This document shows, piece by piece, positions 1-64,000 of a stretch of DNA of 64,000 nucleotides. The DNA comes from a virus. Where the stretch lies: the IMG/VR virus record IMGVR_UViG_3300009499_000148, positions 1 to 64,000 of that record, one strand, 5' to 3'. Position 1 is the stretch's first letter, and every line of letters starts with the position of its first letter. The position numbers and the translations under genes are program-made. Under the pieces are notes generated by a model. It had not been told where the DNA came from, searched no databases, and saw only the letters and a list, made by a program, of their open reading frames with translations.

Positions 1-1633
1 CGAAGTTAGGATAAAAACGACCGTTATCATTCGGAAGTATCATTAGATTTCTTTTTCTAATGCTGCCAGAAAAAAAGTTCGTCTGCTCATCATACAGGAG
101 TGAATTCGCAGACAACGCTGTTGAGACAGACACTCCTATCTCTGATGCAGATAGATGCAACAATCGTGGGTAATTTTTTGTTGCAAAATCACGTGTGAAG
201 TTCTCAAGATTCATGAGACGACCACCGACGCCGAATGAGAGTGCGACATTGAACGGGTCTGTCGTTGAGCCAGATATCGACTGAAACGGCGTCTGCATCA
301 CACCACCGATTAGCTGCCCCAAAGCATTCGACCCGTATGGGCTTCTGTTCGGCGACTCGCGTGTGAAGAATGGCGGAACGTAAAACAACATGCTACCAGT
401 CTCAGTCGGGCCAGCTGTCATCGATGCACTGAGCTCATCTATCGACAAAAACCTGGGATGGATTTTAAGCTCATGAACCTCTGCATTCAAAGGATGTCTG
501 AATGTGAATGATGATGGTGTGTTCGTCGTGATTGCTCCGTCATTGACAAGCTGTGATAATCCTTCGCGGCGGCTGATATTTTGGTTGAAGAACAACGACG
601 TAGAGTTTGTCCCGCTGTTGTTTCCCTCGTAAAAATTTCCAACGCACAGAACTGTCGGGTTGCTACTAGAGATGAAAATATCGGGCCTTATCGATGAAGA
701 CGGAAAGATGAAATCGCCAGCATTCGAAGCATCAACTATGAACGAACCGGTGCCTGAATTTACTACAGCAGACCATCTCACACCCACATGATGCCAGTGG
801 TTTCGTCTGAGCGCGTTATCATTCGACATGAACGCGCGGGGGGTCGATGACGTTGCAGACGATGGTGCAACGTCAGCACCACCAGAAAGTTGCAATAGAA
901 TGCGAAACCCATCAGGAAGCCCGTATTGGTCTCGACTAGAACCCGTTATGATTGATACCGCGTAGCTAGATGATAGGTGGAACAGCGTCCCAGCACGAAA
1001 TGAATCGAATGGCCCGTCTGTCGTGTATCGAGTGTTGATGTAAAACTCAAACGTGAATGCATCATTAAGGATGTAGCATCCAGACGTCGATGTCGTTGAT
1101 GACACAGACGATGAGTTCGGGTATAGCAGAACAGCACTCGTGGGCACCGACGATGCAGTGAAAAAATTGAGCGTATTGTAGTTCGTGTATGCCCAACTTG
1201 CACCCGGATACGTGTGCCTGTAATAGGGATACAGGACATTGCGAACAACATTTTTTCTTTGTGTATCGCTCGTGTATGCGAATGATGGCTCAAACCTCGT
1301 GATACCCAACGTCGTCTGTTTACGCGCTGAACGTGCTGTCGAATTGACGCCAGAGATGTATGCAATCATCTGGTTGCTTATGTTTGTGCTTCCCGCAAGA
1401 CCAGAGTGTGCAAAACGCCTTGTGTCCTCAAGTATGTTCTGAATGTCATGTTCATCGTGCGTCGTTTCATTGAACAATGAAGTCTTGACAGGGTCCTTCT
1501 CTGAGGGTGAAGAACGTGCAAATAGAGGAACAGAGCCCGTGATACCAGCCGATGATGACGTGAATGTTCTGTGCGGATTGAGCTGAAGCGTGAAGTTCTC
1601 AATGTCATCTGGACCGACGCGATGAATTGCCAT
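1..1633 (-). CDS. Large virion structural protein with LamG-like domain (C-terminus beyond window)
   Basis: The frame opens at ATG 1633 and stays open to base 1, so at least 544 residues are visible and the C-terminus lies outside. The sequence is Ser/Thr/Asn-rich with frequent SGS motifs, like the other fibre-type proteins here. Around residues 180-300 it looks like a LamG/concanavalin-type jelly roll: a stretch FTFEFYINT, then HWHHVGVRWS and a terminal strand with HELKIHPR, the pattern of LamG domains in phage adhesins. It is the last visible gene of the late structural module. It probably sits in the tail fibre or baseplate periphery and may bind glycans. The family type is fairly clear, the exact role is not. 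Confidence 0.7.
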   Translation of the reverse strand, partial: MAIHRVGPDDIENFTLQLNPHRTFTSSSAGITGSVPLFARSSPSEKDPVKTSLFNETTHDEHDIQNILEDTRRFAHSGLAGSTNISNQMIAYISGVNSTARSARKQTTLGITRFEPSFAYTSDTQRKNVVRNVLYPYYRHTYPGASWAYTNYNTLNFFTASSVPTSAVLLYPNSSSVSSTTSTSGCYILNDAFTFEFYINTRYTTDGPFDSFRAGTLFHLSSSYAVSIITGSSRDQYGLPDGFRILLQLSGGADVAPSSATSSTPRAFMSNDNALRRNHWHHVGVRWSAVVNSGTGSFIVDASNAGDFIFPSSSIRPDIFISSSNPTVLCVGNFYEGNNSGTNSTSLFFNQNISRREGLSQLVNDGAITTNTPSSFTFRHPLNAEVHELKIHPRFLSIDELSASMTAGPTETGSMLFYVPPFFTRESPNRSPYGSNALGQLIGGVMQTPFQSISGSTTDPFNVALSFGVGGRLMNLENFTRDFATKNYPRLLHLSASEIGVSVSTALSANSLLYDEQTNFFSGSIRKRNLMILPNDNGRFYPNF

Positions 1634-1701
1634 TATATGACCCCAATACGATTCATCAATGCTACGAATATCATATGGTGATATGTATCATACTTAGAAA
1701 G

Positions 1702-2040
1702 ATGCGTATTCTGAGACGTCTTGTATCATTAATGCTGACAGAACAGGTCATAGCACCGGGAACATCACTAAGGGTCGTCGAGCCCATGGCACTACAGCGT
1801 GTTGATGGAACTGGCGTTGATTCATTTGGACATGATGACGTTCTTATCTTTGCATCTGGTGATGGCATCATGTCAATCGTCAGGTCTCCAAAGCTTGGTA
1901 AAAGATACAACATCAGCAATCGTCAGCTTATGCAAGCAACAAGCGCAAGGCCAAATGTAGCACAGCAGGTGCAAAAGCCGATTCAACAAAAAGCAACGCG
2001 ACCCGTGCCAAGCGACCTAAGGGGCAAGAAGCTATCGTAG
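1702..2040 (+). CDS. Hypothetical protein on the plus strand, about 112 aa
   Basis: This frame ends at TAG 2040, directly abutting the minus-strand stop at 2041, and begins in the gap after the divergent start at 1633. ATG 1702 is a compromise: in-frame ATGs at 1627, 1675 and 1732 are also possible and none has a clean ribosome site. The middle reads like a folded beta domain (GTSLRVVEPMALQ, DDVLIFASGDGIMSIVR). The C-terminus is Gln/Lys/Arg-rich and probably disordered. It is one of only two plus-strand genes in the window. No family recognised. The opposite strand also has a short open frame (1671-1919), but its composition is less protein-like. Confidence 0.45.
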   Translation: MRILRRLVSLMLTEQVIAPGTSLRVVEPMALQRVDGTGVDSFGHDDVLIFASGDGIMSIVRSPKLGKRYNISNRQLMQATSARPNVAQQVQKPIQQKATRPVPSDLRGKKLS

Positions 2041-2424
2041 TCAGTTCGTGTCAGCTGGCTGCTCATTCTCAAGTCGAAGTATCATCATCTCAGCAATGAG
2101 CTCATCTGCCAAAATATCTGGCTTCACATCGCTCCCCTCAATCTTAAACCCAAGCGTGTCATCATCACGACATGTCATGATGCATATATCACATGGATGA
2201 GATGTCATCACCCTTTCTGAGATTGCCGTCAGCATGTTTAGTGCGGCGAACGACAGCTGCGTCCCACCCTCATCATCAGGAAGAAGCTTAAAATCAACGA
2301 CGAACAATGCATCATCGATGAATGCTGTTGTGGGATATATGCACGGAATGTCTTCAAGAGCCTGAACGAGCCTCAATAGCCTGATGTCGATGTCATCACG
2401 CGCTTCATCGTATGTATTTGTCAT
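2041..2424 (-). CDS. Hypothetical acidic protein, 127 aa
   Basis: An acidic protein (many Asp/Glu) with no membrane segment or signal peptide. It contains two Cys-bearing strands (HPCDICIMTC) and a helical C-terminus (ILADELIAEMMILRLE). Its start overlaps the stop of the upstream endonuclease gene by four bases (2421-2424), suggesting translational coupling. It lies after the large structural genes and converges with the plus-strand gene at 1702. I do not recognise a family. It could be a small chaperone or regulator, but nothing in the sequence decides this. Confidence 0.65.
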   Translation of the reverse strand: MTNTYDEARDDIDIRLLRLVQALEDIPCIYPTTAFIDDALFVVDFKLLPDDEGGTQLSFAALNMLTAISERVMTSHPCDICIMTCRDDDTLGFKIEGSDVKPDILADELIAEMMILRLENEQPADTN

Positions 2425-3443
2425 ATTCCTAGCTCCATTTCAGTCCAACATTCAAACATAATTCCCGAGCCTGAACAAAATTTGATAGCAGCTTCACGTT
2501 TTGCGATGTTCTGGGGCAATCCAACCATACCAGCTGGTTTGACTTCAATAAGTTTTTTTGAGCCATCATGATAGTTGATGATGATATCTGGCACGTACCT
2601 CTTTACTTTTTTATCAAACTCATACATGATTGAAAACGGCTCCTTGTTAAAGCTGGCGACAGCATCATCAGCATCTAGGATTTCATATGCTTTCTTTTCA
2701 TATGATGAGCGATACCATATTTGACCCATTTTTATGCTATCATACATGCCTGAATCATGCTTGTGATTGCTTGGTCTCAATGACCCAGATACAATGCTTT
2801 TTGTCAGGCCTTTTGAGACATTTTGTCCCCGTAGAGTGGCGCGCTCATCAGAACCAGCGTGACGACCGTAAAGAGGATTAAAAACACCAGACTGCTTACA
2901 GCTTAGGCTACAAAATCTCTGTTTTCTATTCTTAAAAATGATGTTCATCTCTTTATGACAGTTCTTACATCGCTTTTGAACTATCGACGACTCTCCGCTT
3001 CGTCGTGAAAGTCTCATGTGTTCATCACAACAGAAACGCTGTCCAGAGTATCTGATGCTAGAAACAGTGAACGCTTCGTTACACCACTCACATTTTTGCA
3101 CCATCAATGCATGCATCTTGCTATTAAACTCAGATACACATGATGTATCGCAAAAAAGCCTGTCATCTGGCATGTCAAGCTCACAGTTGAAGCATTTCTT
3201 TGTATCATGAGACAGCTTCATGAATTTCGACATCGCCCATCGTTTAGCGTTGTAACAGCTGTCGGTGCAATGTTTCTTTTTAGATGAATTAGGGATGCTA
3301 AATGTCTCACCACAACAATAGCAGACTATGTTCTTGAACTTACGTCGTGTGTATGAAAGACCCATGCATGTTTGAGTACAAAACTTTCTATTCTGCTTTC
3401 CTATGAATGAAGCACCACACTGTATGCACAAACAGCTAGCCAC
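2421..3443 (-). CDS. Zinc-finger PD-(D/E)XK-like homing endonuclease
   Basis: 340 aa beginning at a GTG codon (3443). The first 190 residues hold five to six short treble-clef-like zinc fingers of the form CxxC...F/R-x-FC-xxxC (CIQCGASF, FCTQTC, CYCCGETF, CEWCNEAF, CKNCHKEM, FCSLSC). The C-terminal 120 residues look like a PD-(D/E)XK nuclease: YRSSYEKKAYEIL, then RYVPDIIINY and KLIEVKP, giving the D...ExK catalytic signature. Such proteins in phages are freestanding homing endonucleases. It sits between a structural gene and a small unknown gene. No Shine-Dalgarno precedes the GTG, but the first finger starts at residue 5, which supports this start. It shares its finger architecture with the gene at 36325-37239. 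Confidence 0.75.
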   Translation of the reverse strand: MASCLCIQCGASFIGKQNRKFCTQTCMGLSYTRRKFKNIVCYCCGETFSIPNSSKKKHCTDSCYNAKRWAMSKFMKLSHDTKKCFNCELDMPDDRLFCDTSCVSEFNSKMHALMVQKCEWCNEAFTVSSIRYSGQRFCCDEHMRLSRRSGESSIVQKRCKNCHKEMNIIFKNRKQRFCSLSCKQSGVFNPLYGRHAGSDERATLRGQNVSKGLTKSIVSGSLRPSNHKHDSGMYDSIKMGQIWYRSSYEKKAYEILDADDAVASFNKEPFSIMYEFDKKVKRYVPDIIINYHDGSKKLIEVKPAGMVGLPQNIAKREAAIKFCSGSGIMFECWTEMELGI

Positions 3444-3472
3444 TTATAATGGTACATGTATACAGCATGTAT

Positions 3473-3506
3473 TGTCAACAAATAAGACTTAACAGCATTA
3501 TGTCAA
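3473..3506 (-). promoter_or_regulatory. Two TTGACA hexamers upstream of an endonuclease gene (weak promoter candidate)
   Basis: In the AT-rich gap 3444-3575, two perfect TTGACA hexamers read on the minus strand (3478-3473 and 3506-3501). The first is followed after 18 bases by TACCAT, a four-of-six match to a -10 box. The implied transcript would start about at the GTG of the downstream endonuclease, so it would be nearly leaderless. This is a candidate only. Confidence 0.25.
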
Positions 3507-3575
3507 TATATCGAACAAATATGCTATTAAATCATGTAAGTGTTTATTTTACAACAATAAATTCAACTTAAATTA

Positions 3576-4802
3576 TTAATAATCTAGCCTTAACCGAAAT
3601 GTTACATCTTTCTCGTCTTGCTTTTCTACGGGACGTGAAAGCTTCGCTACTGCTAGCAGATTGTCATTTGCATCATACAGGCCGATACTCGTGACGAACG
3701 TAAACGTTCTTTGAGAATCTTCGGCTCCTTCATCTATTACGACTATGCGATTATCGCTATCAACGAATGTCGGGTTCGACGAGTAGTTGAACTCATCAGC
3801 GGTCGCCCTACAGAAGAACAACGTTGAGTTGATGTTCGTCGTGTTTTGAAACGTTATCGCTGTCGTTGAACCAGAGCTGAAGCGTGTCGATGCAAAGTGG
3901 TCAAGGATGTTATCAATCGATGCAGACGTCATGAAATCGGGTATGAACGTCGCATTTGGATTACCACTGAGCTCGGCCGGGCCACCGATGCATATCTGGC
4001 CCGCCTGCGGAAACCCTCCTGTCCCATTCATCGCATCGATGACACCCGACACGTGCTGGGAACCCGATATAATCTTTGAGAGGTCTAGGACTGCGACACC
4101 CCTATCATTGAACATCAGACCGACGGTGCGGCTAGTGTTCGATGAATCGACGATGTTAGACACCTGACCGCCGAATGCAACGACCTTGTTCGTTGAGCTT
4201 CCGACATCTGTGTAGATTGACGAACCCGACTCTGTCGTTAGATTTAGGTTCGGCGCAAGGCTCTGTGCAGGGTCAGGGTTAGATGCCGATTGGTACCACC
4301 GCATCGCGAATGTCTCACGCTTGATGCCATCACGATGGAACAGTCTCTTGAAGCATATGAAGAGCGCAGCGTTGATGTTATTTGATGTCGTCGTCGAATC
4401 AAGAGGAGCAACAAACTGCTCAGTCGCATCACCGAGCAGCGTCTGTGCGAATTGTCGATAGACGTCAATCTTTTCACGCATCATCAACGACGTCGAGGGA
4501 AACAACAGCTTTCCTGCGCTGTCCTCACCTGTCTTGATGTTCTGAACGATTGAGCTTGAATAGAACAGTCCAACTGTCATGTCCATCATTGCGTTCGCAG
4601 TTTGGAGACTAAAATCTTGGTCGTAGATAGTCTGAAAGAGCGAACTCGTTACTCCTGGCCCAACACCACCGGTGATAAATGACAAGTGCCTCTTTCTGGT
4701 TGTAGAACCCGACACATCTTCTGCCACGACATCGACCAACTGCGACAAAAACGACCGCGCAGTCTTAACGTCTGACTGCCGAAGCTCTTTAAAAACACTC
4801 AT
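3576..4802 (-). CDS. Virion structural protein, tail or baseplate associated, 408 aa
   Basis: A soluble protein with no signal peptide. The N-terminal 170 residues are mostly helical with conserved-looking blocks (ITGGVGPGVTSSLFQTIYDQ, LMMREKIDVYRQFAQTLLGD). The rest is beta-rich and Ser/Thr/Asn-rich with SGS-type turns, as in the neighbouring fibre proteins. From memory, proteins with this N-terminal block occur in structural clusters of large marine myoviruses, but I cannot confirm that here. It is flanked on both sides by endonuclease genes, so mobile elements have inserted between members of the late operon. Likely a baseplate or fibre component. Exact function unknown. Confidence 0.7.
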   Translation of the reverse strand: MSVFKELRQSDVKTARSFLSQLVDVVAEDVSGSTTRKRHLSFITGGVGPGVTSSLFQTIYDQDFSLQTANAMMDMTVGLFYSSSIVQNIKTGEDSAGKLLFPSTSLMMREKIDVYRQFAQTLLGDATEQFVAPLDSTTTSNNINAALFICFKRLFHRDGIKRETFAMRWYQSASNPDPAQSLAPNLNLTTESGSSIYTDVGSSTNKVVAFGGQVSNIVDSSNTSRTVGLMFNDRGVAVLDLSKIISGSQHVSGVIDAMNGTGGFPQAGQICIGGPAELSGNPNATFIPDFMTSASIDNILDHFASTRFSSGSTTAITFQNTTNINSTLFFCRATADEFNYSSNPTFVDSDNRIVVIDEGAEDSQRTFTFVTSIGLYDANDNLLAVAKLSRPVEKQDEKDVTFRLRLDY

Positions 4803-4805
4803 CTT

Positions 4806-5162
4806 TTACACCTCATCTGCAACCCTAAATATGAACCCACTGACATTTTTAAGACGACCACTCACACATCGTGCTACCTGATGCTGTTTCAACCCAAGCT
4901 CTCTGGCTGCTTGAGCACAGGAAATGAACCGCCTGAGCTCTTGTCCTTCAGAAGAAACTAACATAATGTGTTTTCCAAAAAGGCCACCTATACGAGTACT
5001 AATTGATGCCCTAAAAATTTCATCATCGTTAACGATATCACCATCATATCGCCAAAGATATCCACCGAATGTTGTGGTTCTCTTTGACTTAATCGTCTGG
5101 CCAACGTACATCTTTTCATTGACTAAGTTCTTTATGCAGTAAATGATACCATGCACCGACAT
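4806..5162 (-). pseudogene. Internally deleted GIY-YIG homing endonuclease remnant
   Basis: 118 aa. It starts with the first half of a GIY-YIG domain (GIIYCIKN, then MYVGQT), but the conserved Arg and Glu of the nuclease core never follow. Instead the sequence jumps to the tail of a DNA-binding module (GGYLWRYDG) and ends with a NUMOD1-type helix-turn-helix module (FISCAQAARELGLKQHQVAR). The catalytic part is therefore missing and the frame is closed neatly, which points to an in-frame internal deletion of a longer endonuclease. It lies three bases before the next structural gene. The residual protein may still bind DNA. The intact relative at 5906-6781 shows the full layout. Confidence 0.65.
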
Positions 5163-5205
5163 GCATTAGATTATATCACGTGTAGCCGCTGAGATGTATC
5201 TGACA

Positions 5206-5904
5206 TCAACCGGTCTTCGATATCAGGACTTCAAACTCTTTGACGCAACCAGAGTTGAGGCCGCTGACCTTGACGTATGTACGGATCTGAGTTTTGTCCT
5301 GAGTGGTCCCGAATATAGTGAACTGTGCGTCAGTTATTGACTTCAGCTCTAGGGTGAATGTAAGCTGTGAGCCACCGAGAGCAGTTGATGAGCTATCACG
5401 TGGAATGAGATACCGGGCGCGTTGTTGGCCGTCGATGTTATCGGGTGAGTTTCCACTTATCTGAAGAAACAGGTTCGATAGGCTAATCTCAAATGATTGG
5501 TCGCGGAGCTCGGCATCTATCGTGTTCTCATTCTGGATTGTCTGCTGTATGATTTGTCGCGACTGGCGTGTCGTCGTGCGACCGAGTGTGATTGATGTTG
5601 AACCACCGACGAGTTCTAGAGTTGGAAACCTGATTAGATTTGGGTTCGACAATGACACTAGCTTGAACTTCTGCGCAAGCGTCTGGTTTGTGATTGCCTC
5701 GAAGACTGGCGTCAGCTTCTCAATCTTCTCTTTTCCTACTGTCCTACCGAACTTTTGGATTGTTGAGTAATCGACCTCATCATCTGCAAGCGCAAACTTA
5801 ATGACAGAGAACGAACCGTCATTCCTTGACAAGAACTGTCTACCCACGTCCGTGAGGACAGCGTCTAATATTAGATTATTTGTTTCATGCGATAAGAACC
5901 CCAT
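5206..5904 (-). CDS. Virion structural protein sharing an N-terminal module with the gene at 15356-16270
   Basis: 232 aa. The first 45 residues (MGFLSHETN, then LTDVGRQFL and FALADDEVDY) share a pattern with the start of the 304-aa protein at 15356-16270: MG-x-L...D..LT..GR..L......F...D.E..Y. The rest is beta-rich. The gene is wedged between two GIY-YIG elements, one intact and one decayed, and belongs to the late structural series. It may be a small baseplate or fibre-attachment protein, with the shared module as a common docking element. That role is inferred from position only. Confidence 0.65.
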   Translation of the reverse strand: MGFLSHETNNLILDAVLTDVGRQFLSRNDGSFSVIKFALADDEVDYSTIQKFGRTVGKEKIEKLTPVFEAITNQTLAQKFKLVSLSNPNLIRFPTLELVGGSTSITLGRTTTRQSRQIIQQTIQNENTIDAELRDQSFEISLSNLFLQISGNSPDNIDGQQRARYLIPRDSSSTALGGSQLTFTLELKSITDAQFTIFGTTQDKTQIRTYVKVSGLNSGCVKEFEVLISKTG

Positions 5905-5905
5905 G

Positions 5906-6781
5906 TTATTGATTTCCTTTATTAATTACCAAAGCCACAGTCTTTTTTAAAGCATCAAACTCATCCTTTGAGTGCTTATGTAACTTACATATACGCATAC
6001 CATGAATCATGGTGCCACTTCTAACATAAGAGCGTAATAATTTTACACCTATATTGAGGTACATCGAAGCCTCAGCAAAATTACTAAAAACGTTAATGAT
6101 GGTGCCATCATTGTCTAGACACACAACTGGCCACCGCACACCCTTATTTGGTCCATCATTTTTAGCGAAGTATCTTTTAACACTCATGCCAATGTTTTTT
6201 TTATGATTCTCACTAAGAACTTTACCCGTGTGTGCAATCGACAATTTAAGCTTTGTCGCTTCTTTTAGTGGGCCTGTACGACCCCAACTCTTTCCATAAA
6301 ATGGATTGCCCTTACCCTTCATCTTTTTTGAATGCTCTTCATTTGCTATTAACATTTCATTCGTAGGATTTTTGTGTGCTTTAATCTGCGCCTCTCGTAT
6401 CAAAGCTCTTGTTGCATCTGATACTGATTTACCCTTATGCCTGTCAGATATCTTCTTTTTAGCTTCAACTGTGTGTGTATATCCATGTGCACCCTCACCA
6501 CCAAGTGTTAGGTTATAACCATGCCCATTTGATGCCAACGAGTTAAGCTTTTTAATCCAAAGCGTCTCAAGCATATTCAGTTCATCATAATCATCTGTCT
6601 CTTGTAGCACAGATATTTTGAAATTATCGACACCATATTTTCTAATAGCACAGCAGATGGCTGTCATGCTTTTGCCGATACTACCGTTAACATGTTCTTT
6701 CCATCTTATCTCAAGTGCTCTATACGTTTTTCCAACATACCTTTTTCCATTCAACGTATTTTCAATTAAATAAACGAACAT
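5906..6781 (-). CDS. GIY-YIG homing endonuclease with NUMOD modules
   Basis: 291 aa from ATG 6781, which is preceded by AGGA at good spacing. An upstream in-frame ATG (6832) would overlap the neighbouring gene and precedes the motif needlessly. Residues 1-95 form a GIY-YIG nuclease: FVYLIEN, KRYVGKT, the Arg in IRWKEH, and MLETLWIKKLN carrying the catalytic Glu. Basic NUMOD3-type modules follow (KISDRHKGK, GNPFYGKSW), then a C-terminal NUMOD1 module (VFSNFAEASMYLNIG). This is the standard layout of freestanding phage endonucleases such as T4 Seg proteins. It is inserted between two structural genes and contains no GATC, in line with the core genome. Confidence 0.85.
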   Translation of the reverse strand: MFVYLIENTLNGKRYVGKTYRALEIRWKEHVNGSIGKSMTAICCAIRKYGVDNFKISVLQETDDYDELNMLETLWIKKLNSLASNGHGYNLTLGGEGAHGYTHTVEAKKKISDRHKGKSVSDATRALIREAQIKAHKNPTNEMLIANEEHSKKMKGKGNPFYGKSWGRTGPLKEATKLKLSIAHTGKVLSENHKKNIGMSVKRYFAKNDGPNKGVRWPVVCLDNDGTIINVFSNFAEASMYLNIGVKLLRSYVRSGTMIHGMRICKLHKHSKDEFDALKKTVALVINKGNQ

Positions 6782-6818
6782 GCAACATCCTATATCATCA
6801 ATCTTATAACACAATACA

Positions 6819-8657
6819 TTACCTAGAAACATTCGTACGTGTATCGTCTATCGTTATATCGACAATCTCCTGCTGCATCATATCGATGTTTGTCAGTTGG
6901 AGTTGGTACTTCCCGCCGTCGATGTTGTTCAGCGTCATCAGCTTCATGTCATTGCCCTGTTTATCATCTAGGCGCAGCAGCTCTGGGTCAAAGATGACAC
7001 GACATCGCGTGTGTCCTGACGTCCTCATGAGGTCATTGAACATGTCCTGGTTAAGATACATGTTTGGGTATGATTTGGGCGCACCTGATGATGACGTCAA
7101 TGCTTTTACGACGTGGTTCTTCGCTTCATCAAACCACACGTTGAACTGCATTCCATAGTTTGATGAAAGACCATGTGCATCTATGCTGCACAGCGTGTAT
7201 ATCGCACGAGATGTGCGTCCGAACCCTCCATCAAGATACGTGAGAACAGGAGACTGGAAGTGCTTCACAGCTCCTGCATCTGGCGTCTCATGACTTTTTG
7301 TTCTAATCTCTGAATCATCAAAATCGATGTGTTGTATAAGGGTGAATGGCTCATCGATTGACGAGCGCTTGAATACCTGAAATGCCTTGATATCACGCTG
7401 TGTGTTCGGTGGAAAGCTCCACATTAATCGAAGTGCATCATGTGTGTAATCCCATATGATGTTGAAATCAGCAGGAGGTGGTGGAGGAACGTTCTCAACG
7501 CACTTCACGACTGCCCGCGAGGAGCGTCTAGATGCGACAAGGCCAGCACCGATGACGATGTCTTGTGAATCCTCGACAGACAATCGAACATTCAGCTGTG
7601 CAACCGTCCTTATCGCATACACGTACGTCCTACCGTATGCAACGCGGTCATCCACAGCGACACCCACCGATGGGCTTTCGATGACAATCGGTGGGTGCTG
7701 TCTTAGCTGCCCGTTAGATAGAATCTCATGCTTCTCGATGATGTATCCGATGACGCGTGTTGATGATGGAGCATCATGTGTGTCAATATGTTGCGTTGTG
7801 ATAGCGCGAAATCTTGGCTCAAACTCCGTTGCGTTAATTATGTTTGGGTTATGACGACTGAGTGCGTTTGCCTGCGCTGTGAGTGCCTTATACTGTGATG
7901 CAACAAGCTCATCAGAAAATGTGCTCATTGGGTCATTCACGATGTTTTTAATGACCCTGCCCGCAACTCTACCCAACAATTGACCCCTGACGCTGACATC
8001 ACGGATTCTGACGAAAGCATCATCGGTGAGTTCTTGGTGCGTTGCATCATCGATGAATGACATCTTCAACGTATCTAATTGGTTCAGTGCGTTGATGATG
8101 ACGTCATTACTGATGTTATCATTCGTCTCTGAGGCCATGGCTCTAGCTGCATCCATCAACGAATGCTCATCAGTCAGTGTGTCTAGTATCGTCTGTCTAT
8201 TCCTATCGATGCCTGCCTGCACAGCCCTATTCTTTGCAGAGACCTGCTTTGCTAATGACCCAGAAACAAGAGTAAAAAGCTTTTTATCGACGCTGTTGTC
8301 CTGAAACTCAAAACCAAGATACTCATTGCTCGAGAAATCAGACTCAAATTGAATCTGCGATAGATTATCGCTTATAGAGATTGCATTCTGGCGCCCAGAA
8401 CCGTCAGGATTACCCATGAACTCATTTCCATTTGGGCTATTCTGCACTATCGTCCGCGCAAACGTAAAACGAACGAATCGAGGAGCGTGATGCGTTATAC
8501 CGTCGATTGATGATGCATCTGCCTGGATGACACCGAGGCCCGCATCGTTTGTGCTTTCATCTGGAGTAAAAAACCCGTAAACGAACCTTGCATTGAAACC
8601 CGACACCTCTGGGACATCGGCGACAGAGACTCGCTTTGACGGTTTTGAAATGCTCAT
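6819..8657 (-). CDS. Virion structural protein with fibronectin-III-like domain, 612 aa
   Basis: The start overlaps the stop of the 1398-aa gene by four bases (8654-8657), so it is translated after it. The middle part (about residues 390-520) after a PPPPP linker resembles a fibronectin type III domain: FNIIWDYTHDALRLMWSFP, then a KAFQVFKR strand and a late Tyr-bearing strand (AIYTLCSIDAHGLSS). The C-terminal 100 residues are a separate small domain. There is no signal peptide. Likely a component of the baseplate periphery or tail fibres, working with the 827- and 1398-aa proteins encoded just upstream. Family assignment beyond the domain is not possible by eye. Confidence 0.7.
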   Translation of the reverse strand: MSISKPSKRVSVADVPEVSGFNARFVYGFFTPDESTNDAGLGVIQADASSIDGITHHAPRFVRFTFARTIVQNSPNGNEFMGNPDGSGRQNAISISDNLSQIQFESDFSSNEYLGFEFQDNSVDKKLFTLVSGSLAKQVSAKNRAVQAGIDRNRQTILDTLTDEHSLMDAARAMASETNDNISNDVIINALNQLDTLKMSFIDDATHQELTDDAFVRIRDVSVRGQLLGRVAGRVIKNIVNDPMSTFSDELVASQYKALTAQANALSRHNPNIINATEFEPRFRAITTQHIDTHDAPSSTRVIGYIIEKHEILSNGQLRQHPPIVIESPSVGVAVDDRVAYGRTYVYAIRTVAQLNVRLSVEDSQDIVIGAGLVASRRSSRAVVKCVENVPPPPPADFNIIWDYTHDALRLMWSFPPNTQRDIKAFQVFKRSSIDEPFTLIQHIDFDDSEIRTKSHETPDAGAVKHFQSPVLTYLDGGFGRTSRAIYTLCSIDAHGLSSNYGMQFNVWFDEAKNHVVKALTSSSGAPKSYPNMYLNQDMFNDLMRTSGHTRCRVIFDPELLRLDDKQGNDMKLMTLNNIDGGKYQLQLTNIDMMQQEIVDITIDDTRTNVSR

Positions 8658-11600
8658 ATTATTCTACCCTTGCTTAGACCCGCAGAGACAGCATTCGGTT
8701 GTGATGTTGCATGTGTCTGACCAGATGCTGGAATTGGACCTGCAGGAGCACCTGATGGTGTTGCAGGGAATCCGCCAGATTGTGTTTGCGTTGAGCTGCT
8801 TCCTCTTGGCACCGATACGACAGACGTCGCAGATACAATCGGTAGCGGTTCTATCGCAACGAAGAACTGCTGCAATGATATATCACCAAGCTCCCTACGG
8901 CGCGTCTGATTGAATCCCACAGCACCAGTTGATGAAATTCCACGCTCAAACGGCCGAAGCAGACTGGTCGTCAGCTGTGAGTTCATGAATGCACGCCCAG
9001 ACTGCGTAGATAACGTCAACTGTCTATCAATCTCAAAATCATCAGGGTCTATCGGTATCGTGAAGATACGCTCAAATAGCTTCGGAGACACGACCCTTGA
9101 CCTTCTGGCACCAGCACCGAACAAGATAGAATTAACACCGAACGTTTTAACGAACGTCAAGAGGTCCTCACCTATCTCGATGTTTATCGACTTACTTGCA
9201 TCTTCAAACACCTTTCCGAGTGAGTCTATCGTTGCTGTCGTGATTGAGTCGCCCGATATCCTCTGCAGAAGGTCATCGACGTCAGTGTTTGACCTTCGAA
9301 GCTCATCCAATGATACTTTTCTTCCGATAAAACGTGAAACGCGCGCCTCGATGAGCTTCTTAAAATCACCGAGCGTTTGCTGGTCGACGCGAACATCTGC
9401 AACATCATCATTCACGTAGAAGCCGTCCTCAGACAAATCTACGCCCGTCAATAATCTCAAATAAACACGTATGAGATAGCTCTTGATGTGATTTGATGCA
9501 AGCTGTGAGCGTTCAACATCACTTATAACGCCACGATAGCTAACATCTGTGGCAGTCGACGGGCCCTTCTCAATATTGAACTTTGTTCCATCTGCTGTGA
9601 GTGCCCTTGTCTGGATGGCTTCATTAACAAGCGTCTCAAACGTTCGTGTATCATTCTGTCTTACATCACCAAAATCAGATGCAGCGACGAATCGACCCGT
9701 TTGAAAAACGAAAGTCTGAGGCTTAAACACAACATCATCGAACAGAAGGTCTTTCATATACACATTGACGCGGATGACATCGCTTTGAAGCTTCTGTTTT
9801 TTTGCTAGCTCTGACAGGTCTTGACCTGCAAAGAATGAGCTATTCTGTGAGCGCAACGCATCAGAGAACCCAGCAGGAAGCCCAACTGATAACAGACGGA
9901 TGTTGTTCGCACCGGGTGATATGAACTTCGATGACCGCAACATTGAGAACAACGCAGAACGAACAGACGCAGGAATGACCGTGTCATCTATGAACGGAGA
10001 CGTCGACGTGTCTGACGCTGTCGTTGAACCGAACGCGGCAGCTGAACCTGCCGTGCGTGCAGCACGATGCTCTGCAAGCGTGTTCCTTGCTAACGCAACC
10101 TGTGCAGAGTCAAGCGCCGCTAGCTTTTCATTTGCATCTGATGACGCTAACACCTTCGCAAGCTGTGATGCATTTGGGCCACGCGGGTCAAAAAAACGTG
10201 CTACTGCTTCACCCTCCATCTTAACGCTGTTGCCGATTGCTAACAAAACGCTTGTTATCTTCTTAATCGTTGCGTCCTCTGCACCAAACCTCGTCTCCAT
10301 CGACGAAAAACGACTGACGATATCCTGAACACGTGCCTCACGGTCTTGGTGTGTTGTGCCAGTTAGCTGTATCAGGATATTCGGACCGCTTGAGCGATTT
10401 AGACCGGGTGATGGCAATAACCTACCCAACGCTTCCTTAAGAACGCCAACAAGCTCATCATCTCTTAGGACGCTGAACACCTTTCCACTTCTTCCAGCAA
10501 CCGTGTCTGCACCTCTGAATGTTGCGACAGGAAACATCTTAAAGAATGATGTGAAAAGCTCAACCACCATCAGGATTATCGTATGTGCGCCGATACCGTT
10601 CAGTCGTGTAGTTCCTGCGATGATATCAGAGAAATAATCTGGTGCAGTCGCAGATGATGCGCCCCCAGACACTGCATTTCTAGCAGCTCTATCTATAGAG
10701 CTGATAAAATCAATCATGTTTCTTAATATGAAAGCTGGGTCGGTGTCGCCAAGATTCGATAACTTATCAAAGATACGATACTCACTGATATCATCGTATA
10801 GCTCATTTCCGTGGTTATAGCTTAACGGTCTGTTCCCCGTTGCCTGTAGGTCAAGTAACCGAGCCGTCATCGCTGCACAGATGATGTCAAAACCGCTTGC
10901 CTGATTGACGGGAATCGTGTTATTCACAAGTCTGTTTGCGATTGTCAGAAGCCTCTCTACGTCATTTCCACGTTGTGCGACGCCGTATGCACTCAACGGA
11001 TTGTTATCAACGCTCTGTAGCACGTTGATGATTGCTGTAGTGATGTTTGTCGTTGGGTCAATCGGGTTTCCTGATGCATCTTTAGCGCCGCCAATCAGCT
11101 GTGTTGCCTGTGCCATTGAACGAAACAGGCCACGAGAAACACCCGGTCTGTGGTCAGCAGTCATACCTGCATGCATGATGTATAGAACAAGCATATGCTT
11201 AAGAAGCGGGTCATCTGCTGCTGCATGCAATAGCGCTGGCGTGAATGTGTCTCTCTTATCAGCAGGATGTAGGTCAGTGTAAAATGCCTCAGGACCAGGG
11301 CTTCTTGTTGATATCTCGTCAACCACAGAATGCATCAAGCGTAAGAAACGGTCAAGCAACGTCGCTGCATTCAGGCCCAGGCTGTCTGAATTGACTGCAT
11401 TGACATCAAGCGTCGCCTCAATGATGACTGCTAACGACTGTGTTGCCTGTCCGAACGCTGTTGCATAATTGTTAAGTGGTGTTGCATCAAGCTTCTTCGT
11501 TCCTTTCGTGATTGAATCAACGTAAAACTTCTGCCCAGGAATGACCTGGACAAGCGACCTTTTGATGAAATTGCTTTCAAATGGAAGCACGATTCGATTG

Positions 11601-12850
11601 GATGCTACATTTTGTGGAGCATTCAAAATAAGGCTAGCGATTGAATTCGGTTGGCCGCTCGGTGCATCAAAAATTGTCGCACCCGGCTCACCGATGATTC
11701 TATCAAAGATGTTTCTATCGATTTGCGTTCTGTCGATACCAAACGTTTGCTCTATCGTCGAACGAACTCTTGGTTCGCTTAGACCGGCTGAGATACGCAG
11801 TTCTTTGGAAAGGACAGCGAAAATCATTCGTATCCTTTCATCAAGATTAGAAAACTGTCTAATGCTATTGTTAAACAGCTCAACACTAGACCTATCAAGT
11901 ATTGAGGCGAGGTCAGCAGATGTTCTTGACGCTAACGTTGAAGCATCGAACGAGTTCAAGATTGATGGAGTTGTGTCATTCGGCTTTAATATCGTGAATG
12001 GGTCAAAATCTATCCTACGACGTGTGTCTGTCGTCTCAATAAGACTGGGTGAGTACGTCTTAATCATCACACGAAGGTCTTCAATCATCTGCGCAAGAAT
12101 CTTTGTGTCAGTGAATGAGTTGTAGCCCTGGTTCGTGAAACCAAGGACATTGACAATGACATCAAGCACTGGGTCAGTTGATATGATTCCGCGAGATGCA
12201 ACATCTGCTGTGATGAATGCAACGTTATTTTTGACTGAAAGTGCTCGACGTGCATCTGTGAGCTTTTGAACAAGCTCTTGTAAGAACTTGACCTCATCCT
12301 CAACATCTAGCTCTGATTGCGCCAGACGAGCCTCGAGTGTCTGTATCGTCTTTAGTGCATCAGGGTCTGCACGAAGTTCATTAATGAGGCGTGTGATGTT
12401 ATCTGCCCTTAGTTGTCGCCCTGACATTTGGATATCGAGCATTTCTCCAACAGGACCAGCACGACGTCGAGATGAATTTGCATTATCATCATCATACACA
12501 GGCTCAAAATTAAACTCTGCAACAATCTCGGGACGCTGTTCAGACATACCCATTGAGTCGACGGGATTGTAGTTGTCAATCGCAACATTCAGGTTCAACC
12601 TCGACTGTGGTGCATCAGGAAGAGGGTTGATGCTTTCCTGGTCAGGATAATCACCCATCGATACGCCGAGAGCCGCTGCAACAGACGCATTTCTTTCTGC
12701 AACGCCAGGCGTTGGTTGAACAGATACAGACACACCTGCAGAACCGGGTGTCGGTGATGGTGTAGCACGTCCTGTCGACGCGCCCGTAGATGGTGCAGGA
12801 CTGGGTGTGCTAGGGTCTGTTGCGACAGATAAGCTGCCTAAATTTATCAT
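8654..12850 (-). CDS. Giant virion structural protein, 1398 aa, function unknown
   Basis: The longest gene in the window. Both ends are low-complexity and Pro/Ser/Thr/Gly-rich (N-terminus with SPAPSTG and SPTPGSAG; C-terminus with QTQSGGFPATPSGAPAGP), flanking a long mainly helical centre with heptad-like Leu/Ile spacing. No transmembrane segment, protease or lysozyme motif was seen. It is coupled by ATGA overlaps to the genes on both sides (12847-12850 and 8654-8657), so the three are made together. It may be a baseplate scaffold or tape-like protein, but the position after the fibre genes argues against a classical tape measure. Function not recognised. Confidence 0.7.
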   Translation of the reverse strand: MINLGSLSVATDPSTPSPAPSTGASTGRATPSPTPGSAGVSVSVQPTPGVAERNASVAAALGVSMGDYPDQESINPLPDAPQSRLNLNVAIDNYNPVDSMGMSEQRPEIVAEFNFEPVYDDDNANSSRRRAGPVGEMLDIQMSGRQLRADNITRLINELRADPDALKTIQTLEARLAQSELDVEDEVKFLQELVQKLTDARRALSVKNNVAFITADVASRGIISTDPVLDVIVNVLGFTNQGYNSFTDTKILAQMIEDLRVMIKTYSPSLIETTDTRRRIDFDPFTILKPNDTTPSILNSFDASTLASRTSADLASILDRSSVELFNNSIRQFSNLDERIRMIFAVLSKELRISAGLSEPRVRSTIEQTFGIDRTQIDRNIFDRIIGEPGATIFDAPSGQPNSIASLILNAPQNVASNRIVLPFESNFIKRSLVQVIPGQKFYVDSITKGTKKLDATPLNNYATAFGQATQSLAVIIEATLDVNAVNSDSLGLNAATLLDRFLRLMHSVVDEISTRSPGPEAFYTDLHPADKRDTFTPALLHAAADDPLLKHMLVLYIMHAGMTADHRPGVSRGLFRSMAQATQLIGGAKDASGNPIDPTTNITTAIINVLQSVDNNPLSAYGVAQRGNDVERLLTIANRLVNNTIPVNQASGFDIICAAMTARLLDLQATGNRPLSYNHGNELYDDISEYRIFDKLSNLGDTDPAFILRNMIDFISSIDRAARNAVSGGASSATAPDYFSDIIAGTTRLNGIGAHTIILMVVELFTSFFKMFPVATFRGADTVAGRSGKVFSVLRDDELVGVLKEALGRLLPSPGLNRSSGPNILIQLTGTTHQDREARVQDIVSRFSSMETRFGAEDATIKKITSVLLAIGNSVKMEGEAVARFFDPRGPNASQLAKVLASSDANEKLAALDSAQVALARNTLAEHRAARTAGSAAAFGSTTASDTSTSPFIDDTVIPASVRSALFSMLRSSKFISPGANNIRLLSVGLPAGFSDALRSQNSSFFAGQDLSELAKKQKLQSDVIRVNVYMKDLLFDDVVFKPQTFVFQTGRFVAASDFGDVRQNDTRTFETLVNEAIQTRALTADGTKFNIEKGPSTATDVSYRGVISDVERSQLASNHIKSYLIRVYLRLLTGVDLSEDGFYVNDDVADVRVDQQTLGDFKKLIEARVSRFIGRKVSLDELRRSNTDVDDLLQRISGDSITTATIDSLGKVFEDASKSINIEIGEDLLTFVKTFGVNSILFGAGARRSRVVSPKLFERIFTIPIDPDDFEIDRQLTLSTQSGRAFMNSQLTTSLLRPFERGISSTGAVGFNQTRRRELGDISLQQFFVAIEPLPIVSATSVVSVPRGSSSTQTQSGGFPATPSGAPAGPIPASGQTHATSQPNAVSAGLSKGRII

Positions 12851-15330
12851 CTTGTTCCCGCTCTACCATCTGTGACGACGACAGAATTTGTTCTCAGCTC
12901 AGCGCCCCTTGAATAATCGTTCATAATGGGTATCACTCTATATGTAAGCTCACCAATGTCGTCAGGGCTGATATCATCGATGAACTCGAATGATTTACCT
13001 GTTGAGATTGAGTGCGTCTTTCCAATTATTGTTGAACGTCCAAGTAGCTCTTTTATAATGATGAAATGCTCAATCTGAGCAACATCACCCTCAACATTCC
13101 ACCTCACTGACATGTTTTTGCGATTCAATCTCGTCGCATGTGCATCGATAATCTTTGGAGCGAATGACGTCAATGAAACATCAATCTCCTGTGAGTTTCC
13201 TATGTTACCAAATGAAAAATCATCCTGCGGGTGGTTGCTTATAAGCGATTCACGAGAAACAAGCGTTCCCCTTGAGATTGCCAATGGGTGCCTGAACTTC
13301 GATGGTTTAAAGCTATATGCTTTACCCGTCGTCGGGTCTGTTGCATCTTTCTTTAAATCATCGAACATCGTCTCTGTGTCACGAAGCAACGTTGATATCA
13401 CATAGCGATACTTGTGGCCATCCTGTAACTGACTGACGCCAGTTTTTCTACCCAACACGGCGTCTGAGAACGTTGTCTCAGTGAATGTTCCGAATGTTTC
13501 CTCTGTGCCCGTCGTGACATCAATTCTCGAGACTGAGTGTGCTATCAATTTTTGTAACTTATCTCTCTCATTGGCTAGGTCACTATCATAGATGCCTTTA
13601 ACATCCTGCCTAGCCAACGCAGACTTCACTGCTCCTAGGCCCTCATCAGTGATTGCTGAACTGATATCAAAGACAACATCAAGATTGGCACCCGCTCGAA
13701 CTATCTGTAGGTTTGTCACAGATAGCTCAGCTGCACCAACGACCAGCGAAAAATACTGCTTAATTGCGTAAGCAGTAGACAACATGCTTAATCCGTCTCT
13801 ATAATAAAGCATGCATGTGTATTCATAGACATGACCGTCCTTAAGACCCGTATCATTAAAGAGTAGGTTACTCAGGCTTGGACCAACGAGCTTTATCGAC
13901 TCTTGACCATTAATCATCACACCATCATGTTCAAACTCTGTCAAATCACGACGAAGTATTGACACAGAGACGACATCTGATGGGATGCTTGAGACACTCA
14001 CTGCCAGACCACCATCGACGACACGTATGTCTATGCTAGCAGCATTTGAACGATTGCTTCTTGTTGAGCCCTGAAATTTGACGGGAAGAGAAACGACGCC
14101 AGAAAACTCAGAACACAGTATCCCTGTCGGCCCAACCGGAATGCATCTGTATATCAACGTGCTTGAGTTATTAACGATGTCAATGAACTTTGTCTGACCG
14201 TCTTTTCGTTTAAGAGGTATTTCTGCAACAAGCTCATACCTTGTGAGCGAAAGCGTTCCGTCAGGGCCAGCGATACGACGCCTGAAGATTCTCATTCTCG
14301 TTGCACGACCGTCAAGCTGCTCTATCTCAATTACATTCTTGCCATGAAACTGAAATGGCGACATGGCGACACGTGGTGCAACCACTGGTGTGTTCAAGAT
14401 TCTAATAAGATTAGAGTGTGGCACGCGCTTCGTGATTGTTTCAATCACAGACCCGAACACAGTCATCAAAGACATCTCAACATAAAAATCATCGAATCCA
14501 ACAACAGGAGGTATCACCAACGTTTGCACATTCAGCAGCTCTGTCATCTGAACATCGACTATGATTGGTACAAGCGTTGAATCAGAAAAATCATTATGTG
14601 CAGATGATGTATCGCTTGGATTCGACAGCAATGATGCCTCTATGATGTCTAGGCCGATACGTACGGGCGTATTTGGGCTGTTCGACGCAGTCTGCGAACG
14701 ACCAGTTGAACCGAGGCCAGCAAACGAGCTATGGGCGCCAGCAGGTGATGGTTGTGCTGTCGCGACTGTCGCTGGGTCGATTCCAAGGCTTAACAACGTG
14801 TGTGAAGCGTTCGTTGCTTGGCCAGAAGATGGTGATTGAGCACCGTTCTTTTCTGAAAGCAATGTTGGAAAATCGATGTTGCTCTGTTTCAGCTCAGCTA
14901 CAGACCTCAACTCAATGACGCGTTGTGTGCCGAGTATGGCCGTCGTGGATGACACTCCCGCCGCGATTTCAGGCACGACTGAATTATTAACGTTCGCAGT
15001 GATATCAGACCTAGCAGTGATTATAGTCGAAGACGATGCGTTTCGTCTTGCATCACGTCCGCGGGCTTCAACGAGCCTAATGTCGTCTATGAATGTGCTA
15101 TTATCATTTGAGTTTCTAATGGCGTCAAAAACATCAGGAGCCGGCACTGGAATTTCACGCTTAACAGATATCAACACGTAATTTGCTTCACGTCGTATCG
15201 CTTCTACTGTAGAGCAAAAATACCTGAACTCATAGATGAATGAACCATCATCGCGGGTGTCAAGCAATACAGCAAAATTATCATCAACCCTTAGCATCGG
15301 TGATGTTGCTGATTTTCGTGCTATTTTCAT
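12847..15330 (-). CDS. Virion structural protein with fibronectin-III-like repeats, 827 aa
   Basis: A long beta-rich protein. The N-terminal 70 residues form a small domain (FAVLLDTRDDGSFIYEFRYF), then a Ser/Ala-rich linker, then several strands typical of fibronectin type III folds (DVVSVSILRRDLTEFEHDG, GHVYEYTCMLYYRDG, HKYRYVISTLLRD, MSVRWNVEGDVAQIEHFI). The YxYxxxxxxRDG/RDT patterns recur, which suggests at least three tandem domains. It overlaps the start of the 1398-aa gene by four bases. Probably a tail-peripheral protein. The domain type is moderately supported, the role is inferred. Confidence 0.7.
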   Translation of the reverse strand: MKIARKSATSPMLRVDDNFAVLLDTRDDGSFIYEFRYFCSTVEAIRREANYVLISVKREIPVPAPDVFDAIRNSNDNSTFIDDIRLVEARGRDARRNASSSTIITARSDITANVNNSVVPEIAAGVSSTTAILGTQRVIELRSVAELKQSNIDFPTLLSEKNGAQSPSSGQATNASHTLLSLGIDPATVATAQPSPAGAHSSFAGLGSTGRSQTASNSPNTPVRIGLDIIEASLLSNPSDTSSAHNDFSDSTLVPIIVDVQMTELLNVQTLVIPPVVGFDDFYVEMSLMTVFGSVIETITKRVPHSNLIRILNTPVVAPRVAMSPFQFHGKNVIEIEQLDGRATRMRIFRRRIAGPDGTLSLTRYELVAEIPLKRKDGQTKFIDIVNNSSTLIYRCIPVGPTGILCSEFSGVVSLPVKFQGSTRSNRSNAASIDIRVVDGGLAVSVSSIPSDVVSVSILRRDLTEFEHDGVMINGQESIKLVGPSLSNLLFNDTGLKDGHVYEYTCMLYYRDGLSMLSTAYAIKQYFSLVVGAAELSVTNLQIVRAGANLDVVFDISSAITDEGLGAVKSALARQDVKGIYDSDLANERDKLQKLIAHSVSRIDVTTGTEETFGTFTETTFSDAVLGRKTGVSQLQDGHKYRYVISTLLRDTETMFDDLKKDATDPTTGKAYSFKPSKFRHPLAISRGTLVSRESLISNHPQDDFSFGNIGNSQEIDVSLTSFAPKIIDAHATRLNRKNMSVRWNVEGDVAQIEHFIIIKELLGRSTIIGKTHSISTGKSFEFIDDISPDDIGELTYRVIPIMNDYSRGAELRTNSVVVTDGRAGTR

Positions 15331-15355
15331 GTCTATATGCTAGATATGCAACCGC

Positions 15356-16270
15356 TCATTCATAGATGAGAACGAAAAGGTTCACGAACGTCTGTGCGCC
15401 CAATGAGTCAATGAACACCTTTCCGACAAAAAACACATGCTTTTCCGGAAAAGACGCATCATCGGTCGTCACAACGCCGTAATCGATGACATCAAGCTTC
15501 GTTAGGCTATCCTGCTTCAACTCAAACATCTGTGAAACGATGTTGCTGCGTATGCTTGTAGAACTAAACTCAATCGAACGCTCTTCTTTTCCAACCAATG
15601 AAGCCTTGAGCTGCTCATACGTCATAGATGTCTGCCTCTGCCCAATCACTGGATAGTTTCCCAAAGGTGCGCCACTAACATTGACGGGAGGCATGTATCT
15701 AAAATTTGGAAGATGCGAAAGTCTCTTATCCTGAAAGAGTGATTCGATGTGTTCGACTCGTGCTTGACTCACATCTCTTTTTCGAAATGGAGAAGAGTCA
15801 GTTATTGAAAAATTGATTACGTTCGTGTTTGTCGTAAACTCTGTGTCATCGTCGAACACCATATCATCGGTGCCAATCGCTCTAAGCTTCTGAAAATTAT
15901 CTATCGATGACGCCAACAACGACCCAGCAAGCGATGCAAATGCAGAGCCCGTGACCACAGAAAGATATACATCAGACGAACCAGACAACACCTTTCCATC
16001 CCTAACACCCAATGAGCTACCACGATACGGCATAAGCTTTCCTGAATCATCTGCCTCAAACGTGATTTGGTCCTGAGGCAATTCACATGCCTCAAGATAA
16101 ATTCTAGCAGATGCATCAGTTGAACCACTCACTGCATCACCCTGGTAGAATGTTTCAGCATCAGAGAATGACACAAACTCAATTCGCATCTTTCCTGTTG
16201 CTAACTGTCGCCTACCCTCCTGTGTGATTATCGTATCCATGATACGTGTCTTGTTGTCTAGTATGCCCAT
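15356..16270 (-). CDS. Virion structural protein, 304 aa
   Basis: Begins MGILDNKTRIMDTIITQEGRR and continues into FSDAETFY. It shares this N-terminal module with the 232-aa protein at 5206-5904. The remainder is mixed alpha/beta with no membrane segment. It lies between the repeat protein (16290-17693) and the 827-aa protein in an unbroken late operon. From memory, proteins opening with this pattern recur in structural clusters of large myoviruses, but their role is not defined. Likely a baseplate or fibre-linker component. Confidence 0.68.
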   Translation of the reverse strand: MGILDNKTRIMDTIITQEGRRQLATGKMRIEFVSFSDAETFYQGDAVSGSTDASARIYLEACELPQDQITFEADDSGKLMPYRGSSLGVRDGKVLSGSSDVYLSVVTGSAFASLAGSLLASSIDNFQKLRAIGTDDMVFDDDTEFTTNTNVINFSITDSSPFRKRDVSQARVEHIESLFQDKRLSHLPNFRYMPPVNVSGAPLGNYPVIGQRQTSMTYEQLKASLVGKEERSIEFSSTSIRSNIVSQMFELKQDSLTKLDVIDYGVVTTDDASFPEKHVFFVGKVFIDSLGAQTFVNLFVLIYE

Positions 16271-16289
16271 GCTTTATGTCTCCAAAGTA

Positions 16290-17693
16290 TCAAACTATAA
16301 TCTTAAACCCCTGACATATCGCAGAACCAGACACAGATGAATTTGATATAGAAACATTATACCAATCATTTGCAGGAATTATGATGCTTCCTGTTGAAAC
16401 CACATCACTCAAAAGCCCTGCACCAGTCAAAACAAGAATGATGTCACCGGTTGAAAAACGTCTCATTCTCAACGTTGTTGTGTCGCCCGAGAACTCACTG
16501 CCCATCATTGCTCGTCCAGATGAAAATGTCGCAGACGTGATATAGACGGCACCGATGATTGTCTCTATCGTTCCTGAGATGTTATTCGGTGATGGGATGA
16601 CGTTGTATGCCGTCTGTGCAGTCAGCGTTGCTGCAGTTGAGATTGTGATTGCTCCATTGCTAGCGCTAGAAACAGAAACGTTGTTTCCTGCAACGATGTA
16701 GGGTGTTCCATCAACGAGCCTCGTCAATGAACCAGACATACCGAGAGTAAACGATGCTGTCGTGGCACTGATTGGACCAGTGAACGTTGTTCCAGACACT
16801 GTGGCAATGATGCTATCTAGAAACCCGACGGTGACATTTGAGCCAGCGCCTCCATCTGTGATTGATATACCGGTGCTTGACGTAAGAACACGCTCATTTG
16901 CAAGCGATGATGTTGCACTGAGCACGACATAAGATGCAGTTGCATCAAAGACTGAACCAGCTGCGGTCGATGATATCGTTATCTGTCCATTCGACGCAGA
17001 TGCAACTGTTATGTTGGAGCCAGCTGTGATATATGACGTTCCATCAACAAGTCTCGTCAATGAGCCAGATATGCCTTGGATGAATGAACCAGTGCCAGCG
17101 ACACGAATGTTGCCAGAAAAAAGAGACCCTGTAAGCGTCGCAATGATGTTATCACGAAATCCTATGGTGATTGTGCTTCCAGCTCCACCATCTGTCAGTG
17201 ATATTCCCGTGCTTGATGTCAGAACACGTTCATTGGCGAGTGATGATGTTGCACTAAGAACGACGTATGATGCAGTTGCATCGAATGTGCTACCACCTCC
17301 CGTTGCAGTCGATGATATCGTTATCTGTCCATTCGATGATGACGATATCGTGATATTCGACCCAGCAACAAGATATGACGTTCCATTCGTCAGTCGAGTC
17401 AATGAGCCAGATATGCCCTGAACGAATGAACCAGTGCCTTGCACTTGGATGTTTCCGGCAAAGTATGATGTCGATGAACCTCCCGTTGATGTGAATGTTA
17501 TCTGTCCATTTGATGACGACACTATCGTCATGCCAGAACCAGCGACAAGATAGCTCAGCCCTGCGTTAGTTTGTTGTATCGAACCAAGAAGCTCACCACC
17601 AGACAGACCAGAGACACGTGTCCTGATGATGTTTCCCTTAAGGTCCTTTTTTAGGAGGAAGGGCGTCTTGTCGGCTTCATTCCTCTCAACCAC
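16290..17693 (-). CDS. Repeat-containing fibre-type structural protein, 467 aa
   Basis: After a 30-residue head (KKDLKGNIIRTRVSG) the protein consists of long repeats of about 111-114 residues. SGSLTRL recurs at residues 95, 209 and 320, each followed by YxxAGxNIT and SNGQITIS strands. Between them a block with DATASYVVLSATSSLANERV is duplicated exactly. A partial copy lies at residues 48-69. The C-terminal 110 residues are unique and may be the tip. Gly/Ser/Thr-rich parallel beta repeats of this kind are usual in trimeric phage fibres. The protein is probably a tail or neck fibre shaft. Copy number may vary between relatives through recombination. Confidence 0.72.
   Translation of the reverse strand: MVERNEADKTPFLLKKDLKGNIIRTRVSGLSGGELLGSIQQTNAGLSYLVAGSGMTIVSSSNGQITFTSTGGSSTSYFAGNIQVQGTGSFVQGISGSLTRLTNGTSYLVAGSNITISSSSNGQITISSTATGGGSTFDATASYVVLSATSSLANERVLTSSTGISLTDGGAGSTITIGFRDNIIATLTGSLFSGNIRVAGTGSFIQGISGSLTRLVDGTSYITAGSNITVASASNGQITISSTAAGSVFDATASYVVLSATSSLANERVLTSSTGISITDGGAGSNVTVGFLDSIIATVSGTTFTGPISATTASFTLGMSGSLTRLVDGTPYIVAGNNVSVSSASNGAITISTAATLTAQTAYNVIPSPNNISGTIETIIGAVYITSATFSSGRAMMGSEFSGDTTTLRMRRFSTGDIILVLTGAGLLSDVVSTGSIIIPANDWYNVSISNSSVSGSAICQGFKIIV
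16737..17411 (-). repeat. Two tandem in-frame repeat units (342 and 333 bp) inside the fibre gene
   Basis: Units 17070-17411 (residues 95-208) and 16737-17069 (residues 209-319) encode near-identical proteins. Much of the DNA is also the same, especially the block encoding SLANERVLTSSTGIS. A partial third unit follows from residue 320 and a partial unit precedes it. The high DNA identity indicates recent duplication or ongoing gene conversion. Confidence 0.75.
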
Positions 17694-17728
17694 AATCTGT
17701 CATAAATACGCCTATGAAAGACGTTCTC

Positions 17729-20700
17729 TTAAAATGAGACTATGGTTGAGTTAAGTTCTGTCAAATCAAGCGGGTCGTTCCTGTTCATCACAATTCCATC
17801 AAAATACGGCATGCTAGATGTTGCTTCGATGCTTAGGTTTGATGAGAACGTCTTCGCGGGTGATGTGATATTCACAGTTCTCGGTTCAACAAACTTAATC
17901 TGAACCGGTGATGCAGTCTCGCCAGGCTGACCTGATAACGTACCATCTGCGCTATAACCGACAGTATCATAATATTTTGAGTCTAATCGCTGCTCAAACA
18001 TATCTCTAAACTGGCCGTAATGAGACGGATTGAAAACGGCTTTTGTGTATTCTGGGAGCGCGTTTAAAATTCCGTACTTAAATCCCCTAAACACAGAATT
18101 AAAGATTGTCTCAACATCACCGCTTGAGCCAGCACTACGAGATGCCCAATATGTCACTCCGGTCATCGTTCCAGAGACAGTGCCGCCGATACCGTAGATG
18201 TGCAATAAAACATTTCTGGGTGTTTGTGGAAATAAACCTGACGCATCTTCACCGTCAGAGTCTCTCAGATACACTATCGGAAATGACGGTACAAGCGACT
18301 CACCGTGGTTAAGAATCCTTGCAACGGTCAACTTGCTAAAGATGGGTTGTGATATTGCACTACCCAAAACACCACCACCAAGCTGGCGTGTTGCCTCAGT
18401 GTTTGACACAACGTCAACGTCTCTTTCAACGCTAGCATACTTCGGTTCAAATGGAAATGCTCTATCCCATGTAGCATCGGCGATGACGTCTGGATACGGC
18501 GTCCCTGCAGATGTGATTAGATACGGCGTCCCAGACGATGCATTTGAATAATAACTGTCAAGGCCCAAGATGACATGGTTGTAGCTAACGTGGTTATAGA
18601 CTGCGCTACCGTTGATTTGAACTATCTTGTCGATGCGAGGCATCAATGTATCATAAAATCTCTCATTATCAGAGACAAGTTGAACATGGCGGCTGAGTCC
18701 AGGAATGCGTGCTCTGTTCTCTGAACCGTTTGTTAACGTTAGGCCAAAGATGTTATTAACGCTTCCTGTGTAAAGTGAAGACGCTAACACACGTCTTGAT
18801 GATGCATCATTCGTCATCGTTCCTGAGATGTATACATCATACGCGGAACCACTATATAGCTGTCTTGGTTCAGTAAGAAATTGGTCGACTATCTCAGGAG
18901 AACGAATGTCTTCATGCACCTCAACTGTCGTCAGCTCTTGATTGACAGTCTGATGGAATTCTTTGTTTTCACGTAATAATGAACCGTATAGCAACAACCT
19001 ACCCTTGCCGGGTGCAATCGTTAGTTCGCTGGCACGTCCCTCGACTACGCTCCCTCCGACGTTTGGAACACGACCCTCTGCAAACATCCTCTTACCCATC
19101 GGTACCTGCCATCCCATGATAAGCTTATCTGTCGGTAAGAGGATGTATGGGTTGTTTGTAGAATTAAAAACGTTCGGCGTTGATGTTGCAGTAAAACCAT
19201 CATCAATCAACGAGATGGATGCAGACACAGTATGACCCAAAACGCTTGCAGAGAGGTCTCTTCCCGTTGGAAGCGCAGTTCCAGCACGACCGCCGGGTTT
19301 ATTAGCAGTGTAAATTATCGCCGCAGTGTCATTGATACCTGCGTACATGTATGAAATCTGTTCATTTACAACTGGTGATTTAATCGTCGCAGACAACACA
19401 TATGAACCAGCCCAAAGCGCTTGGTTTGCATCATACGTGATTGAGACGTTCTTGATGTTCAAGTCACGCGAAAGAAGAGATAGATTCGCGGACGTTGCAA
19501 GCGAATGAAACGGACTGACCTGTGCAAACGTGATTATATCTCTGACTGAATCAACTGTTGTTGCAGTCGCACCAGACGAAAGTAACGTTGCACTCGGAAT
19601 CATGATATCTAGGCTTCTAGACGGTAATGGATACGAATGACCAGCTGATGAGAAGTTCGCAGACGAGCCGAACACTCCATCATGCGTTGCACACAATAGC
19701 TGCGCAGTCTGTGCACGTGCAGAATATGGATTTCGTTGGTTCAATATGAAGAATGTTGATATGGGTGTTCCGTATGTACCTCGTACAAAAACTGTGTCAG
19801 TTGCTGTTGTAGAAACATCACCGACTGACGCACTTTGGTTCGTGAACACCGTCAATGCACCAAGAGAACCAGAGAATGAGCTAGTGTATGCCGTGTAATC
19901 TGTCGTTGATAGAGGCGTTCTAACGGGTGAAAGTGCTGCACTGCCCAAACGATAGCTTCCTGAGAACTCGTAGACTATCTTCTCAACGACAAACGGATGA
20001 GATATGTACTGAGACATATCAAGAAGCTGTGATGACGTTGCATGAAACTTCGGATGTAGAGGAAATCCGAAATTTGACATTGGAATTGCTGCCTGTCGTC
20101 CCTCTACTGATGCTGTGATTGCGTAGCTAGGAGAAAATCCGTAGCATAGGTCTCTAACATTTTGCTCTAATGAAAGCTGTGGATTATTACCATACAGGTA
20201 GCCCTGTGTTCCAGTGATGCTTGTTGGAAGCCCACGACCTATTCCCTCCCATTTCTTGCTCGAAAAGTTGTAATACATCATTGGGTAATTGTTCGTTCCA
20301 TCGAACACCCAATTCCCAGGAACAGAGTCAGCGCTCGTCATGGCTGACCCAGTGACACCGCCATTTCGAATCCCAGCCGTGTATGCGACTGTCGGATTCA
20401 TATCAATCTCAATGATTGTTTTTGCGGTCAATGGCCCAGAAAATCCTGGGCCAACATCTGTTATACTGCTTCCAGTCGCATAAAACGGGTCGAGCATAGC
20501 GTTCGACTGCCATAGTTTCGCTGAATCATTGAACGGTCTGTGCACATCGATTGAATCACGAAAAACAACGAACTCATCAGCGATTCCCTTTCTAACTGTT
20601 CCAGTCGCCGTTAACGATGATGTTACATCTGTAAGGTCAGACGTTATCAGTGTGCTGTTGATTGTAGACGGTAGGTTGATGCTAGTGTTCTCACTGAAGA

Positions 20701-20845
20701 TAACGACCTTGGTATCATCAAATTTTGAGAATGATGTACCTAATCTGTATTGGTCTCCAGTTCGTGTAATTGTTGGATATGAGCCAGTCTCTGCATCAAT
20801 ATCACGTAGCTGCACACGCGGAGGAAGTCTAATCTTTTTCTTCAT
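17729..20845 (-). CDS. Very large virion structural protein, 1038 aa
   Basis: A beta-rich protein dense in Ser, Thr, Gly and Asn, with frequent TGS, SGS and SSG turns and no signal peptide. The N-terminus is basic (MKKKIRLPPRVQLRDID). A block at about residues 85-125 (EFVVFRDSIDVHRPFNDS) could be a self-contained domain boundary. Its start overlaps the stop of the 274-aa gene by four bases (20842-20845). It sits directly downstream of the tail-I-like/LamG protein, so it is probably part of a fibre or baseplate appendage. I see no enzymatic motif. Function otherwise unknown. Confidence 0.7.
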   Translation of the reverse strand: MKKKIRLPPRVQLRDIDAETGSYPTITRTGDQYRLGTSFSKFDDTKVVIFSENTSINLPSTINSTLITSDLTDVTSSLTATGTVRKGIADEFVVFRDSIDVHRPFNDSAKLWQSNAMLDPFYATGSSITDVGPGFSGPLTAKTIIEIDMNPTVAYTAGIRNGGVTGSAMTSADSVPGNWVFDGTNNYPMMYYNFSSKKWEGIGRGLPTSITGTQGYLYGNNPQLSLEQNVRDLCYGFSPSYAITASVEGRQAAIPMSNFGFPLHPKFHATSSQLLDMSQYISHPFVVEKIVYEFSGSYRLGSAALSPVRTPLSTTDYTAYTSSFSGSLGALTVFTNQSASVGDVSTTATDTVFVRGTYGTPISTFFILNQRNPYSARAQTAQLLCATHDGVFGSSANFSSAGHSYPLPSRSLDIMIPSATLLSSGATATTVDSVRDIITFAQVSPFHSLATSANLSLLSRDLNIKNVSITYDANQALWAGSYVLSATIKSPVVNEQISYMYAGINDTAAIIYTANKPGGRAGTALPTGRDLSASVLGHTVSASISLIDDGFTATSTPNVFNSTNNPYILLPTDKLIMGWQVPMGKRMFAEGRVPNVGGSVVEGRASELTIAPGKGRLLLYGSLLRENKEFHQTVNQELTTVEVHEDIRSPEIVDQFLTEPRQLYSGSAYDVYISGTMTNDASSRRVLASSLYTGSVNNIFGLTLTNGSENRARIPGLSRHVQLVSDNERFYDTLMPRIDKIVQINGSAVYNHVSYNHVILGLDSYYSNASSGTPYLITSAGTPYPDVIADATWDRAFPFEPKYASVERDVDVVSNTEATRQLGGGVLGSAISQPIFSKLTVARILNHGESLVPSFPIVYLRDSDGEDASGLFPQTPRNVLLHIYGIGGTVSGTMTGVTYWASRSAGSSGDVETIFNSVFRGFKYGILNALPEYTKAVFNPSHYGQFRDMFEQRLDSKYYDTVGYSADGTLSGQPGETASPVQIKFVEPRTVNITSPAKTFSSNLSIEATSSMPYFDGIVMNRNDPLDLTELNSTIVSF

Positions 20846-21666
20846 GAACGCCTCATGCCACCGAATGCGATTGAATCAACACCATACGGAGAATTATCAT
20901 ACGTAAAGCCCGTTGATGTTGATTTTTGACGTGCTAAAAACAATATATCACTATCAGACGACATCGAGACTATAGCAACAACTATACCATATGAATTAGA
21001 GCCCGACAGTGAGCCCGATGCAAATGTTCGATTTAGGTATGCGCTTTCATTGAACGGTGTTATCGTCTTTTCACCCTCTGGAAATAGACCTCCCAGATTA
21101 ATTGCTCCTGATGCAACACCCATGCTATCTGAGGCATCAACGTATAGATTCAATGCTTGCACAGTCTCACGTGAATCAATGATGCTCACGACTGTATCGG
21201 AGCGACGAAATGCATCCTCATTTCCGCTGCCGAATGTTCCCCTGATGGTGTGTGGCTCAAACTCTGTCGTCGATACCAAAAAATTTCTTGCATCTATCGT
21301 GAGAGGTTCAACGAATCCTCCGATTGTCTCTATATCATTGAATGATGCATTATCTAGAACGACTGGGTACACCAACGATGCAGTGTTATAGATGATTGCA
21401 ACTGGGTCGAACTTGACAAGCTCTTCAAACTTTGCGTCGATGATAAACTCACTCGACTGCCCGTAAACAGTGATATCAATCGTGTGGTCATCTTCACCCG
21501 TGTCCAATCGAGGTAGCGTTCCAGCGTACCTCTGCACATCAGTGATTATCTCAACACCCTGACGCATGTGGTCGATGAGTGCAGTATCAGAACCAGACAT
21601 GTCTGCTGTCGCACGTGTGCCAGGCACGTTCGGTGCTTCAACAAATGGTGTGAAAAATCCCGACAT
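20842..21666 (-). CDS. Virion structural protein, 274 aa
   Basis: Start at ATG 21666 is favoured: GGAGG lies five bases upstream, and the ATG overlaps the preceding stop. An adjacent ATG at 21669 is too close to the ribosome site. The protein is compact and acidic in the N-terminal half (GEDDHTIDITVYG, IIDAKFEELVKFDP). The C-terminal part ends GGMRRS. It is coupled to the 1160-aa gene upstream and the 1038-aa gene downstream. No motif identifies it. Probably a connector or small baseplate protein within the same assembly. Confidence 0.68.
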   Translation of the reverse strand: MSGFFTPFVEAPNVPGTRATADMSGSDTALIDHMRQGVEIITDVQRYAGTLPRLDTGEDDHTIDITVYGQSSEFIIDAKFEELVKFDPVAIIYNTASLVYPVVLDNASFNDIETIGGFVEPLTIDARNFLVSTTEFEPHTIRGTFGSGNEDAFRRSDTVVSIIDSRETVQALNLYVDASDSMGVASGAINLGGLFPEGEKTITPFNESAYLNRTFASGSLSGSNSYGIVVAIVSMSSDSDILFLARQKSTSTGFTYDNSPYGVDSIAFGGMRRS

Positions 21667-24600
21667 CATGACCTCCTAATCAGTGCTTCGAACTGTTGAA
21701 GTAAAATCGTTCCCTTGAGGCCGTGACGATTGTCTTCACCGAGGTATATGTCTGTTGACATATGCTCAAGCTTTGCACGCTCTAAGATGTGGCTTTCAAT
21801 TACAAAGTTCGTGCCCAAAAAGCGTGTTTTTCGTGGCACAAGCTGCTCAATGAATGTTGATATTCCAAGAACAGAATCAAACCACTTGAAAAACTCAAAG
21901 AACTGTCGAAGTCTCACCTGACCCGTTAGACGATTGAAGTATATATCGCGCATATTTTCAAGCTCAGGATAATCAGGAGAAAAGATTAACTCAGGATTAC
22001 CCAGAGCGCTATTGAACTCATCAAACGTTGAGAATATCTTGATGATATCATCGTTCAATGCGTCTGCAATCGAAAAATCGATTGAAAATCGTGTGTCGTC
22101 ATTTGGTATCTCACTTCTGGGAATCTCATGTATGGGACCGACTGCACCGCCCAACATGTTAACGTTCTGGTAATCGAGAAATCCCCTGACCCTGACCTTG
22201 TTGTTCGACGCTGCCTCATCAAATCGCGGTGAAAGCTGGCTATAGAACATTCTCTGTGGCTCTAGAACTGTCGTCGATGCCTCGAAGCCAGACCCTGTGA
22301 TATGCATGTTGTTCTGCGAAAAATCAAAAACGATGTATGAACCATCAGCATTCGACTTTGTGATGGGTTGCTCAATCGATGCATCAACACGAAGCCTACC
22401 AAATGAACCAGATGTTTTTGGAGCAAATCCAAAATTTGTTAATGGGTCCGCAACGCCTATCGACCTAAAATTCATGACATGCTCATGCCACTCATCAATG
22501 GTCAGCCCTGTGCTCCAAAATCTAATCTGTCCGACGAGACCGTCGAAGTCAGTGATACGAGCACTGCTTGAAACAAGTGGGTCGTTCAAGAACAATGAAA
22601 CGCTGTCTAGGCTCTGTGAACCTATCGTGAAAAATGTTCCTGATGCGTTGAATTGCGGTGATATTATCTCAAATGCATTCTGAGAACCCGTCGCAGAACC
22701 AGACTCATTAAAGAATGCGCTTGTGACGTGGCTTTCAACAAGTGTGCCAAAGTTTTGTCGAGCTGCCCTAACAAAGTATGACGCAGAAACGAATGCTCCA
22801 ACATCATCTGCACGGTTACGACCGAAGCTAACGTTCCACTGATGACCATCCATGACATCGACTCCCGTCAGTGGTAGATACAATGTCGGATGCGTCGAAC
22901 CGCTATAACCAGGCGACACACATAACAATAGGCCCGAACCCGATATCGCTAGAAGGTTTGTTAAAACACCTCCTGAGCCCGAGGGCCCAGCGATTGTGCC
23001 CGTCGTATTATAGCGCACCAAGCTCTGGGACACGGCGTGTGACCCAGTCAATAGCGATGGAAATCTATACATCGCCTCATACGTCCATGAACCTGATGTC
23101 ATCAGGCCGTCGCTGGCGACATTTGACACAGACAGGATGGGAGACACACGCACAAATGTACCAATTGGAAGGGGATACCCGGGCTCATACCTTGAGCCTG
23201 ATAAGAATGGTGACCTCAAGAACGGGCGTTGAGCGTTGACACCGTGGCTATCGACAGCCAATGAAGCCGGTGTCGCCAATGAACCACTGAAGTTAAGAAA
23301 CGTTGATACATCATGCTTCGTGTCTCGAGAATCCTCAAGGCTTCTGAACGAAGGACCCCCGAACTCACGAAGACGAAAGCTCTTATCTGGCTCAATCCCC
23401 ATTGAGCGCAAAAGAACCCTGATGCTATGCAGCGTGCCCTTCGACCTGATGACCTCTCCAACGTTCGTTAAAATCCTTCTCCAAAGCTGGTTCTGCACAT
23501 ACTGCAATGATGTTGTGTTTGTGCTTATAGTGTCTGAGATGTTTTCTGCATCGATGAACTGCTCGACAGATGCATCGATGAAAAACGCTGGCATCTCAAA
23601 TCCGTAATACCTCGATAAAAACTGCAAGAATTGGTCTGCCGTGAATCCCGTCTTATCGTAATCGACGTGTATGATTGAACCGAACAGGTCAATCATCATC
23701 TTGATTTCATCAAAAAAACGTGCCCATGTGTAAAGAAGCGCAGAGAGAAGCTGTGCAGAACCAAGCTCTGCAGAGCCCGGTGGCCCTGAGCCTGAAATTG
23801 CATCGACTATCGTTCCTGCTTCATGCTCGAATCCATCAAACGTTTGACCCTCTTGAAAGTAATGCGTCGGGACAAGCTTCGTTATGAGGTTCGGGTTTGT
23901 GGCATCGTATGAGCTTGCAGACGCAAGAAGCTCAGCATTGAAGTCGCTGACCTCGCTGTATGCGGGAAACAGAACAGGATGAAGCGAACGCTTCTCAGAC
24001 GTCATTGGTGATGCGATTGACCCAGTTGAGCGATTTGATGCCCGTATGTTTGAGACCAATGAATGTAGTGAATTGCCCGAGCTATCGATGACGATTGAAT
24101 CGGTACCTATGCTACCCGTGGGTTCATTGAACTTCAGATACAACTTCAGGTCATCTGATGGAGTTATCGATTTCCTTGCATTTGTCGATTGCTCCTTGAG
24201 ACTGATAGTCTTATGAAACACGCGCAGTTCGTCGATAGAACCAGATAGCGTCTGTGTCGGTGTGAAAGAACTGTGCGACGACCCAGAGCCGATGATGAAT
24301 GGTGATGTTGGAAACCCAAACTGTCCAAACTCCGACGCACGTGATGACGTCGCAACGAGCGCTTCATTGACATAGAGTTGGATGTTGTTGATACCGGGAT
24401 GCCTATCGAGCGTTGCAACGATATGATTGAACTGTCCTTTTGCAAGCGATGATGAGATGACCAGCGATTGAGAGCCGCTAGCGGCCATAAAAACGATATT
24501 ACATGCTGACGTCGATGCCGACTGCGACAACGCTAGCGTTATGCCCTGAACGCTACCTGATACCTTCTGACACACGATCTGATTGCCGTTTGTGACGCTT

Positions 24601-25148
24601 GGCACATGAAGCTGAAGCTCAATCGTGAATGATTTAAGCCCAGGGTCGATGACATTCTCGCCCGTTCTTTTCTTTGATATGCTTGGGTATAGATAACCCG
24701 CAAAATCTTCAACAACGACGTATGTTCCCTCAGTCGACGATGCACCTGCAGACCCAGAAAAGTTGAGATACCCAACATTTCGAGGAAAATTATCAAAAAC
24801 CCATTTCTCAAACCCAGACAACGAATCAACGAATGCTTCAACCTCACGTCTCGTGCCGTCGAATGGATACTCGTTGATTATCCTGTCGAATGCGACGTTA
24901 ACGTTCACCTCTGCAGAACTAAAAAATGTGTGTGTATTGAACACAGAGAAATCGACTGGAATCTGTTGCGTCGATTTGATACCAGTCCCATTAGAGTCGT
25001 ATCTAAATGACGCTGTGCTCGTTAGATTACTTTCAGCTATATCATTGGCCGTCCTATTGACGACAGAGCCACCATCGTCAAGAAGACGTCTCGTCATCGA
25101 TGGAGAAAACAGTCTTGGTCTATCGAAATCGATTGAGCGCTTCGCCAT
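21666..25148 (-). CDS. Baseplate/fibre protein with LamG domains and a tail-protein-I-like region, 1160 aa
   Basis: Two regions resemble LamG jelly rolls: about residues 170-325 (SFTIELQLHVPS, FNHIVATLDRHPG, SGSIDELRVFHKTIS) and about 690-900 (WTYEAMYRFPS, VGQIRFWSTGLTIDEW). Between them, about 465-600, is a stretch typical of phage tail protein I/gp7-type baseplate proteins: YTWARFFDEIKMMIDLFGS, FLQFLSRYYGFEMP, and then a segment ending KGTLHSIRVLLRSMGI. The protein therefore combines a baseplate wedge element with probable carbohydrate-binding domains. It overlaps its neighbours by one base on each side and follows gp25, gp6 and the 513-aa gene, the usual place for wedge proteins. Confidence 0.75.
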   Translation of the reverse strand: MAKRSIDFDRPRLFSPSMTRRLLDDGGSVVNRTANDIAESNLTSTASFRYDSNGTGIKSTQQIPVDFSVFNTHTFFSSAEVNVNVAFDRIINEYPFDGTRREVEAFVDSLSGFEKWVFDNFPRNVGYLNFSGSAGASSTEGTYVVVEDFAGYLYPSISKKRTGENVIDPGLKSFTIELQLHVPSVTNGNQIVCQKVSGSVQGITLALSQSASTSACNIVFMAASGSQSLVISSSLAKGQFNHIVATLDRHPGINNIQLYVNEALVATSSRASEFGQFGFPTSPFIIGSGSSHSSFTPTQTLSGSIDELRVFHKTISLKEQSTNARKSITPSDDLKLYLKFNEPTGSIGTDSIVIDSSGNSLHSLVSNIRASNRSTGSIASPMTSEKRSLHPVLFPAYSEVSDFNAELLASASSYDATNPNLITKLVPTHYFQEGQTFDGFEHEAGTIVDAISGSGPPGSAELGSAQLLSALLYTWARFFDEIKMMIDLFGSIIHVDYDKTGFTADQFLQFLSRYYGFEMPAFFIDASVEQFIDAENISDTISTNTTSLQYVQNQLWRRILTNVGEVIRSKGTLHSIRVLLRSMGIEPDKSFRLREFGGPSFRSLEDSRDTKHDVSTFLNFSGSLATPASLAVDSHGVNAQRPFLRSPFLSGSRYEPGYPLPIGTFVRVSPILSVSNVASDGLMTSGSWTYEAMYRFPSLLTGSHAVSQSLVRYNTTGTIAGPSGSGGVLTNLLAISGSGLLLCVSPGYSGSTHPTLYLPLTGVDVMDGHQWNVSFGRNRADDVGAFVSASYFVRAARQNFGTLVESHVTSAFFNESGSATGSQNAFEIISPQFNASGTFFTIGSQSLDSVSLFLNDPLVSSSARITDFDGLVGQIRFWSTGLTIDEWHEHVMNFRSIGVADPLTNFGFAPKTSGSFGRLRVDASIEQPITKSNADGSYIVFDFSQNNMHITGSGFEASTTVLEPQRMFYSQLSPRFDEAASNNKVRVRGFLDYQNVNMLGGAVGPIHEIPRSEIPNDDTRFSIDFSIADALNDDIIKIFSTFDEFNSALGNPELIFSPDYPELENMRDIYFNRLTGQVRLRQFFEFFKWFDSVLGISTFIEQLVPRKTRFLGTNFVIESHILERAKLEHMSTDIYLGEDNRHGLKGTILLQQFEALIRRS

Positions 25149-26689
25149 TATGCATCCACACGGAATATACCGCTAACATTTCGAAACACCTGCCTTGTTC
25201 CCTGTGCAACTATCATCACATCGATGCAGTATGAACGTCCTGGGTCAAGGTCAGATGCATATAGGTCAAAATACGGCCCAGTTGCATCGACAGACAACCT
25301 CGTTGAGTTTGTTACAGTATCGAAATCAAAAACGACCGTATCGTTGTTCACGTCGAACACACGATAATGCATCTCTTCAAATATCATGCTCTGTGATTCA
25401 ATCGGAAGCTTTGTCGCTTTAAATGATGCACCATCATCTTCAATGAACACTCGAACCCTTGGTCTATCTGAGCTCTTGTATGCATTTCTGACATTCGTCG
25501 CAGACACACGCAACGGGTTAAGCGTGCCGAGTGTCGTTGTTCTAGATGCATCATACATCACAAGAGTGCCAGTGTAGAAACCGACAGTCCCATCGCTTGA
25601 ACCCCACACCTCAGTGAATGTCGCAGAATGTGCAAGTGAGACCTCATTCAACAATGCACCAGTTGCAGCGGGTGATACAACGAATGTTGCAGAATAAATG
25701 CCAGCAATGCTGTTCTGCCCGACGACGTGTTGTGACGCAGATACGACTGTACGATAGTATGTTCCTGATGCCGTGCTTCCAGTCGTAAGAGTTATGACTA
25801 ATGAATTTGAGCCCGTTATGGGTGTTCGCGTAGAGCCAGAGACAATGTTCGACAATGCTCCTCGAACGATATTATTCAAGAACAATGAACCACTGACGTC
25901 AAAGAAAAATGAACGATGATGGTCGATGATGCTGTCATTGAATCCGACCTCTATCGATGGGCGTAAGCGCGGCTCTGTGCTGTGCCTTGTCCCAAACCGT
26001 TTAACAAACCTCGTCCTGTCATCTGTCTCCTGCGTTCCTGAGAACGAGAGCCTAAAACCGTGGTTGGGTATCTGTCCAGATATCGTTGCAGAGACAATCC
26101 TTGTGATGTCCATGCTTAGGTCCTCTGACCCATCGGTGAATGATTGTGTGACGAATAAATCACCCAACGTCATTGAGCCAGTTATGACATCGATTGATGC
26201 TTGGCCGACGTATCCCTTTGCGTCTGCACCAGAGACATTCCAAAGCGCAAGGCCGCTTGACACTGATGCAGTCAGGTAGTTTGCTGCATCTATGTCCTCG
26301 AAGGCGCTAACGTCACGGCCGATGCCCTCATCAAATGACTGTGCTAGAGGATACAGTATAAGCGAAAAATTTGATGGAAGCGTTTGACCACCCATCACAT
26401 CCTTCAGTGACAATGTGCATCTGAATGATGGGTGGTTCATGTCAAGGATGCTCGATGTAAGCGCAGTGATTGGTGATACATCGAACTTTATGAGAACGCG
26501 TGATAGCTCAATTGGGTCTGTCGTGCCGCTGACGAATGGTGATGAACCAGTCAGCTGACTCTCTCCTGCAAGCTTAAACAAATCTAGCGTGCCAGCAAGA
26601 CCCACGTTTGCATCTGTTGCACGAAAACTATCGCGTATGATGCGGTTCGTGATGTAGCCGTCCTTCGTTGCTCGTAAGATTCTTTTCAT
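25148..26689 (-). CDS. Virion structural protein, 513 aa
   Basis: Beta-rich and SGS-rich. Near the N-terminus are IIRDSFRATDANVGLAGTLD and ELSRVLIKFDVSPI, a pattern reminiscent of DNRLRE-type domains (an ordered array of strands in secreted and phage surface proteins). No catalytic motif or membrane segment was seen. It lies directly after the gp6-like gene and its stop overlaps the next start (TAATG). It is likely a baseplate-associated protein linking the wedge to the LamG protein. The DNRLRE resemblance is weak and by eye only. Confidence 0.68.
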   Translation of the reverse strand: MKRILRATKDGYITNRIIRDSFRATDANVGLAGTLDLFKLAGESQLTGSSPFVSGTTDPIELSRVLIKFDVSPITALTSSILDMNHPSFRCTLSLKDVMGGQTLPSNFSLILYPLAQSFDEGIGRDVSAFEDIDAANYLTASVSSGLALWNVSGADAKGYVGQASIDVITGSMTLGDLFVTQSFTDGSEDLSMDITRIVSATISGQIPNHGFRLSFSGTQETDDRTRFVKRFGTRHSTEPRLRPSIEVGFNDSIIDHHRSFFFDVSGSLFLNNIVRGALSNIVSGSTRTPITGSNSLVITLTTGSTASGTYYRTVVSASQHVVGQNSIAGIYSATFVVSPAATGALLNEVSLAHSATFTEVWGSSDGTVGFYTGTLVMYDASRTTTLGTLNPLRVSATNVRNAYKSSDRPRVRVFIEDDGASFKATKLPIESQSMIFEEMHYRVFDVNNDTVVFDFDTVTNSTRLSVDATGPYFDLYASDLDPGRSYCIDVMIVAQGTRQVFRNVSGIFRVDA

Positions 26690-26712
26690 AATGGCTCGCT
26701 AGAGTAAGTATC

Positions 26713-28581
26713 TCACTGTGCTGAACCGACGATGTCGAAATCAGGGTATCTAACCTCGAATATTGAACCGGCCGGTGATGGCACAAGAAGACGCTTTTTT
26801 GTGTTGCTTGTGACATCGAACCTGATTGTGCTGTATTCGCGGTCATTGACTGAGCCAGATATGCCCCTGAAACGCACATCAATGACAGATGCAACGCCCT
26901 GCGTCGTGTAAATGATGTTGTGTATGTCGTCGATTCGAATCGGTTGGTCGATTTGAAAGTTTTTGATATCGAGGTACTTTCTTAAACGAGCTATGATGTT
27001 CTGTATCACGATGTTCTTGACGGCGTTTGGTTCAACTGCTACCCTAAAATCGACACCGATGTTGATGACAGCAGCATCGAGGATATCGATTGCATCGCTA
27101 ATCATCCTAAATTCATTCAAGAATAGCCTGAGGTTCTTTTTTAATGAGTCTGGTGATACGACCAACCTCTTGTCAGCATCACGTGATATGATGAACAACT
27201 GTGTCGCAAGTGGATTTCTTGGGTTTGAACGAACACCTGCACGGAATACACGTCCAAAGTTCGACGGCATAGTATATACACGTGCCAACAAGTCTGGCGT
27301 CGTGACAATTCGTGACTGTGCATTTCGGGCGGCTGGCACTTTACTCCTTAGCTCATCAAGCGTGGGAGCATCCTCACCACCTGATGCATTCTCTGGGTTT
27401 TTGATAGAGACACTTGCTCGTATCTGCTGCGCGAGCGACGATGATATCGTGCTTGGAAATGTCATACGAAGCGTGTTGATGGTGTTGATTGCACCAGACG
27501 TTGCATTGTGCTTTAGGCCACCACCGTATCTGTAATCGACAGTGATTGTCGTGTTGATTGGTGCGACACCAAGCGTCTGCGTGCCTAACAACCTGCCAGG
27601 GTCTAGCGTGTAGCGTGAAAATGTCTGCTTGCCGTAAAGTGGAAGCGCAAGGTCGCTTGGGTCTGGGATGATATCATCAACAAGCGTGTTTGCGTTTCCG
27701 CTACCGAACCTCAGCGTCGTGAGACCCGTGTTAAAATCCATCGTTCGTGTGAATCGATACGGTGCGGGAATGACCTCAAAATTTTCATTCACCAGCTCAT
27801 TGTCGCTATTGACGTTGGGTATGCCACGAAACACGGTGTCCTGCGCAAGCGTCTCAACCTCGTAGTATGTGTTGCCGTCAGAGTCGATTACTGAGAACAC
27901 CTCAGTTATGTCCTGCTGCGCTAGCGTTATCTCTCTAAATGGAACGTATGAATCAGGAATGATGAACGTCTCTGTCGTTCGAAATCCTGATAGACACACA
28001 CCATCAGGAGCAAGGGGAGCATTTCCTGGGCCGCCCATGATGAGTATGAACGTCGTCGGGCTTCCGTCAGAGCCGACCTCACCTATCGTAAGGCGCGCCT
28101 TGAGCGTCCCATCAGAATACGTGTCTGAGAAGTCGAGGTCCTCTATCAGCTCAAATAGCACACCATCATCTGATTCACCTATGCTTCCCTGTAGGATGAC
28201 TGGAAGCGCAGACGGTTGTGGCACATACACCGAACCCTGTAGCTGTGATGGCACCTCTATCGCCCATTGCAATGCAACGACAGCAGGAGATGCACCCGTG
28301 ATTGGAACGCCGGCGCGCCTGATGTGTCTCAGTATGTTTGAGGTCTCAACAGCAAGCTCTGGGTCAAGCTCCGTGAACTGGTGGTCGAGATAGAACGACA
28401 TGTGGTCGCCTATCTCTGCAGGAAGGTCAAGTAAAAGACCACCAAGCGATGCCTCAGAGAAGTCCTTTATCTTATCAGGAAAGAACACACGCGCATGCTG
28501 CAACAGCAACGCCTTAAATGCATCACGGTCCTTGTTAAGATACGTCCTTGATATAACGTTCTTTACATCTTGCTTCACCAT
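26713..28581 (-). CDS. Baseplate wedge protein, gp6/J family
   Basis: 622 aa. The N-terminus has the family hallmarks: a short helix, then DFSEASLGGLLLDLPAEIGD and HMSFYLDHQFTELD. In T4 gp6 and P2 gpJ this helical region precedes a beta domain. Later segments include DVKNVISR, LRSKVPAARNAQSRIVTTPD (the usual A-ARNA-RAVT-D-type motif of baseplate J proteins), DLLARVYTMP and FIISRDADKRLV. This protein forms the inner baseplate ring that holds the sheath-triggering structure together. It is followed by fibre-type genes and preceded by gp25, matching the order in other contractile-tail phages. Confidence 0.85.
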   Translation of the reverse strand: MVKQDVKNVISRTYLNKDRDAFKALLLQHARVFFPDKIKDFSEASLGGLLLDLPAEIGDHMSFYLDHQFTELDPELAVETSNILRHIRRAGVPITGASPAVVALQWAIEVPSQLQGSVYVPQPSALPVILQGSIGESDDGVLFELIEDLDFSDTYSDGTLKARLTIGEVGSDGSPTTFILIMGGPGNAPLAPDGVCLSGFRTTETFIIPDSYVPFREITLAQQDITEVFSVIDSDGNTYYEVETLAQDTVFRGIPNVNSDNELVNENFEVIPAPYRFTRTMDFNTGLTTLRFGSGNANTLVDDIIPDPSDLALPLYGKQTFSRYTLDPGRLLGTQTLGVAPINTTITVDYRYGGGLKHNATSGAINTINTLRMTFPSTISSSLAQQIRASVSIKNPENASGGEDAPTLDELRSKVPAARNAQSRIVTTPDLLARVYTMPSNFGRVFRAGVRSNPRNPLATQLFIISRDADKRLVVSPDSLKKNLRLFLNEFRMISDAIDILDAAVINIGVDFRVAVEPNAVKNIVIQNIIARLRKYLDIKNFQIDQPIRIDDIHNIIYTTQGVASVIDVRFRGISGSVNDREYSTIRFDVTSNTKKRLLVPSPAGSIFEVRYPDFDIVGSAQ

Positions 28582-28583
28582 CT

Positions 28584-29051
28584 TCAGCCTCTCACATACA
28601 GCGTTATCATTATCTCTTTTCCGACAATACCGAGCCGTGGCACATCATACACAATCTTTATATCTACGCGCTCGACGGTGCCACCCTGACCCGGTATCTG
28701 CTTTGACTCAAATGTCCGAGGGTTGATGAACGGCATGTGCCTATTGATGGCATCCCTGATGCGTGTTATCGCCTCAGAATCAAATGCTTCACGCCCATGC
28801 TCCATCGTCAATTCTCTAAGATTTGCTCCAAAATTGAACATTCCAAGGCGTTCTCCATGGTTCGTCAGCAGCAGGTTTCGAAAATTATCCTGTATCTGAT
28901 TACCGATGTCGAAATGCATTCCGAACAATCCATCATTCTGCGTACCAAATCTCAGTGGTGTGATGAACCCGATTGGTTCAGTGTTTTCAACGACCTTGAA
29001 CTTCTGTAATGATGAGCTTTCACCAGCACTTTTGAAATCAAGAATAGCCAC
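28584..29051 (-). CDS. Baseplate wedge protein, gp25/W family
   Basis: 155 aa. The central segment QDNFRNLLLTNHGERLGMF followed by NFGANLREL is the classical GPW/gp25 signature: a Q-x-x-x-L-L-T-x-x-GER pattern with the later FG..L..L. A C-terminal strand (IMITLYVRG) completes the beta sheet. In T4, gp25 joins the baseplate wedge to the start of the sheath and is among the most conserved contractile-tail proteins. It sits directly before gp6, as expected, three bases from it. Confident. Confidence 0.9.
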   Translation of the reverse strand: MAILDFKSAGESSSLQKFKVVENTEPIGFITPLRFGTQNDGLFGMHFDIGNQIQDNFRNLLLTNHGERLGMFNFGANLRELTMEHGREAFDSEAITRIRDAINRHMPFINPRTFESKQIPGQGGTVERVDIKIVYDVPRLGIVGKEIMITLYVRG

Positions 29052-29074
29052 ACATCTAAATATGAAGCAGCCAA

Positions 29075-29572
29075 CTACATGGGAGGGATAACGATAAACT
29101 TTCCAGCAATCCTCATATCACCGACGAGAAGGCCACATGCCCAGTCAAGCAGCGCACGACCAAACTTAAGTGCATTCTCATCCTGAAACGGTGGTGCCGC
29201 TAACATGATGGGTGATATCGGTGATGGTGGTACCGGCGGCCCAGGGATTGGTTTTATGTTAAGAGACACCGCACCTGCAGCCAACATCGGAAACACTGTC
29301 GCGTTGATGTCAGCCGTCAATGCATCACCTATGATGTTCATACCGGGTGCATCTGCAGGTGTGCTATTCGTCTGTGCAGATATAGCTGCGGCAAGCGATT
29401 GACCCATGCTAGCGGGGGCGATTGGAATCGGAATCGACGCGATGTTCGGAGGAATCGGTGGTGGCATTAATGACATCATTATGATGGGTGTGGCAACACT
29501 CTCAATCGTTGAGATGATTAAATCATCGATACCAGAGACGCCCCTAGAATCAAGCGACTGCTTGAGACCCAT
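29075..29572 (-). CDS. Hydrophobic proline-rich protein next to the spike gene, 165 aa
   Basis: ATG 29572 is chosen because an AGGG ribosome site lies seven bases upstream and the start overlaps the preceding stop (TGATG). A GTG at 29575 is the alternative. The protein is rich in Pro, Ile, Ala and Met (PPPIPPNIASIPIPIAPAS, PPVPPSPISPIM), with a helical C-terminus containing a Cys (LDWACGLLVGDMRIAG). There is no clear transmembrane helix because prolines break each hydrophobic run. Its place between spike and gp25 suggests a tail-tip or tube-capping role. No family recognised. I considered a PAAR tip but the motif pattern is not there. Confidence 0.65.
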   Translation of the reverse strand: MGLKQSLDSRGVSGIDDLIISTIESVATPIIMMSLMPPPIPPNIASIPIPIAPASMGQSLAAAISAQTNSTPADAPGMNIIGDALTADINATVFPMLAAGAVSLNIKPIPGPPVPPSPISPIMLAAPPFQDENALKFGRALLDWACGLLVGDMRIAGKFIVIPPM

Positions 29573-31176
29573 CACCTCACCCTTCCTATCCGTGAAAACA
29601 TCGAATTGATGTTGTCGTTCAATTGCTTCGTTGCATCTGAGACATCACTCTTGAGCTGTGGAGATGCAGACTTCAACATGTCAGACAGTCTCTTGATACC
29701 GGGAAGCGCAACTCCCAAATTTCCAAGGCTGTTCGGCGGCGAAGCTAGCTCATTACCAGCTGTCTCAAGAGCGTTTGCAAATGTCGTGATGTGTTTTTCG
29801 ACAGCCGTCGTATAATCACCCAACAGCTTCTTGAGCGTATCTCCCATCACAAGTGGCTCTGTAGCATCACGACCGATGTACACCTGTGTGCCAGCGCCGT
29901 TATCCTTTTCAATGCCTGAACCGATGATTATCTTCGGAGAATCGATGATTGTCGTTCCATCTTTTTCCATCAAAATCACAGCACGACCCGTACCATTTTC
30001 ATCATTTTCATCACCCTCTTTGATGATGCGAATTGTTCCATCGACGCGTGAAATGACACGTGTATGGTCAGACTTAACGATTATCGCTGCACCAGTATCG
30101 ACAACAGCAACATCGACACCATCATTTAGCTTCGGAAGCTGTTTACCGAAGTTTCCGTCGATGTCAGTGTCCATCGCGATGTAGATACGGGCTGCATCAT
30201 TTTCGAAATCGACATCACCCTCACTCTTATTAGCGTTCGCTGGGTCCTTGTCTGTCTCTAATAGACCCCTCACATTCTTTATGATAGCAGGTGCCGTCAG
30301 CTTCGGTTTTGCACCTGCGGGTGGTAGCTTCTTATCTACCCCGATGCCTCGACCGACGACGATGTCTATCGCACCTGACGCACCCTTTGACTTATCAACA
30401 TCAGGCTTACCAGACACCTTGTCTGCAACGACCTTAGATGTCGCGCCCGTCCTGTCCTCCCCGAGAACTATCAACGTATTGTTGGAGCCCTCCATGACGT
30501 TATCACCAGGGCGCTTCCTGTATCTCGGCACGGGCTCACGCGTTGATACACGGTTCGCTATAGCATCTTTCTCAATCTTTTCGAATGCATCGGGTTCTGC
30601 AAGCGTGTATCCCTCTTTTGTGTCGCTACCGTTTGGAAATGACGGGCCTGGTGGTGGATTTCCAGACTTTGATAGGTCGAACCTATCAATCGTTGATGGA
30701 GACTGTTGGTCGATGAATGCACGGTCGGCATGTGTGAAGTTTGGGTCATCAATGTCAGACCTCTCAACAACACGTGAGACCCAAAACCCGATATCACGAG
30801 ACATGTCTGGGTCCTCAAACATCACCCAAACACGCTCACCCGGTTTAATCGGCTGATGGATGTGTGAAAACATCGGATAGAATATCGACGGTGTCTGATT
30901 CCTCTTATCGGCAGCATCGCTGACGAGACGTGCGATGACGCTGTTATAGGGTGCAACGGTCAGAAGCGATGCATTTGATAGATTCTCGCCGTATGCATCC
31001 ATCAGCTCCTTGAGTTGTGCATGCGGGTCATATATGACATCAACGACGACAGCACGGTATAGCACCCTTGTGGATGCAGCCGTCGCCACATCTCGCATCT
31101 CATTATCGTAGCTTGATTGGTCTGAGAACAGCTTACGTTGGGCGTTTATTCCCTTGTTTGTAAGAACCTTCGTCAT
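29572..31176 (-). CDS. Baseplate central spike protein, gp5-like OB fold
   Basis: 534 aa. Residues 35-165 have the features of the gp5/VgrG N-terminal OB-fold: a long first strand (YRAVVVDVIYD), then HIHQPIKPGERVWVMFEDP and DIGFWVSRVVER. The C-terminal region has short glycine-broken strands (VAVVDTGAAIIVKSDHTRV, AVILMEKDGTTIIDSPKI) and ends with ATEPLVMGDTLKKLL, a pattern common at the end of spike proteins. There is no lysozyme domain, unlike T4 gp5. It should form the trimeric membrane-piercing tip. It overlaps the downstream proline-rich gene by one or four bases depending on that gene's start, and the upstream gene by four. Confidence 0.8.
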   Translation of the reverse strand: MTKVLTNKGINAQRKLFSDQSSYDNEMRDVATAASTRVLYRAVVVDVIYDPHAQLKELMDAYGENLSNASLLTVAPYNSVIARLVSDAADKRNQTPSIFYPMFSHIHQPIKPGERVWVMFEDPDMSRDIGFWVSRVVERSDIDDPNFTHADRAFIDQQSPSTIDRFDLSKSGNPPPGPSFPNGSDTKEGYTLAEPDAFEKIEKDAIANRVSTREPVPRYRKRPGDNVMEGSNNTLIVLGEDRTGATSKVVADKVSGKPDVDKSKGASGAIDIVVGRGIGVDKKLPPAGAKPKLTAPAIIKNVRGLLETDKDPANANKSEGDVDFENDAARIYIAMDTDIDGNFGKQLPKLNDGVDVAVVDTGAAIIVKSDHTRVISRVDGTIRIIKEGDENDENGTGRAVILMEKDGTTIIDSPKIIIGSGIEKDNGAGTQVYIGRDATEPLVMGDTLKKLLGDYTTAVEKHITTFANALETAGNELASPPNSLGNLGVALPGIKRLSDMLKSASPQLKSDVSDATKQLNDNINSMFSRIGRVR

Positions 31177-31553
31177 TTCGTCTGCGTGATTTCTGCATAC
31201 AACGCGTCGCTATCAATCTCATCATCCATCGTTGATGATGCATCGATGAGTTCAGCTAGCTTAAGGAGCTGGTCATTCGCCTTGTTCATTCGCTCAAGGT
31301 ACTGTGCGATTAATTTTCCATACGTGCCATGTGCTTCAGCTGAATTGAAAATCTTCGTATAAAGGTCAGTGAATAGCATGAATGCATGCACACGGTCTGC
31401 GTTGGCGTTCTCATATATCTCATGCCAGAGCTTCTTCGTTTCAACTGTAGCATATTCAATCTTGTTAAGAAGCTCAGAAAACTGTGCAGACTTAACATCA
31501 ACTGCAGCGACGACATCATCTGACATGTCATCTGGTATCGGTAATTGTGCCAT
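31173..31553 (-). CDS. Helical hypothetical protein, 126 aa, possibly terminase-small-subunit-like
   Basis: ATG 31553 gives a start after the preceding sigma-factor gene ends, with GGA about eleven bases upstream. Longer in-frame starts would run into that gene. Predicted almost entirely helical with a coiled-coil feel (KLWHEIYENANADRVHAF, then YLERMNKANDQLLKLAELI) and an acidic tail (DDEIDSDAL). The arrangement 'helix, xNAxxxRxxxxF, helix, N-x-x-LLKL' loosely recalls the T4 small terminase subunit gp16. That is a weak resemblance by eye and the protein may equally be an assembly chaperone. Confidence 0.6.
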   Translation of the reverse strand: MAQLPIPDDMSDDVVAAVDVKSAQFSELLNKIEYATVETKKLWHEIYENANADRVHAFMLFTDLYTKIFNSAEAHGTYGKLIAQYLERMNKANDQLLKLAELIDASSTMDDEIDSDALYAEITQTK

Positions 31554-31572
31554 CTTATTACATATCCAGCAA

Positions 31573-32334
31573 TCAGTAGATGCCGACGGTCTCATCACGA
31601 CGTAGGTCTCTATATGAGCGCTTAATTGAGCTAACGCACATCGTGAGTTGCTTTGCGTTAAGGCCACTTATCTCTCTCAGCTGAAAGAACACGGCTCGTT
31701 TGCTCAGCAGCAGGTCGGCTCCCGAACGCTCATCTGTGTCATGCACATCCTTGAACAACGTGATTATTGCATCGATGCACTTCAGCTCATTCTCTGATAC
31801 TGCACGTGCCCTTATCTCATCAAGCAGGCCATGCACTCGCATGACAAACTCAAGCATCTCAAGCTGGTCATCCTGCGGTGGAATGATGAAATGACTCTCA
31901 ATCGCATCCTTGTCTGCACGACTCAACATCTCATCATCCATCGACACATTTCTCTTTAATTTTGAGACACGTTGCTTCGAACGAATGATTAACCAATGCT
32001 TGGCGACGACGTTGAAGTATGAAAAAGCCTTGAAACCCTTCGTGGCATCATACTTGTGAATCGCCTCGTACAAAAACGTTATGCAATCATTCTTTAAATC
32101 ATCATACGTGTCATGGAGGCCCCTAAAACCGTGGATGAATATCAGGTTCTCAACGAGCTTATCGAACGCAGGGTATATCTCTGCAAGATACAGCTTCTCT
32201 CTTTCAGACCTATCTGTCATCGTTTGGTACGCGATGATTGCCGCCGTCGTTCCCTCATTGAAATACATGTTCGACTTACCACCAGGCTTTCTCCTGATGA
32301 TTTTCGACTTCTTTTTAACTGTCCTTAGCGTCAT
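31573..32334 (-). CDS. Late-transcription sigma factor, gp55-like
   Basis: 253 aa. The N-terminal MYFNEGTTAAIIAYQ and the segment YEAIHKYDATKGFKAFSYF leading into NVVAKHWLIIRSKQRVSK correspond to sigma region 2, which binds the RNA polymerase coiled coil and the -10 element. A KR-rich N-terminus and a C-terminal helical part (LREISGLNAKQLTMCVSSI) follow. Phage gp55 proteins replace the host sigma to read late promoters, so this gene likely switches on the structural module downstream of it. I could not find a convincing TATAAATA box before the structural genes. Longer than T4 gp55 (185 aa). Confidence 0.82.
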   Translation of the reverse strand: MTLRTVKKKSKIIRRKPGGKSNMYFNEGTTAAIIAYQTMTDRSEREKLYLAEIYPAFDKLVENLIFIHGFRGLHDTYDDLKNDCITFLYEAIHKYDATKGFKAFSYFNVVAKHWLIIRSKQRVSKLKRNVSMDDEMLSRADKDAIESHFIIPPQDDQLEMLEFVMRVHGLLDEIRARAVSENELKCIDAIITLFKDVHDTDERSGADLLLSKRAVFFQLREISGLNAKQLTMCVSSIKRSYRDLRRDETVGIY

Positions 32335-32629
32335 CGACTTCCTCCGTAATGCCGCCGTATGGAGCAGCTAGCACATTCGAAACATACAATATCGAATCAC
32401 GAACATTTGCCATCTGTCGCACGACATGCTGTGCCTCAGGAGTATTGACTGCTATCGGTAGCTCAAGCACACCAACAACATGTCCATACGCACTATCACA
32501 TACATCAAGTGCCTCACTCAATGCATCCTCAAGCTCAATGATGATACGAGCATATCGCATAAGAACACGTATGCACATGATTAATGCAGCAAAAAGCACA
32601 ATGCTCATGATTGTCAAGAACGCAATCAC
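32315..32629 (-). CDS. Small single-pass membrane protein, 104 aa
   Basis: GTG 32629 is favoured: GGGA lies six bases upstream and the codon overlaps the stop of the glycosyltransferase gene by four bases. A TTG at 32641 would give a slightly longer protein. The first 25 residues are a strong hydrophobic helix (AFLTIMSIVLFAALIMCIRVL) followed by positive residues (MRYAR), suggesting N-out or signal-anchor topology. The remaining 70 residues are soluble and helical (ALSEALDVCDSAYGHVVGV, VRQMANVRDSILYVSNVL). Its end overlaps the start of the gp55 gene by 20 bases. Function unknown. Confidence 0.65.
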   Translation of the reverse strand: MIAFLTIMSIVLFAALIMCIRVLMRYARIIIELEDALSEALDVCDSAYGHVVGVLELPIAVNTPEAQHVVRQMANVRDSILYVSNVLAAPYGGITEEVDDAKDS

Positions 32630-33813
32630 AGCTTTTCCCAAAGCTCATCATACATCTTCGAGATTGATGAGTGACTGAATCTATCTAGAACGATGGGTGA
32701 TAGCTCTTTTGCCCATTGCATCGGTATCGCGGGTCTCTCATAAAACTTAAGTAACCTTGACTTCGCGTCATGCTCACTTGGCTCAGCCCATCTAGAACCC
32801 TGCATGAATATTGCACGTGCAGCATCATTTGGACCGGGCCTGTCAATCCGAGTTGGTGGAAGCTCCTTAAGTTCAAAATCAACCTTGATGAAACGACCGA
32901 ATTTCATGAAATCTAGATGACCAGACCAGTTCGTGGCGATGACGGGTAGACCAGCCGCTGCGGCCTCTAGGATGGGAAGACCGTAGCCCTCACCACGCGT
33001 GAGCGTTAAGAACGCCTTAATCGAGTCATGATGATACAACGATGCCATCTCATCATCTGTCAGCATTCCATGCACAAGGCTGACACGTGGATATGGGCCC
33101 TTTCTGACCTGATTTAGCACACCCCTCAGCGTGTCAACAGTGACCCTACGGTCAATCTTCGTTTCACGCCCAGAGTTCGTCTTGATGATGAGACCGACAT
33201 CTGGATTATCCTTGAACGTCTCACAAAACCACTTCAACGTGTTAAAGATGTTCTTTCTATCACCCTCGACAGACCTCGACGTGAGCTGACCAACAAGCAA
33301 AAAATTGAACTTTGTTTCAAATTCAAACGATGACGGCTTAATTGAGTCAGCATCAAGCAGTGTGTCGATGAATGACTCCGGTATCACATGCAATGAATCG
33401 GGTCGATTGATGATACCCGTCTTTTCAATGACGCCACGTGTGAAAGTAGATGGCACAATCACATGCTCCATGGAATTGATGGCACCCAACCACGCAGGAT
33501 TGCATGTCGTCGTCTCAACAATCGCTGAAACACCGATGTTCGTCTTTGCAATACCGGGCGTCCACTCATTCGGAAGCTGCACCTGAAACGAGACATCGAA
33601 CGGGCCCTTGTCGTCCCTTGACCTATCAATCATTTGTCCAATGAGACCACCGCATGCTTCACGGTCTAGGTACCATGGCGTGATGCCCCATGGAGTGGGA
33701 TGTATCGTGAGCTCAACATCTGGCCTAGAAAGCAACCATCTAGCTATCTGACGCGTATGTACGCCATATCCCGATGAGCTCAGGGCCGGGCCACGCAATA
33801 ATACTTTTTTCAT
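32626..33813 (-). CDS. Glycosyltransferase, GT4-type (GT-B fold)
   Basis: 395 aa from ATG 33813, which is preceded by GGAGGAG. An upstream in-frame ATG at 33843 lacks a ribosome site. The N-terminus (KKVLLRGPALSSSGYGVHTR) is the typical first strand and donor loop of GT4 enzymes. The C-terminal half holds LTLTRGEGYGLPILEAAAAG, the E-x7-E motif that binds the nucleotide-sugar, followed by LPVIATNWSGH. The substrate cannot be told. It is closely comparable to the intein-bearing glycosyltransferase encoded immediately upstream and shows what that protein looks like without an intein. Confidence 0.85.
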   Translation of the reverse strand: MKKVLLRGPALSSSGYGVHTRQIARWLLSRPDVELTIHPTPWGITPWYLDREACGGLIGQMIDRSRDDKGPFDVSFQVQLPNEWTPGIAKTNIGVSAIVETTTCNPAWLGAINSMEHVIVPSTFTRGVIEKTGIINRPDSLHVIPESFIDTLLDADSIKPSSFEFETKFNFLLVGQLTSRSVEGDRKNIFNTLKWFCETFKDNPDVGLIIKTNSGRETKIDRRVTVDTLRGVLNQVRKGPYPRVSLVHGMLTDDEMASLYHHDSIKAFLTLTRGEGYGLPILEAAAAGLPVIATNWSGHLDFMKFGRFIKVDFELKELPPTRIDRPGPNDAARAIFMQGSRWAEPSEHDAKSRLLKFYERPAIPMQWAKELSPIVLDRFSHSSISKMYDELWEKL

Positions 33814-33815
33814 CT

Positions 33816-33822
33816 CTCCTCC
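33816..33822 (-). promoter_or_regulatory. Strong ribosome binding site GGAGGAG deciding the glycosyltransferase start
   Basis: Reads GGAGGAG on the minus strand, a few bases before ATG 33813. It is the clearest Shine-Dalgarno sequence in this part of the window and excludes the longer reading from 33843. Confidence 0.6.
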
Positions 33823-33850
33823 ATATATTACAATACTCAACAACTGTCTG

Positions 33851-36325
33851 TCACAGTTTCACAATCTCAACAGGACGATAGATGCTAGCTTTATTGCTCT
33901 TCCACGTTTCAATCGTCGTCGAAAGCGTCGTGTGCCAATCAGCGACCGTCTTTGAGAGACTAAACTCAGACAACACATACTGTCTGGCCTTCTCTCCAAG
34001 ACGTTCTCTTTCTTCATTACCCATGTCAAACATCTTAAGAAGAGCATCTGCGATTGTCTGGTTTGAACAGTAATCCTCGTAGATGTACGGACACAGCTGG
34101 CTTCCAACAAGAGTTTGCACCTCAACAGGAAGCGCGATACCATTCTCAGAACCATCACGATGGTCGACCACCTGACGTGTGAGGCCTCCCGTCTTTAATG
34201 CAATGATTGGTGTGCCGCACTGCATCGCCTCAAGTGTGCCTAAACCGAAGCCCTCATTACAGTTATGCGCTAAACATGTCTTAGTGGCATAAGAGTTATC
34301 TTTTTCAACTTCAAGATTAAACACCTTACATTCTACATCATCAACGTCAATCTCAAAAATACGTGCAATAATCAAGTTACCAACATTCCATGTTCGACAT
34401 GAACCATTCGAGCCCTCGGCATGTCGTCTATCACGCCACTCAATAGTCCAAATGCGTCCATTCTTGTTGTATCCATGACTATTATCATCATCATGTATCT
34501 GAGGACAATAGCCCAATGAAACAAGAAGTTGTTTCATATCAACCGCTAGACCATTTGAAATTGTTCTAACACGATTGACATACGTTGCATGTTGTTTATG
34601 AAACAGAACGCAACCGTCTCCTGCTTGATAGCCAGCTAAAAATGCCCTTTTGATGCTTTCATTTGATGAAAGAATTGCTCTTGGAATTCTTTTACCCTCA
34701 GAATATTCACCACAAACGTCTGTTATAAACGCTGAGTATACTGCTGGGTTCTTAAGATTTACTTCTAAGTGTCTGTCAAATTCTTTGATATAAGCAGTCT
34801 GTCCAAACACTCTTTCATACTTTTGGCGTAGCGTTTCTGCTAAATCAGCATCAAGCTTATTAAATGACACACTCATTGAATGAGTTGAACCATCAGCTAT
34901 CCATTCACCGAGAACATACGCGAAATCTTCATCAAGCTTGATATTTTCATGAGCAGCAAACTCGTCTATGCTCAATGCACAGTTATATTTAATTTTGCCA
35001 TTTTCACATCTGTATTTCATACGTGTTTTATTAAAATGCTCAAAACTTTCATCTTTAACTGAGTCCCAAACATTAAACTCATACGCATTAACACTGTCTA
35101 TTTTTTCGACACAATCTACGACATAGTCACCAACGCAAACATCAGACACCCTAATCCACTCAGCATGCTCAATCATGCTTTTTATATTTCTGCCAGGTAA
35201 TGAATTTGCGTGCTCACGCCTAATGACACGAATCGGATGTTCTTCTGTCATAGATAGTGTATCTGCATTTGACACATGTATCGTGTATAGTTTTCCAGAA
35301 TACTGTCTTTCATATTTTCGAACGACGGGCATGTATCTTCCCATATGCGTCAACACACTGTCGCCCGGTTCAATTGTTTCAATATCTTGGAATCCTTTTT
35401 CTGAAACAACTTTTGTTTTTGCAGGAAAACAGCTTATATTCACGACAACGTCAGAGATGTTATGCATCACCGCAACGTCTTCAAACAGAATTCTGTCCTT
35501 CGAAAAAATGACATCATTCTGTATCCCCAGCATCTCTGATGTTGCTACGAGGTTCGAGCCTGCCTGGTCGAATGGGTCCGTATGCATCAGAAGCGTCGCC
35601 TTTCTATGTCCGTGCTTCTTCTCAAGCATGTCCATGAACAGCTTCCATGCCTCGAGGAGGTCATTCGACCTCTTTCTCTTTGCATTTCTGTTTATCCAAA
35701 ATGACACGAAGTGGTCTTGGCGGTCAGGAGGAAGGAGACGCTTCTTAAAATCAGCCACGACGGTCGGCGAAAGTGGATGGAATATCTCCTGTGGGACAGC
35801 ATGAGGAATAAAATTAGTCTTCTCAGGAAAGTGTTCATGCACCATCTTATACGTGAGGTATGAATGACAATTGATGAGGTCTGTGCTTTCATACAGCACA
35901 CGATTGAACTCAGGCCACGGTAAGTTATCCCATACATGCCAATAAACTATCGGACATACCTGGTGTATCTCCTCTTCCATCTCCCATAGCCAAATGAAGA
36001 AGCGAGGGTCAGTAAAAATGAACAAGGCGTCTGGTTTTTCTGTCGCTAGGACCTGCCTCATCATGTTTGTGTCACCGAACCCGTCGATGGGTTTGATGAT
36101 GAAATCACCCGGCTCCCATGCAGCGCTCGTCGGTGGAACAGAGACCGTCTTATAGTCAGCGTGTTTGACAGCAGCGCCAAAACACTTGATGCGATACTCA
36201 CCCGTGTCTAGAAGTCCTGTTAGGAGGTATCGTGCCTGTGTACCAACTCCACTGGTTGATAAAGGATGGTCACAGAGCACCAATATCGTCTTCTTTTTTT
36301 TCTCAACAATTTTTACATTTTCCAT
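33851..36325 (-). CDS. Intein-containing glycosyltransferase (GT4-type)
   Basis: 824 aa precursor. Residues 1-298 and 689-824 join to a 434-aa GT-B glycosyltransferase of normal length: KKTILVLCDHPLSTSGVGTQ opens the N-terminal Rossmann domain, and after splicing the sequence VNIS-CNEGFGLGTLEAM restores the E-x7-E nucleotide-sugar motif. Residues 299-688 are an intein with Cys at both splice junctions. The precursor should be inactive until splicing because the insertion falls at the donor-binding loop. Its start overlaps the stop of an endonuclease gene (TAATG at 36325). It presumably acts with the neighbouring transferase at 32626-33813 on a phage or host glycan. Confidence 0.9.
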   Translation of the reverse strand: MENVKIVEKKKKTILVLCDHPLSTSGVGTQARYLLTGLLDTGEYRIKCFGAAVKHADYKTVSVPPTSAAWEPGDFIIKPIDGFGDTNMMRQVLATEKPDALFIFTDPRFFIWLWEMEEEIHQVCPIVYWHVWDNLPWPEFNRVLYESTDLINCHSYLTYKMVHEHFPEKTNFIPHAVPQEIFHPLSPTVVADFKKRLLPPDRQDHFVSFWINRNAKRKRSNDLLEAWKLFMDMLEKKHGHRKATLLMHTDPFDQAGSNLVATSEMLGIQNDVIFSKDRILFEDVAVMHNISDVVVNISCFPAKTKVVSEKGFQDIETIEPGDSVLTHMGRYMPVVRKYERQYSGKLYTIHVSNADTLSMTEEHPIRVIRREHANSLPGRNIKSMIEHAEWIRVSDVCVGDYVVDCVEKIDSVNAYEFNVWDSVKDESFEHFNKTRMKYRCENGKIKYNCALSIDEFAAHENIKLDEDFAYVLGEWIADGSTHSMSVSFNKLDADLAETLRQKYERVFGQTAYIKEFDRHLEVNLKNPAVYSAFITDVCGEYSEGKRIPRAILSSNESIKRAFLAGYQAGDGCVLFHKQHATYVNRVRTISNGLAVDMKQLLVSLGYCPQIHDDDNSHGYNKNGRIWTIEWRDRRHAEGSNGSCRTWNVGNLIIARIFEIDVDDVECKVFNLEVEKDNSYATKTCLAHNCNEGFGLGTLEAMQCGTPIIALKTGGLTRQVVDHRDGSENGIALPVEVQTLVGSQLCPYIYEDYCSNQTIADALLKMFDMGNEERERLGEKARQYVLSEFSLSKTVADWHTTLSTTIETWKSNKASIYRPVEIVKL
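34262..35431 (-). mobile_element. Intein with LAGLIDADG homing endonuclease, 390 aa
   Basis: Begins with Cys (codon TGT 35431-35429) in CFPAKTKVVS, the block A pattern. Block B is TEEHPI at intein residues 62-67. The two dodecapeptide motifs YVLGEWIADG (about 172-181) and FLAGYQAGDG (about 264-273) both keep their acidic catalytic residue, so the endonuclease looks intact. The end is CLAHN followed by Cys+1 (TGT 34261-34259), the canonical block G and +1 nucleophile. Class 1 Cys1/Asn/Cys+1 chemistry is therefore complete. No GATC occurs in it, so it has either adapted to this genome or arrived from a similar one. Confidence 0.92.
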
Positions 36326-37239
36326 TAAAGAACTCCTAACTCCTTCAGCTCATGTTCGCGAATTATGACGATATTAACGCTTTCATTACTTCGTCTAATG
36401 CATTCAAATTTTTCAAGTGAATGACTCAACACAAACTCGTTTTTTGTATCTACGAATGAATCACGACCCTTCCAATTTTTCACAAAAAAGTCAGGAAAAT
36501 ATAGGCGCTGTTTGCCTTTTGTGTCGAACCACACCAGGGGCTTCGGATGTGTCTCAAACACATACCCATTAGCATCCAAAAATTTTATGAACCCGAGTTC
36601 CCATGTGCCCTGAACATGGTTCGACCGGCCCAAAGAGTCGATGTAATCATACCACCTAACGTTCGTAAAAATTACATTATTAAAGTCGCCTCTTTCCCAC
36701 GCTTGCTGCACTGATATCGATAAAGCCGTTCGCGTCTTTGGGCTGTGCTTTTTACCGTAATACGGATTTCCCGGGCCACGGTATGACGCATTTTGACATG
36801 TTGAACCACAAAATTTTGCGCTTTTTCTGCTCTTAATAACGCTAAATGTAACACCACACTGCCTGCATACATTTTGTACTCTTTTATGGGAGCGATGCTC
36901 ATATGAACATTCACGTGAGCAATACGTTCGATTCAAAAGCTTTCTAGATGTAAAGTCATTTTTGCATGTAAGACACTGCTTCTTCTCATATGCTTCACTC
37001 TTACGAAGGCCATTGATTGACTCTCTAGCGCAACCGTCGTAGCAATGCTTGCGTGCTCTATCAATGTAGGAAGCAATAAACGTTTTACCACATGATGTAC
37101 AGTCAATGCTAACATCAGGATGCTTTTTGATGTGCAATTTTGTCGCACATGATTTGCTGCACGTTGAACGTAAAGCATCTTTCAAACGTTTTCTTACAAC
37201 GCTAAAATCAACAGCACATACATCACAACGCATGTGCAT
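36325..37239 (-). CDS. Zinc-finger PD-(D/E)XK-like homing endonuclease
   Basis: About 304 aa from ATG 37239. A second ATG lies two codons on, and a longer reading from 37296 has no ribosome site. N-terminal zinc fingers repeat as CxxC...C-xxxC (CDVCAVDF, CTSCGKTF, CLTCKNDF, CRQCGVTF with RTYCSREC and AKFCGSTC). The module GNPYYGKKHS is a NUMOD3-like DNA contact. The C-terminal nuclease has RLYFPDFFVKNW and DSFVDTKNEF, a plausible D...DxK catalytic pair. It sits directly 5' of the intein-bearing glycosyltransferase and is related in plan to the endonuclease at 2421-3443. Confidence 0.75.
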   Translation of the reverse strand: MHMRCDVCAVDFSVVRKRLKDALRSTCSKSCATKLHIKKHPDVSIDCTSCGKTFIASYIDRARKHCYDGCARESINGLRKSEAYEKKQCLTCKNDFTSRKLLNRTYCSRECSYEHRSHKRVQNVCRQCGVTFSVIKSRKSAKFCGSTCQNASYRGPGNPYYGKKHSPKTRTALSISVQQAWERGDFNNVIFTNVRWYDYIDSLGRSNHVQGTWELGFIKFLDANGYVFETHPKPLVWFDTKGKQRLYFPDFFVKNWKGRDSFVDTKNEFVLSHSLEKFECIRRSNESVNIVIIREHELKELGVL

Positions 37240-37385
37240 TATGACACGAGTTCTCTTTGGACCAATGTGCTCTAGGCTTTCGCTCAATAAAACCATCGTA
37301 TATTATGCTAGTGTCGCATTCACGCACGTATCAGTGATACGAGCATTATGCTTCATGACACCGTCGATTCTTAAAATCACAACAT

Positions 37386-37415
37386 ATTATACATGATGCA
37401 TCACAACACAATCAA
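37386..37415 (-). promoter_or_regulatory. Candidate sigma70-type promoter (TTGATT-N18-TATAAT)
   Basis: On the minus strand, TTGATT (37415-37410) is followed after 18 bases by a perfect TATAAT (37391-37386). It lies in the 170-base gap upstream of the endonuclease and intein-glycosyltransferase genes. The leader would be about 140 nt and contains a small hairpin (GTATCA/TGATAC near 37330). Confidence 0.38.
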
Positions 37416-37858
37416 CGATTGTCGCATGTCACGGTCTCATATGCATCAAGACCCATGACGACATCATCAACCACAAGCACAGGCATCAGTCTTGTGGTGC
37501 CATCAACAGTCAATACTCTTATGAACGACACGAGCCTAGCATCAATCACGTCTCTCGTGGTAAATTTCGACACAGAAGATGAATGATTAAGCTCTTTAAG
37601 CTCAGCATCAGATAGTTGCATGTACATGATGCTGACTACATTTGTCTCGTTATCAACGACAGTCACATACACTGTAGCAGTATTATGCAACATGCTATCA
37701 TAAATTAGTGTCTTTCTATATGCATCAAATACCGACAGTCCATACTCAGCGTACAACTGCGACTTGCATATACGTTCAAGACACATCACACTCTCAGCAT
37801 GATTATGCTTTGATACAAGGAGTGTTCCAACAGCTGGCATATGCACGTTATCAGGCAT
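37412..37858 (-). CDS. Hypothetical protein, 148 aa
   Basis: ATG 37858 is chosen. It overlaps the stop of the upstream gene by eight bases, whereas a longer start would lie deep inside that gene. The protein is mixed alpha/beta with no membrane segment or motif. Notable segments are VGTLLVSKHNHAESVMCLE, TVYVTVVDNETNVVSIMYM and LMPVLVVDDVVMGLDAY. The clean strand pattern suggests a single compact domain. It is transcribed after the RecB-like nuclease and another unknown gene. Function not recognised. Confidence 0.62.
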   Translation of the reverse strand: MPDNVHMPAVGTLLVSKHNHAESVMCLERICKSQLYAEYGLSVFDAYRKTLIYDSMLHNTATVYVTVVDNETNVVSIMYMQLSDAELKELNHSSSVSKFTTRDVIDARLVSFIRVLTVDGTTRLMPVLVVDDVVMGLDAYETVTCDNR

Positions 37859-38366
37859 CGATGACATCAAACATCGGACAGTACATGATATCACCGACAA
37901 CGACAGCTGGTATCGACAACAACTCACCCGCCCGTGATAGCAAGGTCACGATGCTGATGGCATCATCTGGAATCCGAAACCCATGATGATAAGCATCGAA
38001 TGTTGCAACTGTTGAAGTCGTTGCTGAGACTGACTGTCTTGGGCTGAACTGATACAGTAATGCTGCTGCATCATCATCATGAAGCACGTACTCACGCATC
38101 CATTTTTGACGACCAACGTTGTATGAAGCTATGATATGAACGCTGAATGCAAGTGAATTAGCGCTATATGAGGATTTAAGCACTCTTATGTTTATGTCAT
38201 ACATCTCGTTCGATGTGGGCGCCATTGGCTTCGTGATAAGCGTTCCATCAAGTGTTTGTGTGCATATCAAATCATTGTGATGACGATCGATACTGATGAG
38301 CATTAAAACATCTGCGTCGTTACGAAACGAAACAAGTGAGCCATTCTTTGGAATTGTGAAGCTCAC
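37851..38366 (-). CDS. Hypothetical protein, 171 aa
   Basis: Predominantly beta-stranded (GSLVSFRNDADVLMLISID, TLLSRAGELLSIPAVVVGD), no signal peptide. It overlaps the start of the following unknown gene by eight bases and the stop of the RecB-like nuclease by four. The last 40 residues show the same 'IPAVVVGDIMYCPMFD' rhythm as the end of the next protein ('LMPVLVVDDVVMGLDAY'). The two small neighbours may therefore be distant duplicates, which is only a visual impression. Function unknown. Confidence 0.62.
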   Translation of the reverse strand: MSFTIPKNGSLVSFRNDADVLMLISIDRHHNDLICTQTLDGTLITKPMAPTSNEMYDINIRVLKSSYSANSLAFSVHIIASYNVGRQKWMREYVLHDDDAAALLYQFSPRQSVSATTSTVATFDAYHHGFRIPDDAISIVTLLSRAGELLSIPAVVVGDIMYCPMFDVIDA

Positions 38367-39235
38367 TCTATCTCCTGTGGAGCAACAGGTGTCGATGGTC
38401 TGACACCATCAGGACACAGCTCTGTGCCAGCAAACTCACAGAACTTACATGCCTCCCTGTTCTTAAGGAACCATCCCTTCTTGACAGCACGGACGTGGTT
38501 GTCGATGATTCTCATGCCCCGTGCAACAGGAGATGGACCTGCAGAGACCCTGATGAATTGGACTGAGCTTCCAACCTTGCCATCACGCTTTAAAAGCCCG
38601 AAGGCACACCTGACATCACGTGTGTTGATATCATGCTTCTTGCACCAAAAATTCTTATACAGTAAGAGTTGTAGCTGAACGTTGAAGTCGTTCTGTTTCT
38701 CACGCGACCAACCCCATCCACAGGTCTTCCAGTCTATCATCCAATACTTCTTACGGCCCCTCTTATCTCTAACGACGATGATTGCGTCGATGAAGCCCTT
38801 GAAGCTGATTTGTTGGTTTTCAATTGCCTCGTAGAGAGGCTCCTCTGCTGCATAACACTCCCATCCGGGAAACGTCTCATCAAGGTATGCAGGAACATCA
38901 TCGCAGATGCGACTCACCATCCCAATCCAATCATCGACACACCCAAACCCATGCGGAGCCCACGACGGGAATGGTCCCTTCGTGAAGAGCTCCTCGTTGT
39001 TTTTCCAATCCTCGCGGATGATATCAATCGCAATCTGTTTATTCATCACACGCGTCTTGATGTAATTCTCAGTCGATGCATGGATTGCTGTGCCAAACCC
39101 GAGATGTGGTGTTGGAACGAACACACCCTTCTTCTCGATATGAATCAAACGATGACGCCACGGACACTTCAACCAATCTCCAAGCTCAGAAAATGAGATG
39201 TGTTTCTTTCCTGTCGGCCACGCAAAATCAGACAT
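38363..39235 (-). CDS. RecB/Cas4-like PD-(D/E)XK nuclease
   Basis: 290 aa from ATG 39235. ISFSELGDWLKCPWRHRL is the conserved first helix with an early Cys, and GTAIHASTENYIK supplies the catalytic His region. FKGFIDAIIVVRD and KYWMIDWKTCGWG give the GxxD...DxK core, and VQLQLLLYKNF is the QxxxY motif. Three more Cys near the C-terminus (CKFCEFAG and ELCPDG), together with the early CPW, form the four-Cys set that holds an iron-sulfur cluster in Cas4/AddB-type nucleases. The role is probably DNA end processing in phage recombination or replication. Confidence 0.82.
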   Translation of the reverse strand: MSDFAWPTGKKHISFSELGDWLKCPWRHRLIHIEKKGVFVPTPHLGFGTAIHASTENYIKTRVMNKQIAIDIIREDWKNNEELFTKGPFPSWAPHGFGCVDDWIGMVSRICDDVPAYLDETFPGWECYAAEEPLYEAIENQQISFKGFIDAIIVVRDKRGRKKYWMIDWKTCGWGWSREKQNDFNVQLQLLLYKNFWCKKHDINTRDVRCAFGLLKRDGKVGSSVQFIRVSAGPSPVARGMRIIDNHVRAVKKGWFLKNREACKFCEFAGTELCPDGVRPSTPVAPQEIE

Positions 39236-39286
39236 ATATAATAATATCAACGCTTTGCATCATCGTTCATGATGCTACCCTTCGCA

Positions 39287-39553
39287 TCAGTCGTCGTTGT
39301 AGCCACTACCCGCGCATGCGCCACACGGAGGTGAGCCAGCGCTGTCATAGTAACCAGACCCGTTGCATGCAACACATCTCGACCCGATGCTATCAGCATC
39401 GAGACGTCGTAACAGCTCTTCACGAACAGACATGATGCGCTTCCTGTTATCCATCTCATTGCCTATCGATGATTCGCTTTCGAGCAAATCGACTAGCTCA
39501 ACAGTCGTCAATCCTTTCAAATATGTTCTGTTGTGTGGTAAATCACCGTTCAT
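39287..39553 (-). CDS. Small protein with DnaJ-type zinc finger, 88 aa
   Basis: ATG 39553 lies just after the GmhA stop, with GGGTGA in ribosome-site position. The upstream ATG at 39592 would overlap GmhA by 34 bases. The C-terminus has two CxxCxGxG-type units (CVACNGSGYYD and CGACAGSGYND), the zinc-binding motif of DnaJ and similar small phage proteins. The N-terminal part is a short helical segment (TTVELVDLLESES). Without a J domain it is not a chaperone co-factor in the usual sense. Likely a small structural zinc protein of unknown role. Confidence 0.72.
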   Translation of the reverse strand: MNGDLPHNRTYLKGLTTVELVDLLESESSIGNEMDNRKRIMSVREELLRRLDADSIGSRCVACNGSGYYDSAGSPPCGACAGSGYNDD

Positions 39554-39558
39554 GATAC

Positions 39559-40137
39559 TCACCCGTCCTTCAGCATCAACGTATCGATGCATTCACATAT
39601 GATGTGCTCAACAGCCAACATCCTCTCCTGGATGATTGCTGTCGTTGAGCCGCCGACAGCAATAGCGACATCAGACAGTTTCTCAAGCCTCGTGTCTTTC
39701 CCACCCACAAGCCCAATCGTCTTCAGGGCCCTCTCTCTAGCATACTCCATTGCATTGAGGATGCTCTTGGATGAACCCGATGTGCTGATACCAAGGATGA
39801 CATCATCAGGATTACACAGCGCTTCTAGCTGTCTCCTAAAGACATAGTCGTACTCCCAATCATTGGCAATCGCAGTAAGCGCTGATGTGTCTGTTGTGAG
39901 CGCGATGGCAGGAAGACCCTCCCTATCACGTCTGAAGCGACCAACGAGCTCAGCCGCCATGTGCTGTGAGTCAGCGGCGGAGCCGCCATTACCACATATG
40001 AATAAGCGACCACCCCTGTTGAAAGCTGAAACAATCAGACATGCTGCATCACAAATCTCTGGAGCAACATCATGAAGCGCGGGCCGGAAGCCACGCCTAT
40101 CATCAATGAGCTCATGTATGTCTTTAAGAAGCTTCAT
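39559..40137 (-). CDS. gmhA: Phosphoheptose isomerase-like SIS domain protein (GmhA family)
   Basis: 192 aa, full length for the family. The SIS-domain hallmarks are present: FICGNGGSAADSQHMAAEL, then GRFRRDREGLPAIALTTD, ILGISTSGSSKSI and a C-terminal QERMLAVEHIICECID. GmhA converts sedoheptulose-7-phosphate to D-glycero-D-manno-heptose-7-phosphate, the first step of ADP- or GDP-heptose synthesis. No other heptose genes (kinase, phosphatase) are visible in the window, so it may borrow host enzymes or act on another sugar phosphate. It lies four bases from NeuB and is clearly part of the sugar operon. Confidence 0.85.
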   Translation of the reverse strand: MKLLKDIHELIDDRRGFRPALHDVAPEICDAACLIVSAFNRGGRLFICGNGGSAADSQHMAAELVGRFRRDREGLPAIALTTDTSALTAIANDWEYDYVFRRQLEALCNPDDVILGISTSGSSKSILNAMEYARERALKTIGLVGGKDTRLEKLSDVAIAVGGSTTAIIQERMLAVEHIICECIDTLMLKDG

Positions 40138-40140
40138 TTC

Positions 40141-41067
40141 TTAACCCAGTGTGTTCGTCTTTCGAAGCTTCTTGATTATGGGTTGCTCACTGTCATAAAC
40201 CCTCTTGACACCGTTACCCATCATCGATGTCGTGATGCGAACGTAATCAACGAGCTTCTTCACACCCTCAGGTTCAAGGCTTGCGCTCTGGTCTGAACCG
40301 TATGACGTTCTATCGAGTGTGATATGGAACTCAAGCATCTTTGCACCAAGAGCGACGACGGCGGGAACCCATGACAGGCCTGAGTAGTGATTTGAAAAAC
40401 CGATGTTCGGTCGCGACCTATCGTTGAACGTCATAGTCGTCATGCTCAGGTTCTTGAGACCCATATCCACGGCACGTGCAAGGCGTGGGATGATGTCGAA
40501 TGAATCGTTCAGAGTTCGAATGTAGCTCAGGTTCATCTCTTCTGGCTTCGTTGGATATGTGCTTGTGCAATGGAGGATTGTGTCAAGGCTTGTGCCAAGA
40601 ATATCACACGCTCTGAATATCTGTTCCTCTGTCGCCATTCCCGTCGATAGGATGACTGGCTTCCTCGTCATGACCAACCGCTCAAGAAAACGAACGTCAG
40701 TCAGCAATGCTGATGCGACCTTATGAAAGGGTACATCGAAATTGTTATCGATGAAATCGACTGACAACTTATCCCAACATGAGACGAACCATCCGATGCC
40801 ACGCTCACGACAGTGCTTATCGATGGCGTGGTATTCATCTAGACCAAACTCAAGTCCCTCTTTTTGAGCACGGTTCGTCTTTCCCCACGGGCTTTCACGA
40901 GGAGCATCTAGCTCTTCCTGTGTGTAGCATGTGTTGATGTCCCGCTTCTGAAACTTTATGTAATCGCAACCACTATCTGCAGCTACGTCGATAAGCTTCC
41001 TAGCAATGTCAATCGAACCGTTTGCGTTAATCCCTGCCTCGGCAACAAGCGTGATACCATTAATCAT
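40141..41067 (-). CDS. NeuB-family acidic sugar (nonulosonate) synthase
   Basis: 308 aa from ATG 41067, preceded by GGGG at good spacing; a GTG at 41091 is possible but not needed. Family motifs: LVAEAGINANGSIDIARKLI, CDYIKFQKRDIN, PVILSTGMATEEQI, LHCTSTYPTKPEEMNL, IGFSNHYSG and LEFHITLDR. These are the PEP-binding TIM barrel of sialic acid and legionaminic acid synthases. The usual C-terminal antifreeze-like SAF domain (about 60 residues) is essentially absent: the protein ends shortly after DSEQPIIKKLRK. It would condense PEP with an aldose-type precursor. Confidence 0.85.
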   Translation of the reverse strand: MINGITLVAEAGINANGSIDIARKLIDVAADSGCDYIKFQKRDINTCYTQEELDAPRESPWGKTNRAQKEGLEFGLDEYHAIDKHCRERGIGWFVSCWDKLSVDFIDNNFDVPFHKVASALLTDVRFLERLVMTRKPVILSTGMATEEQIFRACDILGTSLDTILHCTSTYPTKPEEMNLSYIRTLNDSFDIIPRLARAVDMGLKNLSMTTMTFNDRSRPNIGFSNHYSGLSWVPAVVALGAKMLEFHITLDRTSYGSDQSASLEPEGVKKLVDYVRITTSMMGNGVKRVYDSEQPIIKKLRKTNTLG

Positions 41068-41121
41068 ATCTCTAACCCCTAAGCTGTCCACAACGTAAGT
41101 TTCATTGTATAGTCCTATTGT

Positions 41122-41592
41122 TTACTTAAAAAATGCACGTATATATGTTTTAAAGTTTTTTACAAAAACAAAGAACATATGAAACTGTAATGATATAGAT
41201 GTGTCATACTTCAACATGATTCGATATGCTCTCAACCATGCATTAAATTCAAAACGAACTCTATGGAAATCAACTCTATCATCAGAAAAATCTTCGCTGA
41301 GTCTTATATAGCCTTCTTTTTCTTGTTGAGTATGTCCATATTCATGTAATAAAACACATGCACACTCTTTAATATTAAAAGGCCAATGTATTGAATATAA
41401 AGAACTAGCTTTGGGTGAAAAATCTTCACTTAAAAATAAAAAAGGCCTTAAGGCAAATTTCGGCGATATTCTTACTTGAAGTGGTATTTTTTCATACTGA
41501 AAATTTCGATTGTCAAATATCAATTTTTGTGAATGAGGTTGACTATCAATAATATGATTCCAAAGCCTATTACACTTAATGTTATTACACAT
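41122..41592 (-). CDS. Small zincin-like protein with HEYGH motif, 156 aa
   Basis: ATG 41592 overlaps the SDR stop (TGATG). The key feature is CVLLHEYGHTQQEKEGYI: a hydrophobic helix with HExxH, the zinc-binding and catalytic motif of metallopeptidases, and a Glu/Gln-rich continuation. No signal peptide is seen. The C-terminus is hydrophobic and aromatic (FHMFFVFVKNFKTYIRAFF), perhaps amphipathic. The gene is much more AT-rich than the SDR and NeuB genes around it, as are the orphan and endonuclease genes, which suggests a separate origin. It could be an anti-host protease or a toxin-like moron. Function inferred from one motif only. Confidence 0.6.
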   Translation of the reverse strand: MCNNIKCNRLWNHIIDSQPHSQKLIFDNRNFQYEKIPLQVRISPKFALRPFLFLSEDFSPKASSLYSIHWPFNIKECACVLLHEYGHTQQEKEGYIRLSEDFSDDRVDFHRVRFEFNAWLRAYRIMLKYDTSISLQFHMFFVFVKNFKTYIRAFFK

Positions 41593-42383
41593 CACCACGC
41601 TCTCCATCCTGCATCGATCGCGATATCGGCGCCCGTGACGTAGCTCGACATATCGCTAGCAAGGAATGCAATCACGCCCTTGAGCTCCTCGGGTCTTCCA
41701 ACGCGGCCCAACATGGTCTTCTTCTGAAGCTCTTCCTCGAACCATCCCCTGTCGTTATCAAAGCTACCCGGCCGTGAGAACGATCCAGGAGAGATGCTGT
41801 TGCAACGTATCCCATGCTTTCCACCGATGGCTGCGATGTATCGCGTTGCCTGCAACATCGCTGCCTTCATCGCACCGTATTGTATCGCATTTCCCATTCC
41901 AGGTGTGTCCCTGTAGATTGCATGATTGGGTGCAACATGTCCAAGCATCGATGCGACATTGATGATGCTCCCACCACCCTGTGCTTTCATCACACCATAC
42001 ACTACCTGTGTCAGCATCAGAGGCCCAACGAACCCATCAGTCGCTGCACGTGTCGCACCGTCGACCGTGAGATTCTCAAAATCAAGCTCCTTGCTCCACT
42101 CATGGCTGTTATTGACTAGAATGTCGATGCGACCCGTTCTGTTGAGAACGACATCAACGATTGATGACATCGGGTCTGCTGTGACGTCAGCGACGACTGT
42201 GTGAAAGTTGCTGACATTGATGTGTGTCGTGAATGATGTGCTCTTACCCCTCGACACGGCAAAGACATCACAGCCAAGCTCACTCAATGTCTCACACATC
42301 GGAGCGCCGAGCCACCCAGTGCCTCCAGTGACTATCGCAGTGCGACCCTTGAGGTCAATCAGCTCATTTATCGGTTTCATCAT
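41592..42383 (-). CDS. Short-chain dehydrogenase/reductase
   Basis: About 263 aa. ATG 42383 and the adjacent ATG 42380 are both possible. TAIVTGGTGWLGAPMCETL is the NAD(P)-binding Gly-rich loop, VNNS the structural NNxG-like site, INVASMLG carries the catalytic Ser and YGAMKAAMLQ is the YxxxK pair. The C-terminal YVTGADIAIDAGWRAW is the usual SDR end. A second SDR lies at 44139-44822. Next to NeuB and a TIM-barrel isomerase it probably oxidises or reduces a sugar intermediate. The substrate is unknown. Confidence 0.85.
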   Translation of the reverse strand: MMKPINELIDLKGRTAIVTGGTGWLGAPMCETLSELGCDVFAVSRGKSTSFTTHINVSNFHTVVADVTADPMSSIVDVVLNRTGRIDILVNNSHEWSKELDFENLTVDGATRAATDGFVGPLMLTQVVYGVMKAQGGGSIINVASMLGHVAPNHAIYRDTPGMGNAIQYGAMKAAMLQATRYIAAIGGKHGIRCNSISPGSFSRPGSFDNDRGWFEEELQKKTMLGRVGRPEELKGVIAFLASDMSSYVTGADIAIDAGWRAW

Positions 42384-43191
42384 ACCCAAGAATTCTATTA
42401 ACAAATGCAACGTTGTTCATGAAAAGCTCTTTCTCTTTGCCGTTCTCACCGCGTGCTGTCTGAAACGTCACATACTCTACACATGGCCATCCCTTGATGT
42501 ACTCGATATCATCCAACGAGGTGTTTCCCTGACCGAGTGGCACTGTCGAACCAAGCCTCTTTGAAAAATCCTTCACATGAACATTATCAACCCATTTGCT
42601 GACATGCTTATCGTAATCTGTGATGTAGATGCCGTGCTTCGTCATGTTTCCCGTGTCCATCGTGATACGAAAAACATCATCATGCTTGTTCAAGAGCTGC
42701 ATCATCGCCTCTAACGTGTACGGGTCGAGGTCTGTCTCTAAAGAGAACGTGATGCCTTTCCATATCCTAGCGACATTGACGAGCTCCATCATCACGCAAA
42801 GCATGAGTGATGTATCGTGTGCAAGCGATGCCTTCTCAAGGAATGGAAGCACAAGCTTTCTGATGTGTTGCTTCTGCAACGTTACACATGCATCAGCCAA
42901 CACTCTGCTTCTGAACGATGACGATATGAACTCATCAGATATCAGAACGTCTAGACACACTGCACTGACATCAACGGGTAGCTTTCTCACATCACACCTG
43001 TCAAGCTGCAACACTGACTCACGCTCAGTCCATATCCACTCGATGTGTGATGCTTTGACCTCACGTGCTATGTCAAACTCTTCTTCCCATCGACCCCATG
43101 GAAAGCTCTGGATGAAATCACTCTCCTGTGGAAGAAGACGTCCCTGTATCACACCGTACATACGCGGTGTCGTGCGTATGAAATCACTCAT
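42364..43191 (-). CDS. Sugar phosphate isomerase/epimerase-like TIM barrel protein
   Basis: 275 aa. MYGVIQGRLLPQES and SFPWGRWEEEFDIAREV lead into HIEWIWTERE, the usual first two strands of the AP endonuclease 2/xylose-isomerase-like family. ITFSLETDLDP, RITMDTGNMTKHG and VDNVHVKDFSKR supply the conserved Glu, Asp and His metal ligands. LGQGNTSLDDIEYI is the conserved loop after the last ligand. It would isomerise or epimerise a sugar. It overlaps the SDR gene by about 20 bases and the small gene before it by eight. A DNA repair role is unlikely because of the sugar-gene context. Confidence 0.8.
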   Translation of the reverse strand: MSDFIRTTPRMYGVIQGRLLPQESDFIQSFPWGRWEEEFDIAREVKASHIEWIWTERESVLQLDRCDVRKLPVDVSAVCLDVLISDEFISSSFRSRVLADACVTLQKQHIRKLVLPFLEKASLAHDTSLMLCVMMELVNVARIWKGITFSLETDLDPYTLEAMMQLLNKHDDVFRITMDTGNMTKHGIYITDYDKHVSKWVDNVHVKDFSKRLGSTVPLGQGNTSLDDIEYIKGWPCVEYVTFQTARGENGKEKELFMNNVAFVNRILGYDETDK

Positions 43192-43375
43192 CGCTTTTCA
43201 ACATCCGTGAGACGCTGTCAGTGATTGACGACGTCAATGAACCCACAAGAGGTATGTGCAACAGAGAATGTGCATTTATGATATCGATTCGATTGATAAG
43301 CACATTCTCTGTATACTGAATGTTTCGACCTGAGAAGTCAAGGGCATCAGTCATACACACGCCCGACGCTTTCAT
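43184..43375 (-). CDS. Small hypothetical protein, 63 aa
   Basis: The start forms an ATGA overlap with the 43372 stop of the upstream gene and the end overlaps the TIM-barrel start by eight bases. This tight coupling supports a real gene despite its size. It has a central hydrophobic stretch (HSLLHIPLVGSLTSSI) too short and polar for a sure membrane helix. No family recognised. Confidence 0.55.
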   Translation of the reverse strand: MKASGVCMTDALDFSGRNIQYTENVLINRIDIINAHSLLHIPLVGSLTSSITDSVSRMLKSDE

Positions 43376-43929
43376 CGATTGTCCTCGTACAGTGCGGCGC
43401 GCCTGGCAGAGCGTTCTAGCTCTGAGATGATGCCGCTAAGACCGAAAATACAATCACCTGAAAGAATCAGCTCCTGCATACCTATGAACGTAGATGTTTC
43501 TGTCGTGTTGAGATTCCAGATACGCTTGAACTGCTTAGAGTGTAGCATGCAAACATCACCCATCGGTTCTCCATCATCGTTAACGATTGCAAAGACGTAA
43601 TACGTGTCATCGCCGTCTTTATTGAATGACTCAACATGGTCGTGTGTAGCAGTGATTGTCGTTCCATTTTTCACAGACTTACAGCTCAATCTTGCGAATC
43701 GCCGACCGTTCGAATAAAGCAAGATGCCGCCGTACCTCTCGTCTAGGCTCGGTATGAATGATGAAAACAGCTGCCTCGATGAAGACTTTCCACAAAACGC
43801 GTCGATTAGTTGTTTAATTGTCACGATACGAACACAATCAACATTCAACTTGGCGCTCAACATCCGCTGCATATATTTTTCAAAATCATGGCCCTGCTTA
43901 GCTCTGCCTGATTCTTTATCATACGTCAT
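43372..43929 (-). CDS. Hypothetical protein, 185 aa, possible nuclease-like fold
   Basis: ATG 43929 is preceded by GGAG at six bases. The TTG at 43941 is not favoured. The start AKQGHDFEKYMQRML (helix with Glu) and a later strand-turn RFARLSCKSVKNG resemble the first helix and the E/D-x-K strand of restriction-type PD-(D/E)XK folds, but the acidic residue before the Lys is replaced (SCK), so catalysis is doubtful. It lies between a Cys-rich small protein and a 63-aa protein in a coupled run. The function is unknown and the fold idea is speculative. Confidence 0.6.
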   Translation of the reverse strand: MTYDKESGRAKQGHDFEKYMQRMLSAKLNVDCVRIVTIKQLIDAFCGKSSSRQLFSSFIPSLDERYGGILLYSNGRRFARLSCKSVKNGTTITATHDHVESFNKDGDDTYYVFAIVNDDGEPMGDVCMLHSKQFKRIWNLNTTETSTFIGMQELILSGDCIFGLSGIISELERSARRAALYEDNR

Positions 43930-43941
43930 GATGCTCTCCAA

Positions 43942-44154
43942 TCAAATCTCATTAGCACACGTGCGTGTGCATTCATCGCAACAGTTGCAGACATCATCAT
44001 CACAACCGTTGACGTCGCTATCATATGGGCATGGATGACGTTTAGTGCCAGCGTTTATGCCGCACTTTTTGCATTTTCTTTTTCGTTGTCTCTTAACGTC
44101 AATCGGCTTCACACTCTCATCACTGCTTTCATCATGTTTCATATGATTGTCCAT
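43942..44154 (-). CDS. Small cysteine-rich, probably zinc-binding protein, 70 aa
   Basis: Eight Cys lie within the C-terminal half: KCKKCGINAG, HPCPYD, NGCDDDVCNCCDECTRTC. The first CxxC with a later cluster suggests one or two zinc sites. The N-terminus is charged and His-rich (MDNHMKHDESSDES), followed by a very basic patch (KRQRKRKCKK). Its start lies inside the end of the SDR gene, so it is coupled to it. Could be a nucleic-acid-binding or metal-sequestering peptide. No family recognised. Confidence 0.6.
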   Translation of the reverse strand: MDNHMKHDESSDESVKPIDVKRQRKRKCKKCGINAGTKRHPCPYDSDVNGCDDDVCNCCDECTRTCANEI

Positions 44155-44822
44155 CCACCGTCAATGATTATCTCTGCACCCGTCATGTATCTGTTATCTT
44201 GTGAAAGAAGCATTCTCATGGCTGGCTCAAGGTCCTTCAGTGAAGCCATCCTACCCATCGGTGCATACGAGCCATATAGGTTCTTAAACTCAATCGGTTG
44301 GTCATGTGAGACACCGCCAGGAACGATGCAGTTGACGCGTATGTCGGGTGCAAGATGCACAGCAAGGATTCGTGTCAGATGTGCAACGCCCGCTTTCGAC
44401 ACAGAGTAACCAACGTGCTTATGAGCGCCGTCATACATGTCTGGTCGAGCAGAGACGATGCCAGTCGATGCACCAAAATTAACGATGTTGCCGTGCTTGT
44501 TGTTTCGTGCATACTCACGACAGACTGAAAAGAGCGACGTGAGATTGACCTCAAGACAGTCTCTAAAGCTCTGCAAAGGAAGGTCGAACAGCGTTCCTCT
44601 CTTCTCACCTGAAGCAACGTGGTCGTTGAATGCGAACAGATTCACTATCGATGATGCCTGGCCCTGCGGAGATGCAAAGAACTCCCTGACATACGCTTCA
44701 TCAGTGAGGTCATGGCCGAGCGCGACATCAAGCTCGATGACCTCCTCAAGCAACGTATTCATTATGAACTGCACCATGTGCTGTCCAATCAATCCCCTAG
44801 AACCTGCAACTATCACAGTCAT
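44139..44822 (-). CDS. Short-chain dehydrogenase/reductase (second copy)
   Basis: 227 aa. VIVAGSRGLIGQHMVQFI is the cofactor loop, IVNFGASTGIV the Ser site, and YSVSKAGVAHLTRIL the YxxxK pair. VNCIVPGGVSHD and MTGAEIIIDGGWTII complete the fold. The start is preceded by GAGG at seven bases and overlaps the endonuclease stop by four bases. The gene therefore follows the Vsr-type endonuclease, which splits the operon between aminotransferase and SDR. Likely acts on a nucleotide-linked or free sugar in the same pathway as the other SDR. Confidence 0.85.
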   Translation of the reverse strand: MTVIVAGSRGLIGQHMVQFIMNTLLEEVIELDVALGHDLTDEAYVREFFASPQGQASSIVNLFAFNDHVASGEKRGTLFDLPLQSFRDCLEVNLTSLFSVCREYARNNKHGNIVNFGASTGIVSARPDMYDGAHKHVGYSVSKAGVAHLTRILAVHLAPDIRVNCIVPGGVSHDQPIEFKNLYGSYAPMGRMASLKDLEPAMRMLLSQDNRYMTGAEIIIDGGWTII

Positions 44823-45697
44823 TTTTCGACCTCAATAATTGAAAAATTTTTCGACCTTACATCACTTTCACGTATTCTAACTAATTTTAGACAATGCTCA
44901 GCAAACCATTGATTTTGTTCTTTATCAGTTTGAATTTTTTTCAAAATTACTTTATCTCTAGCAGAACTTGAATTAAGAAGTTGTTCTATCGATCTATCAA
45001 GACCATGCCAATAATCACCATCAACTTGAATATAAAGCTTTTTAGACTTAACATAAAAATCGATCGGCCACTTATGAACAAACACTTGATATTCAACATC
45101 ATCAATTCCAAACAGTTTTTGAAGAAAAATATCTACATGACATTCAGGCTGTGTTTTTTGTCCATATGATGAATTTCGCTTCATCGTTTCATGTTGTCTA
45201 GCCCTAATCGACGGATCATTTTCAATGGCTTTTTTCATAGAAAAGCTTTTTTTCATTTTGACTTCAGGTCTATTTTGAGATTCTGTAAGAGAGATTATCC
45301 GTTTTTCTCTAACAACTGGATCTATCCAACTAATTTTTAGCTTTTCACTTTTTTTGAATCGAACTTCAGGTCTATTTTGTGCTTCTTTATTTGAGATTCG
45401 TTGTTTTTCTTTGACTGTCGGATTAGCTTGTATCTTTTTTGATATCTCAGAACGTATTTTTCTTACACCAGGTTGAGACCAGATTTCTTTTTGAGCTTTA
45501 CTCTTTTTTTCTCGAATATCATCACGATTAGCAAACTCTTTCATTGCTAGTTTATGATTTTTTTTAGCTTCTACTGTTTGACAACCATTTCTTTGTGAAA
45601 GATCTCTAATCTCTTTCCATTTTTCATCATGATGCTTACGATGAATACGCATTCCTTTGTTTGATTGAAAATTTCGAAGACAAATATCACAAATCAT
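44819..45697 (-). CDS. Vsr/EDxHD-type homing endonuclease with basic repeats, C2H2 finger
   Basis: 292 aa. It starts with a C2H2-type finger (CDICLRNFQSNKGMRIHRKHH). Then come tandem basic units with Asn-Arg-Pro-Glu-Val-Arg/Lys-x-Lys-Lys-Ser (about 17-18 residue period, at least four). The C-terminus resembles the Vsr/very-short-patch type catalytic fold (GIDDVEYQVFVHKWPIDFYV, then LYIQVDGDYWHGLD), with W-F-x-EHCLKLVRI near the end. It is strongly AT-rich and carries five of the about fourteen GATC sites in the window (44991, 45062, 45214, 45319, 45601), in sharp contrast to its neighbours. It is probably a recent insertion. Both ends overlap the adjacent genes by four bases. Confidence 0.8.
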   Translation of the reverse strand: MICDICLRNFQSNKGMRIHRKHHDEKWKEIRDLSQRNGCQTVEAKKNHKLAMKEFANRDDIREKKSKAQKEIWSQPGVRKIRSEISKKIQANPTVKEKQRISNKEAQNRPEVRFKKSEKLKISWIDPVVREKRIISLTESQNRPEVKMKKSFSMKKAIENDPSIRARQHETMKRNSSYGQKTQPECHVDIFLQKLFGIDDVEYQVFVHKWPIDFYVKSKKLYIQVDGDYWHGLDRSIEQLLNSSSARDKVILKKIQTDKEQNQWFAEHCLKLVRIRESDVRSKNFSIIEVEK

Positions 45698-46656
45698 CTT
45701 TTATTCCATTCTTTAACTTGACTAATAAAATCAATGCCAACATTTCGTGACCACTGTTGACATATTTGCTGTGTAATCAGCCCCATTGGTTCTGAGTTAA
45801 TACAACCCTTTATCAATTGCCCGTTGAGACGATTACATGGAATAAGATTAGTGAACGTCCCAGTGAAAAATGCCTCATCTGCATTTAGAACATCATAAGG
45901 TTCAAAATTACATTCAATAACCTCGAGACCAAGCACCGGTGCTATGACATCGATGATGTACGTCATGCTACATCCACGAAGCACATTCCTGAGTTCTGGA
46001 ACGATAATCTTACGGTCTTTAATGATGACAAAGTTCGCACCTGTGCCCTCTGCGATAAGACCCTGTTCATCAAGCAGTAGCGCCTGCGCGTCCTTACCGT
46101 AGTGATTGGCCTGGATGTTCGCCAACATTAGATGAGCCCTTGAACGAGATTTCACCTTAGGGTCGAGGTATTGAGACGATATCTGTCTCTGCGGCACGAT
46201 GACAGCATTCGCACCAGTCTCATAGAAATGAGCCATCGTCTTTGCTGTCTTACTGAGAGGCCATGCGTTGATAATCCACGTCGGCTGGCCCCATTCCTCA
46301 CCCTCATCAAGCTCAAATACCTCACGATACACAGGTAGTGGGCCACGAGAGACATTAATCATGAAACGATACTCGTCATCTCTATAATGGGATTCATTCC
46401 TAACCATGACATCATGGATGATATCACGGAGCTCATTTCGCGTCTTATTGATGGGAATTGAAAAGCTTCTCATCGATGAAAAAAGTCTATCGATGTGCTC
46501 GTCGAGTAAGAAATGACGATGAACAAACGTTCGATGCATCTCAAAACAACCATCACCAAACATGAATTGTGAATCAGTCCATGAGATGGAAAGCTCCTCA
46601 TCAGGAAGCCAACGACCATTCTTATAACCGATGCGGCCCGTAGAAATTGGTCTCAT
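45694..46656 (-). CDS. PLP-dependent class IV aminotransferase
   Basis: 320 aa, full length. MFGDGCFEMHRTF is the class IV opening. LDPKVKSRSRAHLMLANI carries the PLP-binding Lys, ALLLDEQGLIAEGTGANF is the signature region, and VLRGCSMTYI and EAFFTGTFTNLIP complete the cofactor pocket. Members include branched-chain and D-amino-acid aminotransferases and aminodeoxychorismate lyase. In a sugar operon, transfer of an amino group to a sugar-derived or other keto acid is possible but is not shown by the sequence. GAGGG seven bases upstream marks ATG 46656. Confidence 0.8.
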   Translation of the reverse strand: MRPISTGRIGYKNGRWLPDEELSISWTDSQFMFGDGCFEMHRTFVHRHFLLDEHIDRLFSSMRSFSIPINKTRNELRDIIHDVMVRNESHYRDDEYRFMINVSRGPLPVYREVFELDEGEEWGQPTWIINAWPLSKTAKTMAHFYETGANAVIVPQRQISSQYLDPKVKSRSRAHLMLANIQANHYGKDAQALLLDEQGLIAEGTGANFVIIKDRKIIVPELRNVLRGCSMTYIIDVIAPVLGLEVIECNFEPYDVLNADEAFFTGTFTNLIPCNRLNGQLIKGCINSEPMGLITQQICQQWSRNVGIDFISQVKEWNKR

Positions 46657-46690
46657 TGGATGACCCTCAACAAGATACAGTTAAAAAAAA

Positions 46691-47410
46691 TCATCCCTCA
46701 ATCTGCCTCTTCTTCCAATCATCATTACGATACTGATTGATGACCGTCAGCCCAGGATGTTTCATGAAGAAATCGACAATCTCAGAACGAGTGCATCCAG
46801 AGCCAAGGATGCGATGCACTGTCGAAATGACCCAATAATCTTGCTCATAATCAAGCGTAAGACGGATGTCCTTCTCAATCGGTTCAACATAAAATCCAAG
46901 CATCGCCTGCTTCAGACCCGGCAACAGATGCTTCCACACCATCTCAGTGCTGATGTTTGGATTAACGTTGTCAAGCGACGATACTATCGACGACGTCTTG
47001 AATGCCCAGCCATGTGAGCCAAGATACGCATCCATGTTAGGAGCAACGACGTCTAGGCCCCTTGCTTCAAGCTGGTCCATCGACTGCTGACACAACCCAC
47101 CATCAAAGAATGGGTCGTCAGCATCGACTGTGATGAACTGTTTCACACCAAAACGCTCACATGCCTGTGCCCACCTCAACATCTTATTCTGAGCAGGGCC
47201 CCTGTGGATACGTTCTCCGACGATTGGACGCAACATCTTCACAAGAGCATCATCAGAAGAGTCATCTGTCGTCGCGATGATGGGAGAAAATCCGAACCCG
47301 ATGCATCTATGAACGACATGCTGTATCACAGTCGTCGTGCCAAGAGGCAGGAGACACTTTCCAGGAAGCCGCGTCGATGCAGTTCGAACAGAGATGATTG
47401 CATCAATCAT
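46691..47410 (-). CDS. SpsF/KdsB-type cytidylyltransferase
   Basis: 239 aa from ATG 47410, preceded by AAGGAG eight bases upstream. IDAIISVRTASTRLPGKCL is the nucleotide-binding loop (RxxSxRxPGK), and ITVDADDPFFDGGL holds the Mg2+ site. Such enzymes attach CMP to acidic sugars such as sialic acid relatives. Together with the NeuB-type synthase about 6 kb downstream it suggests a CMP-activated nonulosonate-like sugar. The start overlaps the HTH gene end by eight bases. Confidence 0.82.
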   Translation of the reverse strand: MIDAIISVRTASTRLPGKCLLPLGTTTVIQHVVHRCIGFGFSPIIATTDDSSDDALVKMLRPIVGERIHRGPAQNKMLRWAQACERFGVKQFITVDADDPFFDGGLCQQSMDQLEARGLDVVAPNMDAYLGSHGWAFKTSSIVSSLDNVNPNISTEMVWKHLLPGLKQAMLGFYVEPIEKDIRLTLDYEQDYWVISTVHRILGSGCTRSEIVDFFMKHPGLTVINQYRNDDWKKRQIEG

Positions 47411-47663
47411 TCCCATGCTCCTTCTCAAGAACACGCATCAGATGCTTGAACGTCGAACGCATGAACGCGGGGGCGGGTGTTGTTGCACCGTCCATCCAAT
47501 GCTTAATCGTCTGTTGCGACACACCCATCTTCTCAGCAAGGTCTGCAAGCTTAAATTGCATCAATGCATATGCATTCACTAACGCTGTCCTACATGCGGG
47601 TGCATCCTCAAAATCAACAGCACGAAGCTCATCCATCAATGCAATGTATTCACTGACATCCAT
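47403..47663 (-). CDS. XRE-type helix-turn-helix protein, 86 aa
   Basis: KLADLAEKMGVSQQTIKHWM in the middle is a helix-turn-helix with the typical AxxxGVSxxTI spacing. Helices before (CRTALVNAYALM) and after (MRSTFKHLMRVL) complete a five-helix fold. It could repress transcription within this operon or elsewhere. It overlaps the next start by eight bases and the preceding stop by one (TAATG at 47663), so it is co-expressed with sugar genes, which is an unusual place for a repressor. Confidence 0.7.
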   Translation of the reverse strand: MDVSEYIALMDELRAVDFEDAPACRTALVNAYALMQFKLADLAEKMGVSQQTIKHWMDGATTPAPAFMRSTFKHLMRVLEKEHGND

Positions 47664-48592
47664 TATGTGAATAACTGTATCATGAATTGATGAACGTTTT
47701 CACTGGCGACATCGACACGATTCAAATGAGCGCCACGGCACATACCAACGATTGCATCAACGTCTGTTTCAAGCAAACGCGTGTATAGGTCATGCTCAGG
47801 ATGTGAAAATGTGCTCCATGGATGCTTGTCTGGGTGAAGGTCAATGTTTATGTACCTACAACCGGCCTCGATGAGGTCAGTGTATGCAGTCGAACCGAAT
47901 CCGACGACTGCGCGTGATGCCAACGCCAGCTCAATGCCCTCCGCGGGATACCACACATCATCCCACACAACAGTGCAGTCTGACGATGAGACTGCCTGAT
48001 GCTTGCGGCGTTGCTTAACAACGACAGAGAATCCATCGTCTTTGAGCGCCGTGATGACAGCGTTTGCTGATGCAACATCACCCGCATCAGGATAAAAGAT
48101 GAGGATGCGCTTTTCATCGACATCAACCCTTGATGCTCCATCCCAGAATGGAATTGGGTGTGGCGGGTGGAGAAGATTGAGACGAGAGCCACGAGAACGA
48201 ACATGCTCAATCATCCATCGTGTCGGACAGACATACACATCACACAGCGCAGAGACGTCATCGTGGTGCCAATTACAATCGAACCCGTGCTGTATCGATA
48301 CTCTCTTAACGTTGCTACTGAACCTCTCTGCAGGAAACTCAAGCGACACAGCGTAATCAACGACAGACGAAGTATCAAACGGCCTAACCTCTGCCCAGGG
48401 ACAGCGTTCACTGACACGGTCGAGCAGCACCTGAAAGTTCTCGTGTCGTGCGAAACCGTTATACTTCTCACTTCGTCTTGAGACATCGAACGACTGGACG
48501 ACATCTGGCATGACATGATGTAGCACCCTACTGAAGGGTATCATGTAGCGAAGCTCAGTGAGCCCCGTCATGATGAACGATGCGCGCTTCAT
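47663..48592 (-). CDS. Glycosyltransferase-like GT-B/CDP-glycerol-transferase-type protein
   Basis: 309 aa. ATG 48592 makes a four-base ATGA overlap with the methyltransferase stop at 48589. The N-terminal domain ends with VSIQHGFDCNWHHDD. The second domain begins KRILIFYPDAGDVASANAV and later contains VVGFGSTAYTDLIEAGCRY, resembling the nucleotide-binding part of GT-B transferases or CDP-glycerol glycerophosphotransferases. No membrane segment. It likely transfers a sugar or glycerol phosphate. The family is a best guess from the Rossmann-like second half. Confidence 0.6.
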   Translation of the reverse strand: MKRASFIMTGLTELRYMIPFSRVLHHVMPDVVQSFDVSRRSEKYNGFARHENFQVLLDRVSERCPWAEVRPFDTSSVVDYAVSLEFPAERFSSNVKRVSIQHGFDCNWHHDDVSALCDVYVCPTRWMIEHVRSRGSRLNLLHPPHPIPFWDGASRVDVDEKRILIFYPDAGDVASANAVITALKDDGFSVVVKQRRKHQAVSSSDCTVVWDDVWYPAEGIELALASRAVVGFGSTAYTDLIEAGCRYINIDLHPDKHPWSTFSHPEHDLYTRLLETDVDAIVGMCRGAHLNRVDVASENVHQFMIQLFT

Positions 48593-49224
48593 CTCTTTGG
48601 ATGGCCCAATGTGATTATGTAGAGCTGTGGAGATGCTGGCCAAAGCATCTTGAACCTGATGCGTTCGTAATCGTAATCAACGAGCGCTGGCACCTCATCA
48701 CAGATGATTTTATCAATGTCGGGTGCATCAGAATACCCGAAGCGCCCAGCGATGCTCTTCACAAACGCCTGGACCTCGGGTTGCATCACAAACTCATGAC
48801 GCCATAGGCATGAATGAAGCGTGTTACGTTTATCATACGCCCACTCATGCTCACCGTTCCTGACCCAACCGACCTTGAACGCATCGAAGCGCCAATGGTC
48901 GCCGAGCCCAAAATCAAGCATGATGCGCCCACCAACATTGAGATGAGCATCACACCTATCGATGAAATCACGTGGATTACGTGAAAAATACGGACACCTC
49001 GTCGAGACTATCAGGTCGTACTTTCGCTTGAGGCTCCACTCTGAGTTGATGTCCCACGAACCTGCTCCACCCAGACGAATGTCATAGAAGTCTCTGACAG
49101 AGCCTGGCACAGACGCTGTGAAAGCGTTCTCTCCATCGAACCCCAAGAACGCAGTTGCATCAGACATGACGCCCTCAAGTATCTGTCGATACTCTGCAAA
49201 AATGTATGGGTCAGACTTACCCAT
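48589..49224 (-). CDS. SAM-dependent methyltransferase-like protein, 211 aa
   Basis: ATG 49224 overlaps the deacetylase stop (TGATG) and has AGG nine bases upstream. The middle segment KRKYDLIVSTRCPYFSRNP, followed by DAHLNVGGRIMLDFGLGDH, matches motifs IV-V of class I methyltransferases. Motif I is less clear (FYDIRLGGAGSWDI). No membrane segment. It may methylate a sugar made by the operon. The substrate is unknown, and because motif I is poorly formed the call is moderate. Confidence 0.62.
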   Translation of the reverse strand: MGKSDPYIFAEYRQILEGVMSDATAFLGFDGENAFTASVPGSVRDFYDIRLGGAGSWDINSEWSLKRKYDLIVSTRCPYFSRNPRDFIDRCDAHLNVGGRIMLDFGLGDHWRFDAFKVGWVRNGEHEWAYDKRNTLHSCLWRHEFVMQPEVQAFVKSIAGRFGYSDAPDIDKIICDEVPALVDYDYERIRFKMLWPASPQLYIITLGHPKR

Positions 49225-49946
49225 CACATGCTACCTGACATGAGACCGTCGATAAAACTGAACTCATACTCACCGACATGCTCATGAAGGAATGCAATCA
49301 GCTCTGTCGTCATCTCACTAGAAAGGTAGTTGCTGTCCCATTCACATGCATGATACATGACCTCGAGTGCATCATCACGCATGACCAATGGCTTCTGCGG
49401 AGGAGCACAGTGATACATCACATGTCTCAAAGATGCATAGGCACCGTCATACGTCTTCATCGCATAATCATCTGGGCTCAATGCAAACAACGTAAAGCCC
49501 CTATCGTGGAATGCACGCATCGCATCAGGGCTCATACGCCATGCAGGAGGCCTGATGATGGGCTTGAATGCATCGATGAGGCCGGCCTTGGTGACACCTT
49601 CGAACATCCCATCGATGACACACAATGCATCGTCGTAGCTCAGGTGCTGTAATTCATCATTATTTGACCTGCCCGGTATCCCATGATGAAGACCATGATA
49701 TGCAAGCTCATAGTTATTCTTGTCTAGACCACGCAACACATCACAGAAGTCGGGATGCTCATGAAGCCAAAGGGGTTCTGCTGTCGCCGTGTGCCCCACT
49801 GTTCTCCAGTATGCTATCGGGACGAACAGCGTGAACTTTACATCAGGAAATTCCTTGATGATGCGCTCACACTGCCGAAGCACACGTATTGATGACATCG
49901 GGTGTGGAGAAACATCGTCTATTGATATGTTCAGAGGTGTTGTCAT
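49224..49946 (-). CDS. Polysaccharide deacetylase-like (NodB-type) protein
   Basis: 240 aa from ATG 49946, overlapping the endonuclease stop by four bases. ISIDDVSP gives the DD metal pair. YHGLHHGIPG gives the HxxxH ligands, and IRPPAWRMSPDAMRAF is the conserved RPP motif. The C-terminal MYHACEWDSNYL may provide the catalytic His. Metal-dependent removal of N- or O-acetyl groups from a glycan or glycan precursor is expected. It lies with the methyltransferase and the transferase at 47663-48592, all coupled, consistent with glycan tailoring. Confidence 0.78.
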   Translation of the reverse strand: MTTPLNISIDDVSPHPMSSIRVLRQCERIIKEFPDVKFTLFVPIAYWRTVGHTATAEPLWLHEHPDFCDVLRGLDKNNYELAYHGLHHGIPGRSNNDELQHLSYDDALCVIDGMFEGVTKAGLIDAFKPIIRPPAWRMSPDAMRAFHDRGFTLFALSPDDYAMKTYDGAYASLRHVMYHCAPPQKPLVMRDDALEVMYHACEWDSNYLSSEMTTELIAFLHEHVGEYEFSFIDGLMSGSM

Positions 49947-50809
49947 TTTTTGGGTCTTCCAAACGTCCACCCCAATTCAAGATACTTGTCGACTTCATCT
50001 ACTTTGACATGCTTATATCCAGACATCTCTGGATTCGACATTATCTTTCGACCTGAAAGACTTTCAGTCATTTTCTTTTTATTTTTAGGATTTGAGAATT
50101 GGCGCTTAGTTGCTATACGTTGCTTTTCTTTCGTTTCTGGATTTGACATCGCTAACTTTATTGCATCACTTCGACGTTTTTTAACGTCAGGCCTTGCATC
50201 AGTAACTTTTCTACGAAGTTTTCGATCGGCATCAGTCCACATTTTTCGAAGACCTTTGCTGCGATTTTCTTTTGCTTTTGGCGTCGACAAGCTTTCTTTA
50301 ACAGCTTTTGAATGACGCTCCTTTACGTCTGGTTTATTTAAAGCATTTTTTATCGCTACATTACGCTTTTCACGATTTTCAATACTAGCATTTGCCCATA
50401 CTGCTTTGCTAGCAGCTGATTGTCTAGCCTTTACTTCAGGTAATGCTAACGTTTCTTTCATTGAAAGGCTTAGTCGTAGTAATGCTTCTTCACTCAAAGA
50501 CGAGCCTCCAGCTAGTTTATTATAACCGTACCTTGAATCATTCGTTTTCCATAGTGCTATATGTTCAATTTCTCGTTTATCAAGCTCTTCTCTTGATGAA
50601 CATTCACAAACTAACTGCCACTTGAACCCGTTAAAGCCGTATTTCTTTAGAGCATTATCTAAATGAAGATTATGACCTTTCTTGCTATATCTCTTAGAGA
50701 GATATTTCAATAAATCAACTACTGCAACTCGATTTCTTGTTTGTCCAACATAACGTTTTTGATTTACAATGTTCGTTGCACAATAAATCACTCCATAAAC
50801 ATTAGACAT
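49943..50809 (-). CDS. GIY-YIG homing endonuclease with tandem basic repeats
   Basis: 288 aa from ATG 50809; an upstream TTG at 50818 is closer to a GGAG and may also be used. GVIYCATN, KRYVGQTRNR and KREIEHIALWKTND give the GIY-YIG core, with the Glu in EIEH. Then come at least five basic units of the form xP-x-x-K-x-x-x-S/R-A-x-K (KPDVKERHSKAVKESL, RPDVKKRRSDAIKLAM, NPETKEKQRIATKR). The same unit occurs in the Vsr-type endonucleases at 44819, 51752 and 59052. The gene is AT-rich with one GATC (50224). It separates the deacetylase from a glycosyltransferase. Confidence 0.85.
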   Translation of the reverse strand: MSNVYGVIYCATNIVNQKRYVGQTRNRVAVVDLLKYLSKRYSKKGHNLHLDNALKKYGFNGFKWQLVCECSSREELDKREIEHIALWKTNDSRYGYNKLAGGSSLSEEALLRLSLSMKETLALPEVKARQSAASKAVWANASIENREKRNVAIKNALNKPDVKERHSKAVKESLSTPKAKENRSKGLRKMWTDADRKLRRKVTDARPDVKKRRSDAIKLAMSNPETKEKQRIATKRQFSNPKNKKKMTESLSGRKIMSNPEMSGYKHVKVDEVDKYLELGWTFGRPKK

Positions 50810-51755
50810 ACTTTTCAATTAACTCCACTAATGATTGACCAGCGCTTTTTCTAATATTATAAACAGGAAAATTTCCAGCATTGACACGATTTGCTAGTGT
50901 TGATAATGCTGTCTCGAACGACTCATTGAATGATTCTCCACAATTTCTGACATACTCTGGGATGCTTCCTCCATTCATATGATAAAGGATGGGAAGGCCA
51001 CAAGCCATCGCCTCTAGAACGTGGTTGGCGCCTGCCTCTTCCTCAGACGCTGTCACATACACATCATGCATCGGAAGAGACCTCGCAAGCTCATCGACGT
51101 CTAACACACCAGATGATGTGAATGTTGCCGTATCGGGTGCACGTCCGTAGAACGTGAACGTGTGCCCATTGTTCTTACACCACGCATCGAGCTCATTGTA
51201 GAACGCGAAGCCCTTCTTCGGGTTCATCGACCAATGATGCGTCACGAACCTGATGTTCTTCTGAGGAATTGGACGACTCACACGTCTATGTGCAAAGAAC
51301 GCTGGATTGGGTGAATTCCAAATGACAGCATAGTCATTCATCATCTTTCCTAGCTTGAAAAGACTGTCATTGACCATCGTGGAGCACCACTCACTTGGAA
51401 ATATCACGAAGTCAGACACGGGTGCAGTTCGAATGACGAGGTTTCTCAACTCTGGTTTCCCATGTGTTCCAATGTCTCCGACGCGCTGCACGATGAACGG
51501 TCGCTGTGATGCATTCGGGAAGATTGCCATGATTGCATCGTGTGAAAGCTCATCACTCGTTGCACCCTGTCGTGGGTCCATGCAGAAAATGACATCGACA
51601 CGTGCATCATCACGGAATGCATCTGATAATGAAAAGATGACATCATGACCAGCTGCACGTGCCTCATTGATGAATGACTGGAGGATGCGATTACCTCCTC
51701 CCCACGGGCCAGTGACCGGCTTGCGATTGCAGTATATCGTTAGTCTTGTTGTCAT
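50802..51755 (-). CDS. Glycosyltransferase, GT4-type
   Basis: 317 aa. The N-terminal Rossmann strand is LTIYCNRKPVTGPWGGGNR, with a Gly-rich donor or acceptor loop. RFVTHHWSMNPKKGF opens the second domain. TASEEEAGANHVLEAMACGLP is the E-x7-E nucleotide-sugar motif, followed by ILYHMNGGS. The protein is slightly shorter than typical GT4 enzymes but complete. Its start overlaps the endonuclease stop by four bases (51752-51755). Together with the GT4 at 52827 and the GT2 at 53726 it forms a transferase run that probably builds one oligosaccharide. Confidence 0.85.
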   Translation of the reverse strand: MTTRLTIYCNRKPVTGPWGGGNRILQSFINEARAAGHDVIFSLSDAFRDDARVDVIFCMDPRQGATSDELSHDAIMAIFPNASQRPFIVQRVGDIGTHGKPELRNLVIRTAPVSDFVIFPSEWCSTMVNDSLFKLGKMMNDYAVIWNSPNPAFFAHRRVSRPIPQKNIRFVTHHWSMNPKKGFAFYNELDAWCKNNGHTFTFYGRAPDTATFTSSGVLDVDELARSLPMHDVYVTASEEEAGANHVLEAMACGLPILYHMNGGSIPEYVRNCGESFNESFETALSTLANRVNAGNFPVYNIRKSAGQSLVELIEKYV

Positions 51756-52849
51756 GATTGTGCTCGTTTTAATGCAGTGATGATTTTCTGACGTGCTAAA
51801 TCAACATCATCGTACGACCATACAATAATAACATTATATCCCATTTTTTCAAGCTCTAAAACCCTTCTTCTATCTACATCCCACTTTTCTGATGCAGAGT
51901 ACCCGAATCCTTTGACGATATCATCTGGCTTAAAGCGTAAAGGAGTTGCATGAACATGGTCGCCATAAAATTCAACAATGACTTTTTTTTCTTCATTGAG
52001 CTCATCGACGATTTTGCTTTTAACATGTTGCTCTGGTACAAACCCTAGCTCGTCCATTCCGATTAAGCTTCGCATTTTTTGATGAAGCTTTGAGAGACGA
52101 CATCCTGAACGGGACGTCTTTAAAAAGGCCTCAAGCTTTTCTGGATTATCTGCAAAATACTGTTTCATTTTGGCAGATATCTTCGCACGCTTTTCTGGTT
52201 TAGAGTTCGCTACCCTAGTCGCATCAGCATGATGTTTCTTTTTTTCGACATCAGAGTATGCTGCATTCACTGATGCTACTCTTTTTTCTCTAACATCAGG
52301 GCGATTTTGCGCTTCTTTTTGTGCATTGGAGCGCTTCTCTTTCATCTCTGGCGTTGCCATCATTTCTATCATTTTTTTATGATAGTCTTCATTTAACCAT
52401 AACAACTTAATTCTATTGCCGACTTTTTCTCGTCTAGTCGGGTCGTCGATATACACCTGTTTTTGTGCATCACTTCGTCGTTTTTTTACATCTGGACGAG
52501 CATTAGCTTCATCAATTGTGCGACGAAACTCATCAGAATTGTAGTACGCCTGTCGAGAAGCTCTCTTCTCAGGATTAGCATGTTGTTTTATGGCTGATAA
52601 GCTACGTTGCTTTCTAACCTCTGGCTGTGATGCATACGTTTTTGTAGCAATTCGTCTACGTTCTCTTGATGCTGGGTCGTGGTTTTTAATATGAATCGCT
52701 AGACCGTTGCTCGTCTTGAACAGCCTATCACAGATAGGGCACTTAACATCGATGTTCTGCATTGCATGCACATGCTTCATGTGAATGCGGAGCCCCTTTA
52801 AAGAAGAAAACTCTCTATTACATTTTTCACAGCACAGATTGGAGGACAT
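51752..52849 (-). CDS. C2H2 zinc-finger and Vsr/EDxHD-type homing endonuclease
   Basis: 365 aa from ATG 52849, with AGAGG about eight bases upstream. Two C2H2 fingers open the protein: CCEKCNREFSSLKGLRIHM and CPICDRLFKTSNGLAIHI. Then comes a long row of basic units (RPDVKKRRSDAQKQ, RPDVREKRVASVNAA, TPEMKEKRSNAQKEA). The C-terminus has VIVEFYGDHVHATP and YSASEKWDVDRRRVLELEKM followed by YNVIIVWSYDD, the EDxHD/Vsr-like core (E...D-x-H and a late W). It lies between two glycosyltransferase genes and carries no GATC, unlike the related gene at 44819. Confidence 0.8.
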   Translation of the reverse strand: MSSNLCCEKCNREFSSLKGLRIHMKHVHAMQNIDVKCPICDRLFKTSNGLAIHIKNHDPASRERRRIATKTYASQPEVRKQRSLSAIKQHANPEKRASRQAYYNSDEFRRTIDEANARPDVKKRRSDAQKQVYIDDPTRREKVGNRIKLLWLNEDYHKKMIEMMATPEMKEKRSNAQKEAQNRPDVREKRVASVNAAYSDVEKKKHHADATRVANSKPEKRAKISAKMKQYFADNPEKLEAFLKTSRSGCRLSKLHQKMRSLIGMDELGFVPEQHVKSKIVDELNEEKKVIVEFYGDHVHATPLRFKPDDIVKGFGYSASEKWDVDRRRVLELEKMGYNVIIVWSYDDVDLARQKIITALKRAQS

Positions 52850-53726
52850 ATTCGTACCTCTCTGCGACGTATCCGATGTCGATGTTAGTGTCAAATCTGC
52901 CCTGTCTTACAAGAGAAAAGTCCATTTTCGGTGGGTTGTACAACTCACATGGTTTAAAGTCCCACTCATCTTCTAGAATTATTGTAGAGTCTAAACCAGC
53001 AATCTCTTCTGTGCCACCTGTGGATGAACAAATGATATGACAACCAGCGGCGCGCGCATCAACAACAATGTTCGGGCAATGGTCGATATACGCGCAATGG
53101 ATGAACGTGTCTGTCGCTCTCAACAGTGATATAAGCGCATCTCGCTCTAAATCTCCAGCATAGAACACACGCGTGTCTGCGATTCTAACGTCTGGGTCCT
53201 TACCCGCGATTATTAGAACGTCTTTCGGGCCTGAGTGCTCCATGAAATACCTGATATTCTCTCCAAGACGCTTATGCGGTCGCCATGCAGACGCGCACGT
53301 CCATACTTTCTCAACATCATGGAGCTCAGGAACGTGAAGGGCGTCGCATGACTGTATGGCTTCAACGTCGGTACCGTTGTGAATCACATGCATGTTCATG
53401 CGTGCTCCGAAGTAATTCTCAACCAAACGCCTATCAAACTCTGACTGCACAATCACGCCCTCAACCCTCTTATACGTATCCCGTATCGGTCTGTTGAGAA
53501 GCTGCCAATCCTGCGCACTGTTGAACCATATGCCATCGAGGCGTTGCACTATTGGAAGGCCCTCAAGACGTTGCGTCGCCTGGATGAACGAGAGCTGTAC
53601 ATCTGGTGACTCATGCTTCTCAACAACCGTGTGCCCTCTCATTGATAGAGCAGTCGCTATCTTGAGACCGAATCCATTCGGACCGCTTCTAGATTGAAGC
53701 TGCACATTGTCAAGCATGATACGCAT
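52827..53726 (-). CDS. Glycosyltransferase, GT4-type
   Basis: About 299 aa from ATG 53726, which overlaps the GT2 stop (TGATG) and has GAGGG upstream. MRIMLDNVQLQSRSGPNGFG is the typical first strand and loop. KVWTCASAWRPHKRL opens the second domain. DTFIHCAYIDHCPNIVVDARAAG is the degenerate E-x7-E-type region with His/Asp in place of the first Glu, followed by HIICSSTGG. The missing first Glu may change metal or nucleotide handling but the fold is clear. Acts with the neighbouring transferases. Donor and acceptor unknown. Confidence 0.82.
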   Translation of the reverse strand: MRIMLDNVQLQSRSGPNGFGLKIATALSMRGHTVVEKHESPDVQLSFIQATQRLEGLPIVQRLDGIWFNSAQDWQLLNRPIRDTYKRVEGVIVQSEFDRRLVENYFGARMNMHVIHNGTDVEAIQSCDALHVPELHDVEKVWTCASAWRPHKRLGENIRYFMEHSGPKDVLIIAGKDPDVRIADTRVFYAGDLERDALISLLRATDTFIHCAYIDHCPNIVVDARAAGCHIICSSTGGTEEIAGLDSTIILEDEWDFKPCELYNPPKMDFSLVRQGRFDTNIDIGYVAERYEYVLQSVL

Positions 53727-54445
53727 CACTTTAAGAACCCTCTTGCTCTGACCAAATTGACTGTCGCAAGCTGTTTTCTCTCTGCCCAATCCCTATCATC
53801 AACAGAACAACTCCTGATGCGATACAGATAACACACATCTGGGATGTATTTTCTTACCTTCGCAACCGTCAATAGTGGCAACATGAGAGATTGATCGTAT
53901 CCCCTTTGAAACCACACACTCTTGTTATCCTTGAAGTTATCATCAGATATAGAGTTCAACAGACGAGCGTCGAACGTTCTGAGATGTGATGAGCACCACG
54001 GCCACTGATATGGATTAACGTTCTGTGGCATCTCCCTTGAGATGTTTATGTCATTGATGTCCCACCGGTGTGCTGTCCATGCCACGGTATCGGGCTGTGA
54101 GTGTGCATCCTTCACCAACCTGACGGTCTCAGTGTTGCAGAGCTGGTCATCGCCGTCAATGATTGCGATTATGTTTCTGTCTGCATCATTGTTGGCGATG
54201 ATTGTACGTGATGCATGAATGATGTTATAAAGAGCATACATCCTGCTTGACCCAAGAACGACAGCAATCCTACCATCAGACGCCATGGCCTCCTTTAGAG
54301 CATCTCTCGTGTCGTCAGTCGAACAATCGTCTATGAATAACGCAGACCAATCTGCGTCAGATTGCGCCTTCAACGATTGCACCAGGTCGTGGATGTTCGG
54401 AGCAGCATTATAGCATGGAATGATGAACGTTAACATATGTTTCAT
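53726..54445 (-). CDS. Glycosyltransferase, GT2-type (GT-A fold)
   Basis: 239 aa. ATG 54445 and 54436 are both plausible. Longer readings overlap the upstream gene deeply. MLTFIIPCYNAAPNIHDLV is the classical GT2 first strand, ALFIDDCSTDDT the second, and NIIAIIDGDDQL the DxD metal site. VCYLYRIRSCSVDDRDW near the end is typical too. It would transfer a sugar from a nucleotide donor. It follows the eight-gene paralogue array and precedes three more sugar or mobile genes. No membrane segment, so cytoplasmic. Confidence 0.85.
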   Translation of the reverse strand: MKHMLTFIIPCYNAAPNIHDLVQSLKAQSDADWSALFIDDCSTDDTRDALKEAMASDGRIAVVLGSSRMYALYNIIHASRTIIANNDADRNIIAIIDGDDQLCNTETVRLVKDAHSQPDTVAWTAHRWDINDINISREMPQNVNPYQWPWCSSHLRTFDARLLNSISDDNFKDNKSVWFQRGYDQSLMLPLLTVAKVRKYIPDVCYLYRIRSCSVDDRDWAERKQLATVNLVRARGFLK

Positions 54446-54449
54446 GATA

Positions 54450-54722
54450 TCATACATCATCTGATGTGAATTGAACAGGGTGTGCCGTGTCATCATTCGG
54501 TCCATAAAACACCCACGAAGTTCTCCACGCACGGGGGTCAGAAAACTCAACAATGTTACCGTCGGCTATTAAAAATACAAACCGTCTTACGTGCTTTTGA
54601 AGCACTCCTGCGTTGGTGTTGACATCGACCAATAACAGAATAGACAATTCATAATTGCTACGTGAATCCATGAATCCCGTGTAGACGAACAACGTTCCAA
54701 CTTCAAACACTGATGTGCTCAT
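54450..54722 (-). CDS. Tandem-array paralogue 8 (PGTLF family)
   Basis: 90 aa. ATG 54722 is supported by GAAGAG nine bases upstream and an ATGA overlap with the previous gene. It opens VFEVGTLFVYTG, then has a hydrophobic strand (YELSILLLVDV), a second strand with RRFVFLIADGNIVEF and the DPRAWRTSWVFYG segment. The order GTLF, LLLV, FxFL, W..W is shared with the other seven genes of the array. No family recognised. Predicted a small beta barrel with no signal peptide. Confidence 0.65.
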   Translation of the reverse strand: MSTSVFEVGTLFVYTGFMDSRSNYELSILLLVDVNTNAGVLQKHVRRFVFLIADGNIVEFSDPRAWRTSWVFYGPNDDTAHPVQFTSDDV

Positions 54723-55021
54723 TCTTTGCATCTCTTCATCACATAAGACTTATAATCGTATAACGTCATCTCATCATGCCCAGGCTCATGAACAGTCCAG
54801 TTGATGATGTTGTACAGCCACGCAACCGGTTCTGGCAAATCATCATGATAATCTGGTTCTCCACCGCCATTTGACCAATCAATGACATCTAAAAACCGAT
54901 GATGACCATCTATTTCACCTACATAGAGACGATACATTGTTCTCATGCCAAGCCAACGTTCTGCTGACATGCTATCATCAACAATCATAATGAACAGCGT
55001 TCCTGGCACATACTCATTCAT
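54719..55021 (-). CDS. Tandem-array paralogue 7 (PGTLF family)
   Basis: 100 aa. MNEYVPGTLFIMIVDD is the family opening. MYRLYVGEIDGHHRFLDVI and later AWLYNIINWTVHE correspond to the strand and Trp segments of the family, but there is a longer acidic insertion (EPDYHDDLPEP) between them. It overlaps both neighbours by four bases. This is one of the more diverged copies. No function known. Confidence 0.62.
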   Translation of the reverse strand: MNEYVPGTLFIMIVDDSMSAERWLGMRTMYRLYVGEIDGHHRFLDVIDWSNGGGEPDYHDDLPEPVAWLYNIINWTVHEPGHDEMTLYDYKSYVMKRCKE

Positions 55022-55278
55022 ACATCACTGTTTATGACAAAAAGACTGGTACATTCACCGTTTAACGGACTGACAAGCCTCCAGTTCTTCGCGTTCCAAC
55101 TACGTGGGTTGTCAAGCTCAAAAACATCACCAAAAGAAGACAGAAAAAACATAGCGTTATCATTAACACTGACGAGAATAAATCTCTGCTTACACTTAGC
55201 AGTACATGAGCAGTAAAATAATGTTCCTGGAATGAATTGCTCTGCATCATCTAGAAATAAGTTTTTAAAGTTTTTCAT
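55018..55278 (-). CDS. Tandem-array paralogue 6 (PGTLF family)
   Basis: 86 aa from ATG 55278 (a TTG at 55287 is not preferred). FIPGTLFYCSCTAKCKQRF has a Cys cluster in the first loop that no other copy has. It is followed by ILVSVNDNAMFFLSSFGDVFEL and then NPRSWNAKNWRLVSP. The layout matches copies 54450 and 56388 closely, including the DNPRSW/DPRAW block. It overlaps the next start by four bases and the previous gene end by 14. Confidence 0.65.
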   Translation of the reverse strand: MKNFKNLFLDDAEQFIPGTLFYCSCTAKCKQRFILVSVNDNAMFFLSSFGDVFELDNPRSWNAKNWRLVSPLNGECTSLFVINSDV

Positions 55279-55543
55279 TTGACTCAACTGGACCCAAGAA
55301 TGTCGCTACTCCATCTGGAGAGACGATAAGCCACCCATTTGACCACATACCCACCCACATGTGTGGATTTACGACTGTTTCAAACATGACTGCACCGTTG
55401 TCATGTTTGCTATGTGAATGACTTAAAAAACGATACCACATTAAATTATCAGATTTAATTTCAAGGCTAACGAATAGACGAACCTCAACCTCCCATAAAT
55501 TCTGCTTTATTAACAGACAACCGGGATAGATGTTATTGCTCAT
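55265..55543 (-). CDS. Tandem-array paralogue 5 (PGTLF family)
   Basis: 92 aa. NIYPGCLLIKQNLWE is a variant opening (GCLL for GTLF). VRLFVSLEIKSDNLMWYRFL and then VVNPHMWVGMWSNGWLIVS give the strand and multi-Trp segments. A His-rich loop (SHSHSKHDNG) lies in the middle. It ends 13 bases inside the next gene. Among the array it is closest to the copy at 55553-55822 by the HPxxW/NPHMW pattern. Unknown function. Confidence 0.62.
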   Translation of the reverse strand: MSNNIYPGCLLIKQNLWEVEVRLFVSLEIKSDNLMWYRFLSHSHSKHDNGAVMFETVVNPHMWVGMWSNGWLIVSPDGVATFLGPVESNEKL

Positions 55544-55552
55544 ACCATCGCT

Positions 55553-55822
55553 CTATTTCGAAAACACCACAAGTTCATCTGAACATGATGAAAGCACATA
55601 CCATATGCCGGGCCACCAGCGAGGATGAATGTAATCATGCAGGTCGCATGTCGTGGCACCTGAGTCATAAACGAACGTTCTTAAAAAGAGATAACGTCCA
55701 TCAGACAGACTCGAAACAAAGAGAGCAGTGATATGCGATGCATATTGATGCGTCATATCGTCCATTTTTCTAATCAACAGCATACCTGGAGTAAGCGTCT
55801 GTATCATAGCATCAGTGACCAT
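55553..55822 (-). CDS. Tandem-array paralogue 4 (PGTLF family)
   Basis: 89 aa. The start has GGAG six bases upstream and overlaps the previous stop by 11 bases. LTPGMLLIRKMDD is the family opening, then HITALFVSSLSDGRYLFLR and HPRWWPGIWYVLSS. The C-terminus is short. Nine bases separate it from the next gene. No recognised domain. Confidence 0.62.
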   Translation of the reverse strand: MVTDAMIQTLTPGMLLIRKMDDMTHQYASHITALFVSSLSDGRYLFLRTFVYDSGATTCDLHDYIHPRWWPGIWYVLSSCSDELVVFSK

Positions 55823-56138
55823 CTACGTCTCCCAATATCAGTTCATTGGTTGAACCGAGAAAAACGACCTTCGTTTCAGGTGCAAACACAGGATTCCATA
55901 ACGACACAACCTCGATTGATTCAACGTCGTGTGCACCGCTGGGTCTAACGCAGACATCCACCTCTAAGAACACGTACACATCACCAAATGGATGCTCATT
56001 GTCACGAATGCGATTCACCAACAATCGATACACTGTGCCTTGTCTCACATTCCGTTTGTTCCAAATCAGCAACGTTCCCAGAGGGATATTCACGTTTGAC
56101 AGAAACACATGTTCTCTCTTAAAAGCGGACATAATCAT
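55812..56138 (-). CDS. Tandem-array paralogue 3 (PGTLF family)
   Basis: 108 aa, or 106 aa if ATG 56132 is used; AGG upstream fits both. The opening is IPLGTLLIWNKRN after an N-terminal extension (SAFKREHVFLSNV). VYRLLVNRIRDN and DVYVFLEVDVCVRP are the core strands, and VSLWNPVFAPETKVVFLG replaces the W..W segment. This is the longest copy, with an acidic end (LILGDVDGH). It overlaps both neighbours. Confidence 0.62.
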   Translation of the reverse strand: MIMSAFKREHVFLSNVNIPLGTLLIWNKRNVRQGTVYRLLVNRIRDNEHPFGDVYVFLEVDVCVRPSGAHDVESIEVVSLWNPVFAPETKVVFLGSTNELILGDVDGH

Positions 56139-56379
56139 TCAACCTAACAGGGTATGACTCCCCAACATTGATGAATGAAACATTTTTTTTGGATATCCAA
56201 AGATGAGGAGCATCGTAGCATGCTAAATAAGAAACGCCGTTAAACGTCTCTAAAAACTCATACTTGTTTTCAACAAACAAATCACCCATGACAACTCGTC
56301 GAATCAACAACAGAATCATGTTTGGTATGTCTTCAGATTGAGGTTCTACAAAAAACAGCGTCCCTGGCAACCACTCCAT
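56119..56379 (-). CDS. Tandem-array paralogue 2 (PGTLF family)
   Basis: 86 aa. MEWLPGTLFFVEPQSED opens with the perfect family motif only four residues from the start. NMILLLIRRVVMGDLFV and YEFLETFNGVSYLAC give the strands, then APHLWISKKNVSFI. It overlaps the next gene by 20 bases. No ribosome site is obvious, so it may depend on read-through from the gene before it, which ends nine bases upstream. Confidence 0.63.
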   Translation of the reverse strand: MEWLPGTLFFVEPQSEDIPNMILLLIRRVVMGDLFVENKYEFLETFNGVSYLACYDAPHLWISKKNVSFINVGESYPVRLNDYVRF

Positions 56380-56387
56380 ACTGATGA

Positions 56388-56678
56388 TTATAGCACGACT
56401 TTAACATCCATTACAACGCTGTAGTATGCATCGTTGTACTCAGTCAAAGGCCTCTCTACATCATCCGGCTGTATGTAGCACCATGAACGTGAGTGCCAGT
56501 CTATCGGTGACGACTCAAATAGCTCACCATCGCCATCGAGAAACACGTATGACGAAGAGCTGCCAGGTGATTGTCGTATCAGAAGCAACGCTGCATGGCG
56601 GCGAGCCAACACAGAACGGAAATCTTTCCTAAAGAACAGCGTCCCTGGCTTAAAAAACTCATTCACAGACGTCTGCAT
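56388..56678 (-). CDS. Tandem-array paralogue 1 (PGTLF family)
   Basis: 96 aa from ATG 56678 (a TTG at 56681 precedes it). FFKPGTLFFRKDFRS opens the family domain. HAALLLIRQSPGSSSSYVFL, then DGDGELFESSP and DWHSRSWCYIQPDD, is the most complete version of the family pattern and a good reference for the rest. Its start lies inside the end of the radical SAM gene (20-base overlap), so it should be translated with it. Predicted soluble, no signal peptide. Confidence 0.66.
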   Translation of the reverse strand: MQTSVNEFFKPGTLFFRKDFRSVLARRHAALLLIRQSPGSSSSYVFLDGDGELFESSPIDWHSRSWCYIQPDDVERPLTEYNDAYYSVVMDVKVVL

Positions 56679-57891
56679 CAATTGAGAAGATGTTATCAGA
56701 AAGCAACCTAATCGCTCCTGTCGGTGATGACATCAGCTCTTCTGTCTGAAATGGTTTGAGCGTCTCTCTAACGGCGGCGTCCCTACGGGCCTTATACGCC
56801 TCGTGGTCAAGCGAACGAAGCGCGGCGTTCCCTGGGTCCTTGCACACTCGACATATCGGCGGCACAGACAGCGGGTTGGGAAGCCTCATTGAGTTGAACA
56901 CAGGATGATGCCACGCCCAAAACAGGTCATCATTTGTCATCTTGTCAATGTCTGCTATCATCGGGCTTATCCTGTTGCAGACAGCTAGCTCAGACTGTCC
57001 CTTTCGAAACGGGTCTGACTTGAACAGAAAGCTGCTGAACGGCTCATGGCATCCACCAGCATACGGCTTCTCATCAGTTGGGAATGCAGTCTTTCCACTC
57101 ACAACATCAAGCGCTGGGATGATTGACTGCTGCTGGTGCTTCTGCTCAACGATGAACTTCGGCTCTTTCGGGTCAAGCTGTAATCCAACACGAGCTGCCT
57201 CATCATAGACTGCTCTTAGAGTGTCATTCGTTAGCTTGACATCATCGTACAATGAGACATCTTCATCAAAGTCATTTGGAGACTTATAATAAAGATAGAC
57301 GGTCATCATATCAACACCAAGAGACTTCGCCATCCTCACTGCCGCGACTGCATCTACCTGATTCAAACGTCCAATCCCAAAGTTGATGTTCGTCCTCGTC
57401 GGCACACCCTTTCTTGCGGAGCAAAAATACCTGATGTTCTCAATCACACGCTCGAACCTGTTTTTATTGCCCGGGCCCATCACCCTAGCATAGACCTCAG
57501 GTGTCGCTGCATGCAATGAGAACGTCAATGAGACGGGTGCATGCGCAATGAGAAAATCAGACCTCTCTTTCGTTAGAAGAAGACCGTTCGTCGATAGGTC
57601 TATCACGATGTTCTTGTTGATGTCCCTTATCGTCCTGATGATGTCGTCGAACGTTGGCGCATATAGGGGCTCACCCAACCCAGTCCGACCACCGATATTC
57701 ACGACACGTGCAGAGCGCAACATCGACGTGAACGCTAGAACGTTCTCTACAGTCATGATGTTGCGTTGGTAGCTCTTTCCTATCTTATGAAGCTTCTCAT
57801 CGACGCCGTTGATTTCACAGAAACCACACCTATAATTGCATTGTGCGATTATGGGAAGAGAAATGAAGTCAGGTCTCATCTGTGTGTTCAT
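56659..57891 (-). CDS. Radical SAM protein with possible C-terminal iron-sulfur region
   Basis: 410 aa from ATG 57891; a GTG at 57897 overlaps the previous stop and is the alternative. IIAQCNYRCGFCEINGVDE holds CxxxCxxC for the [4Fe-4S]-SAM cluster at residues 18-25. GGRTGLGEPLYAP, VIDLSTNGLLLT and LTFSLHAATPEVYARVMGP follow as in elongator/SPASM-type enzymes. Near the C-terminus a GGCHEP, an AVCNR and a CRVCKDPGN provide extra Cys that could bind a second cluster. The reaction is unknown. It heads the run of eight small paralogues, and a functional link is possible but unproved. Confidence 0.82.
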   Translation of the reverse strand: MNTQMRPDFISLPIIAQCNYRCGFCEINGVDEKLHKIGKSYQRNIMTVENVLAFTSMLRSARVVNIGGRTGLGEPLYAPTFDDIIRTIRDINKNIVIDLSTNGLLLTKERSDFLIAHAPVSLTFSLHAATPEVYARVMGPGNKNRFERVIENIRYFCSARKGVPTRTNINFGIGRLNQVDAVAAVRMAKSLGVDMMTVYLYYKSPNDFDEDVSLYDDVKLTNDTLRAVYDEAARVGLQLDPKEPKFIVEQKHQQQSIIPALDVVSGKTAFPTDEKPYAGGCHEPFSSFLFKSDPFRKGQSELAVCNRISPMIADIDKMTNDDLFWAWHHPVFNSMRLPNPLSVPPICRVCKDPGNAALRSLDHEAYKARRDAAVRETLKPFQTEELMSSPTGAIRLLSDNIFSIDADVCE

Positions 57892-57893
57892 AG

Positions 57894-58283
57894 TCACCGA
57901 CTTAGCTTAAATCGCTTCTTTAAAGCATCTCTAAGCATATTAATTTTATTTAAACGAGCTTCATGTTCTGGTGCTAGTTGATAATTACAGTGCTCACGAT
58001 GCATACCTTCAAAATCTTTAAGACTAAGTCCAACAGCTTCTTTACGAAGGGTTTCAAGATCTTTATCGTTGTGTGTATCTAAGCCTCTAATCTTAGATTG
58101 CTGGTTAGCAAAATTTTGATTAACAATATTATGATTTATACCACGTGGAGGTTTAAAGTTATCAATCCACTCTTCAAAAAACGCACAAATTTGAACAAGC
58201 GCTTGTCTTTTAGCTTCTTTTTTACCAACGTTAAATATGAAGCTAAAAATATCAAAAATATTAAAATGAAAAATGCTAAACAT
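57894..58283 (-). CDS. AT-rich hypothetical protein, 129 aa
   Basis: AGGA stands four bases before ATG 58283. The N-terminus is aromatic and hydrophobic (FSIFHFNIFDIFSFIF), possibly a membrane-associating helix. The rest is helical and charged (KKEAKRQALVQICAFFEEWI, EARLNKINMLRDALKKRFK). Base composition is clearly more AT-rich than the adjacent methyltransferase and radical SAM genes, and it contains a GATC (58058), so it looks foreign like the endonucleases. No nuclease motif was found. Function unknown. Confidence 0.6.
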   Translation of the reverse strand: MFSIFHFNIFDIFSFIFNVGKKEAKRQALVQICAFFEEWIDNFKPPRGINHNIVNQNFANQQSKIRGLDTHNDKDLETLRKEAVGLSLKDFEGMHREHCNYQLAPEHEARLNKINMLRDALKKRFKLSR

Positions 58284-58320
58284 ATGTTCCTAAATTTCAA
58301 AAAATTCTAACTTCAATATA

Positions 58321-59055
58321 TCACCAATCATTCAAGAATGCACTTGCATCGAACTTAGGATGCTTCACAAGCACCTGTCCGTAGTCAATCTGCTCATCAG
58401 GGATGCGTCTATCGTCAAAGAAAATCCTGCGGTCAGAGCGAATGAGTTCTTTGTCTTCGTCAAGCCCGTCGATGAACCTAGCAACCTGCATGTCTGGGCT
58501 CTTTGATGATGGGTCGTAGTCGTCGAAAAGTACAAACTTATTATACCTATCCTTGAGACATTCCCAGTCGTACTTTACACCCTCGAATGTGTGAAGCCCA
58601 TCGATGTAAATCAAATCGACGTTCTCCTTGATGTTCAGGACTGCATCATTGACTGTTCCCTTTATGAGATTGAGCTTCGAAAGCCACTCCCTTGGAAACG
58701 CCTGACCCAGGAGCTTGAGGTGGTTCTCATCGAAGTTCGGGTCGACGCTATACACCCTGCCGTCGTCAAAGCCCATGTCTGTCATTGCCTTTGCAGCGCA
58801 GAGGGATGCATAGCCACGACCGAACCCTATCTCCAACATCGTTCGAATCTCATAGCGCTTGATAAGGGCATAGATGAGGAGACCACGCTCAAAATTCGGT
58901 CTAAAAAAAGCTCCTGCAGAGCGATAAAGCGGGTCTGATGGATGACGAGACTTTTTAGCAGTCAGCTCACCAATCTGGTCAAAGTCTCCAAGTGAAAGTG
59001 AAGAAACTGGATAATGTAGCTCTTCTAGCTTCTGTCTAATGTCTGTGTGTTTCAT
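58321..59055 (-). CDS. SAM-dependent methyltransferase (CmcI/macrocin-type)
   Basis: 244 aa. IRTMLEIGFGRGYASLCAAK is motif I, GRVYSVDPNFDENHLKL motif II, and NVDLIYIDGLHTFEGVKYDW the metal/acid motif of the Methyltransf_24 group. FVLFDDYDPSSKSPDM follows as expected for O-methyltransferases acting on sugars or small molecules. It overlaps the upstream endonuclease end by four bases (59052-59055). Likely modifies the glycan made in this region. Confidence 0.82.
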   Translation of the reverse strand: MKHTDIRQKLEELHYPVSSLSLGDFDQIGELTAKKSRHPSDPLYRSAGAFFRPNFERGLLIYALIKRYEIRTMLEIGFGRGYASLCAAKAMTDMGFDDGRVYSVDPNFDENHLKLLGQAFPREWLSKLNLIKGTVNDAVLNIKENVDLIYIDGLHTFEGVKYDWECLKDRYNKFVLFDDYDPSSKSPDMQVARFIDGLDEDKELIRSDRRIFFDDRRIPDEQIDYGQVLVKHPKFDASAFLNDW

Positions 59056-59873
59056 GGTAGGAATTCCTTTAATTTAGAAAAATCACCGCGCTTAACTTCT
59101 TTATCTGTTATTCTAACCAGCTTTAAATTATTGGTTTTAAACCAAGCATTTTGTTCACTGTCAGTGTGGCGTCTGCTATAGATGTTAATGTCTCGTTTTG
59201 TTTTTAACAAAGCTAATTCTTCGACTGTTCTGTCAAGGCCATGCCAATATACACCATCAAGCTGGATATACGCATCAACACTCTTGACATAAAAGTCAAT
59301 AGGCCATCTATGAATGAATTTCTGATAAATGACATTGTCAATGCCAAATGTTGATTGTAGAAATGTCTCAAGCTTGGCTTCAGGTTTTGTTTTTTTTCCA
59401 TATGTCCCATTTCGCTTCATCGTTTCATGACGTCTTTGATGAGCTTCTGGTGTCCAAGCTTCTTTAATTGACTTACTTTTTTTCTCTTTAATTTCTGGTC
59501 TATTTTGTGCTTCTTTTTGAATTTCACTTGCTTTTGCTTTATACTCAGGAGTACTATGTGAACGTTTAATAGACACACTTCGTTTTTGCACAACATCATG
59601 ACGGTTTTGAGCTATTTTTTGAGCTTTAGAACGTTTTTCTTTGACATCTGGTTTCGATAATGATTTTGTAATAGCAGCTATTGTTCGCTCCCTAATCTCT
59701 TGATTTTGCCAATTTTCTTTCGTCTTACTGACATTCATCGAATGAACTTTTCCGCCAGGTTTGTTTGCATTTTTTCGACAATCATCATTACAAAATGTAT
59801 ATTTCTGTTTAAGAAAATCAAGATTATGTGGTCTTATAAATGATAACGAGCATTGATCGCAAATAAAACGCAT
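59052..59873 (-). CDS. Vsr/EDxHD-type homing endonuclease with basic repeats
   Basis: 273 aa from ATG 59873, chosen because MRFICDQCSLSFIRPHNLDF lines up with the start of the paralogue at 44819; an ATG at 59936 would add 21 residues and overlap the upstream gene. A second Cys pair (FCNDDCRKN) completes the finger. Basic units follow (KPDVKEKRSKAQKIAQNR, RPEIKEKKSKSIKEAW), then GIDNVIYQKFIHRWPIDFYV, AYIQLDGVYWHGLDR and LKLVRITDKEV. It carries one GATC (59855). It is clearly homologous to the gene at 44819-45697, with the catalytic DGDYWHG there reading DGVYWHG here. Confidence 0.8.
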   Translation of the reverse strand: MRFICDQCSLSFIRPHNLDFLKQKYTFCNDDCRKNANKPGGKVHSMNVSKTKENWQNQEIRERTIAAITKSLSKPDVKEKRSKAQKIAQNRHDVVQKRSVSIKRSHSTPEYKAKASEIQKEAQNRPEIKEKKSKSIKEAWTPEAHQRRHETMKRNGTYGKKTKPEAKLETFLQSTFGIDNVIYQKFIHRWPIDFYVKSVDAYIQLDGVYWHGLDRTVEELALLKTKRDINIYSRRHTDSEQNAWFKTNNLKLVRITDKEVKRGDFSKLKEFLP

Positions 59874-59919
59874 AACAGTTTTCTTTTTATTCTTTCTCGG
59901 ATGTGAATACTCAATCGTC

Positions 59920-61854
59920 TCAAACTTTATGAACATTTCTCTTCATCCACTCTTCTATCACTTTAGGATGTTTAATTTGACACCTTATGCTTGGTGTTGG
60001 CCTTGAAAAATCAACTCTCTGATGAAAAATCCATCCACCCATTTCTTTGCTCAACTTCTTTGCTAAAATGTCAATTTCATCATCACTGACGTCTGACCAC
60101 TTCTTGTCGAAAAATTTATTGTTATCTGCAGTATCTTCTTGCTTAACGTCGTAAAGACTTTCCCAATGCTTTGACCAATAATTCTTATAAGTTTTTATCT
60201 TTCTTTCGATATTGAACCAACTATAATGATGCACTGACGGGAGGGCTTTCACAGCTTGATTGAACCACTCTTCGAACTGTTTTAGTGCATCAGGATTGCT
60301 AAATGCAGCCTGCCGAACTTGTTCAACATCAGGCGTATAGAACGATGCAGCAGGGACAACATCAAATGTATCATGTCTGACATAATCACAACCATCGCTT
60401 CCAGGAGCTGAAAATAATTCGCCGTCGCTGTCGAACTTTCTCAACTGTCGCGGAATACCATGTGTAGTAGTTGGAGCGTTCCAACTCAATCGCCACTTCC
60501 AAACGTTGATATCCATTCTTACCTTGTCTGGCCCACCCCAATATTCAATCACTGGTAATGAAAGAACAGGAATGTTTTTCGGAAGGATTTTTGCAACATC
60601 TCTAACCTTTTGATAATCATCTTCATGAACTAGTTCGTCGCTATCTTGCTGCCAGCATAATGTTTTTGTGCAAAGCGACCGAGCCAACGCCTTTTGTGCT
60701 CCATCAAATACAGCAAACCTCTTATGGCTCCAGTCTCTCTTCTGCTGATGAATAACAACACGTGCATCAGATGCAGCTAACGACTGCAACTTTTCCCACG
60801 TTCCATCAGTTGAGCCGCCATCAACAATCACTACTTCATCACAAAACCCTAACATTGACGTAATACACTCGACGAATGGATAATCTTGGCTTATACAATC
60901 TTTTGTCGTCGTATATCCAGATATCGTTGGCCTGTAGTCGATATCTGCTTTAATACCATTCCAGAATGTCTCTCTTGCTGCATAGAGATACGCTTCTGTG
61001 TTGAACATATCATCAGTTTCAAACCAAAGTTCATGACGATGCTGAACATTATCATTCAGATAAAGCTTACATCCAAGAAGTTTTGCTTCGATAACGAGGC
61101 GTGGACATGTATCTTCGCCTTTTGGAAGAAAGACAAGTCCTTCTGCTTGAACAAGCTCTTCAAGCATTTTTTCATAAGGTAGCCCCCAAACAACACGATG
61201 CTCAAGGCCATGCTCATTGCAGTATGCAACTGCATCATCAGTGCCCTTAACCCAAGACGGAGAACCACATACGATATTTCCCTTTCTAGGAAGTTGTTTT
61301 GCATTAAGAAGCTTAATTCTAGCGAATGTCTCATCATCAAATACAGATGAAAGTACCATATTGGGACGCTGTGATAGAAACGGAAATGCCTTATGATGTA
61401 TATCCATCTGCTTTTCAGACATCCACCACAACGACTTAGCACCATAAAGAAATGCAGATACAAGCTTCCCTCTATCTTCGTTCTGACAATCACATTGAGT
61501 TTTCTCAATATCACTGTGCTTCATCGGAGAACGATAACGACAGAAGTGAAAATCAAAACTGATAATTGAATAACTCATATTGCCAACAATTGTTGGAATG
61601 AGCTCTGTGTTCAAATTTGAAAAGTTTCCGAATATCCAGTGTTTCCCATGGCCTTGTTGTAATAGCTCAACAGAAACATCACGTGAATGAACACGATACA
61701 CTTCAAATGGAGATGCTTTAATTAAAGCCTCTGTCGTTAGTTCTGCTCCTCCGTTATAATCAGAAAGGAACATGTCAGAAACGACAACAACATCGCAGTC
61801 TGCAATCGACTTTGCTTTTGAAAAAAGATGTTCTGCTAAATTGATAATAGTCAT
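59920..61854 (-). CDS. Two-domain glycosyltransferase (GT-B plus GT2 fusion)
   Basis: 644 aa. The N-terminal half (CDVVVVSDMFLSDYNGGAEL, later VCGSPSWVKGTDDAVAY and GLVFLPKGEDTCPRLVIEAK) is GT-B-like with an E-bearing donor loop. From about residue 310 a GT2 domain starts (PTISGYTTTKDCISQ, FCDEVVIVDGGSTDGTWEKL) with a DxD-like CWQQDSDEL. The C-terminal 120 residues are helical and Trp-rich. Such a fusion can add two sugars in sequence. It starts a transcription unit (candidate promoter 61863-61892) and leads the sugar operon. Confidence 0.82.
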   Translation of the reverse strand: MTIINLAEHLFSKAKSIADCDVVVVSDMFLSDYNGGAELTTEALIKASPFEVYRVHSRDVSVELLQQGHGKHWIFGNFSNLNTELIPTIVGNMSYSIISFDFHFCRYRSPMKHSDIEKTQCDCQNEDRGKLVSAFLYGAKSLWWMSEKQMDIHHKAFPFLSQRPNMVLSSVFDDETFARIKLLNAKQLPRKGNIVCGSPSWVKGTDDAVAYCNEHGLEHRVVWGLPYEKMLEELVQAEGLVFLPKGEDTCPRLVIEAKLLGCKLYLNDNVQHRHELWFETDDMFNTEAYLYAARETFWNGIKADIDYRPTISGYTTTKDCISQDYPFVECITSMLGFCDEVVIVDGGSTDGTWEKLQSLAASDARVVIHQQKRDWSHKRFAVFDGAQKALARSLCTKTLCWQQDSDELVHEDDYQKVRDVAKILPKNIPVLSLPVIEYWGGPDKVRMDINVWKWRLSWNAPTTTHGIPRQLRKFDSDGELFSAPGSDGCDYVRHDTFDVVPAASFYTPDVEQVRQAAFSNPDALKQFEEWFNQAVKALPSVHHYSWFNIERKIKTYKNYWSKHWESLYDVKQEDTADNNKFFDKKWSDVSDDEIDILAKKLSKEMGGWIFHQRVDFSRPTPSIRCQIKHPKVIEEWMKRNVHKV

Positions 61855-61862
61855 TCAGCTCA

Positions 61863-61892
61863 ATTATAACATGTGATAGTTCAACTGTTCAA
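61863..61892 (-). promoter_or_regulatory. Candidate sigma70-type promoter (TTGAAC-N18-TATAAT) before the sugar operon
   Basis: On the minus strand TTGAAC (61892-61887) and a perfect TATAAT (61868-61863) are separated by 18 bases, with the ATG of the two-domain glycosyltransferase at 61854. Transcription would start about at the ATG, giving an almost leaderless mRNA. The 228-base gap 61855-62082 holds only this and the hairpin at 62038-62069; nothing resembling a tRNA is present. Confidence 0.35.
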
Positions 61893-62037
61893 CAACTTGC
61901 TGATATTAAAGAGGTTATGACGTTCTAGAAGAACATTTACAAATTTATCAGACTAATTTTAATCAAACTAACTTTTGCGTGGTATTTGTTGTTCAACACA
62001 CAACACAACCTGCTAGCGTTTGATTTCTTATTATCAA

Positions 62038-62069
62038 AGGGCACGGCACCTGACGGTGCCAACAGCCCT
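62038..62069. terminator. Hairpin terminator after the phoH-like gene
   Basis: GGCACC-TGAC-GGTGCC forms a perfect six-base stem (62045-62060), extended by an outer AGGGC/GCCCT pairing. On the plus strand it is followed by CCCTTTTTC. On the minus strand (the direction of the phoH-like gene ending at 62083) the stem is preceded by an A-rich and followed by a T-rich but imperfect tract. It probably ends phoH transcription and may work in both directions. Confidence 0.6.
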
Positions 62070-62082
62070 CCCTTTTTCTATA

Positions 62083-63381
62083 TCATAGAATCTCAGCAGC
62101 AAGAGTCGCTAGCGCACTACGTTCTCCCTTAATGAGTGCGATGTGTGCAGCCATGGCATGCTCTTTAAACTTCTCAGCCGTATACGTCAATCCGTTTGAC
62201 AGTGCATCTATCTGTGGATTATCAACCTGTTCTATATCACCTGTCAGAACTATTTTTGTTCCTTCACCCACACGTGTTATGACTGTCTTGACCTCATGCG
62301 GTGTCAGGTTCTGTCCCTCATCAATGATGATGTATGCATTTGGAATAGACCTACCCCTGATGTACGTTATTGCCTCAACCTCTATGATACCTTGGTCGAA
62401 ATACATCTGCACCATATCACGCTTTCTAGAACCAAAAAGGAATTCAAGATTGTCCATGATGGGCTGTATCCACGGTTCCATCTTCTCTTCTTTTGTGCCC
62501 GGCAAATAACCGATATCACGTCCCATTGGTTGTATCGGCCTAGATACGATGAGCTTACTGAACTTTTTCTCTTCTATGACCTGTTTAATGCCTGCAGCAA
62601 GAGCTAAAATCGTCTTACCACAACCAGCAGCACCAATCATAGTCGTCAGCTTAACGTTGTCATCGAATAGAGCATCAAGCGCAAATCTCTGCTCTTTGTT
62701 TCTCGGCTTCAACCCCCAGACGTCATCAACGTTTATGATTGGTTTAAGCGTTCCATCTACACACTTTGAAAGACCAGACGTTGAGTGTCCGTTCTTGATT
62801 ACGACGTATTCGTTTGGAAATAGGTCTTCATCGATGTTAAGCTTATCAACATCAAGCCCCTTGCTTCGATAAAACTCATCAAGGTTAGCCTTCGTCGTAT
62901 TAACGACACGAACGCCTCCGTAGATGAGGTCGCTCTTTCCAATGTGATGTTTTAGATAATCTTCACATTTCACGCCGAGCGCATCACATTTGATACGCAT
63001 GCTGATATCCTTCGTTATCAGCCTAACGGGCTCACCAAGCTCTTTTTGAAGCTCCAGCACTGCTGAGATGATGAAATTATCAGCCCTGTTCTTATCAAAC
63101 TCTTGAGGGATGTCAGCGCTGAGCGTGCTTCTAATGATGCGAAGCGTTCCTCCACCTGGGAGCTTCACACCCTTCATCAGGTCTCCGGTGTGTCGAAGCT
63201 CATCTAGCACCCTGTTCGTGATGCGTGCATTTTTTCCTGCATCATCGAACCTATGCTCTTTGAGCTTATCAAGCTCTTCTAAGACTATGATTGGAATGAC
63301 AACGTCGTTGTCCTCGAATGAATACACGGCACGAGGGTCGTATATGAAAACGTTCGTGTCGATGCAAAATGTCTTTTTCAT
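62083..63381 (-). CDS. PIN-domain PhoH-like ATPase (PhoH2 type)
   Basis: 432 aa. Residues 1-150 are a PIN nuclease domain: FCIDTNVFIYDP with Asp8, IVLEELDKLK, then ADNFIISAVLEL and LITKDISMR, giving the four acidic metal ligands. Residues 215-432 are the PhoH ATPase with Walker A GAAGCGKT (250-257), Walker B IIIDEGQN (351-358) and the sensor VLTGDIEQVDNPQIDAL. In bacteria PhoH2 proteins combine RNA unwinding and RNA cleavage. PhoH proteins are frequent in marine phages, usually without a PIN domain. It is closed by the hairpin at 62038-62069. Confidence 0.9.
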   Translation of the reverse strand: MKKTFCIDTNVFIYDPRAVYSFEDNDVVIPIIVLEELDKLKEHRFDDAGKNARITNRVLDELRHTGDLMKGVKLPGGGTLRIIRSTLSADIPQEFDKNRADNFIISAVLELQKELGEPVRLITKDISMRIKCDALGVKCEDYLKHHIGKSDLIYGGVRVVNTTKANLDEFYRSKGLDVDKLNIDEDLFPNEYVVIKNGHSTSGLSKCVDGTLKPIINVDDVWGLKPRNKEQRFALDALFDDNVKLTTMIGAAGCGKTILALAAGIKQVIEEKKFSKLIVSRPIQPMGRDIGYLPGTKEEKMEPWIQPIMDNLEFLFGSRKRDMVQMYFDQGIIEVEAITYIRGRSIPNAYIIIDEGQNLTPHEVKTVITRVGEGTKIVLTGDIEQVDNPQIDALSNGLTYTAEKFKEHAMAAHIALIKGERSALATLAAEIL

Positions 63382-63442
63382 TCAATCTCCACCTGTGCAA
63401 CATCTGAACGTGCACAGCAGTATGCATTACCATCATCTTTAG

Positions 63443-63706
63443 ATGAATAATGACGATGTTCCTGTCCCAGGAGACACATGCTTCTCAGCACATGCTCGAT
63501 TTCGAGTCGAATGTCCGCGTGCAACATGCAACTACTGGATTGAAAACCCAGAGACGCAGAACTGTTCATTGCTAGCTGCCCAACATGGTGGTATGACTCT
63601 TGAAGCAATCGGAAGCTTCTTCGGTCTGACGAGAATGCGAGTCTGTCAGATTGAGAAGAACATCTATCAAAAGATTATGACCCAGCTTGAGGAACATCAG
63701 TCTTAG
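63443..63706 (+). CDS. Small HTH protein resembling sigma region 4, 87 aa
   Basis: Plus-strand gene. The N-terminus has two Cys pairs (FRVECPRATCNYWI and NCSLLAAQ) that may bind zinc. The C-terminal half MTLEAIGSFFGLTRMRVCQI followed by EKNIYQKI is a helix-turn-helix close to sigma-70 region 4.2 (TLxEIGxxxGxTRxRxxQIE). It may contact a promoter -35 element or the RNA polymerase flap. Its end overlaps the convergent minus-strand gene by 32 bases. It is divergent from the phoH-like gene and could be regulated with it. Confidence 0.72.
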   Translation: MNNDDVPVPGDTCFSAHARFRVECPRATCNYWIENPETQNCSLLAAQHGGMTLEAIGSFFGLTRMRVCQIEKNIYQKIMTQLEEHQS

Positions 63707-64000
63707 GCTCTTGTTTCTTTTTCTGAAACTTTCCTGACTGTTTCTTTTCAGCCTTCTGCTCTTGTGGCTGTTGAACATCAACACTTTCTGTCGTATCAAC
63801 GCTCAACCCAAGCACTTTTGACTGCTCTTGCTCAATCTTAGCATCAGCTGGTGTAGCAACATGTTTTGGTTGTTCAACCTCATGCTTCACATCATTCTGC
63901 TCCACGCTGCTTACGACGACCTCTGTCTCTACGACTTGTTCGACAACAACATGTGTGTGCTTAACAGATGTAATGATGTCAGGAGTTGCTTCAGGCTTGG
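63675..64000 (-). CDS. C-terminal part of a charged, disordered protein (N-terminus beyond window)
   Basis: The frame is open to the window edge, so only the last 108 residues are visible. They are rich in Glu, Lys, Gln, Val and Pro (KHTHVVVEQVVETEVVV, VDVQQPQEQKAEKKQSGKFQ) and end KKKQEPKTDVPQAGS. This looks like a long, disordered acidic/basic tail, perhaps of a nucleic-acid-binding or scaffold protein. A GTG at 63905 could make a short separate protein, but the frame upstream contains no stop. Confidence 0.6.
   Translation of the reverse strand, partial: KPEATPDIITSVKHTHVVVEQVVETEVVVSSVEQNDVKHEVEQPKHVATPADAKIEQEQSKVLGLSVDTTESVDVQQPQEQKAEKKQSGKFQKKKQEPKTDVPQAGS

What the first reader, a model, noticed from the sequence alone, without database searches (positions are those of the whole stretch)
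34262..35431. Intein inserted into the active-site motif of a phage glycosyltransferase
The 390-aa intein splits a GT4-type enzyme exactly at VNIS/CNEGFG, just before the E-x7-E nucleotide-sugar motif. Cys1, TEEHPI, two LAGLIDADG motifs with acidic residues intact, LAHN and Cys+1 are all visible. Phage inteins are usually found in DNA metabolism proteins (polymerases, ribonucleotide reductases, terminases, helicases), so a sugar transferase host is unusual. Placement in the most conserved motif fits the rule that inteins choose essential sites that cannot tolerate imprecise loss. The intein-free neighbour at 32626 shows the uninterrupted motif.
Basis: partly seen in the sequence, partly recalled or inferred. 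Interest (0 to 1): 0.86.

Follow-up and report, generated by a model that had tools for sequence, protein, structure and literature searches.

The report
Self-splicing intein in phage sugar transferase
A phage gene for a sugar-attaching enzyme is interrupted, inside its active-site motif, by a mobile protein segment that almost certainly cuts itself out; relatives of the same segment sit at exactly the same point in at least five other phage genes, while most related phages have the enzyme uninterrupted.

Summary
Observation confirmed at the stated coordinates: window 34262-35431 (-) encodes a 390-aa class-1 LAGLIDADG intein splitting an 824-aa GT4-type glycosyltransferase at VNIS/CNEGFG, just before E-x7-E. 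Removing it leaves a 434-aa enzyme that aligns without a gap, at the junction, with intein-free homologues 42-64% identical; more than 560 viral contig loci encode this enzyme. The intein is not unique: related inteins (30-44% identical, plus one fragment) sit at the identical site in five other phage contig alleles, scattered over the glycosyltransferase tree. All six have Cys at +1, although the last search also allowed Ser and Thr; intein-free relatives with Cys there exist (15 of 93), but the large Tyr/Phe clade holds no intein. Predicted structures are a Hint+LAGLIDADG intein and a GT-B fold, with the junction in a donor-site loop. So it is an ordinary intein in an unusual phage host protein; fungal chitin synthase inteins show that sugar transferases are not wholly new hosts. 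In passing: one allele's gene also carries a group I intron near its 5' end, and in three intein-bearing phages an endonuclease-like gene lies directly upstream, so this core gene is hit by several mobile elements. Splicing and homing are inferred, not tested.

The parts
33851..36325 (-). Precursor gene, GT4-type glycosyltransferase with in-frame intein (824 aa)
   Evidence: ORF and Pfam/PHROG hits
35432..36325 (-). N-extein (residues 1-298), ends VVVNIS
   Evidence: aligned with intein-free homologues
34262..35431 (-). Intein (390 aa), C1...HN390
33851..34261 (-). C-extein (residues 689-824), begins CNEGFGLGTLE
35231..35248 (-). Block B TEEHPI (T62, H65 of the intein; invariant in five alleles)
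34889..34918 (-). First LAGLIDADG motif YVLGEWIADG (D180 G181 invariant)
34613..34642 (-). Second LAGLIDADG motif FLAGYQAGDG (D272 G273 invariant)
34262..34330 (-). Blocks F and G, ending FNLEVEKDNSYATKTCLAHN (F:4 is Asn rather than Asp)
34259..34261 (-). Cys+1 nucleophile of the C-extein
34229..34255 (-). E-x7-E donor-sugar motif EGFGLGTLE
   Evidence: both Glu invariant in the alignments
32626..33843 (-). Second GT4-type glycosyltransferase, intein-free paralogue; conserved neighbour
36325..37296 (-). NUMOD3-bearing endonuclease-like gene whose stop overlaps the start of the intein-bearing gene

Best explanation
A mobile class-1 intein with an embedded LAGLIDADG homing endonuclease sits in a core glycosyltransferase gene of a large myovirus-like phage. 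Shown by sequence: a precise in-frame insertion, the splicing and endonuclease motifs, an empty site in orthologues, and related inteins at the same site in other phages. Inferred from established intein chemistry: Cys1 makes a thioester at the N-junction with help from block B Thr/His, Cys+1 takes over the N-extein, Asn390 cyclises with help from His389, and a peptide bond restores VNIS-CNEGFG and hence the E-x7-E donor site; the unspliced precursor should be inactive because the insert parts the donor-site loop. Inferred: the endonuclease cuts the conserved DNA of intein-free alleles during co-infection and repair copies the intein in; alleles lacking Cys at +1 cannot be stably invaded.
For: Hint, intein and LAGLIDADG profile hits. 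Clean empty site in intein-free homologues. Related inteins at the identical site in L007/L008, L009, L158, L161 and the fragment L160. Invariant C1, T62, H65, D180, D272, N390 across five alleles. The endonuclease domain is about as conserved as the Hint part among the closer alleles (window v L007 47 v 31%, v L161 49 v 42%, v L009 42 v 41%; lower in L158), so it is not plainly decaying. Predicted structure pLDDT 83; best PDB matches are TliVMA intein, PI-SceI and PI-PkoII. Intein GC3 is lower than extein GC3 in all five alleles, 0.28 v 0.52 in the window. Intein-bearing alleles are scattered, at least 5 state changes on an 82-row tree. Cys at +1 in all alleles, though one search also allowed Ser and Thr.
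Against: No splicing or cleavage data. Block F:4 is Asn in four of five alleles, and L007 has Ser at the penultimate position, so efficiency may vary. Intein and extein trees of five rows are poorly resolved, so repeated invasion cannot be separated from old presence with losses. Pfam Intein_splicing and Hint_2 scores lie below curated cut-offs.
Confidence: 0.93

Rival explanations
1. The insert is a native accessory domain of this glycosyltransferase subfamily and is not removed.
For: The reading frame is uninterrupted throughout.
Against: Orthologues 42-64% identical lack it with no gap at the junction; it has all splicing residues and splits the donor-site loop.
Confidence: 0.02
2. A degenerate intein that no longer splices, leaving the glycosyltransferase inactive.
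For: Asn at F:4; a second, uninterrupted GT4 gene lies next door.
Against: All nucleophiles and the terminal His-Asn are intact, both exteins keep the conserved GT4 residues, and all alleles keep Cys+1.
Confidence: 0.05
3. A regulatory intein: splicing is conditional (for example on redox state or stage of infection) and times the activity of the sugar transferase.
For: Insertion in the catalytic loop means activity must depend on splicing; several cysteines, one close to the C-terminal junction (CLAHN); conditional splicing, including cysteine-disulfide control, is reviewed in PMC4031507.
Against: Sporadic distribution, low GC and intact endonuclease motifs are fully explained by selfish homing; the Cys of CLAHN is not conserved in other alleles.
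Confidence: 0.05

Closest known systems
Class-1 inteins with LAGLIDADG endonuclease (PI-SceI/VMA, TliVMA, PI-PkoII)
   Same: Motif order, fold by prediction, mechanism expected
   Different: Host protein and insertion site; sequence identity to solved inteins is low (11-18% in the structural alignments)
Phage inteins in DNA cytosine methyltransferases (Lactobacillus phage Nyseid, Escherichia phages ph0011 and UE-S1) and in ribonucleotide reductase (Tenacibaculum phage PTm1)
   Same: Closest inteins in the phage record collection, 23-27% identical
   Different: Host proteins of DNA metabolism; different insertion sites
Fungal chitin synthase (CHS) inteins (PMC5784728)
   Same: Intein in a sugar transferase
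   Different: Different glycosyltransferase family and fold (processive GT2, from general knowledge), nuclear genes, different site
Mycobacteriophage inteins (PMC5050341)
   Same: Active-centre placement, phage hosts, homing endonucleases
   Different: Those host proteins all bind nucleic acid according to the paper; this one is a sugar transferase

Membership tests
Class-1 intein | N-terminal nucleophile (Cys1) and block B Thr-x-x-His | tested here: met
   C1, T62, H65 invariant in five alleles
Class-1 intein | C-terminal His-Asn followed by Cys/Ser/Thr +1 | tested here: met
   LAHN/C in the window; one allele (L007) has Ser-Asn
Class-1 intein | Asp at block F:4 (usual, but not strictly required; general knowledge) | tested here: inconclusive
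   Asn in the window and three other alleles, Asp in L007
Class-1 intein | Precise in-frame insert absent from homologues | tested here: met
   Empty sites in L001-L005 and the other intein-free loci
Class-1 intein | Autocatalytic splicing | not testable with these tools
   needs expression and mass spectrometry
LAGLIDADG homing endonuclease | Two LAGLIDADG motifs with acidic residues | tested here: met
   D180 and D272 invariant; PDB matches PI-SceI, I-DmoI
LAGLIDADG homing endonuclease | Cleavage of the empty allele | not testable with these tools
   needs a cleavage assay
GT4-type glycosyltransferase (GT-B fold, retaining) | GT-B fold and E-x7-E motif | tested here: met
   Model of orthologue L001 pLDDT 88; best PDB matches B736L, MshA, BaBshA; motif
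GT4-type glycosyltransferase (GT-B fold, retaining) | Sugar-transfer activity and donor | not testable with these tools
   substrate unknown

The most novel reading that the evidence does not exclude
A core sugar-transferase gene of a large-phage group is a shared target for several mobile elements (an intein gated by Cys at +1, a group I intron near the 5' end, and free-standing endonuclease genes upstream), which may home cooperatively.
Probability: 0.35. Interest if true: 0.6.

Novelty: new member of a known kind. Interest (0 to 1): 0.42.

Why it matters
It extends phage inteins to a sugar-transferase host that, in the papers I could search, had not been reported, and gives a natural series (six invaded and dozens of empty alleles, with and without Cys at +1) to test what limits intein spread: the DNA target or the splicing nucleophile. 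Annotation pipelines may also miss or misname the enzyme. The chemistry itself is standard.

Tried and rejected
A scan of genome contigs with the intein alignment gave no confirmed relative, and the junction pattern HNCxEGFG there gave 26 hits, none in an intein-bearing glycosyltransferase; this only covers inteins ending HN before Cys. A relaxed pattern allowing Ser/Thr at +1 in viral contigs gave no intein with another +1 residue; the other hits were unrelated proteins and one glycosyltransferase without an intein. Intein and extein trees of five rows were too weak to show horizontal transfer. No further intein in the phage's own record. No group I intron in the window. PHROG families 36001 and 21587 matched the intein part but carry no description. 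Novikova 2016 could not be read. Papers holding both intein and glycosyltransferase gave no phage precedent in the passages read; not all of the listed papers were opened.

Full report
What is there. The minus-strand gene at 33851-36325 encodes 824 aa; residues 299-688 (34262-35431) begin CFPAKTK and end CLAHN, and are followed by CNEGFGLGTLE. Profile searches see a group 1 glycosyltransferase with a Hint/LAGLIDADG insert. The stated coordinates are exact.

Empty site. A search of viral contigs with the precursor returned homologues whose matches cover both exteins but not the insert. Aligned to the joined exteins they read NIS-YAEGFGL, NIS-FAEGFGL, NIS-DAEGFGL or NIA-SNEGFGL with no gap or extra residue at the junction. 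In 93 intein-free ORFs in which the motif was found, the +1 position is mostly Tyr or Phe and is Cys in 15 (after taking out the four intein-bearing ORFs).

Other alleles. Searching with the intein found L007 and L008 (identical inteins) and L009, 37-38% identical over the full length; of 66 intein-like ORFs in the loci held after the wider scan, only those and the window's own lie in this glycosyltransferase, the others being in other proteins. A junction pattern (HN-C-x-EGFG) added L158, L161 and the C-terminal fragment L160. A second pattern allowing Cys, Ser or Thr at +1 and not requiring His found the same set, all Cys. Thus Cys+1 is not only a product of the first pattern, although divergent inteins with other ends could still be missed.

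Distribution. On a tree of 82 glycosyltransferases the five usable intein-bearing alleles are scattered, with at least five changes of state. Intein-free rows near them often have Cys at +1 (the NRSCNEGFGL clade beside L007; L072, L097, L129), while the clade of 60 rows with mostly Tyr or Phe holds none. I read this as a gate: an allele without a usable nucleophile cannot keep the intein. Shared ancestry is an alternative reason, and the number of independent events is small.

Structure and mechanism. AlphaFold models from alignments of window and locus proteins give an intein (pLDDT 83) whose best solved matches are TliVMA, PI-SceI and PI-PkoII, and for the intein-free orthologue L001 a GT-B fold (pLDDT 88) matching B736L, MshA and BaBshA. 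The junction falls between strand 278-281 and helix 290-297 of that model, the loop that leads into E-x7-E. The precursor should therefore be inactive until spliced; this is inference. Low GC3 of the intein relative to its exteins in five of five alleles fits a mobile origin.

Setting. The gene order PD-(D/E)XK nuclease, GT1, GT2 is conserved: of 99 loci with GT1, 81 show the nuclease and 97 the second transferase, and Flavobacterium phage immuto has the same order. The window's baseplate protein also matches immuto, Microcystis phage Mel-JY01 and uncultured large phages. The transferase is thus a core gene of a large myovirus-like group, beside, in the window, genes resembling nonulosonic-acid synthesis.

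A hot spot. In L161 the same gene also carries a group I intron (Rfam, 76 bits) between the codons for DHPL and STSGVG; the first exon MHKKKILMISDHPL is found just upstream. Endonuclease-like ORFs lie directly upstream of GT1 in the window, L009 and L161. The spacer between nuclease and GT1 has a median of 64 bases and exceeds 1.6 kb only in L009 and L161 (and the window), not in L007. The endonuclease queries came from these loci, so the comparison by homology is biased; spacer length is not, but the numbers are small and some loci lack upstream sequence.

Novelty. The intein is a standard one. A phage sugar-transferase host was not found in the papers searched, but most subscription papers are not held, and fungal chitin synthase inteins are a precedent for the host class.

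Noticed in passing
L161:10439-10747 (-): Group I intron (RF00028, 76 bits) inside the 5' end of the same glycosyltransferase gene that carries the intein, between the DHPL and STSGVG codons.
   Followed up: partly
window 36325-37296; L009:1285-2115; L161 reverse-complement 2986-3801: Endonuclease-like ORFs directly upstream of the glycosyltransferase in three intein-bearing phages; the L161 one has an in-frame stop.
   Followed up: partly
L009:2115-2200: Reading frame of the glycosyltransferase breaks at the position of the L161 intron (about 8 extra bases); repair scar, assembly error or frameshifting.
   Followed up: no
L007:2615-3796: Intein allele ends in Ser-Asn instead of His-Asn, a non-canonical penultimate residue.
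   Followed up: no
window 39559-47434: Cluster resembling sialic/nonulosonic-acid synthesis: SIS isomerase, NeuB, two SDRs, class IV aminotransferase, CMP-sugar-type cytidylyltransferase.
   Followed up: partly
window 49943-50818 and 5906-6832: Two GIY-YIG-type homing endonuclease genes with low GC3 (0.25 and 0.32).
   Followed up: no
window 51752-52894 and 44819-45697: Proteins with C2H2-type zinc finger matches; the second also weakly matches an HNH endonuclease family.
   Followed up: no
window 2421-3443: ORF matching an HNH endonuclease family at its front and a head-closure PHROG at its end, like the protein at 36325-37296.
   Followed up: no
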